A stretch of DNA of 33,510 nt from Rhodobiaceae bacterium (lineage in GTDB: Bacteria; Pseudomonadota; Alphaproteobacteria; Parvibaculales; Parvibaculaceae), in NCBI GenBank assembly GCA_002715765.1, contig PAZY01000056.1:1-33510 (forward strand), read 5' to 3'. The translations under genes and the position numbers were made by a program. A model generated the notes under the pieces. It was not told where the DNA came from, made no database searches, and saw nothing but the letters and a program-made list of their open reading frames with translations. Shown here piece after piece: positions 1 to 33,510 of the stretch (the stretch's first letter is position 1; every line of letters begins with the position of its first letter).

Positions 1-2969
1 ACGCAGGCGACGATACGCTTGAAGGTGGGTCTGGTGCTGACCTGCTTGATGGTGGTGAGGGTAGAGACACTGTAATTTACTCAGGATCCGTTTCGGCCGT
101 CACCGTCAATCTCGCAACAGGCATTGGGGTCGGTGGCGAGGCTGACGGCGATACGCTGGTTAGCGTCGAGAATGTTCGTGGGTCTGATCATGACGATAGT
201 CTGACGGGTGACGGAGGTGCGAATGAACTTGTTGGTGCAGCAGGCGATGACCATCTTTATGGCGGGGCTGGCGCGGATATTCTCGATGGGGGTGAAGGCG
301 TCGATACAGCGTATTATGTGAACTCAACCTCTGGTGTCACTGTTGACTTGCTGACCGGTATCGGCATCGGCGGTGAGGCTGAAGGGGATACGCTCATTGG
401 GATTGAGAATGTTATTGGTTCGGATCATAACGATCTGCTCTCGGGCAACGCAGATGCCAACACCCTTGTCGGCGGTGTCGGTGATGACAATCTCGTAAGC
501 GGTGCAGGTGCGACTGTTCTGGACGGCGGTAGCGGGACCGACTGGGCCAATTATACCGGTTCGAGTGCCGCCGTGTCCGTCAACCTTGAGACGGGGGCTA
601 CATCGGGTGGTGATGCTGAAGGCGACGCGCTGATAAGTATAGAGAAGCTTTGGGGGTCAAGTTACGACGATACTTTGGTTGGTGACGCAAACGCGAACGT
701 TTTAAGTGGTGGCGATGGTCATGATACGCTTGATGGCGGTGCGGGAGACGACATCCTGAATGGCGGGGCTGGTGCAAATATCCTCTATGGGGGCGATGGC
801 TTCGACACGGTGATCATAGAGGGTGAGTTTGCAAACTTCTTGACCTTGGTAAATGGAATGTCGGCCGTCATTTCTGCCGGGACCGATAGTGTGACCGCTT
901 CCAATGTGGAACGGTTACAGTTCAATGATCGTACCATTGATCTCGTGGCTGGCAATCTGGCCCCCATCATTGTTGATGGTGTGGTGTCGCAGTCACTCCT
1001 GTATGGCAACAGTTTGTCGATCTCTCTGGCAGATCACTATCGCGAGATAGATGCCGGGGATACTCTGACTTATTCGCTTATGATGCAGGATGGATCAGCC
1101 GCGCCTACGTGGCTGACCGTGAACGCGTCAACCGGCGAACTAACTGGCTTGCCGGGGCAGGCGGATCAAGGCACCTATCAGATTGTCGCCAGAGCAACCG
1201 ACAGTGTTGGCGCGGTCGCCGACATTGCATTCGACCTTGACGTGTCTCGACCGAACACGGCGCCACTTCTGGTGATGCCATTGGCTGACGTGAATGGGGC
1301 CGAAGGCACCGCGATCAACCTCACGCTTGATAGCGGTACGTTCGTTGATGCGGATTCGGAAGATGCGTTACTTGCATGGTCGGCGACGATGGTCGATGGA
1401 TCTGCTCTACCAAGCTGGCTTCAGTTTGATGCGAGCGCGAAGACCTTCACTGGCACTCCCGGCACAAATGGTTCAGGCACATATGCGGTTCGTGTGACGG
1501 CGACGGACGGATTTGGCGAGACAGTGTTTGATGATTTTGATTTGAACATTGCGAACACCAACACGGACCCGTCCGCTCAAAACGGTGTCGGGAGCATAAA
1601 CGAAGGGCAAAGCTTCTCAATTGATCTTGCAACGCTTGCAAGCGACGTGGACGGGGATAGTCTCTCCTACTCGATCAGTGCTGCGCCTGCGGTTGGTAGT
1701 GCAAGTCTGAATGGTTCGGTACTGACCTACACGTCTGTGAATGGATTGCCAGGCACTTATCAGATTGGGTACACCGTATCCGATGGGCAGGGTGGCAGTG
1801 CCAGCGCGACTGTCAATGCTGGTGTAGTTCAGACTAACTTTGCACCAGTTGCAGGGAATGATACTGTTCCTTCAACTATACTTTTTACAAGCGCGCTCGC
1901 TTTTGAGAGCGTGTTGTTGAGTAATGACGGTGATCCTGATGGTGACCCATTGGAGATTATCAACTTGTTTAATCCGGTTGGTGTACATTCGCTTGGTATT
2001 GGTCCACGCCATGTTGGCACTAACGACAGAACTATTACATTTTCTTTTTTGGGCGACAGTAGCGTGTCGCAGTCTGGGTCATTTAGCTATGCAGTTAGCG
2101 ATGGCAAGGGCCATGTCAGTACGGCCACGGTTTCTGTGTCATATACACCAATGGACCCAATTCCAATTGGAAAACCCATCGCCTTCGACCTAGATGGGGA
2201 CGGGATCGAGCTGGTGGATGCGGACGAGAGCAACATCTTCTTCGATCTGAACGGTGACGGCGTGGCTGAGGATACGGGCTGGGTTGATGCGGATGATGGT
2301 CTGCTTGTCTTCGACAAGAATGATGATGGTCTGATCACCGATCATGATGAAGTCTCGTTCGTAGGCTACAAAGAGGGTGCCCGGACTGACCTAGAGGGTC
2401 TTCGAGCCTTTGATACAAACAATGATGGTCTCCTTGATATCAATGACCGCGACTTTGGTTCCTTCAATGTCTGGCAGGATGCAAACCAGAACGGTGTCTC
2501 CGAGGCGGGCGAGCTTCGTTCGCTGGGCGCGGCGGGTATCGCTTCCATTTCCCTGACCTCAGACGAAGCCCTGCGGATTATCGGCGGCAATGTGTCCTTC
2601 GGTGTGGGAGAAGTAACCCGTGCCGATGGTAGCACCAGCTTCTTCTCTGATACGGGCTTTGGGACGACGGGTGGCGGTGACCTTGCAAGCTTGGCGGGTC
2701 TCGATGGCACAGCTGATGACAGTGGGGTCTTCAAAGCTGAGTCGGTTATCCGTCTTGATGCCTCCCTTGATGAGGCAATGGCAGCGCAGTTCCAGTCGGG
2801 TCTGGTGGTCTCCGTCCCTGTCGTCAATGATTATGCGGTTAGTACGGGAAACATCTCGTCGCTTGTGTCCGCCATGGCGAGCTTCGACCCCAAGGCAGCG
2901 GGCAAAGCTGAGTTTGCGAGCAGGGATGAGCAAAGCCAGTCGTCGACACTAGCAGCCTGGGTGGCCTGA
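1..2969 (+). CDS. RTX-type calcium-binding adhesin, 5' end outside window
   Basis: The reading frame is open from position 3, so the gene begins upstream; 988 codons are visible. In order: haemolysin-type calcium-binding (RTX) glycine/aspartate nonapeptides set in a 79-residue repeat (to about 840); two cadherin-like/putative-Ig domains (about 950-1250 and 1255-1565); two further cadherin-type 'tandem' domains (about 1570-1830 and 1835-2150); a C-terminal region rich in EF-hand-like D-x-D-x-D-G loops such as DLDGDGIEL, DLNGDGVAE and DKNDDGLIT (about 2175-2490); and a tail without repeats. Known for the family: such proteins leave through a type I secretion system using a C-terminal signal and act as adhesins or surface proteins, with calcium folding the repeats outside the cell. 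No secretion genes are in the window. The gene ends exactly where the GNAT gene begins. An enzyme domain could lie in the missing N-terminus. Confidence 0.9.
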   Translation, partial: AGDDTLEGGSGADLLDGGEGRDTVIYSGSVSAVTVNLATGIGVGGEADGDTLVSVENVRGSDHDDSLTGDGGANELVGAAGDDHLYGGAGADILDGGEGVDTAYYVNSTSGVTVDLLTGIGIGGEAEGDTLIGIENVIGSDHNDLLSGNADANTLVGGVGDDNLVSGAGATVLDGGSGTDWANYTGSSAAVSVNLETGATSGGDAEGDALISIEKLWGSSYDDTLVGDANANVLSGGDGHDTLDGGAGDDILNGGAGANILYGGDGFDTVIIEGEFANFLTLVNGMSAVISAGTDSVTASNVERLQFNDRTIDLVAGNLAPIIVDGVVSQSLLYGNSLSISLADHYREIDAGDTLTYSLMMQDGSAAPTWLTVNASTGELTGLPGQADQGTYQIVARATDSVGAVADIAFDLDVSRPNTAPLLVMPLADVNGAEGTAINLTLDSGTFVDADSEDALLAWSATMVDGSALPSWLQFDASAKTFTGTPGTNGSGTYAVRVTATDGFGETVFDDFDLNIANTNTDPSAQNGVGSINEGQSFSIDLATLASDVDGDSLSYSISAAPAVGSASLNGSVLTYTSVNGLPGTYQIGYTVSDGQGGSASATVNAGVVQTNFAPVAGNDTVPSTILFTSALAFESVLLSNDGDPDGDPLEIINLFNPVGVHSLGIGPRHVGTNDRTITFSFLGDSSVSQSGSFSYAVSDGKGHVSTATVSVSYTPMDPIPIGKPIAFDLDGDGIELVDADESNIFFDLNGDGVAEDTGWVDADDGLLVFDKNDDGLITDHDEVSFVGYKEGARTDLEGLRAFDTNNDGLLDINDRDFGSFNVWQDANQNGVSEAGELRSLGAAGIASISLTSDEALRIIGGNVSFGVGEVTRADGSTSFFSDTGFGTTGGGDLASLAGLDGTADDSGVFKAESVIRLDASLDEAMAAQFQSGLVVSVPVVNDYAVSTGNISSLVSAMASFDPKAAGKAEFASRDEQSQSSTLAAWVA
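3..842 (+). repeat. 79-residue (237-bp) tandem repeat in the RTX protein
   Basis: The Gly-Gly-(Glu/Asp)-Ala-(Asp/Glu)-Gly-Asp motif starts at 132, 369 and 606, exactly 237 bp apart each time, and the 43 residues before 132 fit the last 43 residues of a unit. Each unit joins a beta-rich linker (VTVNL-x-TG) to an IEN-x-x-GS segment and two to four RTX nonapeptides. The DNA copies have diverged, so this is an old protein repeat rather than a recent duplication. The last unit departs after about 40 residues by adding nonapeptides. Confidence 0.85.
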
Positions 2970-3515
2970 ATGGTTCAAGCGCAGGGTGAGGTGAGTGCTG
3001 ATGCTCAAAGGCTGAGTACCAAACCCCTGCTGGGACGGATCACTGTTCGGCTGGCAAAGGGGGCGGCGGATGAAGAAGCCATCTTCCTGCTTTGTGAGCA
3101 GGCACACTATGAGAGCAAGTATGCAGCGCTGACACTGGATGAACCAGGCCTGCGACGGCAGATCAATCACGACATTAATGCCACTCGCACGAACGGTATT
3201 ATCCTGGCGGAGCGGGAAAGGGCGGACGGTGAGCGAGAAATTGTCGGGCTCTTGAGTGCTGTCGGTGGCAAGTTGTCGTTCGCCCACGTCATTTCCTGTT
3301 CTGCCCTCATCTTCTATATCCAGCCAGATGCCAGGAATAGCCGTGCAGCACTCCTTTTGCTGAAGGCCTTTGAGAAATGGGCAAAAAACAGAAAAGCTTA
3401 TGAGATGGCCATCCATGTCACCATGGGTCGTGCAGATGATGCCCGGGTGAGCCAGATGCTTGAGCGTAAAGGATTCAGTTCAAGTGGGGGCGGCAGCCAC
3501 TTTAAGCTCCTCTGA
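2970..3515 (+). CDS. GNAT-fold N-acyltransferase abutting the RTX gene
   Basis: 181 residues with a GNAT-like layout: an N-terminal beta-alpha region (ITVRLAKGAADEEAIFLL), a central strand with FYIQPDARNSRAALLLL in the place of the acyl-CoA-binding loop/helix (motif A), and a C-terminal LERKGF segment typical of GNAT motif B. The ATG follows the RTX stop codon with no base between, so translation is probably coupled. Known: GNAT enzymes move acyl groups from acyl-CoA or acyl-ACP to amines, and the RTX-toxin activator HlyC also has a GNAT-like fold. I see no HlyC sequence signature. Inference: it may acylate the RTX protein, but it could equally act on an unrelated small molecule. The start is fixed by the abutting stop and by the absence of a better upstream ATG. 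Confidence 0.75.
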   Translation: MVQAQGEVSADAQRLSTKPLLGRITVRLAKGAADEEAIFLLCEQAHYESKYAALTLDEPGLRRQINHDINATRTNGIILAERERADGEREIVGLLSAVGGKLSFAHVISCSALIFYIQPDARNSRAALLLLKAFEKWAKNRKAYEMAIHVTMGRADDARVSQMLERKGFSSSGGGSHFKLL

Positions 3516-3526
3516 CGGGACGACTG

Positions 3527-3570
3527 GTGTCTGGTGGTCGCGATGTGGGTGGAGCCACCACACGGTTTTC
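3527..3570 (+). terminator. possible terminator after the GNAT gene
   Basis: A TGGTGG/CCACCA stem (3532-3537 with 3555-3560), flanked by GTGT and CACAC, is followed by GGTTTTC. The loop is long (17 bases) and the T-run short, so this is only a weak candidate. It lies between two convergent genes. Confidence 0.3.
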
Positions 3571-3612
3571 AATCTTCCAAGAGTGGACCCGTTCACGCGA
3601 TGGGACGCGACC

Positions 3613-4464
3613 TTAGCCCTCGCTCTGCTGGTGCTCCGTGTGCTTGTCAGCAAGTCTGAAAAGGGCGTCGCCAATACCGGCCTGTTGAGCCAGCTTCACC
3701 TGCGCCGCATCACTTGGGAGAAGAACTGAGACTTTATCGACGTTCAGATCACGCAGTTGAAACGGTGTGCCATGGCCGTACTCCAGATGTCCCCGTCCTA
3801 TAATGCCGATCATCAAGGGGGCATCAGGTTGCGTGACGACACGTGCGATATTGCAGGCGAACGCACGATCCCAGGTTTGTTGAGCCCGCAGAAAGCGATC
3901 CGAGATCAGATCCTCGGGTGACGTGCCGACATTGCCTTGACGCTGCGCGTCGCCAACAAGGTTGGCCAGATACTGACGATATTCAAGTGTTGCCGGTTTT
4001 GAGGGGGTGAGGCCGTCGCGGTCCTCTTCCTCAATCGCATCCCAGCCCAGTTTTCCTACCTCCGTCACCAGCGTACGCCGGCAGTTGAGGGCATACATGG
4101 GAACGCGGAACGCGCGGCAGAAGTGAAAAAGAGGGAGGTAGAGGTCGGGAGCAAAGCCCCAGACCTTGTCCCAGTTGACTTGTCTGAGAAAAGCCGCCTC
4201 GTCCAAATGACCTTCGATCCATTCGTCCAGAACGGATTGGACCTGACGCGGAAACATTTCAAATCCCATCGCAATGTCGGCACGGTGCGCGCGAAGCCCC
4301 GCCGCGACATGCAGTTGCCACCGATGAATGTCGTAACAGTCGTGCGTTTCACCCAGAAGAACAACGCGTTGTTGTGCCATCTGCGCCATCAGAGCGCCAT
4401 GGTTGAGGTTTTCACCTGTTGACGGGTGGATCCAGGTAGCAGTGGGATGGTCGATATAAGACAT
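3613..4464 (-). CDS. ChaN/PhuW-family (putative haem-binding) protein
   Basis: 283 residues from the MSYIDHP start. The frame stays open much further upstream, but that extension runs antisense-phase inside the solute-binding protein gene and is not real. The N-terminal half carries the family hallmark VVLLGETHD (Gly38-Glu39-Thr40-His41), then GFEMFPRQVQ and a DLYLPLFHFCR segment, as in the ChaN domain (COG3016). Known: ChaN-type proteins bind haem and are linked to iron-regulated haem uptake (PhuW in Pseudomonas). Unlike the lipoprotein members there is no signal peptide or lipobox, so I infer a cytoplasmic protein. It lies 37 bp behind the YejA-like gene on the same strand, almost certainly in one operon. 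Its exact biochemical role is not established. Confidence 0.85.
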   Translation of the reverse strand: MSYIDHPTATWIHPSTGENLNHGALMAQMAQQRVVLLGETHDCYDIHRWQLHVAAGLRAHRADIAMGFEMFPRQVQSVLDEWIEGHLDEAAFLRQVNWDKVWGFAPDLYLPLFHFCRAFRVPMYALNCRRTLVTEVGKLGWDAIEEEDRDGLTPSKPATLEYRQYLANLVGDAQRQGNVGTSPEDLISDRFLRAQQTWDRAFACNIARVVTQPDAPLMIGIIGRGHLEYGHGTPFQLRDLNVDKVSVLLPSDAAQVKLAQQAGIGDALFRLADKHTEHQQSEG

Positions 4465-4501
4465 GTCTGAAACTCGCTTGTACTGTTCAACAGAAAGATG
4501 C

Positions 4502-6334
4502 TTATGGCGCTGTATCCGGCACCGCACAGGTCCAGAAGCCTGCGCCGCCGCCGACACGGGGCATGTTGGCAGGCGGGCGTATCCGGTTGGACCAGTAAGC
4601 CGTCCGTACCTTCCTGTTCTGATATGTGGGAACCGCAAAGAGCCCCCATTGCAAAGCCCGGTCCAGAAGTCGCGTCGCGTGCGTACGTTCAGGCAATGTT
4701 GTCGCACCCAGAAGTCTCTCAAGCGCATCATCGACAGCCGAACTATCGATGCCCAGAATTGTACGGACATTCTCCGCCTGCAGGCGGGGACTACCCCACA
4801 AGGTGACTTGCTCTCTTCCAGGATGCAGAGGAGGAATGTAGAAGCGATACACCATCTCAAACTCGGCGGTTTGATACCGTTCCTGAAAGCTGGAAGCGTC
4901 CACACGCTGAAGTGTGACTTCAACCCCGATGCGATTGAGCAGGTTTTGCCAGGCGCCGAAGATTTTGTCTTGCGTTGTTGTCGAGGTGAGGATGGTGATG
5001 TTCAACGGTGTTCCGTCACGCTGGTTGGCAAGGCGTCCGCTGTTTTCGTCATACTTCCATCCGGCATCGGCAAGCAGTCTGAGGGCATTGGCGAGGCTTT
5101 CTTTTGTCGAGCGACTTGCATCCGCCGGTTGCCAGCGTTCCGAGAAGGCTTCGTCGGGAAAATGCGCCGGGAAAGTTTCCATCCACGCCTTTTCGTCAGC
5201 GGTGGGTGCAGAAGCCGCCTCATGCTCGGCATTTCCAAAATAGGATGAAGTGCGTTCAAACGCTGAGAACAATTGGGTCTGGTTGACCCAGTCAAAGGGA
5301 ACCAGAGAGGCAAGCGCTGCGCGGACGCGGCGGTCCTGAAAACGCGTATCGCGCATATTGAAGAAAAAGCCGTTCATACCCATCGGCCACCAGGCAGGCA
5401 CGTCTGTCACATGAACGGAGCCGTCTGTGATCGCGTCGTGTGATCGATAGGAATCCCACTGCCGCATGTCGTCAATACCGATCTGGTCCAGATCGCCGCG
5501 CAGAAAGGAAAGATAGCTGGTCGCATCGTCGGAAATATACGTATAGGTGATGCTCTTGAAATGATGCATCCCCTTGCGGGTCGGCAGGTTGGCCGCCCAA
5601 TAGTTTTCGACCCGTTCAAACCGGATTGATTGTCCCATGTTGACGGAGGCAATTCTGTAGGGGCCGCTACCGACAGGGACTTCCGTAAACATTTCACCGA
5701 AGTTTCGGCTGGACCAGTAGTGAGCGGGCAAGACCGGCAGCGATCCGAATGAGAGAATGTTTGACGGGTCTTTTTCCCCATGGAATGTGACATGAACAAC
5801 CCGTTCGGAAACGGCTTCCACCACCGTGTCTTTCAGCATGGACCGCCAGAAGGGACGGGCGGACGCCCGCATGGTGTCAGCCGTGAAAACAACATCCGTC
5901 GCGGTGATCGGGTGCCCGTCATGGAACTGCGCCTTAGGGTGCAGAACAAAAGTAACTGACCGTCCGTCCTCGCCTGCCTGGATGCTCTCTGCGATAAGAC
6001 CGTAACTAGTCTGAAATTCATCGACAGAAGGTTGCAGCAAACTGTCATAGAGATATTCAAAGACGCCGGGCGCGCGCCTCCCCCTGATGATCCAGGGGTT
6101 CAGGCTATCGAATGTCTGTCGGGTTACGAGGTTGATCTCGCATGAACCGGGGCGGTCTGACGAGGCTGCGTTGAATTGGGTGAAGGAGGGGGGATAGAGA
6201 AATGTCCCGCTCACCGAATAGCCGTGTGTGGCGGACGTGTCACCAGCACTTGCGGTCATCGTCGATCCACATATCGCGATGGTGGCAAGGCCGAGCAAAA
6301 CCTTCGGTCGTGAAAAGCCGTTGGGAATGTTCAT
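4502..6334 (-). CDS. YejA-type ABC transporter periplasmic solute-binding protein
   Basis: 610 residues with an N-terminal signal peptide (hydrophobic core about residues 12-28, cut near TASA-GD). The body is a family 5 extracellular solute-binding protein (SBP_bac_5). It has the YejA-like N-terminal block FDSLNPWIIRGR, the motif HDGHPITATDVVFTAD, the central VGSGPYRIASV block and FERVENYWAANLP. The family binds oligopeptides, microcin C and, for some Dpp members, haem. The matching permease and ATPase genes (YejB, YejE-YejF) lie on the other side of the divergent TonB receptor gene. It is first in a two-gene operon with the ChaN-like gene. The promoter region has a Fur-box-like site (6381-6395). 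Inference: it captures haem or a haem-peptide delivered by the receptor; an ordinary peptide substrate remains possible. Confidence 0.9.
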   Translation of the reverse strand: MNIPNGFSRPKVLLGLATIAICGSTMTASAGDTSATHGYSVSGTFLYPPSFTQFNAASSDRPGSCEINLVTRQTFDSLNPWIIRGRRAPGVFEYLYDSLLQPSVDEFQTSYGLIAESIQAGEDGRSVTFVLHPKAQFHDGHPITATDVVFTADTMRASARPFWRSMLKDTVVEAVSERVVHVTFHGEKDPSNILSFGSLPVLPAHYWSSRNFGEMFTEVPVGSGPYRIASVNMGQSIRFERVENYWAANLPTRKGMHHFKSITYTYISDDATSYLSFLRGDLDQIGIDDMRQWDSYRSHDAITDGSVHVTDVPAWWPMGMNGFFFNMRDTRFQDRRVRAALASLVPFDWVNQTQLFSAFERTSSYFGNAEHEAASAPTADEKAWMETFPAHFPDEAFSERWQPADASRSTKESLANALRLLADAGWKYDENSGRLANQRDGTPLNITILTSTTTQDKIFGAWQNLLNRIGVEVTLQRVDASSFQERYQTAEFEMVYRFYIPPLHPGREQVTLWGSPRLQAENVRTILGIDSSAVDDALERLLGATTLPERTHATRLLDRALQWGLFAVPTYQNRKVRTAYWSNRIRPPANMPRVGGGAGFWTCAVPDTAP

Positions 6335-6380
6335 TTTTCTTCTTTTCTGGTTGCTTGGGCATTTTTCTTTTATCTAATAA

Positions 6381-6395
6381 TGACTCTCAGTTGCA
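6381..6395. promoter_or_regulatory. Fur-box-like site, leftward operon side
   Basis: TGACTCTCAGTTGCA matches the site at 6437-6451 at 10 of 15 positions and fits the 7-1-7 Fur layout loosely. It lies 47 bp upstream of the solute-binding protein start, so a bound repressor would cover that promoter. The match is imperfect. Confidence 0.45.
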
Positions 6396-6436
6396 ATAAA
6401 AATCCATATGTGCCAAACCTCCCTCCGTCATGATAA

Positions 6437-6451
6437 TGCGAGTCAGTCGCA
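6437..6451. promoter_or_regulatory. Fur-box-like palindrome upstream of the TonB receptor
   Basis: AATGCGAGTCAGTCGCATT (6435-6453) is a perfect 7-bp inverted repeat around five central bases, preceded by TGAT. This fits the 7-1-7 Fur operator plan (TGATAAT-n-ATTATCA) in shape. It lies 23 bp upstream of the receptor ATG. Iron control is inferred from the site together with the haem-type genes around it. Confidence 0.55.
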
Positions 6452-6474
6452 TTTTAGTTAAAGGGGTGTACGTT

Positions 6475-8877
6475 ATGACAGAGATGAATGGGGTGTCGTG
6501 CGACGCAGGTATGAGACACGGAAGGCAGCGTCAGGAATTGACGTTGCGAGTAAGCACTGCGGCCCTGCTGGTTGCAGGTGTCGTTGCGTTTTCCTTGCCA
6601 GCCCGCGCGGAGGGGGAAGACACAAGTGAGAAGCCTGTGGAAGACGGAAGTGCTGTTGGTGGTAAAGCGCTGCCGGATGAGGCCGCTGTTGGACCGACAA
6701 TCGCGCCCATTGCAGTGACAGCAGCCAGACAGGAGCGCAGCCTGTTGGAGACAGCGGGGAACGTAGATGTCATCACTCGAAGCGATATTCAACGAAGTGG
6801 TGATGTGACGGTTCAAAACCTGTTTCGCTACAAGGCGGGTATCGAGGTGCCGCTACAGAGCTCGGCGACAGACCCGTTCAATTCCAGCGGCGGAATTGAA
6901 ATCAGAGGTGTCGGCGGAAACCGGACTCAAGTGCTCGTGGATGGCAACAGAACGCTGGAACGTATTACCGACAACAGCCGCGATGTGGTTGAGGCCTCGA
7001 ACGTGAAGGCCGTGGAAATTGTCAGAGGCCCGTCTTCTGTGCTTTGGGGGTCCGATGCGCTTGGTGGTGTGGTGAACTTCATCACACGTGACCCATCGGA
7101 CCTGTTGACAGCTGAAGACGATTGGGCGGGGGATGCCGACTTTTCCTATAGCTCTCTCGACAATTCATTTGTGGAAACACTAACGGGCGCTGCTCGGATT
7201 GCGCCAGGACTGGAATTGCTTACCAGCTTCACGCGCCGCGATGCATCCGAGCCGGAACTCTCCAATGCCCGCACCGGTGCAGATGCAATTCAGCCATGCC
7301 CGCGCGCAGCCGCGGCAACACAATGTGATAGCTTTGACCCACAGGACACCGGGTCCAATAACTTCCTGGGTAAGCTGGTCTATGCGCCAAGTGGGAATAA
7401 TCTGTTCCGACTAACAACGGAATATTACACCCGCCGTACGAATGTTTCCCAAAACTCCCTCCTGGGGCCGACCGCGAACGGCTTTGGCGTAGTTACATCC
7501 AATACTTTGTCATATGAAAGAAAGCAGGAAGTAGAACGCTGGCGCGTGAGCTTGGAACAGGAATGGTACCCAGACACGGAATACCTGGATGAGCTCACCT
7601 GGAAACTGACCTACTCACCGCAAAAGATAGAACGGACGGGAGAACGTATCAGGCAGCTTGTTCCAAGCGGTCACACGGAACAGCTTTTCCCAACATTGAA
7701 CTACGAGGAAACTTTCTTCGAGGCAGATATTCAGGCAACGAGCGCGTTCGATATTGCCGGGGCGCCGAACGTCTTCACCTACGGGATTGATGGGAGCCAT
7801 ACGCGCACCGAATATGAACGCTTGGACGTGACCAATAATCTCACCTTGGGCACGACAGCAATCGCACGCGCAGGGGGGTTTAATTTTGCCAATGCAGATA
7901 CGCTAAGAGCCGATGCTTACATCCAAGATGAGATTGAGTTCTTTGGGGGGGATCTGACGGTCATTCCCGGTGTACGTGGTGCTTACCATCAGATCGATCC
8001 GGACCCTGATGCGAACTACCGCGTGGCAGCTGGTGCAGAACCGAAGACGCTCGAAGAGTTTGATGCACAACTGAAACTCGGTGCCATTTTGAAACTGGGG
8101 TCAGGCTGGTCAACGTATGCGAATTTTGGCCAGGGGTTTAAGATGCCGACTGCGCAGCAATTGTTCCAGTCGATCGATAGCACACCCTTCTTTGCATTGG
8201 TCCCCAACCCGAACCTGAAACCTGAGAGCGTTGACAGCTATGAAGTCGGGGTGCGGTTTGATGTCGGGCAAAAAGGGTACTTTTCTGTAAATGGCTTCAA
8301 CGCCAAGTATGACGATTTTATCCAGAATTTCGTTTCCATTGACCCGACACGTTTTGGCCTGCCAGCTGGGCTCAACACGCTCACTTACGACAATGTGGAC
8401 AAGGTGGACATCTGGGGTATCGAGGCCGAGGGCGGGTATCAGTTCAACGAGAGTTTCTACACCTGGTTCAATGTTTCCCATCAGGACGGCGAGCAGACAA
8501 ATGCGGGTGTCACCAGCGAATTTCTCGATGCGATTCCGTTGAAATGGGTGCAGGCCGTTGGCTACGACAATCTGGAACATGGTTTGAATGTTGAGCTTGT
8601 GGGAACTTTCCAGTCGGGCAGCCGGCGGGTGAACAATCGGACAACCGAGTTTGCACCGGGTGGTTTTGCCGTGTTCGATCTCCTGGGGCGTTGGGATGTC
8701 AACGAGGCGGTCAGTGTTCGCGCAGGTGTTCACAACATCTTTGATCGTCGCTACTTCGCAGCTGAAACACGTGGCTTCCCGATTAACGGGTCCGCCAGCG
8801 TTCAAAGCCAGAACCCCGTAGAACTTCAGGTGCAGCCAGGCCGGTATGGAACGGTCGGCGTGTCTTTCAAGTTCTGA
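6475..8877 (+). CDS. TonB-dependent outer-membrane receptor, haemoglobin/haem type
   Basis: 800 residues from ATG 6475, chosen because AAAGGGG (6460-6466) stands 8 bp before it; an in-frame ATG at 6430 has no such site and would overlap the Fur-like box. A signal sequence (AALLVAGVVAFSLPARA-EG) is followed by a plug domain with VTAARQERS, IEIRGVGGNRTQVLVDGNR and IVRGPSSVLWGSDALGGVVNF. A large beta barrel ends in aromatic Phe. Haem-receptor traits: NPNL box at residue 578, a FRAP-like GFKMP before it, and a Cys-x8-Cys-Asp extracellular loop typical of the haemoglobin/transferrin receptor family. No histidine lies between the two boxes, unlike classical haem receptors. The downstream Yej genes follow closely, suggesting one iron-regulated operon through 13313. 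Confidence 0.9.
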   Translation: MTEMNGVSCDAGMRHGRQRQELTLRVSTAALLVAGVVAFSLPARAEGEDTSEKPVEDGSAVGGKALPDEAAVGPTIAPIAVTAARQERSLLETAGNVDVITRSDIQRSGDVTVQNLFRYKAGIEVPLQSSATDPFNSSGGIEIRGVGGNRTQVLVDGNRTLERITDNSRDVVEASNVKAVEIVRGPSSVLWGSDALGGVVNFITRDPSDLLTAEDDWAGDADFSYSSLDNSFVETLTGAARIAPGLELLTSFTRRDASEPELSNARTGADAIQPCPRAAAATQCDSFDPQDTGSNNFLGKLVYAPSGNNLFRLTTEYYTRRTNVSQNSLLGPTANGFGVVTSNTLSYERKQEVERWRVSLEQEWYPDTEYLDELTWKLTYSPQKIERTGERIRQLVPSGHTEQLFPTLNYEETFFEADIQATSAFDIAGAPNVFTYGIDGSHTRTEYERLDVTNNLTLGTTAIARAGGFNFANADTLRADAYIQDEIEFFGGDLTVIPGVRGAYHQIDPDPDANYRVAAGAEPKTLEEFDAQLKLGAILKLGSGWSTYANFGQGFKMPTAQQLFQSIDSTPFFALVPNPNLKPESVDSYEVGVRFDVGQKGYFSVNGFNAKYDDFIQNFVSIDPTRFGLPAGLNTLTYDNVDKVDIWGIEAEGGYQFNESFYTWFNVSHQDGEQTNAGVTSEFLDAIPLKWVQAVGYDNLEHGLNVELVGTFQSGSRRVNNRTTEFAPGGFAVFDLLGRWDVNEAVSVRAGVHNIFDRRYFAAETRGFPINGSASVQSQNPVELQVQPGRYGTVGVSFKF

Positions 8878-8903
8878 TGGATTTCAAGCGGAGTTGAGCA
8901 GGT

Positions 8904-10001
8904 ATGAGTAAGACAGCCCGATATATGGGATGGCGCATCTTCCTTATGGTCCCGACTTTGTTCGGTATCATGGTGCTGAACTTCGCTTTGACACAATTTG
9001 CCCCCGGCGGCCCGATCGAGCAACTGCTTGCGGAGGCCGCCGGGGCCGACAATGGCGTGATGGCACGGGTCGGCGATGAAGGGGATGTTGATGCCGGTTT
9101 CTCAGATGTCGGGCAGGGCATCTATAGGGGAAATGAGACCCTGGACCCCGCATTCATCGCAGAGCTTGAGAAAGAGTTTGGCTTCGACAGGCCGCCGGTG
9201 GAACGTTTTCTCGACATGATGTGGCGCTATATGCGCTTTGATTTTGGCGAGAGTTTTTTTCGCGGCGGTGATGTGATTTCACTCACGCTGGAGCGGCTCC
9301 CGGTCTCGGTCAGCCTGGGACTATGGGTGACCCTCATCACCTATCTCGTATCAATCCCCCTGGGAATATCCAAGGTCGTGCGAGATGGATCCCCGTTTGA
9401 TTTCTGGACAAGCACCCTAATTGTAATTGGCTATGCGATCCCCAGCTTTGTCATTGCCATTCTTCTGATTGTTGTTTTTGCCGGGGGGACGGTCTTTGAC
9501 TGGTTTCCATTGCGGGGGCTGATCGGCGAAGGCTGGCAGGCATGGCCCTGGTACCGACAAGTCGGGAGCTACCTGCATCATATGGCACTCCCTGTTTTGG
9601 CAATGGTGCTGGGTAGTTTTGCCTTTCTTACAATGCTAACCAAAAACAGCTTTTTGGATCAGATGTCGCAACATTATGTTTTGATGGCGCGCGCCAAGGG
9701 GCTCTCTGAGCGGCGTGTGCTCTATGGACACGTATTCCGAAACGCCATGCTTATCGTTATTGCGGGGCTGCCGGGCACTCTCATCGGTATTTTCTTTACC
9801 GGCGTCTTGATGATTGAGGTGATTTTCTCACTGGACGGTTTGGGATTACTGGCGTTCGATGCCGCCCTGACGCGGGATTACCCGCTGGTTTTTGGTGCGC
9901 TCTATCTGACCACCCTGCTGGGTCTCATCCTCAGACTGATCAGTGATCTCGTTTACACCTGGGTTGACCCGCGCATTAACTTTGAGAAGCTCCATGTCTG
10001 A
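8904..10001 (+). CDS. yejB: YejB-type ABC transporter inner-membrane permease
   Basis: 365 residues, the normal length for YejB. The N-terminal transmembrane helix MVPTLFGIMVLNFALTQFAP leads into the APGGPIEQ motif. A periplasmic stretch follows, with the YejB-typical YRGNETLDPAFIAELEKEFG and FDFGESFFRGG blocks. Then come about five membrane helices with the EAA loop LMARAKGLSERRVLYGHVFR, which contacts the ATPase. It starts 26 bp after the receptor gene and its end overlaps the next gene by 8 bp. Known: YejABEF imports peptides and microcin C in enterobacteria. Inference: here it carries the receptor's substrate across the inner membrane. Recognition as YejB is strong; the substrate is inferred. 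Confidence 0.93.
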   Translation: MSKTARYMGWRIFLMVPTLFGIMVLNFALTQFAPGGPIEQLLAEAAGADNGVMARVGDEGDVDAGFSDVGQGIYRGNETLDPAFIAELEKEFGFDRPPVERFLDMMWRYMRFDFGESFFRGGDVISLTLERLPVSVSLGLWVTLITYLVSIPLGISKVVRDGSPFDFWTSTLIVIGYAIPSFVIAILLIVVFAGGTVFDWFPLRGLIGEGWQAWPWYRQVGSYLHHMALPVLAMVLGSFAFLTMLTKNSFLDQMSQHYVLMARAKGLSERRVLYGHVFRNAMLIVIAGLPGTLIGIFFTGVLMIEVIFSLDGLGLLAFDAALTRDYPLVFGALYLTTLLGLILRLISDLVYTWVDPRINFEKLHV

Positions 10002-12819
10002 AACGCGGATTAACCATCCTGATGAAATCTGCGCCGATGCAGAGCAATCCACGGTCGCACTGGCGCAAACCCCGGCTCTCCAGACCACCTGGCAGCGCCG
10101 ATGGAAAGTGTTCTCATCGGACAAGCGCGCAATCACGTCTGCGATGCTCTTGGCCGTCTTGGCTCTGGCCGCATTTGCCGCGCCGCTTCTGTCAAATGAT
10201 CGCCCGTTGATTTTGGTGATAGACGATCTTGTATATTTTCCGATAATCGAGAAAGTGCCGGATCACGTTGTTGGTGGTTATCTGCCGATCGAGGCGGACT
10301 TCACAGATCCGTCTGTGGTCATAAAGATAGAGAAGGAAGGGGGGGTGCTTTGGGCGCCCGTCCGGTACAGCTATAACACGGTCGACTTCCATACCTGGGG
10401 CAATCATCCGGCGGCGCCAACAGGCATACATCCTTTGGGAACTGACGACCAGGCACGTGATGTTGTGGCCCGTGTATTGTATGGCCTTCGGATCTCGCTG
10501 TGGTTTGGGTTGGCTCTCACCGCGATCACCGTCTCGCTGGGCATTGTCGCAGGGACAATCCAGGGCTATTTCGGCGGTCTTGTGGACCTGTTGTTCCAGC
10601 GCTTTATCGAGATATGGGAAAGCATGCCGCAGCTTTATGTGCTGATTATTGTGTCCAGTTTGCTGGTGCCCAGTTTTGCGAGCCTGCTCGTCCTGTTGAG
10701 CCTCTTTGGCTGGGTCGGTGTTGTCGGTGTTGTGCGTGCGGAAGTGTTGCGTGTCAGACAACTTGATTATGTCGCAGCAGCACGTGCCATGGGGCTTCCG
10801 TCGCACAAGGTTATGGTGCGACATGTCGTGCCAAATGCATTAGTGGCCGCTATGACCCTGTTGCCGTTCACATTGACGGGAAGCATCGTCTCTCTCACGA
10901 GCCTGGATTTTCTGGGCTTTGGCCTGCCCACGAATGCCCCTTCTTTGGGAGAGCTTTTGCAACAGGGGCGAAACAACCTGAATGCGCCCTGGCTGGGGTT
11001 CGCCGCGTTCAGTTCGCTGGCATTCCTGCTGACATTATTAGTCTTCGTGGGGGAGGGAGTGCGGGATGCGTTCGACCCTCGTCGATCTCGCAAGCGTATA
11101 CCCCGTCGGGGGAAGTTGGCGAAGCAGCGCCCGAAACGGCGGACACAGCACCAGCCTCCCTGTCGCTCGACCTGGAAGGATAAAACGCTCCTGAAGATTG
11201 ACAGGCTGACAATCACACCATCGGGGCACCCTGCGCAGAGGCTCGTGGATAGGGTAGGCTTGGAAATCGCCCCGGGGGAGATTGTCGGGCTTGTGGGCGA
11301 ATCCGGTTCAGGTAAATCATTGTCTGCCAGAAGCCTGCTCAATGTGTTGCCAGATGGCGTTCAGTTCGGCGATGAGGGCTGGATGGTTTTTGAAGGGCAT
11401 GGTTCGGCATTGGGTGATGTAGGACAGGCCCGCTTGCGGGGAAGAGAGATTGGTTTCGTCCCTCAGGAGCCTATGTCTGCGCTCAATCCCGTTCACACCG
11501 TGAAGCGGCAAATCAGGGAGGCCGTTCTTGTCGGGCATCCAGGGGCAGGCGAACGAGAAGTGGAAATGCGCATTTCCCAATTGCTGCATCAGGTCGGGCT
11601 TGATCATATGGTGCATCGCCTCAATGCATACCCGCATCAATTGTCAGGCGGGGAGCGGCAGCGTGTGGTCGTTGCAATCGCGATCGCCAACCACCCAAAA
11701 CTTCTTGTGGCAGATGAGCCGACAACAGCGCTTGATGTCGCTCTGCAGGTTCAAATTCTTGATCTCTTTAGTGCGCTCCGCCGGGACATGGGGATCGCCA
11801 TCCTTTTTGTATCTCATGATTTGGGCGCAGTTGCGGGACTGGCGGACCGGATCCTGGTTATGGACAAGGGGCGGATCGTCGAAGCGGGGCGTACCGACAA
11901 AGTGATGCGCCACCCGCAAAGTGTTCAGGGGCAGGAACTGGTGAAACACCTGAACCCTTCACCCCGAAAGGAAACAGTCGGCAAACGGGAACCCGCCAGG
12001 ACCGTCCTCAAGATAGAAGGGCTCTCCGTTGAATTTGGCGGGCCAGCGTGGGGGGTGTCCGGGCAGAACAGTTTTCACGCCGTAGACAATGTGTCTCTGT
12101 CGCTCTGTGCGGGCGAGACCTTGGGGCTGATCGGTGCCTCCGGTTCCGGCAAGACGAGTGTGGCGCGCGCTATCCTGAATATGTTGCCACACAAAGGTAA
12201 CATTGCGTTGCCGGGACTGGGTGAAGAGAGAAAGACGTCGGCGAAGCATCGCAGTTCGGTGGTGCAGATGGTTTCCCAGGACCCGTTCTCGTCCCTTTCA
12301 CCTCGTATGACCGTTGCACAAATCATTGCAGAGCCATTAGGGATTCATACCCCCTCTGTTTCCAGACATGAAAAGATGCGACTGGTAGGGAAAATGTTGG
12401 CCCAGGTGGGGTTAGGTTGGGATGTCGCACATCGGTATCCACACAAGTTCTCGGGCGGTCAACGACAGCGCATCGCCTTGGCAAGGGCCCTCATCGTTAA
12501 ACCGCAGATCGTGGTGCTCGACGAACCTACCTCCGCGCTGGATGTATCGGTTCAGGCAAGCATGCTGGACCTTCTGGTGGATCTGCAAAACAGAACGGGT
12601 GTTGCATATATCCTGATCACGCACGATTTTTCAGTCTTGGAAGCCATGGCAGACCGGATTGCCGTCATGCAGTCGGGAAAAATTGTTGAGACAGGCAAGC
12701 GTCAATCTCTGCTGTCCAACCCCGCTCACTCCTACACCCAAAGTTTGCTGAATGCATCACGCCGTCTGAGGGGCGAGAACCCCACACAATTTGATTACGG
12801 AGTTCACAAAGGAGAATGA
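9994..12819 (+). CDS. YejE permease fused to YejF double ATPase
   Basis: One uninterrupted frame of 941 residues. I start it at ATG 9994, which overlaps the YejB stop and has GAGAAG upstream; an earlier in-frame start inside yejB lacks support. Residues 1-about 365 are a YejE-type permease (helices plus EAA loop ARAMGLPSHKVMVRHVVPNA). A basic linker of about 40 residues follows. ATPase 1 has Walker A GESGSGKS (from residue 435), signature LSGGERQRV and Walker B LLVADEPTTALD. ATPase 2 has GASGSGKT (from 714), FSGGQRQR and IVVLDEPTSALD. All motifs look intact. In enterobacteria YejE and YejF are separate proteins, so the fusion is notable. It would supply both nucleotide sites for the YejB/YejE channel. 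Confidence 0.92.
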   Translation: MSETRINHPDEICADAEQSTVALAQTPALQTTWQRRWKVFSSDKRAITSAMLLAVLALAAFAAPLLSNDRPLILVIDDLVYFPIIEKVPDHVVGGYLPIEADFTDPSVVIKIEKEGGVLWAPVRYSYNTVDFHTWGNHPAAPTGIHPLGTDDQARDVVARVLYGLRISLWFGLALTAITVSLGIVAGTIQGYFGGLVDLLFQRFIEIWESMPQLYVLIIVSSLLVPSFASLLVLLSLFGWVGVVGVVRAEVLRVRQLDYVAAARAMGLPSHKVMVRHVVPNALVAAMTLLPFTLTGSIVSLTSLDFLGFGLPTNAPSLGELLQQGRNNLNAPWLGFAAFSSLAFLLTLLVFVGEGVRDAFDPRRSRKRIPRRGKLAKQRPKRRTQHQPPCRSTWKDKTLLKIDRLTITPSGHPAQRLVDRVGLEIAPGEIVGLVGESGSGKSLSARSLLNVLPDGVQFGDEGWMVFEGHGSALGDVGQARLRGREIGFVPQEPMSALNPVHTVKRQIREAVLVGHPGAGEREVEMRISQLLHQVGLDHMVHRLNAYPHQLSGGERQRVVVAIAIANHPKLLVADEPTTALDVALQVQILDLFSALRRDMGIAILFVSHDLGAVAGLADRILVMDKGRIVEAGRTDKVMRHPQSVQGQELVKHLNPSPRKETVGKREPARTVLKIEGLSVEFGGPAWGVSGQNSFHAVDNVSLSLCAGETLGLIGASGSGKTSVARAILNMLPHKGNIALPGLGEERKTSAKHRSSVVQMVSQDPFSSLSPRMTVAQIIAEPLGIHTPSVSRHEKMRLVGKMLAQVGLGWDVAHRYPHKFSGGQRQRIALARALIVKPQIVVLDEPTSALDVSVQASMLDLLVDLQNRTGVAYILITHDFSVLEAMADRIAVMQSGKIVETGKRQSLLSNPAHSYTQSLLNASRRLRGENPTQFDYGVHKGE

Positions 12820-12821
12820 CA

Positions 12822-13313
12822 ATGGCAGAACCACAAAAGAAAGACCTTCTGCAGGAGGTAACAGATGAAACACGGGCAGATGCAAGAAAGCTGATTGAAG
12901 GATCCCGGTCCGCATCGCTCGCAACACTCGATCCCGGGACCGGGCATCCGATGTGCAGTCGAACAGGCCTTGCAACTGATCAACAGGGGCGACCCGTTTT
13001 CCTGATGTCTTCTCTTTCCGGTCATCACGCTGCACTTGTGAGCGATCCCCGCGCCAGCATGTTGATCGGGGAGCCTGGCTCAGGAGACCCGCTGGCATAC
13101 GAACGCATCAGCATCTCGGGTGTCGCGGCACAGGTGGTTGATGAAACAGATCGGGCCGCAGTGCGCGAGGCCTATTTGGCCAAACATCCGAAGTCAAAAC
13201 TGTATATCGACTTCAAGGATTTTACATTCTGGCGTCTCAATCCGGAACGTGCAGGATACGTGGTGGGATTTGGTAAGGCCTACTTGTTGAGCGCATCCGA
13301 CCTCGATATTTGA
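12822..13313 (+). CDS. HugZ-like split-barrel haem-utilisation/PNPOx-family protein
   Basis: 163 residues. AAAGGAG (12808-12814) lies 7 bp before ATG 12822; an earlier ATG at 12816 overlaps the previous stop (ATGA) but is only 1 bp from the ribosome site, so 12822 is preferred. The sequence is a pyridoxamine-phosphate-oxidase-like split barrel: RSASLATLDPGTGHPMCSR, VFLMSSLSGHHAALVSDPRAS, YERISISGVAA and the C-terminal GYVVGFGKAYLL. Known: HugZ proteins of this fold bind haem and some open the porphyrin ring to release iron. The longer relatives add a C-terminal DUF2470 domain, absent here. As the last gene of the receptor/Yej operon it fits a role in cytoplasmic haem breakdown, but a flavin oxidoreductase role cannot be excluded. 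Confidence 0.85.
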   Translation: MAEPQKKDLLQEVTDETRADARKLIEGSRSASLATLDPGTGHPMCSRTGLATDQQGRPVFLMSSLSGHHAALVSDPRASMLIGEPGSGDPLAYERISISGVAAQVVDETDRAAVREAYLAKHPKSKLYIDFKDFTFWRLNPERAGYVVGFGKAYLLSASDLDI

Positions 13314-13675
13314 GCGTCCGGCACAAGTGGCGACAGGCCGGGCCGCGGGGGCGGGGCATGCCTTCCCGTGGCTCACCCATGGTTTTCTCTTCACCCTCCG
13401 CCCGGTTTGTCGCCCGATTTTTAGCCCCGATCTGCGATCGTCCGGCGTCTCCTTGATCCATACCCAGGCTGACAGTACGGAAGAGACAGGTATCAGTTTT
13501 ACTCATGATGTGATTAGGATCATTCATTTGATACATGTCAATTTCTCTGGCTTCATTTTGTGGCAGCTGACCTGCTAGCGGGATGCCTATTGCCCGGTGG
13601 TAAAGACACAAATGGCTTGAGTTCAGCCATGACAAAAAACAGGTCGTAAGCGTCAGCTGAAGTTCGGGGGGACTT
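13314..13675. other. 362-bp intergenic region before the fucosidase gene
   Basis: No gene is evident. It is GC-rich after the HugZ-like stop, then turns AT-rich around 13490-13560, where the conserved 38-bp element lies. About 140 bp of untranslated leader follows to the TTG start. I found no convincing terminator or -10/-35 pair. Confidence 0.6.
13502..13539 (+). promoter_or_regulatory. 38-bp element shared with the LysR/coq4-like promoter (copy 1)
   Basis: This stretch matches the reverse complement of 21331-21368 at 31 of 38 positions. The conserved cores are CTCATG, GATTAGGA and CATTCATTTGAT. Such length and identity between two intergenic sites, in otherwise unrelated sequence, indicate a regulator-binding site, most simply for the LysR protein encoded at 21377. 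Confidence 0.75.
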
Positions 13676-15160
13676 TTGTTGTTGCAGTCTTTGACATCAA
13701 CCATTCAACCGACGCTGGAAAGCCTCGGTTCTCGGGTCGCGCCATCATGGTTTGATGAAGCGAAATTCGGCATCTTCATTCATTGGGGCGTGTTCGCCAT
13801 CCCTGCTTTTGGCGAACATTTTGGCGATATCAGTGCTGTTTTCAAACATGACTATGACAGGGCGGTCGTGCGCTCTCCCTATTCGGAATGGTATCAGAAC
13901 GCGATCCGCGTTCCAGGCACGGCCGCACATACGTTTCACCAGGAAACGTTCAACGGCGCGCCCTATACGGATTTCAAGCAACCATTTGTCGATGGGCTGA
14001 AACATTGGGATCCAGATGCCTGGGCCGAAACCTTCAAGAAATCGGGTGCGCGTTACGTTGTGCTGGTGACCAAACACCATGACGGATTCTGTCTGTGGCC
14101 AAGCGCGGTACATAACCCCCATCTGGACCATTGGTGTACTGAGCGGGACATTGTGGGAGAGCTTGCTGCCGCTGTCAGAAGGGCGGGCCTGAAGTTTGGT
14201 GTATATTATTCCGGCGGCATTGACTGGAGCTTCAACAAAAAGCCCGTGTCAACCTTGGGCGACTTTGTGGGTTCGGTTCCCGGTGGGAATTACGGTGCTT
14301 ACGCGACGGCACAGGTGCGTGAACTGATAGAACGCTATGAGCCCTCCGTCCTTTGGAATGATATTGCCTGGCCAACAAATCTCTCTTCGTTGTTGGAGCT
14401 GTTTGCAAGCTACTACAATCGGGTGCCGGATGGGGTCGTCAATGACCGTTGGTTGCATGCGACATGGTACATGAAGGCATTGAGGACAAAACTGGGGCGA
14501 CGGGTCTTCGATGCCCTTGCCAAGCGTGCCCTAGCCAAGTCGGCAGGCAATCAGAAGGGGGTTGTGCCACCTCCCATCCCGCATAGCGATTTTCGGACGC
14601 CGGAGTACACGGTTTTTCCGGATATTCAGGCAAAAAAATGGGAAGCCACAAGGGGAATGAGCCATTCATTCGGCTTCAATCGCAATGATAAGCCGGATGA
14701 TTATGAGCCCGCTCATGCGTTGCTGCACGGTTTCATCGATGCTGTATCAAAAAATGGAAACCTCCTGCTTAACGTGGGACCTCGCGGTGTCGACGGGGGC
14801 ATCCCGGTTGAGCAACTGGATCGTCTCAACTGTTTCGGGGATTGGTTGTCGAAAAATGGGCACGCCATTTATGGAACACGTCCCTGGAAGATATCAGACG
14901 CCAGGACAGGCTGTGGGCTGGATGTACGCTTCACGACATCCGGCGGCGACTTACATGTCATTCTTCTGGGAACACCGTCGGCAGAAGAACTGGTTCTCAA
15001 AGATGTCATCTTGGCCGAAAAACCGGGACGTATGAATGACGGTGCGCCTGTCACGGTAGAGCGCCGCGGGAATGACAGTGTTCTGCGGCTGCATAGCGTC
15101 TTGCCGGATGCCGCTGCACACGCGCTGACCTTCGCGCTGCCTGACCCTGACATGGACTAG
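13676..15160 (+). CDS. GH29 alpha-L-fucosidase, cytoplasmic
   Basis: 494 residues from a TTG start. An in-frame stop at 13658-13660 leaves only TTG codons (13676, 13679, 13682) as near starts, behind a G-run at 13666-13671. It has the GH29 hallmarks: WFDEAKFGIFIHWGVF, VTKHHDGFCLW (His134-His135-Asp136), LWNDIAWP with the expected nucleophile Asp229, and KWEATRGMSHSFGFN with Glu323 as a candidate acid/base. Family role: releases L-fucose from glycans or glycosides by a retaining mechanism. No signal peptide is seen, so I infer cytoplasmic action on an imported substrate. A basic segment of about 40 residues (259-300) sits between NDRW and PHSDFRTPEY, which normally lie close together. First gene of a set with DUF1302, DUF1329 and a GPH symporter. 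Other deoxysugars are possible substrates. Confidence 0.9.
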   Translation: MLLQSLTSTIQPTLESLGSRVAPSWFDEAKFGIFIHWGVFAIPAFGEHFGDISAVFKHDYDRAVVRSPYSEWYQNAIRVPGTAAHTFHQETFNGAPYTDFKQPFVDGLKHWDPDAWAETFKKSGARYVVLVTKHHDGFCLWPSAVHNPHLDHWCTERDIVGELAAAVRRAGLKFGVYYSGGIDWSFNKKPVSTLGDFVGSVPGGNYGAYATAQVRELIERYEPSVLWNDIAWPTNLSSLLELFASYYNRVPDGVVNDRWLHATWYMKALRTKLGRRVFDALAKRALAKSAGNQKGVVPPPIPHSDFRTPEYTVFPDIQAKKWEATRGMSHSFGFNRNDKPDDYEPAHALLHGFIDAVSKNGNLLLNVGPRGVDGGIPVEQLDRLNCFGDWLSKNGHAIYGTRPWKISDARTGCGLDVRFTTSGGDLHVILLGTPSAEELVLKDVILAEKPGRMNDGAPVTVERRGNDSVLRLHSVLPDAAAHALTFALPDPDMD

Positions 15161-15264
15161 ACATGAAAATGGACGAGACATGAAAGAAGTTAAAGCCAAG
15201 AAGTAAATACTGGGGGGAGAGGCGTTAAGGCGCTTCTTTGACAACATTCAAGGGAGGAAGTTGG

Positions 15265-16974
15265 ATGGTCTGTAACTGGGGTTCGATGAAAGGGCGGCTT
15301 CTGGCCTGTGCCAGTACAATGTTGCTCGGAGGGGCGATGGCGGGTGCCGCAACCGCCGCCGAATTTGAGTGGGGGGATGTAACGGTCGATATTGATAGCA
15401 CCGTGAACATTGGCGTGGGCATTCGGACAGTCAATCCCGATGCGCGGTATATCGCCGCTTCCAACGGGGGCACAAATAGAAGTGTCGCGGCGGAAAACGT
15501 GGACGATGGAAACCAGAACTTCCTTCGTGGAGACATTTACTCCGCGTCGACCCGCGCCATCCATGATGTTGAAATATCACTGGGTAACGTGGGGGCCTTT
15601 ACCCGGTTCAGCTACTTCTACGACGCCGTTAAGAACGATGCAGACAGCACGCGGCGTACCGATCTCAGCGACGCCGCCCGTCGTCGGGCAGGGCGGGGCA
15701 TTGATGTGCTGGACGCATACGTCTATGGCGATTTTGAAGTGATGGACATGCCGCTGGCTGTAAGGCTTGGCAACCAGGCCATCAATTGGGGGGAGGCGCT
15801 TTATCGCTCAGGTGGTATCGCGCAAACCAATGCGATTGACGTAATCAAGCTGGAAACACCAGGGGCAGAGGTTCGCGAAGCCTTTCTCCCATCTCCCATG
15901 GCGTGGGCAAGCATTGCGATCACACCGGAATTGAGCCTGGAGGGGTATTACCAGTTTCAATGGCGCCAAAGCCGCCTTGTGCCAGTTGGTACGTTCCTGT
16001 CGGGGGAGGATCTTTTTGGCCCCGGCGCGGAAGGGTTCTTCCTTGCCGGTGATCCCGGTGGCACGGGCCTGCCGGCATCGGCATTGTTGGCCGCGCCCAC
16101 GGGCGTGCGCAAAGTAGGGGATGAACGTCCGAACGATCAGGGGCAATGGGGTGTCGCAGCGCGATATTATGCAGAAGGCATTTCATCGGAGTTTGGGCTC
16201 TATTATCTGAACTATCACGCCAAGACCCCTTATGTCGGTGCAAGCGCTTCCAGAGTGGTTCTGGTGCCAGCTTTTCCACCATTTATTCCGTTTCCAATTA
16301 CAGCGGACCTCACAGACAATTATTTTGCGTCTTTCCCGGAGGATATTGACCTCTACGGCGCAACGGCCACTTTCCCGCTGGGGGACATCTCGATTGGTGT
16401 TGAAGCAAGTTATCAACCTGATTATCCGGTACCGATCGACGGCCTGAGCGCGGCGACAACGGCCGTAGGCCTTGCCGGCGGGGGAGCGGCGCGAAGCTAC
16501 GGGTTCGCGCGAATGGACCGACTGAGCACGATTGCCAACGCGCATGTTTCCATTGGGCCCGGCATGCCTGTCTTTGGTGCAATCACAGAGGCAATGGGTG
16601 CCGATGCAATTGACATTGTCGGGGAAGCGGGGCTGGTCGACTTCCAGGGAGCCTTGCCGACGGGGGCAAGCGGAGACAATTTCTCGTGGGGCTACAATCT
16701 CACCGCGAGCGCGCCATTCAGCCGGGCATTCGGCACGGATATCACGCTTACACCGAGTGTTGACTTCCGTCATGACGTGAACGGTCTGTCTATCGACCGT
16801 GCCGTGACCAGCAATTATGTCGAGAACAGACGTGGGATTACGCTGGGCCTGGAGGCAAGTTACGAGGCGGACCTGGCTGCGAAGATTGCCTACACAAACA
16901 ATATGGGTGGCGGAACGAATTCGGCGAAGTCCGATCGTGACTACGTCACATTCACTGTCAGTTACGCATTTTGA
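15265..16974 (+). CDS. DUF1302 outer-membrane barrel protein
   Basis: 569 residues from ATG 15265, preceded at 7 bp by GGGAGG; the frame is open to a TTG at 15238 without a ribosome site. The signal peptide ends at ATAA-EF. The mature protein opens with FEWGDVTVDIDSTVNIGVGIR and contains YVYGDFEVMDMPLAVRLGNQAINWGEAL, the DUF1302 core, followed by alternating beta strands and a C-terminal VSYAF with the terminal Phe of outer-membrane barrels. Known: DUF1302 proteins are usually paired with DUF1329 and occur in clusters for uptake or breakdown of hydrophobic compounds. Inference: it passes the fucosidase substrate, or its hydrophobic part, through the outer membrane. About 100 bp separate it from the fucosidase gene and 39 bp from the DUF1329 gene. 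Confidence 0.88.
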   Translation: MVCNWGSMKGRLLACASTMLLGGAMAGAATAAEFEWGDVTVDIDSTVNIGVGIRTVNPDARYIAASNGGTNRSVAAENVDDGNQNFLRGDIYSASTRAIHDVEISLGNVGAFTRFSYFYDAVKNDADSTRRTDLSDAARRRAGRGIDVLDAYVYGDFEVMDMPLAVRLGNQAINWGEALYRSGGIAQTNAIDVIKLETPGAEVREAFLPSPMAWASIAITPELSLEGYYQFQWRQSRLVPVGTFLSGEDLFGPGAEGFFLAGDPGGTGLPASALLAAPTGVRKVGDERPNDQGQWGVAARYYAEGISSEFGLYYLNYHAKTPYVGASASRVVLVPAFPPFIPFPITADLTDNYFASFPEDIDLYGATATFPLGDISIGVEASYQPDYPVPIDGLSAATTAVGLAGGGAARSYGFARMDRLSTIANAHVSIGPGMPVFGAITEAMGADAIDIVGEAGLVDFQGALPTGASGDNFSWGYNLTASAPFSRAFGTDITLTPSVDFRHDVNGLSIDRAVTSNYVENRRGITLGLEASYEADLAAKIAYTNNMGGGTNSAKSDRDYVTFTVSYAF

Positions 16975-17013
16975 GCGCAAGGCGCCGCGTTATTCCGTTG
17001 AAGGAGTAGGACT

Positions 17014-18363
17014 ATGTTGAAGAAACTTACGTCTCTGAAAAAAGCAACAGCGTGCACTTTGTCTCTTGCGATGTTGACACTGGGTACGCCAGCGTTCGCC
17101 GGGCTGGGGGAAAACCTGACCCCCATAGGGGCAGAGAAAGCCGGTAATCGTGAAGGGACCATACCGGCATGGACAGGGGGACTGACACAGATGCCGGCAG
17201 GATGGTCGCAAGGCGACCTTCGTCCCAACCCGTTTGCCGACGACGCACGGCTCTTTACCATTGATGCCGGTAACGCGGATCAATACAGCAAACAGCTCAC
17301 ACCGGGGCAACTTGCGTTGATCAACGCCTACGATGGCTATCGTATGGATGTCTATCCGTCCCGCAGAACCTGTGCCTACCCGCAAAGAATTTACGACCGC
17401 ACAGCCGCCAATGTGGATGAAGCGGCAATGAGCGCGGACGGCGCTTTGACAGCCGGCTATGGCGGGGTTCTGTTTCCCGTTCCGGAGAATGGCTGGGAGG
17501 TGATGATGAACCACCGAACGGCATTCCGCGGTGTTGGAAACCGCCAGATGATAACGACAGTCGTTAAACAGTCCGATGGTGGAAACAAAATATACCGGGG
17601 TGAAACCCAGTCCTTTGTGCCCATGTATGCACCGGGAACCCAGTCGTTTGACGACACAAACGGCTATATGAGCAAATTTGTCTACACGGCGGAGTTTCCG
17701 GTCAAGTCTGCGGGAACCATGGGGCTGGTTCATGAGTTCTTCAACCAGACGCGCGAAAGCTGGGCTTATCTTCCCGGACTGCGCCGCGTTCGCAAGGCCC
17801 CTACAATCGCGTATGACAATCCGGCAGCGGGGCAGGATGGACTGCGAACCTTCGACCAGACCGGCATGTTTAACGGAGATGGTGACAGGTACAATTGGGA
17901 CCTGATGGGAAAACAGGAACTCTATATCGGTTACAACGCCTGGAAATTTCGCGATCCCGCTCTGAGCATTGAAGATATCGTGGGTGAGAAATATGCGTCA
18001 CGAGATCTGGCGCGTTATGAACTGCACCGCGTCTGGAAGGTGCAGGCAATGCTGAAACCGTCTGTCCGAAATATCTTCACACGGCGCGATTTCTACATTG
18101 ATGAGGATAGCTGGAACATTGTTCAGGCAGACCTTTATGACGCGCGGGGAGAGCTCTGGCGTGTACAGGAAGCACATATGCTGGTGGCGGCTGAGCTTCC
18201 CGCTTGTGTGGGGGCCGCAGGTTTTTACTACGACCTGGAAGCCCAGCTCTATGTTGCAGACAATTTGGTGATCGGTAATGACGAAAGCAATTACTCGCTG
18301 GGTGTCGAGATAGACGGCGCACACTTTACGCCTGCCTATCTAAGACGCAGCGGCAGACGCTAA
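17014..18363 (+). CDS. DUF1329 periplasmic protein
   Basis: 449 residues with a clear signal peptide (LKKATACTLSLAML, cut near AFA-GL). Family landmarks: LGENLTPIGAEKAGNREGTIPAWTGG near the N-terminus of the mature protein, FPVPENGWEVMMNHR, and SWAYLPGLRRVRKAPTIAYDNP in the second half. An AAGGAG site stands before the ATG. Known: DUF1329 is the regular partner of DUF1302, and its predicted fold is of the LolA/LolB lipid-carrier type as I recall it. Inference: it moves a hydrophobic ligand between the outer-membrane barrel and the inner membrane. No RND transporter gene, the usual third partner, is present here; a GPH symporter takes the place after it. A hairpin follows the stop codon. Confidence 0.88.
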   Translation: MLKKLTSLKKATACTLSLAMLTLGTPAFAGLGENLTPIGAEKAGNREGTIPAWTGGLTQMPAGWSQGDLRPNPFADDARLFTIDAGNADQYSKQLTPGQLALINAYDGYRMDVYPSRRTCAYPQRIYDRTAANVDEAAMSADGALTAGYGGVLFPVPENGWEVMMNHRTAFRGVGNRQMITTVVKQSDGGNKIYRGETQSFVPMYAPGTQSFDDTNGYMSKFVYTAEFPVKSAGTMGLVHEFFNQTRESWAYLPGLRRVRKAPTIAYDNPAAGQDGLRTFDQTGMFNGDGDRYNWDLMGKQELYIGYNAWKFRDPALSIEDIVGEKYASRDLARYELHRVWKVQAMLKPSVRNIFTRRDFYIDEDSWNIVQADLYDARGELWRVQEAHMLVAAELPACVGAAGFYYDLEAQLYVADNLVIGNDESNYSLGVEIDGAHFTPAYLRRSGRR

Positions 18364-18386
18364 ACCATTCTCAATCCCTCCTCTAA

Positions 18387-18414
18387 GCCGGTCGCGGCCA
18401 ACGCTGCGACCGGC
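18387..18414 (+). terminator. hairpin after the DUF1329 gene
   Basis: GCCGGTCGC and GCGACCGGC form a perfect 9-bp stem around a 10-base loop, followed by TCATTT. The short T-run suggests an incomplete terminator, or a point where expression of the symporter gene is reduced. Confidence 0.6.
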
Positions 18415-18443
18415 TCATTTGTGCCGCCAAAGGAAAAAAACAC

Positions 18444-19877
18444 ATGCAGACCGGCGCCCTCTCTTCGCGGACAAGAGTGAATTTTGGTATCGGTGCCATT
18501 GCCTTCGGCGTCAAGGATACCGGGTTCAGTTATTTTCTGTTGATCTACTATCAGCAGGTATTAGGGCTTGATGCAGCCTATGCGAGCCTCGCTCTCTCGC
18601 TCGCGATTGTTGTCGACGCCTTTACCGATGTCCTGATCGGCTATGGATCCGATAATCTGAGAAGCCGCTGGGGGCGGCGACATCCGCTCATGTATGCGGC
18701 GATCCTGCCGACCGTGGCAGCCCTTTATTTTCTCTGGAACCCGCCGGACTGGATCGGGGCCGACGAGCTGTTTTTCTATCTGATGGCCATGGCCATACTG
18801 GTGCGAACCTGCGTGACCTTCTTCGAAGTGCCGAACGCGGCTCTGAGCGCGGAACTCACTCATGATTATGATGAGCGAACAAAACTGATGGCATATCGGT
18901 TTGCATTTGGTCTTTGGGGAGGGCTGGGGGTGATGTTTCTGGCCTATACCTTCCTTCTTCAACCAGATGCACAGACCGAGGTCGGAACGCTCAGTCAGTC
19001 GGGGTACGAGCAATATGGTGTGATGGCTGCCGCCGTCATGCTGGTGGCGATGCTTTGGTCGGCAATCGGAACACATGATCGGATCCCCTATCTCCCCCGC
19101 GCACAAGGCCAGTCCTCAAAGGGGGCATGGTCCGTCTTTCACCAGATACGGCAATCATTGGCGAACCGTTCGTTTCTCGCGGTCTTTGTCAGTCGAATAT
19201 TCGGGGGCGCAGCCGCAGGCATTGCCACCAATCTCAGTATCTATTTTGCGACCTATTTCTGGATGCTGACATCTGCGGAGATCGGCCTTTTTCCGCTGAT
19301 GGCGCTCATATCCGTCACGCTTGCCTCCCTGATGGCACCAGCCATTTCCCGCCGATACAACAAAAAAAGTGTAGCGCTCAGTGCTGTCTTCTTCCTGATA
19401 TTCTGGACCCCGCTCCCATTGTGCCTTCGGTTGTTGGATTTGTTTCCCGCAAACGGTCATGACTTGCTGTTGCCATTATTGTTGCTGCACGGCCTGGTGG
19501 ACGGGATCGCGGCCGTCATCTCCGGCATTTTGCTGGGCGCTATGATTGCAGACATTGTGGAGGATGCGGAGAATGAGACCGGTCGCCGCAACGAAGGATT
19601 GTTCTTCGCCGCCAATGGTTTCGCCGGGAAGATGGTGTCTGGCGTGGGTATTCTGGTTGCCGGGCTTATTCTGTCCGCAGTGGAGTTTCCAACACAGGTA
19701 GCGCCCGGAGAGGTTGAGCTGGACAAGACCGAAAAGCTTGCGACGACCTACATTCCCATTATCGGTGTGCTTTACCTTCTGGGTTGGGTGGCGCTGTGCT
19801 TCTACCGGATAGATCGTACCAGGCATGAAACGACACTGCAGAACTTGCGCGACAAAAAAGAACGCCCCGCCGGGTAA
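18444..19877 (+). CDS. GPH-family sugar:cation symporter (MFS)
   Basis: 477 residues, about 12 membrane helices. The glycoside-pentoside-hexuronide family marks are FGVKDTGFSYFLLIYYQQVLGL at the start (helix 1-2) and YGSDNLRSRWGRRHPLM after helix 2, the typical basic loop of MelB relatives. The second half begins with the matching NRSFLAVFVSRIFGG repeat. Known: the family moves sugars, glycosides and some amphipathic compounds with Na+ or H+. Inference: it imports the glycoside cut by the cytoplasmic fucosidase, since that enzyme lacks a signal peptide. A hairpin separates it from DUF1329, and a two-way terminator overlaps its stop codon. Members transporting lipids (MFSD2-like) make a hydrophobic substrate conceivable. 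Confidence 0.88.
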   Translation: MQTGALSSRTRVNFGIGAIAFGVKDTGFSYFLLIYYQQVLGLDAAYASLALSLAIVVDAFTDVLIGYGSDNLRSRWGRRHPLMYAAILPTVAALYFLWNPPDWIGADELFFYLMAMAILVRTCVTFFEVPNAALSAELTHDYDERTKLMAYRFAFGLWGGLGVMFLAYTFLLQPDAQTEVGTLSQSGYEQYGVMAAAVMLVAMLWSAIGTHDRIPYLPRAQGQSSKGAWSVFHQIRQSLANRSFLAVFVSRIFGGAAAGIATNLSIYFATYFWMLTSAEIGLFPLMALISVTLASLMAPAISRRYNKKSVALSAVFFLIFWTPLPLCLRLLDLFPANGHDLLLPLLLLHGLVDGIAAVISGILLGAMIADIVEDAENETGRRNEGLFFAANGFAGKMVSGVGILVAGLILSAVEFPTQVAPGEVELDKTEKLATTYIPIIGVLYLLGWVALCFYRIDRTRHETTLQNLRDKKERPAG

Positions 19878-19891
19878 GACGGCAGGGCGTT
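19861..19891. terminator. bidirectional terminator between symporter and coq4-like genes
   Basis: AACGCCCCGCCG and CGGCAGGGCGTT pair at 11 of 12 positions around a 7-base loop. On the minus strand the stem is followed by CTTTTTT, a good terminator for the coq4-like gene; on the plus strand only TTTAATC follows. The left arm lies inside the last codons of the symporter gene. Confidence 0.8.
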
Positions 19892-19914
19892 TAATCACAA
19901 ACAGGTAAATCAGG

Positions 19915-21279
19915 TCAGTCTGCGGCAACACTCGGAAATTCTGTCGCGCCGGATGCAAAAGGTGAGATCTGATAAGTCTGCCGAATGGTGCTGATCTGCT
20001 CACCCCAGAGGCTTTCCCAGTCAACCAGAATGAGCGGCCTGGTTTCGCGCCCATGCTTCCAGCCGGAAAAAGACAGTTCCAGAATGGGGGCAAGGCCTGC
20101 GGGGAAATAGAGTGTGGAGATCAAACTGACCGCGGCGATAAACCAGGCGGAATAAGGCTGGCCGATCTGCGCAAGCTGAAACCCGGAAATCCCGATCTCG
20201 TCTTCGCCGATTTGCTTATATCCGGCTACAAGGTGAAAAACATCGTGGAGCTGGAGGATCCGTCTGTTCATCCATTCGACAGGCGGCATATCCGGTTGCG
20301 CAGCGCCAAAAAGACTTGCTGGGTCGAGCACTTCAACATCGAAATTATTGTCAGTGATCAGGCGGTAGAATGTGTGGCCAAGCGATCCTTCCGGCATGTC
20401 GCGCAGGGTTTCAATCTTCACCGTTTGAGGAATCGGCGTGGATGTAATCTCTTTCAGTCCTTCGAAGGAAAGCACCATGCGTTCAACCGCATCGGAATAG
20501 GCGGCATCGAACCCGTTCCCGAAAGCGGCCACCGTTGAGGTGATCTGATAAGGGTCAGTAGCTTTCTCCGGTGCGTTGATGAGAGCCCAGAGATGCTCGG
20601 GGAACCCGTCAGACAAGGAAGTGGCCTTTAATGACTGTGAGGGCAGGGGTGCACAGCCGAGCGGTCGGGTGTCGGGTATGTCGAGACGAAGGTGGGTTCG
20701 CGCAGTCTCCACCGGCATGTCGAGAAGCCCGTGCCAATCAACCTCAAGAAAACTTGGAAGGCGAGCACCGTCTTGCCAGCCACAAGTAAGCGCATCGTAA
20801 ACAGGCTTCATTGCCTCCGGATCGGGAAATGCAACGCGACCCAGCCATGCTGTCAACGCCAGTGCACTCGCTTTGTTGGGTGCTTGTTGAGCGATAAAAG
20901 CATGCAACGAAAGGTCACCCGACGGCGTGCGCGGATAGTTCAAAAGGGCGCGCCAAAGTTCGCCGACAAGTGCAATATGGCGGAGCAGGGAGGCCGTCGG
21001 CTCATGTGGCTCTATTTCACCTGTCTTCTGATAAAATGAAGACACCATGTCGGACACGTGGCACAGCGCGGCACCAACGCTTCCCCGCGCGAAAGGCCTC
21101 TCCAGTTGAGCCTTGTCAATGGGTGTGAAACCAGCCTGCGCGCTGAGGGCCTGATATTGAGGCGTAACATTTGTTCCGTGTAGCGAGAGGGCCGTAAAAA
21201 GCGCCTCAACTGATTGGGTTTGGCCAAGCGGTGTTTTGAAGCTGGCCTCAAAGCAGGTTCTGATTTCCGGGTGGATCAT
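19915..21279 (-). CDS. two-domain Coq4-like metalloprotein
   Basis: 454 residues, about twice the usual Coq4 length. Residues from about 225 on form the Coq4 domain (PF05019). They show LRDMPEGSLGHTFYRLI and then the metal site H-D-x2-H-x11-E complete as His345, Asp346, His349 and Glu361, followed by GFQLAQIGQPYSAW. Residues 1-about 220 match nothing I recognise; they are soluble-looking, with AALCHVSDMVSSFYQKTGE as a conspicuous stretch. Known: Coq4 acts in ubiquinone synthesis, reported as replacing the C1 carboxyl of the ring by hydroxyl. No other ubiquinone gene is near. It shares a divergent promoter and the 38-bp element with the LysR gene and converges on the symporter gene. Inference: ring modification of the imported aglycone. 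Confidence 0.82.
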   Translation of the reverse strand: MIHPEIRTCFEASFKTPLGQTQSVEALFTALSLHGTNVTPQYQALSAQAGFTPIDKAQLERPFARGSVGAALCHVSDMVSSFYQKTGEIEPHEPTASLLRHIALVGELWRALLNYPRTPSGDLSLHAFIAQQAPNKASALALTAWLGRVAFPDPEAMKPVYDALTCGWQDGARLPSFLEVDWHGLLDMPVETARTHLRLDIPDTRPLGCAPLPSQSLKATSLSDGFPEHLWALINAPEKATDPYQITSTVAAFGNGFDAAYSDAVERMVLSFEGLKEITSTPIPQTVKIETLRDMPEGSLGHTFYRLITDNNFDVEVLDPASLFGAAQPDMPPVEWMNRRILQLHDVFHLVAGYKQIGEDEIGISGFQLAQIGQPYSAWFIAAVSLISTLYFPAGLAPILELSFSGWKHGRETRPLILVDWESLWGEQISTIRQTYQISPFASGATEFPSVAAD

Positions 21280-21330
21280 TGTCTTTCCTATGCGCGCAAT
21301 TTCTTGTGGCTATAGGTGGCCAGACGTTAT

Positions 21331-21368
21331 GATATGAATCAAATGAATGTTCCTAATCTTTGCATGAG
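21331..21368 (-). promoter_or_regulatory. 38-bp element in the LysR/coq4-like promoter (copy 2)
   Basis: Inverted copy of the element at 13502-13539 (31/38 identical). It ends 8 bp before the LysR ATG, overlapping its GAGGG ribosome site, and lies 52 bp upstream of the coq4-like start. This position suits a LysR-type regulator that represses itself while controlling the divergent gene. Confidence 0.75.
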
Positions 21369-21376
21369 GGTAGTTT

Positions 21377-22321
21377 ATGTACCGGGAAGGTCCTGCAAAA
21401 CCGCTCAACTTGAATCTCCTCTGGTCACTTAATCTCTTGCTGATTGAGCGTAATGTCACTTCCGCGGCTGATCGGGCGGGTATTACCCAATCGGCAATGA
21501 GCCACACACTCAAACAGCTAAGGGCCTATTTTCAGGATGAGCTGCTGGTGAAAGGAGAGCGGGGTTTTGTCCTCACACCCAAGGCCGAGAAAATTTCCGG
21601 GCGATTGCAGCAGGGCTTGGAGATTGTTGGTCAGGCGATCGACGCAGAAACGGAGTTCGTGCCCGAAACATCGAACCGGCTGTTCACAATCGCGACCTCC
21701 GATTTCCTTTCGGCTCTCGTCATGCCATCGCTCGCTGCATTGACGGCAGAAAGAGCACCCAACACGCGGTTTCGCTTTACATCTATTCCCGAACATCTGG
21801 ACAGGGCGTTGGAAACAGGCCGGGTGGATCTGGTGATCGGAAGTTCCATCGAAAGCCGCCTGGCAAAGCGCAAGCGTCTTTTCGCTGACCAGTTCGTCTG
21901 TGTTGTTCGGCAAGACCATCCCGCCCTGCAAAAGCCGTTCACAAAATCACGTTATCTGGAAATGAAGCATATTGATCTGACCAGCGAGCCCGGCGTGACA
22001 TCGGCGATCATGAAAGGCCTGGGTGCCCGGGCAGGGGATCGGACGGTTGCAACGGAATCGCCCTTCACGCTCTCGGCGCCGCTGGTGGTCTCATTTTCTC
22101 ATCTCGTGCTGACAGCCCCTCGTTTGCTAACCTATGGGTTCTCAGATGTATACCCCGTGAGCGTGTTGGTACCGCCGTTCAAGATGCCGCCCCTCTCCGT
22201 AGAGGCTGCCTGGCATCCGCGTATGGAGGCAGACCCGACACATATATGGTTGCGGGATATTGTCACTGAATTGGGCGACCTGATGCAGGTCACCGCAGAC
22301 GGTATCGAGATCACAGGCTAG
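21377..22321 (+). CDS. LysR-type transcriptional regulator
   Basis: 314 residues. The winged helix-turn-helix covers about residues 8-68, with NLNLLWSLNLLLIERNVTSAADRAG and ITQSAMSHTLKQLRAYFQDELLVK, a standard LysR recognition region. A substrate-binding domain of the LysR type follows, with FTIATSDFLSALVMPSL at its start and the second half from about residue 165. The ATG has GAGGG 6 bp upstream. It is transcribed away from the coq4-like gene and the shared 38-bp element sits between them. Known: LysR proteins usually activate divergent or nearby genes on binding a pathway compound. Inference: it senses the glycoside or a product of it and controls both the coq4-like gene and the fucosidase operon 8 kb away. 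Confidence 0.92.
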   Translation: MYREGPAKPLNLNLLWSLNLLLIERNVTSAADRAGITQSAMSHTLKQLRAYFQDELLVKGERGFVLTPKAEKISGRLQQGLEIVGQAIDAETEFVPETSNRLFTIATSDFLSALVMPSLAALTAERAPNTRFRFTSIPEHLDRALETGRVDLVIGSSIESRLAKRKRLFADQFVCVVRQDHPALQKPFTKSRYLEMKHIDLTSEPGVTSAIMKGLGARAGDRTVATESPFTLSAPLVVSFSHLVLTAPRLLTYGFSDVYPVSVLVPPFKMPPLSVEAAWHPRMEADPTHIWLRDIVTELGDLMQVTADGIEITG

Positions 22322-22395
22322 ACACCGATCTGGTGCGGCGTAGAACGCGGGTCAAGGAGCGGGCCTTCCTCTGGAACAGTTTTCTCGCAGGGCGC

Positions 22396-23400
22396 TTACA
22401 CAGCGGGCTGTGGCAATCCTTCATCCCCCACGAGTGGCTTTCCCGTCCCGAAGGCGGCAACCGCCCGTGCCGTACGCTCCGCCGGGGTCTCGTTGAGGTT
22501 GATCCATTCCTGTGCCTTGCGCACATTGATCCCAAGCCCCTGATTGTTGGCAATCTGGATGTTCAGGCCGGGGCGGGCATTCAGCTCAAGCAGCAGCGGG
22601 CCACGCTGGGCATCGAGAATAATATCACACCCCAGATAGCCAAGTCCGGTCATCTCGAAGCAGGACGCAGCCATGTCGAGCTGCTTTCTCCATTGTGGAA
22701 TGTGGAGCCCGCCAAACTCGGTCAGAGTGTCCGGATGTTCACTCACCGGGTGGTTGAACTGAACCCCTGTTGTCATCACACCGGTCGCGATATCAATACC
22801 AACGCCGACAGCACCCTGATGCAAATTGGCACGCCCTTGAGATTGTGAGGTGGGAAGGCGGATCATGGCCATGATCGGATAACCCTGCATCACAACGATG
22901 CGGACATCCGGCAGTCCTTCCCAGGCAATAGGGTCGAAAAACGGGTGGGGTTTTACCAGTTCCTCAATCATTGCCGTGTCGCGCGTTCCGCCAAGGGAAT
23001 AAAGGCCGGAAATGATATTGGAAATATGGTGCAGCACGTCTGCCCGTTCGATCAGCCGACCATTTGACTTCTGGTAGCGAACGACCCCTTTTCGGTCCAC
23101 CTTCTGCTTGGTCAGCACCAGCACACCCTTGCCACCGCTGCCCCGGCCGGGCTTGATCACAAAGCCGTTGTCACGAGGCACCTGGGTTAGAATTTCTTCG
23201 GCAGAATGTTGCTCCTCAATCACCGCCAGCATTTGAGGGACCGGAATACCGGCCTCTTGTGCCAGAGCTTTTGTTTTCAGCTTATTATCCACCAACGGGT
23301 AGAGTTCGCGCCGGTTGAGGTTCTGAATAAGCGAAATATTGCGCTGATTGAGTCCGACAACACCGTGTTTCTTCAAAGTGCGATAACTGGCGAGAAACAT
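22396..23400 (-). CDS. RimK-related alpha-L-glutamate ligase-like ATP-grasp protein
   Basis: 334 residues. ATP-grasp features: NKLKTKALAQEAGIPVPQM as the pre-ATP-grasp region, FVIKPGRGSGGKGVLVL as the ATP-binding loop, DVRIVVMQGYPIMAMIRLP, and GPLLLELNARPGLNIQIAN, which carries the metal-binding Glu and Asn. This matches the alpha-L-glutamate ligase-related family (TIGR02291). Known: ATP-grasp ligases join an amino acid or peptide to a carboxylate using ATP. The start codon follows the stop of the 7TM gene by one base, so the two are co-translated. The acceptor is unknown; Iyer, Aravind and colleagues predicted that this gene set makes or modifies a peptide. It is the last gene of the operon and converges on the LysR gene. 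Confidence 0.88.
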   Translation of the reverse strand: MFLASYRTLKKHGVVGLNQRNISLIQNLNRRELYPLVDNKLKTKALAQEAGIPVPQMLAVIEEQHSAEEILTQVPRDNGFVIKPGRGSGGKGVLVLTKQKVDRKGVVRYQKSNGRLIERADVLHHISNIISGLYSLGGTRDTAMIEELVKPHPFFDPIAWEGLPDVRIVVMQGYPIMAMIRLPTSQSQGRANLHQGAVGVGIDIATGVMTTGVQFNHPVSEHPDTLTEFGGLHIPQWRKQLDMAASCFEMTGLGYLGCDIILDAQRGPLLLELNARPGLNIQIANNQGLGINVRKAQEWINLNETPAERTARAVAAFGTGKPLVGDEGLPQPAV

Positions 23401-23401
23401 A

Positions 23402-24928
23402 TCAGTCTCCCAAAGACCGGAAACGCCGCAGCTCCATCAGACGGTAGCCTGTATAGCGTCCCAGAAGGATCATGCAGGCCAGAACCACCAGCAGCAACTC
23501 GGGGAAGTAGAACATGAGGTACTGGATCTGTGGTTGCATGATCACCAGATAGATGAGGCTTGCAGCAAACAGCGTACCCAGACCTTCGGAGAACACGGCG
23601 CGTGGTCCTTCTTCTTCCCAGACAATCGACATGCGTTCGATGATCCAGGCCAGAATGACAATCGGGAAGAGCGCGACCGACAGCCCGATCTGGAAACCAG
23701 CGCCGTGGCTGGCAAGGCTGAGCACCATAATCATCATGATGACGATACAAACAACCGCCGCAATGCGCGGCACTACCAGCAGCTGAAGCTTTTCAAGATA
23801 AAGACGCATGGTCAGGCCGATACCAACGACACCGACAAAAAGCAGCACGCCCGCAAGAAACCCGGTTTCCCGGAAGGAAAGAGCAACAAGAGCAGGCGAG
23901 AAAGTCCCAGTTGTGCTGAGGCCGACAATATTACGCAGGATCACAATCACCAATGCGCCCAGCGGTACAAGAAGCAGCAACCGATAGACGTTTTGCAGAT
24001 CAACCGGCAGATTGGTCAGCGAAATAGTCTCCAATATATTGGTTGCCATCTCCCGTTCGCGGGCAAGCACATAATCAGCATCATAGATGTTGGAGGTCAC
24101 CGAGAAGGTGAGACGCGGACGGTAAACATGCTGCGTGTCCAGAACGTCGGTATTGCCAACCGACCAGACGAAAAAGTTTCCGGGCAGGCCTTGTTCACCG
24201 GTTTGCGGGTTGAAAGTCATCCATGACGTGCCGTTGTGCACCTGAAGCAGCGGCTCCAGCCGTTGATAGGTCCGGCTCTTGTCCAGCGGGAGACCAAGGA
24301 GAACACGGGCGGGGATGCGGGCCCCGGCGAGAATGTAGACGGTGCGTTCCGTCTTCTCGATGACATTCCGCGTGCCATCCATAAGGAATTTCGTGTCTTC
24401 GCGCATTGGTGTCTGGAAAAGACGGGCAAGCAATTGCACCGTAAAGGTCTGGATATCTGCAGACTGCGCACGCGCTTCGTCCAGCAGGGCCAGCGCGGTA
24501 TAGCGGAAATGCTCCGGGTATTCGGGAACAGCCGGAGGCAACACATCACGTTGCGCGAAAGCGGCTTCGCCAGGCCGGGTCACAACGACAGCCCGATAGA
24601 GCAGGGATTGCTCCCCGCGCGCGCGGCGCTTGCTCCACAAAAGAGTTCGGCTGTCCGTGTTGGTCGCTTCCGCAGTGCCATAACCGGGGCTGGCGAATGT
24701 CTCGTCCAGGACGCGGAAATTGGGCGTCTGATTGGGCAGAACAAGCTGCACATTGGGTGGAAGGTTAGCATCTACCCGAAAGTCGATCTGTGCGTCGATG
24801 GTCCAGGCGGTAACACTGTCATTCGGCACCAGTGGAATATAAAGTTCCAGGTGCTTGTAGAGAAATACACCAATCCCGATAGCACAAAGCAGCGCCGAGA
24901 TAGCATAAATCTTGATCTGGTTACCCAT
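23402..24928 (-). CDS. inactive transglutaminase-like / 7TM membrane protein
   Basis: 508 residues from the MGNQIK start, which overlaps the protease stop by 8 bp; a start 21 codons earlier is possible but lies deep in the protease gene. It has one N-terminal membrane helix (IYAISALLCAIGIGVFLY). A periplasmic domain of about 280 residues follows, of the transglutaminase-like type that lacks the catalytic Cys (Transglut_i_TM). About seven membrane helices come next, from LLLLVPLGALVIVIL to the FPELLLVVLACMILL end (7TM_transglut). Known: found with a retropepsin-like protease and a RimK-like ligase in many proteobacteria, function unsettled. Inference: a membrane sensor or carrier that holds the peptide handled by its two partners. 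Confidence 0.88.
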   Translation of the reverse strand: MGNQIKIYAISALLCAIGIGVFLYKHLELYIPLVPNDSVTAWTIDAQIDFRVDANLPPNVQLVLPNQTPNFRVLDETFASPGYGTAEATNTDSRTLLWSKRRARGEQSLLYRAVVVTRPGEAAFAQRDVLPPAVPEYPEHFRYTALALLDEARAQSADIQTFTVQLLARLFQTPMREDTKFLMDGTRNVIEKTERTVYILAGARIPARVLLGLPLDKSRTYQRLEPLLQVHNGTSWMTFNPQTGEQGLPGNFFVWSVGNTDVLDTQHVYRPRLTFSVTSNIYDADYVLAREREMATNILETISLTNLPVDLQNVYRLLLLVPLGALVIVILRNIVGLSTTGTFSPALVALSFRETGFLAGVLLFVGVVGIGLTMRLYLEKLQLLVVPRIAAVVCIVIMMIMVLSLASHGAGFQIGLSVALFPIVILAWIIERMSIVWEEEGPRAVFSEGLGTLFAASLIYLVIMQPQIQYLMFYFPELLLVVLACMILLGRYTGYRLMELRRFRSLGD

Positions 24929-25454
24929 TGGAGGCGTCCCCGCAGTTCGGCTCAGTGATGAATGTTTTACCGGAATGGACAAGGGCGACATCTTTTAGAA
25001 AACGGCGCCCCAGCAGCATCGGGTAGTTCAGATGGCTTCGGTCCGCAAGATTTACCTGCGTTTTGTAAATCTGCCCGTTAAAGCAGACCTCCATGTCCAC
25101 CACATAGCGGTTGTCATACTCATCTGTTCCCCGTTTGATGAGAACAGAGCGGCGCACCGGCTTTTCAAGGTGCAGTTCTTCGCCATTCTCATCGCCCGGC
25201 ACCGTGAAACTGACCCATCGCCGCCCGTCACGCTCTGTCATTTCGACATTGGTGGCATAGATGGACGAGGTTTTGGCCCCGGTATCAAGCCGCGCAATCA
25301 ACAGGCGGTCAAAAGAGGGCAAGGTGACATGTTCAACCCAACCGGCCACAACGGTTTCAACATCCTTCTCCTGTGCGGAGGCAGAGGTGGAAAATGGGGG
25401 GAAAGCAAGGGCAAAAAAAGCCGTTGCGAAAAAGAATGCGCGCGCGTGTTGCAT
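24921..25454 (-). CDS. retropepsin-like (ATP-dependent zinc) protease, secreted
   Basis: 177 residues with a signal peptide (FFFATAFFALAFPPF, cut near ASA-QE). The core carries ARLDTGAKTSSI, the Asp-Thr-Gly motif of retropepsin-like aspartic proteases, then RRSVLIKRG and YPMLLGRRFLKD, as in the PF05618 family. That family is named 'ATP-dependent zinc protease' although the fold points to aspartic chemistry. It is the first gene of a tight three-gene operon (8-bp overlap, then 1-bp gap). Family context predicts that it works in the periplasm on a peptide made or modified by the ATP-grasp partner. The 133-bp region upstream holds a TCAATTGTG/TCAATTGTA direct repeat at 25545-25562. Confidence 0.88.
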   Translation of the reverse strand: MQHARAFFFATAFFALAFPPFSTSASAQEKDVETVVAGWVEHVTLPSFDRLLIARLDTGAKTSSIYATNVEMTERDGRRWVSFTVPGDENGEELHLEKPVRRSVLIKRGTDEYDNRYVVDMEVCFNGQIYKTQVNLADRSHLNYPMLLGRRFLKDVALVHSGKTFITEPNCGDASNG

Positions 25455-25544
25455 GATCTGTGAAAATGGTTCGGTTGGTGTTTCCGGAGGGTTTGAAGAC
25501 GGAGCCCCGTGTTATTTGTGGCTGCCGGACGCGGAAGCTCCAAC

Positions 25545-25562
25545 TCAATTGTGTCAATTGTA
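25545..25562. repeat. 9-bp direct repeat upstream of the protease operon
   Basis: TCAATTGTG is followed at once by TCAATTGTA, each holding the palindrome CAATTG. Read on the minus strand it contains TTGACA, a perfect -35 hexamer, but I see no matching -10. It could be an operator or a chance match. Confidence 0.3.
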
Positions 25563-25587
25563 AGAAGCCCCCGCAAGCTGAAAGTTT

Positions 25588-26694
25588 TTATCGAAGCTCA
25601 GTTGTCAGGGCGGCACAGACAGCGCCGATTCCCGAGGCAGAAAGGTCTGCCGACAAGGGTAAGCCCAACACATGATCCGCCAACCGATCCGTAATCGGAA
25701 GAGGATCGCGGGGAGAATCTGTAAAGGCGGGTTGCGCATGGCACCCGCGCCCCCACCATTGCCGCGTTTCAATATGGTGTTTGTTGAGAGCGGTTCGTAG
25801 GTGCGCAGAACCTGTTGGTGTCATGACATTGAACGTACTGGAGACAGTAGAGCTGGCGAGGCCGGGCATTGTGGAAAGCATGGGCAGGGTTGCAAACGCC
25901 TCCCCGTACAGTGCTTGCGCCCGGGCAAAACCGGCACGCCGTTCCGGCCATTCGTCGAGCGCGGCCAGGCCAACCGCACAATGATACTCAGAGAGCTTCC
26001 CGTTTGTGCCGTCAAGAATAGCCTCGCGTCCGCCGTCAAATCCGAAATTCTTGTAGATGTACAACAGGCGGGCGAGGGTAGGGTCGCCGGTAAGAACCAT
26101 ACCGCCTTCCTCGATGCCGAAGGTTTTTGTTGCATGCAGGCTGACAATGATCGGCACTTCTGATTGCGAGGTCAGGCCGGATTGTATCAGACCGTCAAAG
26201 CTTGCTGCGGCATCAATGATGACGGGTAGACCGGTCTGTCGGGTGACATGGTTCCAGGCTTGCAAGTTGGGAACTTGTCCAAACGGAGCAACCGGGACAA
26301 GGGCGGCAAACGTATCAAGATCGGGGCGCGCCAGAACGGCCTCGGGCGAAAGTGCCCAGCTGTCTTCATCCACATCCGCAAAATGCGGTTCCAGCCCGGC
26401 GGCGCGGGCGGCCAGTGCCGTCGCCGGAAAGGTCCATGATGGCATGAGGCATTTTCTTTGCGGTGTGTGGCGGGCCATCGCCGCAAGCGTGATTTGCAGC
26501 GCCATCGTTCCGCTGGAAAACAGGATCGGCTTTGTCGTCGCCAGACCAAAAAGGGCGGCAAGCCGCGCTTGGAAAGTCTGTTCAAGAGGCCCATTGTTTG
26601 AATACCAGCGGGCCTCATCAATCATTTCAAGGTAAGGCAGAAGGCGTTGTGCCTTAGGCAACAGGGGACGCATAACCGGAATGTCTGCAGCCAT
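25588..26694 (-). CDS. DegT/DnrJ/EryC1/StrS-family PLP aminotransferase
   Basis: 368 residues, standard length. Family features: ILFSSGTMALQITLAAM near the N-terminus (phosphate-binding Ser-Gly-Thr), PSWTFPATALAARAAG, IIDAAASFDG with Asp161 that contacts the pyridine nitrogen, and SLHATKTFGIEEGGM with the PLP-binding Lys190. Known: these enzymes aminate keto-sugar nucleotides for surface polysaccharides or antibiotics, or in some cases act as sugar dehydratases. GGTGAG stands a few bases before the ATG. It is followed on the same strand (upstream in the operon) by the TylF-like and WbqC-like genes, which fits glycan synthesis. The sugar cannot be told; the Lys shows aminotransferase chemistry is possible. 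Confidence 0.9.
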   Translation of the reverse strand: MAADIPVMRPLLPKAQRLLPYLEMIDEARWYSNNGPLEQTFQARLAALFGLATTKPILFSSGTMALQITLAAMARHTPQRKCLMPSWTFPATALAARAAGLEPHFADVDEDSWALSPEAVLARPDLDTFAALVPVAPFGQVPNLQAWNHVTRQTGLPVIIDAAASFDGLIQSGLTSQSEVPIIVSLHATKTFGIEEGGMVLTGDPTLARLLYIYKNFGFDGGREAILDGTNGKLSEYHCAVGLAALDEWPERRAGFARAQALYGEAFATLPMLSTMPGLASSTVSSTFNVMTPTGSAHLRTALNKHHIETRQWWGRGCHAQPAFTDSPRDPLPITDRLADHVLGLPLSADLSASGIGAVCAALTTELR

Positions 26695-26758
26695 GATCTC
26701 ACCCGTTAAAACCGGCAGCGTACAAAACAGTGCCAGAAAACATTAGAAGGAACCATCA

Positions 26759-27550
26759 TCAAGCTTCGCCCTTGACGAAATAGGCGTGCGGCACAGCGGA
26801 GAAGGGAAATTTTTGCATGCGCGGAACGCCGCCCAAAGGCTTGAAATAGGATTCAATCGCATCTGCCTCACCCTGCCAGGGCGGCATGCCGTACGAATTG
26901 AAAGCGACAATACCACCGGGCAGTACGAGTGGGTAAAGGTGCTCCAGCGCGGCAACCGTCGGTTCATATGGTCCGATGTCGAAATAGAGCATGGACAGGC
27001 GTACCCCCATGTTCCGGGCAGCAAAATCAGAAACCGTATCGGTAATATCACCGTCGATAATGCGACAGCGCTCTACACCCGGCAGCATGTTGTCCGCCGT
27101 ATGAAGGTCGATCAGTTCTTTCAGAAAATCCCCGTCAGAGACCATTCGCCCGATTGTATTATCGATCCAGGCTGCCGCGGAGCCGTCCTCTTTGGTCAGG
27201 TTCTTATAGCCTTGAAAATGATCGAACCCGTAAACCATGCGTGTCCGGTCGCCGGGGCAGAACGTTTCAAGCAGATTGCCCCAGGTGAAAAGCCCTGAGC
27301 CACGAAAGACGCCAAGCTCGGCGATCGAACCGGGAAGATGTTCAATTTTCTTGAACAGTTCATATCGACAAAGAAGGCGCGGCAGGTCACGCCGGCGGAT
27401 AAAGGCTGCATAGTCCAGCAGGACATCTTTGAGAGACAGGCCGGACCGGCTGATGAGGTCCTCAAGTTTTGTCCAATGATCGGAATCACGGCGATCATAT
27501 CCCGCGCGTGTCTCTGTATCGAGTTTAGGGCCCGAGGAATGCTGGCTCAT
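26759..27550 (-). CDS. TylF/MycF-like O-methyltransferase
   Basis: 263 residues. The SAM site is IAELGVFRGSGLFTW (about 77-90). The TylF/macrocin-O-methyltransferase signature follows: LYFDIGPYEPTVAALEHLYP with Asp191 and then PGGIVAFNSYG. In the metal-dependent members the latter motif reads D-D/E-Y-G, so the second acidic metal ligands appear to be replaced by Asn218-Ser219. Known: TylF-type enzymes methylate sugar hydroxyls of macrolides, and relatives act on surface glycans. It lies between the aminotransferase and WbqC-like genes on the same strand with gaps of 64 and 45 bp. Inference: methylates a sugar of the same glycan, possibly without a full metal site. No clear ribosome site is seen before the ATG. 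Confidence 0.85.
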   Translation of the reverse strand: MSQHSSGPKLDTETRAGYDRRDSDHWTKLEDLISRSGLSLKDVLLDYAAFIRRRDLPRLLCRYELFKKIEHLPGSIAELGVFRGSGLFTWGNLLETFCPGDRTRMVYGFDHFQGYKNLTKEDGSAAAWIDNTIGRMVSDGDFLKELIDLHTADNMLPGVERCRIIDGDITDTVSDFAARNMGVRLSMLYFDIGPYEPTVAALEHLYPLVLPGGIVAFNSYGMPPWQGEADAIESYFKPLGGVPRMQKFPFSAVPHAYFVKGEA

Positions 27551-27595
27551 GTCAGTCTGTGTCCCATTAGTGAGTGTACCTGATAGGGGTGCGCA

Positions 27596-28228
27596 TTAGC
27601 CAAGTCTAGCCGAAGTCGGCGGTGTAAGAAGATCAAAAAGGATGCTCCAATAGCTTCCCTCGTAAGGCGGTAGAAATCGCAACTCGATCCCCTCCTTATG
27701 AAAGGCCTCTGCCGCGTAGAGGTTCTGACCGCCAGGCGCGTTCAGATAGGATGAGGCACCCAGTGCCTTGCAGATGGCGATGATTCGATCCTGACCGCGC
27801 AATTGGGGGGCAATAGCCAGCTCACTGGACCGGATTGTAGGACAATCGATCTGAAGTGAACGGCAGCATAGATCAAGTGATCTGCCAAGCCACGGAACAA
27901 GAGGGCCGGCGACCGTGGCAAACAATGCTTCCCACTCGTCCGGCAAATTCTGGAGGAGTGGAAATTTTCGCCGTGCTGTCGCAAGGCGGGACACAGCATC
28001 CTCCGCGAAACACAATGTCTGGATGGTCGCCTGTCGGTCAGCAGGTGCGAGAGGCAGTGTCAGCCATTGCGGTTGCCTCTTATGGTCCGGCAGCCGGTTC
28101 CGATGCACATATCCGCGTCGCGGAAATTGCACACAATCGTAAATAACGAACAGGTCGGTCTCGGCAAAGAGCCTGAAATATCCGGCGTACGGCACGAAAT
28201 AGGGTTGCATGATGGCGATACGGGACAT
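27596..28228 (-). CDS. WbqC-like protein
   Basis: 210 residues from MSRIAIMQPY, chosen over an ATG seven codons earlier because AGGTGAG lies about 9 bp before it and the family usually starts with this block. Conserved parts: IAIMQPYFVPYAGYFRL, DLFVIYDCVQFPRRGYVHRN and, near the end, LGASSYLNAPGGQNLY with FLPPYEGSYWSILFDLL. Known: WbqC-family genes occur in O-antigen and other polysaccharide clusters, with a role that is not firmly set (aminoacylation or amino-sugar modification is suggested). It is first in the leftward arm of the divergent cluster; the palindrome at 28252-28268 lies just upstream. Confidence 0.88.
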   Translation of the reverse strand: MSRIAIMQPYFVPYAGYFRLFAETDLFVIYDCVQFPRRGYVHRNRLPDHKRQPQWLTLPLAPADRQATIQTLCFAEDAVSRLATARRKFPLLQNLPDEWEALFATVAGPLVPWLGRSLDLCCRSLQIDCPTIRSSELAIAPQLRGQDRIIAICKALGASSYLNAPGGQNLYAAEAFHKEGIELRFLPPYEGSYWSILFDLLTPPTSARLG

Positions 28229-28251
28229 GGGCGCAGTCTCACCTGTCATTC

Positions 28252-28268
28252 CTTAACAGCTTGTTAAG
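28252..28268. promoter_or_regulatory. perfect palindrome between divergent glycan genes
   Basis: CTTAACA-GCT-TGTTAAG is a perfect 7-bp inverted repeat around three bases, midway between the WbqC-like and glycosyltransferase starts. TATACAAT, a good -10 for the rightward gene, follows directly. It looks like an operator serving both directions. Confidence 0.5.
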
Positions 28269-28315
28269 TATACAATCAGTAGCATTCCCGCCAAAAGCAG
28301 AGCAAGGAAACACAT

Positions 28316-29443
28316 ATGGGATGCGTCCTCTTCTTCGTGGGTCAGAGCGCCAACAATGCGATCTCTGACACTGTCAGACGGGACGCTGCGTGCCTGGCTA
28401 AACGGGGAAAGCAGGTCACGATTGTGGACCTGACCCAGCCGCTCGAACTTCCAGACCCCGCCGACGTCGACATGATCGTGAGCTATCAGGCATGGGGGCA
28501 TGACCTGACAACGGCTGACGGGCACCGATATGCGGATCTGGCTGGCTGTCCTTTCATCGTCGTCCTGGGGGATCACCCCATCCATCATGCGGCGCGTATT
28601 CTCGCCTGTCCGAAAACGAGTGTCTTCTGTGTCGGTTCCCAAAACCAGATGACATTCCTGCGTGATGTGCTGAATGTGTCGGGCGACATTCATTTGCTAC
28701 CTGCCGGCATGTTTGCAGAACAGGTGAAGCGGGACGGCCCGCGGGATATCGGAGCGCTGGTCATTGGCCATGCGCAGGACCCGGCCGCGTTCCTTGCCGC
28801 TCAGAAACTCCCCCCTGCGTTGAACGAAATCATTGCAGCATTTGCCGAGCGCCCCTTGTCGGAGCCTGATGTTGATCCGATCATGGATTATATGCGCTCG
28901 GGGTTTGACAGGGTCATGCAGATCGTTGGGAACGAAGCCTCCGCAGTTAGCGTCGGGCGATTGATCGATCTGGTATCCCGGCGACATTTCCGCTGGCGCT
29001 ACTTTCAGGTGCTCAGAAAAATGCCCGTCACGTTCGTTGGCGATGATTGGGAGAAAATCCCGCGCGAGGGGGATGATGCCTTTACGGCGCAGCCTTCAAT
29101 ACCTTTCAAGGCGCTGGCGGAGGTTTATGCCCGTGCCCGGATCTGTCTCAACCTGCACCCGCCATATTATGACTTTCATGAGCGGCTCATTGATGCCATG
29201 ACCCAAGGTGCAGCGGTCGCCACACCAGAAACCGCGCTGCTTCAATCCAGATTTGATTTTGGTCAAAACATCCTGGCCTTGCCGGTGAAAGTGGAAGAGA
29301 CAGGCCCCTGGCTGGAGGCACAGCTTAGCGAGCCCGCAGCTCTCGCCACGATAGGGCAGGCTGGGCGCGAAATTGTAGAACGTGAGTATGGTTATGAAAA
29401 ACCGGTCGATCTGTTTCTGGGCGTTCTGGCGGCAAAGGGTTGA
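28316..29443 (+). CDS. glycosyltransferase, CgeB/GT-B type
   Basis: 375 residues. The first half is a Rossmann-like domain (VLFFVGQSANNAI, MIVSYQAWG). The second half has the GT-B C-terminal domain of the Glyco_trans_1_2 type: MPVTFVGDDW, then FKALAEVYARARICLNLHPP and HERLIDAMTQGAAVATPET, where the nucleotide-sugar-binding Glu/acid-rich segment normally sits, and a helical end with EREYGYEK. No membrane helix is seen; probably peripheral and cytoplasmic. It opens the rightward arm of the glycan cluster, 87 bp from the divergent WbqC-like gene. Donor and acceptor are unknown. The N-terminal half is divergent, so family placement rests mainly on the C-terminal half. Confidence 0.8.
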   Translation: MGCVLFFVGQSANNAISDTVRRDAACLAKRGKQVTIVDLTQPLELPDPADVDMIVSYQAWGHDLTTADGHRYADLAGCPFIVVLGDHPIHHAARILACPKTSVFCVGSQNQMTFLRDVLNVSGDIHLLPAGMFAEQVKRDGPRDIGALVIGHAQDPAAFLAAQKLPPALNEIIAAFAERPLSEPDVDPIMDYMRSGFDRVMQIVGNEASAVSVGRLIDLVSRRHFRWRYFQVLRKMPVTFVGDDWEKIPREGDDAFTAQPSIPFKALAEVYARARICLNLHPPYYDFHERLIDAMTQGAAVATPETALLQSRFDFGQNILALPVKVEETGPWLEAQLSEPAALATIGQAGREIVEREYGYEKPVDLFLGVLAAKG

Positions 29444-29554
29444 ACCGGAAAGTCGTAACCACGCCCGCGCAACAAACTGAGACGCTTCTCACCATGGGCG
29501 GGTTGATTTTGCTAAACTGCGGATTCTGTTTCCTATGATCAAGGCGTAAGAGCA

Positions 29555-30985
29555 ATGGGTTTGGATGTTCAGTTCATTACACATGCAACACTGAAAATTC
29601 GCGGTGCATTTGGCACGCTCCTATGTGATCCCTGGTTTCTGAACGAACCGGTTTATAATCTCAGCACCTGGAAATACCCGGCAGCCCGGGTCGCACCCGA
29701 GGACGTGGTGCGGGATATCGATTATCTCTTCATTACACATACGCACGAAGACCATTTCCACATCCCGTCCATCAACCACATTGATCGCAACGTCTCGGTT
29801 TTGCTGCCGGCCTATGATGAACATCCCTCATTGCGCGCCCATACGTCCGAGCGTGTCATGCGCGAACTGGGGTTTCATAATATCCGGCGGCTGAAGAGCT
29901 GGGAGACCTGTCATCTGGGCGGTGTGACCCCGCTGACGCGCATTCCCTCTGCGGTTGAAAGAGATCATGACTGGGAAAACTCAGGCTTCGTCATCGAAAG
30001 CCCGGATTGTGTTCTGCTCAACATGAACGACAACGTGAACGATGTAGCGCTTTGCCGGGAGATCAGGGAGAAGTGGCCGGAAATTGATATCGCCTTCATT
30101 CAAAGCGGTGGTGTGACGGAGTTTCCCGGTTGCTTCCGCATGTCGGAGGCCGAGATGCGCAAACACGCCTCAGAGCGGAAAACAGGTTTCGCGGACCAGC
30201 GGCGCACACTTGACCATATCCGGCCGAAAAGAGTGGCGCCGTTTGCGGGTGATTTCTGTTGGCTGGATGAGAAATATTTCCACTACAATTGGGCCAACAG
30301 GACAACCCCAAGTCTGTTTGAACAGATGATGGACAATGATTATGGAGACTCAGGGTGCGAGCTGGTCCAGCTCTATCCCGGCGACACCTGGAATGTGGCG
30401 GGAGGGATCAAGCGCTTCGGCCCTATCCCGGATTTCGATCATATGCTGGATGAAATTTCTCAACTCAAGGAGCGCTTCAAACCGCGGGTCGATGCGATTG
30501 ACGAGTTCCTGCGTGACGTCAGTTATGATCGTTTTGAAGAACGGAGCCGCATCCGTACCGCACAGATCGAAAAGCAGATAACGAAGGAATATATCGACTT
30601 CTCATTCCGGTTTCGTGTGGTGATTGAAGGCGCGCGCGCAGGCTTCTCCTTTGTTATGGCGGCAAGCCCCGAGGACGGTTTCACAATTCGCTGGGCTGAT
30701 GACGGGCCCGTGGGCCAGACGCTTTATGTGGCAGAAAACATCTGGGCTTCCGTCCTCGCCGGAAAACTCATGTGGCACATTATCCAGTGGGTGAGCGAGG
30801 TCGAGCAGCATGTGGATTTCTCTCGGGACATTGCACGTTTCTGGGCGTGGCTCGATAATCATCTGGACCTGAACTCCAAAAATATTCAGGCCGTGCTGGA
30901 TCCGCTTCTGGTCCCCGAAGGGGAATGCGGCATCCGCCCTACCTACGCAAGTTTCCCCATACCGGGGGAGTGGGACGCAGACTGA
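29555..30985 (+). CDS. metallo-beta-lactamase-fold protein like CMP-Neu5Ac hydroxylase
   Basis: 476 residues. An N-terminal UlaG-like metallo-beta-lactamase domain opens with VQFITHATLKI and DPWFLNEP and carries the metal motif THTHEDHFH (His62, His64, Asp66, His67). DDYGDSGCELVQLYPGDTW in the middle and a C-terminal domain of about 150 residues (FRFRVVIEGARAGFSFVM onward) resemble the part of vertebrate-type CMP-N-acetylneuraminate hydroxylase after its Rieske domain. No Rieske domain is present (no CxH...CxxH). Known: that hydroxylase turns Neu5Ac into Neu5Gc using both parts. Inference: it may hydrolyse or hydroxylate a sugar-nucleotide or lipid-linked sugar. A 111-bp gap with only a weak promoter candidate (TTGCTA, then TATGAT at 29534) precedes it. 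Confidence 0.82.
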   Translation: MGLDVQFITHATLKIRGAFGTLLCDPWFLNEPVYNLSTWKYPAARVAPEDVVRDIDYLFITHTHEDHFHIPSINHIDRNVSVLLPAYDEHPSLRAHTSERVMRELGFHNIRRLKSWETCHLGGVTPLTRIPSAVERDHDWENSGFVIESPDCVLLNMNDNVNDVALCREIREKWPEIDIAFIQSGGVTEFPGCFRMSEAEMRKHASERKTGFADQRRTLDHIRPKRVAPFAGDFCWLDEKYFHYNWANRTTPSLFEQMMDNDYGDSGCELVQLYPGDTWNVAGGIKRFGPIPDFDHMLDEISQLKERFKPRVDAIDEFLRDVSYDRFEERSRIRTAQIEKQITKEYIDFSFRFRVVIEGARAGFSFVMAASPEDGFTIRWADDGPVGQTLYVAENIWASVLAGKLMWHIIQWVSEVEQHVDFSRDIARFWAWLDNHLDLNSKNIQAVLDPLLVPEGECGIRPTYASFPIPGEWDAD

Positions 30986-31027
30986 CAGAAGAACGTACAA
31001 ACTGTCAGCGAGAGGGGTGAAAGAACC

Positions 31028-32035
31028 ATGATGCGCGCGCGGTTGATCTCTGGTCATGATGCAGAGGGTTGGGCGGCAGCACTGGACGGGTTGGCGCACG
31101 GTATCGCTCACACGCACCGGTTTGCCACGCTGATGGGACACAATCAGGAAGCAAGCGTTCATCTGTTTGTTGCCGAAAACGCAAACGGCAAGGCCGTATG
31201 CCCGATTGCGGAACGGGCCTTTGACGGTGCACGCGATGTCTACTCGCCATACGGGTTTGGCGGCTTTGTCGGCGCAGGGGACCTGTCAAACCTGCGTGCG
31301 GCCTGGACCTTGTTTGCACAGGAACGCGCTTATGTGGCGTCCTACATCATGCAGAACCCCGCATTCATCCCGCCGGACTTTGAAACCCTCTGGGCGGATT
31401 GTCTGCACAAGGCCAGGCCGATTTACATGATCGACCTGACATTGCCGGAGGACACACGCCTGAAAGCTGTTTCAAGTCGCAAGCGTGTGGAGCTGAAACG
31501 CTGGCTGGCGACCGCACAACCTGAATATGATCAGGGCGTGTTGGCGCAGGCTTTTGTGGAGCTTTACCCGGGTTTTGCCAAACGGCGAAACATGCCAGCG
31601 CTTTATCATTTTTCCAAAGAGACACTAGAGCAGCTCGTCACACTTCCGGATACCTGCCTGGTAGGTGTGCGGGGGGCGGACAGGCAGGTCGGCTGTGTTG
31701 CTCTGCTGAGCACAAACGCCGCGTGTGGAGATTACCTGTTTATGGCTTCCTCGCCGCAAGGGGAGAAGGATGGTGCGGGAACGCTGTGGTTGGGCCTGCG
31801 GACACAGGCGGCACGGGGTGTCCGTTTGTGCAATCTGGGGGGCGGGATCCAGAACGAAGATGGCGTCGCGGAAATGAAACGCAGGCTCGGCGGGCAGGTG
31901 CATGAGGTAACAACCATTCAACAAGTGTTTGATGCGCCCCGATATCAGGCCTTGTGTACAAGCGCGGGCGTGGCGGCGGATGATGGAAGGTTCTTCCCGG
32001 CATATCACGCACCGGCTTCAGGACGCCGCGTTTGA
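31028..32035 (+). CDS. FemAB/GNAT-like acyltransferase
   Basis: 335 residues with two GNAT-like halves of the FemAB type (Acetyltransf_6): an N-terminal half with HLFVAENANGKAVCPIAER and DVYSPYGFGGFVG, and a C-terminal half with CLVGVRGADRQVGCVALLS and GAGTLWLGLRTQAARGVRLCNLGGG. The C-terminal end KRRLGG-x-VHEV is typical of the family. Known: these enzymes transfer an acyl or aminoacyl group onto an amine of a sugar or peptidoglycan precursor. GAGAGGGG precedes a double ATG (31028 and 31031). It lies 42 bp after the metallo-beta-lactamase-fold gene in the same direction. Inference: acylates the amino group placed by the DegT-type aminotransferase of this cluster. Confidence 0.85.
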   Translation: MMRARLISGHDAEGWAAALDGLAHGIAHTHRFATLMGHNQEASVHLFVAENANGKAVCPIAERAFDGARDVYSPYGFGGFVGAGDLSNLRAAWTLFAQERAYVASYIMQNPAFIPPDFETLWADCLHKARPIYMIDLTLPEDTRLKAVSSRKRVELKRWLATAQPEYDQGVLAQAFVELYPGFAKRRNMPALYHFSKETLEQLVTLPDTCLVGVRGADRQVGCVALLSTNAACGDYLFMASSPQGEKDGAGTLWLGLRTQAARGVRLCNLGGGIQNEDGVAEMKRRLGGQVHEVTTIQQVFDAPRYQALCTSAGVAADDGRFFPAYHAPASGRRV

Positions 32036-32055
32036 CGCCCCGTAGCGCTTTGGTA

Positions 32056-33501
32056 TCAGAGTGCTTGCGTGATGGTCAGGCCCTGTAGAATTTGGTCATT
32101 CAACATATCGGCTTTCAGATCGTTGAGTGTGCCGATCAGGACGGGGGAAACACCGCGTGCTTCCAGTGCCGTGCGGGCCGCACGTAAGTTCTGCCGGTTT
32201 GTCTGGCTGGGGGCGATGATTTTCACTTCATTTTCAGCACGAAGACGCGTGAGGGAGGCACCTTCCCGCAGCAGGCCCAGTTGGGCGAGGGTGGAAGGTG
32301 CGTCAAACGCGTCGCAGACGTTTGGCCCTCCTGTCATTTCCAGCGCCAGAATAGCATGACCGTCGCGCGCGCCCTCTCCCGCGCGACTGACGCGATAGAC
32401 TGGGGTGCCAGGGTCAAACACCATGACAGTATCGAGATCAGAAAGCAGATCATCCTGCGCTATCTCGACCCAGACAATGGCAATGGGAAGCTTCTCGACG
32501 GGGGCTTCAATGCCCGCAAGATCAAAATAATGATCAACAGACACACCCAGCGTAAAGGGACAGGACCAGTGAAGCGGCGGACCGTCCACCTGTGCCGCGA
32601 CAATCTGGCCCTTCTCGTTGGCAAGCGATGTAAGTCGGTTGTGTGAAATCTGCCGGATATTTTCAGCACCATCCACCTTTGCAACCAGTTGGGACACAAA
32701 GGCACCGAAATGCCCGGCGGCAGGGTAGAAATACGTCACCGCCGGCCGCGCCCGGTCGATCACCTGCCGGGCTCCCTGATTGACAGTGCGCGGAAAGAAC
32801 AGGGGCGTCCAGATTTTGGCGGTGAGGTCGGCCGGCATGTCCTTCCATCCGTCTGCATAAAGCTTTTGTGCAAAGGGTTCGATAAAACGGGCATGGAATG
32901 TCGGACCATGATTGATCAGGGAAGCATGTTCAAGCCGGGTCCCGGCCAGGTCAGGCCAACGACCAAGACCCAATGTATAGGGTGACGGGGCGTCGCTGGA
33001 GAGAAGGTTATCCGTTTCCTGAATAATCCGCGCCAGATCACCCGGTGACACAAGGTGCTTGAGCGAGGTCAGGTCAAGCGACGTCGCAAAATCAGGGACG
33101 AGCTTTCCTCCATAGCTGAGCTGGGGGGGATGAGTGGGCGACAATGCAAGCGCCAGCACATTCTCGATGAACGTGCGGGCATGACCGGCGAAAGGACGCG
33201 TGCGGGCGCCAAGTTGATAGTGCGCAAGCGGCAGGGCGTGCATATCCTGGGTGAAGTCAAATCGCCGACACCCGACATCCAGTAAAACATTATTGTCGTG
33301 TGGCAGCGACACAAAGCCCGCGCCGACACCCTGTCGGGGGCGAAGCAGGGTCACACGCGCACCGGTGCGGGCTGCGGTGAGGGCCGCAACAAGCGAGCCG
33401 ATGCCGCCTCCGGCAACCACAAGGTCACAAGCCTCGATCTGGATGGGGGTGTCAGCGTTGGGCATGGCGGTAAAGATAGGTCGTGTATTCTCGCAGACCA
33501 T
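32056..33501 (-). CDS. FAD/NAD(P)-dependent oxidoreductase of amine-oxidase type
   Basis: 481 residues from the first ATG; a second in-frame ATG at 33465 would place the nucleotide-binding strand nearer the N-terminus and is equally likely. The start lies near the window edge. The dinucleotide-binding motif is CDLVVAGGGIGSLVAAL followed by GARVTLLRPRQ, with Arg in place of the usual ribose-binding acidic residue after the second strand. A HYQLGARTRPFAGHARTFIENV-like region and the middle segment IEPFAQKLYADGWKDMP resemble UDP-galactopyranose mutase or protoporphyrinogen-oxidase relatives. The reaction is not identified. It converges on the FemAB-like gene, 20 bp apart, and seems to belong to the same glycan cluster. 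Confidence 0.75.
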   Translation of the reverse strand: MVCENTRPIFTAMPNADTPIQIEACDLVVAGGGIGSLVAALTAARTGARVTLLRPRQGVGAGFVSLPHDNNVLLDVGCRRFDFTQDMHALPLAHYQLGARTRPFAGHARTFIENVLALALSPTHPPQLSYGGKLVPDFATSLDLTSLKHLVSPGDLARIIQETDNLLSSDAPSPYTLGLGRWPDLAGTRLEHASLINHGPTFHARFIEPFAQKLYADGWKDMPADLTAKIWTPLFFPRTVNQGARQVIDRARPAVTYFYPAAGHFGAFVSQLVAKVDGAENIRQISHNRLTSLANEKGQIVAAQVDGPPLHWSCPFTLGVSVDHYFDLAGIEAPVEKLPIAIVWVEIAQDDLLSDLDTVMVFDPGTPVYRVSRAGEGARDGHAILALEMTGGPNVCDAFDAPSTLAQLGLLREGASLTRLRAENEVKIIAPSQTNRQNLRAARTALEARGVSPVLIGTLNDLKADMLNDQILQGLTITQAL

Positions 33502-33510
33502 AGTCCGCCC

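Follow-up and report, generated by a model that had tools for sequence, protein, structure and literature searches.

A candidate module for the import and deglycosylation of a fucosylated compound in a Rhodobiaceae bacterium, with a gene for a Coq4-like protein

The clustering of a glycosidase with a symporter, an outer-membrane protein and a dedicated regulator is familiar from the uidABC-uidR genes of E. coli, where, according to their annotation, the symporter is a glucuronide:H+ symporter, the outer-membrane component is a porin-family protein and the regulator is the repressor UidR. A second described arrangement is the pairing of DUF1302 and DUF1329 proteins, which the accessible parts of the published accounts link, for AmeAB of Castellaniella and PP_0765/PP_0766 of P. 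putida, to the use of monoterpenes or Tween20. Finally, COQ4 is known from coenzyme Q synthesis, and its chemistry was assigned recently, in that the human protein performs a C1 oxidative decarboxylation, according to a review. Here we analyse a locus in which relatives of these components lie side by side, and we consider the chances about even that it forms a self-contained module for the uptake and deglycosylation of a fucosylated, probably amphipathic compound, built in the manner of the uid system.

The window, i.e. the whole stretch of DNA that was analysed, comprises positions 1 to 33,510 of the forward strand of contig PAZY01000056.1 (Rhodobiaceae bacterium, assembly GCA_002715765.1). 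Six genes within 13676-22321 have Pfam matches that are all above the cut-offs, namely those for a GH29 alpha-L-fucosidase (13676..15160, + strand; Alpha_L_fucos, 3.5e-82), a DUF1302 protein (15238..16974, +; 4.2e-141), a DUF1329 protein (17014..18363, +; 2e-116), an MFS_2/GPH-type symporter (18444..19877, +; MFS_2, 2.9e-92), a tandem Coq4-like protein (19915..21279, - strand; Coq4, 2e-16) and a LysR-type regulator (21377..22321, +; LysR HTH and substrate domains). The gene set and the shared sequence element of the original prediction are thereby confirmed, by Pfam and by alignment respectively; the cluster is also located where it had been placed, but its coding part begins at 13676 and not at 13314. 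The cluster is present twice in the source genome, the other copy lying on contig C19, and the differences between the copies are more often synonymous than nonsynonymous.

The fucosidase scores 277 bits against an Alpha_L_fucos cut-off of 25.2 and has no signal peptide by eye. Its residues D229 and E310 do not vary among 13 aligned rows (the cluster's own GH29 included) and correspond to positions 224 and 266 of the T. maritima fucosidase, of which we take D224 to be the catalytic nucleophile and E266 the acid/base. Its family, its catalytic residues and the place of GH29 in L-fucose operons of relatives make it a well-supported prediction that this enzyme cleaves off L-fucose in the cytoplasm. 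A plasmid search for GH29 yielded 318 records, every one below 60% identity, and a Pfam scan of ten proteins near GH29 in the loci of three relatives (seven from L065, two from L064, one from L062) gave no hint of the substrate, six of them being of a housekeeping type, one a histidine kinase and three without a family match. FucI, rhaM, the operon-type dehydratase and FAH, the four markers of L-fucose catabolism that were searched, are all absent from the source genome, which makes it more likely that the gain lies in the aglycone than in the fucose; the aglycone may be the prize. The neighbourhood of GH29 at locus L105 includes a P450 and a Rieske protein that resembles KshA. Despite this neighbour a steroid is not the substrate that we favour, because the source genome lacks KshA (0 matches; only G087 was positive among 8 genomes).

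The DUF1302 and DUF1329 proteins are encoded by adjacent genes, score 472 and 390 bits (both above the Pfam cut-off) and each carry a signal peptide by eye; by precedent, they would be an outer-membrane beta-barrel and a periplasmic LolA-like protein. Of the six DUF1302 matches in the source genome, two are those of the cluster copies. The symporter reaches 309.9 bits against the MFS_2 cut-off of 27 and remains below the curated cut-off of NCBIfam TIGR00792 (gph; 150.2 versus 231.35 bits), and is for that reason referred to as MFS_2/GPH-type. Its best-scoring solved structure in a comparison with the PDB is MFSD2A and not MelB (75 versus 37 bits). We rejected this likeness as proof of a lipid substrate, since the symporter of the Sphingopyxis locus L106 scores best to MelB, unlike that of the cluster. 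Together with the precedents for the DUF1302/DUF1329 pair, in so far as their sources are accessible, the structure match of the transporter, which is not uniform in the module, suggests that the substrate is probably hydrophobic.

The presence of a sequence element that joins the two halves of the cluster was likewise part of the original prediction, and this is supported: positions 13502-13551, upstream of GH29, and the reverse complement of positions 21319-21368, in the coq4-like/lysR intergenic region, are identical at 38 of 50 positions (neither copy is assigned a strand). The element is thus real, but the alike stretch measures 50 bp instead of the 38 bp originally given. The best 38-mer common to both intergenic regions has 31 identities, versus at most 23 in Markov-shuffled pairs (a small control, n=15). 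A search for the 25-bp core that allowed up to 3 mismatches returned four genomic sites, all exact, i.e. the two described here and the same two places in the contig C19 copy, and none elsewhere in the genome; the reversed pattern, used as a control, gave 0 matches. Between the cluster copies the element shows 0 differences over 50 positions at each site, and the GH29 upstream region shows 25 (gap columns counted) over 362 bases. The orientation of the element is the same relative to GH29 and to coq4-like. Its first copy contains TGATTAGGATCA (13511-13522) and TGATACATGTCA (13529-13540), possible LysR-type boxes, and the probable reader of the element is the LysR protein of the cluster.

The Coq4-like protein (60.4 bits; Pfam cut-off 22.9) is a tandem of a degenerate N-terminal Coq4 domain (about residues 107-199) and a C-terminal domain that holds, from H345 to E361, the sequence HDxxHx11E, which we take to be the Coq4 metal motif and which occurs in 57 of the 60 rows of its subfamily and in 13 of 13 other Coq4-like rows. 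The Coq4-like protein of Sphingopyxis has a single domain. Tree building places the cluster's protein with Coq4-like proteins that are from sphingomonads, P450-linked or GPH/PhyH/P450-linked (SH-aLRT 99), and separate from the 13 other rows. Another Coq4-like match in the source genome is a frame of 288 aa; a single-protein search of genome contigs with the Coq4-like protein gave no match, and a plasmid search for Coq4 returned distant Coq4 only (7 records). With an alignment of 3 rows, AlphaFold modelled the tandem protein at a mean pLDDT of 39.9, and the model was set aside. To our knowledge, the work of COQ4's many bacterial relatives is largely open, and for the present protein the gene context would argue for a role other than ubiquinone synthesis. 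In the open-access literature that was searched, no paper combines a fucosidase with DUF1329, joins "Coq4 family protein" with a gene cluster, or unites Coq4, fucose, bacteria, gene cluster and transporter; the three papers naming Coq4 and fucosidase were unrelated by title, and nothing was retrieved on alpha-L-fucosidase with Hyphomonadaceae and L-fucose, or on saponin, fucosidase and Sphingopyxis together.

The original prediction would have been refuted if the relatives had shown no conserved gene set; what is found instead is that subsets recur. Among the relatives' 19 GH29 loci, 4 have DUF1302 adjoining GH29 (and 3 of the 4 have DUF1329 as well), an adjacency seen only in the source genome's own family. 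Elsewhere, GH29, GPH and Coq4-like genes lie within 10 kb of each other in 2 of 80 GH29 loci, those of Sphingopyxis granuli and another sphingomonad, and one further locus of the 80 has GH29 and GPH without Coq4-like. Of 50 loci in the order of G217, 12 have a Coq4-like gene directly behind a set of L-fucose genes, and 9 have a GPH gene near the Coq4-like one. The L-fucose route looks complete without the Coq4-like protein in those 12 loci, and the remaining 38 show no adjoining L-fucose gene set (some contigs being short), so that a fucose-independent role of the Coq4-like protein is indicated. The claim of a module therefore holds in that parts of the set are again found near GH29 in other lineages, but the full set of six was found in no examined genome other than the source genome, and GH29 and Coq4-like genes lie far apart in the seven relatives in which both occur (G007, G009, G013, G018, G021, G025 and G031). 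On balance the original prediction is supported in part, with the hydrophobic substrate and the action of the Coq4-like protein on the aglycone as its conjectural parts.

Three other explanations have to be weighed against a module. The confinement of the complete set to a single genome would fit genes that were acquired independently next to a coincidental repeat, which we deem very improbable, given that the repeat is far above the shuffles and restricted to its two sites in each cluster copy, and that subsets are associated repeatedly across several lineages. The Coq4-like gene could also be a hitchhiker, i.e. a lipid- or quinone-related gene with a task of its own beside a real unit of GH29, DUF1302, DUF1329 and GPH. 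Its distance from GH29 in the seven relatives and the 38 loci mentioned above agree with this, as do its transcription towards, and not together with, the GPH gene, and the tree, in which the 12 fucose-linked rows form one clade, so that the association may have arisen just once in the order of G217. We nevertheless think it unlikely: separate linkages of Coq4-like genes to GH29 or GPH are seen in the source's family, the Sphingomonadales, the order of G217 and G087, the shared element ties the coq4-like promoter to that of GH29, and 12 synonymous versus 3 nonsynonymous changes separate the two copies.

A somewhat better case, although still a rather doubtful one, can be made for the ordinary scavenging of an L-fucoside or fucosyl-oligosaccharide, i.e. 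a small, water-soluble substrate, with fucose enzymes that go unrecognised and with DUF1302/DUF1329 merely in the place of a TonB receptor. Complete L-fucose operons that include GH29 do occur, both in G006 and G009 (together with DUF1302 and DUF1329, in a full non-phosphorylating gene set) and in the order of G217 (with a GH29 45-46% identical to that of the cluster); moreover, GPH-type carriers often take sugars, and the Sphingopyxis carrier is closest to MelB. Against it stand the four missing catabolic markers, the hydrophobic substrates of the DUF1302/DUF1329 precedents (in the parts of the sources available), the Coq4-like gene, for which sugar use offers no obvious place, and the Pfam scan of the 19 proteins of the window, which revealed no further polysaccharide-degrading enzyme.

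In the module that we prefer, DUF1302 and DUF1329 would, judging by precedent, see to the passage of the glycoside through outer membrane and periplasm, and the MFS_2 symporter would bring it through the inner membrane, after which the cytoplasmic GH29 would release L-fucose and the Coq4-like metalloprotein might, speculatively, take the aglycone as its substrate, perhaps oxidising it at a ring carboxylate or phenol in analogy with COQ4; the LysR protein would switch both transcription units via the shared element. If true, the DUF1302/DUF1329 proteins would be glycoside importers, and the bacterium would strip off fucose without known means to eat it. The recurring genetic link between Coq4-like protein, fucosidase and symporter also provides a concrete substrate class for the Coq4-like subfamily. 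We tentatively put forward, as a proposal that has some probability but by no means the better part of it, that the proteins of this subfamily, in their single as in their tandem form, are catabolic enzymes for the oxidative processing of aglycones from fucosylated lipid-like natural products, which would give the COQ4 fold a task besides coenzyme Q synthesis, and that bacteria like the source remove fucose only to reach the aglycone.

Compared with the described systems, the locus shares with COQ4 the Pfam Coq4 domain and HDxxHx11E, but departs from it in its tandem structure with a degenerate N-terminal domain and in its catabolic gene context. With AmeAB and PP_0765/PP_0766 it has the same two families in common, whereas those pairs are, as far as the accessible text goes, tied to RND or multidrug-type transporters and the present pair accompanies a fucosidase and a symporter. 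The L-fucose operon of G006/NORP32 has GH29, DUF1302 and DUF1329 proteins that are 67%, 66% and 67% identical to those of the cluster; its dehydratase, mutarotase and FAH are lacking in the source genome, where GPH, Coq4-like and LysR genes are added. The general plan is that of uidABC-uidR, namely a predicted outer-membrane protein, inner-membrane symporter, cytoplasmic glycosidase and local regulator (localisation being judged by eye and by family), with a fucosidase in place of the glucuronidase, DUF1302/DUF1329 in place of the porin-family protein, a LysR protein in place of UidR, a symporter that leans to MFSD2A where UidB leans to MelB (129 versus 63 bits), and a Coq4-like gene as the extra component.

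The six-gene cluster (13676-22321) comprises genes for a GH29 fucosidase, a DUF1302 protein, a DUF1329 protein and an MFS_2/GPH-type symporter, which share one direction, and a coq4-like gene on the strand opposite to these four, which is divergent from the gene for a LysR-type regulator. The transporter passes the Pfam MFS_2 cut-off but misses that of NCBIfam gph (150.2 versus 231.35 bits), and is therefore referred to as GPH-type. The sequence upstream of GH29 (13502-13551) and the reverse complement of that between coq4-like and lysR (21319-21368) form a 50-bp element, with 38 of 50 positions identical and the same orientation relative to GH29 and to coq4-like. Among the 38-mers common to both intergenic regions, the best has 31 identities (at most 23 in 15 Markov shuffles), and a search of the whole genome with a 25-bp core, allowing up to 3 mismatches, recovered only the two window sites and the two equivalent sites in the cluster's second copy, located on another contig (C19). 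Each element copy contains a partly palindromic 12-mer (TGATACATGTCA or TGATTCATATCA), which we take to be a putative LysR-type box, and the cluster may be under control of the LysR-type regulator.

The C19 contig matches window positions 3547-22488 at 98.6% identity, position 22488 corresponding to its start, i.e. at least 18.9 kb is doubled in the assembly (window 3547-22488 and G000:C19:1-18930, G000 being the window genome). Because 8.2% contamination is reported for the assembly, we take this assembly to be mixed and the C19 copy to come from a second strain, the alternative being a segmental duplication within the genome. Between the copies, each of the six genes counted has more synonymous than nonsynonymous changes (DUF1302 13:3, DUF1329 14:4, GPH 13:6, Coq4-like 12:3, LysR 8:0 and PNPOx 8:0; GH29 was left out because of a gap in its alignment). 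The element is unchanged at both sites, as is the entire 97-base coq4-like/lysR region; the 362 bases upstream of GH29 hold 25 differences, gap columns included. Collinearity stops at window position 3547, near the gene for a large Ig/RTX-repeat protein (318-2969).

Elsewhere in the window, 4502-13313 encodes an SBP_bac_5 protein, a TonB receptor just below the hemin/hemoglobin cut-offs (315.8 versus 316.85 and 322.7 versus 323.75 bits), a permease, a 958-aa protein in which a permease is fused to two ABC ATPase domains, and a PNPOx/CREG-like protein. Together these genes may form a cassette for heme uptake that includes a dipeptide-type transporter. At 22396-24991 an ATP-grasp ligase-like protein (rimK_rel_E_lig) adjoins a 7TM inactive-transglutaminase protein that matches RloB far under the RloB cut-off, and the DegT aminotransferase, TylF-like methyltransferase, WbqC and glycosyltransferase genes at 25588-29443 probably relate to surface polysaccharide.

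The closest solved structure to the window GH29 is the T. maritima fucosidase, with residues 224 and 266 of which D229 and E310 align, both being conserved without exception in 13 rows, that of the window among them. Of the 61 genomes examined, 19 (window genome counted) have GH29 matches; three lokiarchaeal contigs (L172, L173 and L177) also encode GH29 proteins, 41-42% identical to that of the window. Within the 19 relatives' loci (from 17 relatives, fragment matches in G047 left out; L058 and L062 cut off by contig ends), DUF1302 adjoins GH29 in four, i.e. L056, L057, L060 and L059 (where the contig ends), and is followed by DUF1329 in three of these. These relatives are assigned to the Parvibaculaceae/Rhodobiaceae, and among 80 named GH29 loci DUF1302 is present in four only, all from these same relatives.

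At L056, from the genus of the window, the GH29-DUF1302-DUF1329 trio lies inside a larger operon, beside genes for FAH, SDR, the mutarotase rhaM, two enolase-type dehydratase-like proteins, a lactonase-type amidohydrolase, an aldo/keto reductase and IclR. L057 holds the same sequence clusters (L098, the named record of the same contig, matches 8 of 8), and at L060 FAH is the only member of the L-fucose set beside the trio. Judged by family content, the L056/L057 operon encodes the non-phosphorylating L-fucose route. In the window genome, the best MR_MLE match, a 344-aa frame, scores 104 bits; the operon proteins from G006 and G009, relatives with GH29 in an L-fucose operon, score 216-223. The best FAH is 38% identical to the G006 query; seven other genomes hold FAH at 71-77% identity, which with G006 itself makes 8 of 23. 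No rhaM was found in the window genome, and no FucI there or in the three relatives searched. The window genome thus combines a fucosidase with an absence of the four L-fucose markers searched for (dehydratase, FAH, rhaM and FucI), and might use fucose by means of other genes.

In phmmer comparisons the window transporter has a higher score to MFSD2A, which is a symporter of lysophosphatidylcholine, than to MelB (75 against 37 bits); the control, UidB, falls clearly toward MelB. The transporters of L185 and L227 likewise favour MFSD2A, that of L106 favours MelB, and we read this leaning as no more than a hint of the substrate. The DUF1302/DUF1329 pair is linked to growth on monoterpenes in Castellaniella (PMC6394551) and, in P. 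putida, to the use of Tween20 (PMC10866462). Six DUF1302 matches were found in the window genome, two of them from the two copies of the cluster, so that the family alone is not special there.

The Coq4-like protein, with 3msq and 6e12 as solved relatives, is a tandem, in which a stretch of the N-terminal half, from about residue 107 to 199, aligns with the C-terminal Coq4 core (hhalign probability 97.5, E 5e-12); the C-terminal domain carries HDxxHx11E and the N-terminal half has no metal motif. Of the 60 rows of its subfamily, 57 have this motif (L254, L263 and L264 do not), as do all 13 other Coq4-like rows. In a tree of 73 rows (L241 left out as too short, the window protein represented by its C19 copy) it clusters with L028/L029, L105/L106 and L185 (SH-aLRT 99), away from the 13 others, on long branches that the program warned were joining at the window row. 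The L028/L029 genes adjoin a P450 and an acyl-CoA ligase; at L185 (genome G087) two PhyH genes flank a tandem coq4-like gene; a GPH-type gene, a P450, a flavin monooxygenase and an SDR lie nearby, and no GH29 is in view.

GH29, GPH-type and Coq4-like genes occur within 10 kb in 2 of the 80 named-genome GH29 loci, L105 (Sphingomonadales) and L106 (Sphingopyxis granuli), with a TonB receptor in place of the window's DUF1302/DUF1329; a third locus, L113, has GH29, TonB receptor and GPH. L105 also holds a KshA-like Rieske oxygenase and a P450 (18016-20287), less than 10 kb from GH29, in the same genome as the GPH and Coq4-like genes. Searching with the L106 Coq4-like protein (E up to 1e-15) gave matches in 49 of 398 genomes from the order of genome G217; at class level 4 of 385 genomes had one, and at phylum level 4 of 398. 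From 48 of these 49, 50 loci were compared (L216-L264 and L186; G921 and a second weak match in G995 left out). Coq4-like directly follows FAH at the end of the L-fucose gene set in 12, its place as last gene being uncertain because a further same-strand open frame lies beyond it in three; GH29, whole or fragment, is in view in ten, the contig stopping before it in the other two. No L-fucose set is in view in the remaining 38, some on short contigs. GPH-type genes lie near Coq4-like in 9 of the 50, and three loci unite GPH, TetR, GH29, fucose genes and Coq4-like. Because all 12 fucose-linked rows fall in a single clade, we count them as a single event; adding the window, the pair of sphingomonads and the GPH-adjacent group still gives several separate linkages. 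Evidence against the link comes from seven relatives in the window's family that possess both genes (G007, G009, G013, G018, G021, G025 and G031): there, no GH29 is present in the stretches compared around Coq4-like, and it is located on another contig or, for G007, more than 400 kb away.

Gene content, the shared element, the catalytic residues, the repeated linkage of subsets and the missing fucose markers are the observations on which our reading is based. Substrate would enter by way of the cluster's own proteins, its aglycone would probably be hydrophobic, as in the original prediction, and the Coq4-like protein may act on it by likeness to COQ4 (reviewed in PMC11495197). The component families are all known already; in the open-access literature searched, we found neither this Coq4-like subfamily tied to fucoside uptake or L-fucose operons nor DUF1329 paired with a fucosidase. 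We place the cluster among the glycoside uptake and cleavage systems. It most probably works like the E. coli uid system for glucuronides, with which it has in common an outer-membrane protein, a symporter, a cytoplasmic glycosidase and a regulator, but, unlike uid, it is proposed to take up and cleave fucosides, namely those of a probably hydrophobic compound.
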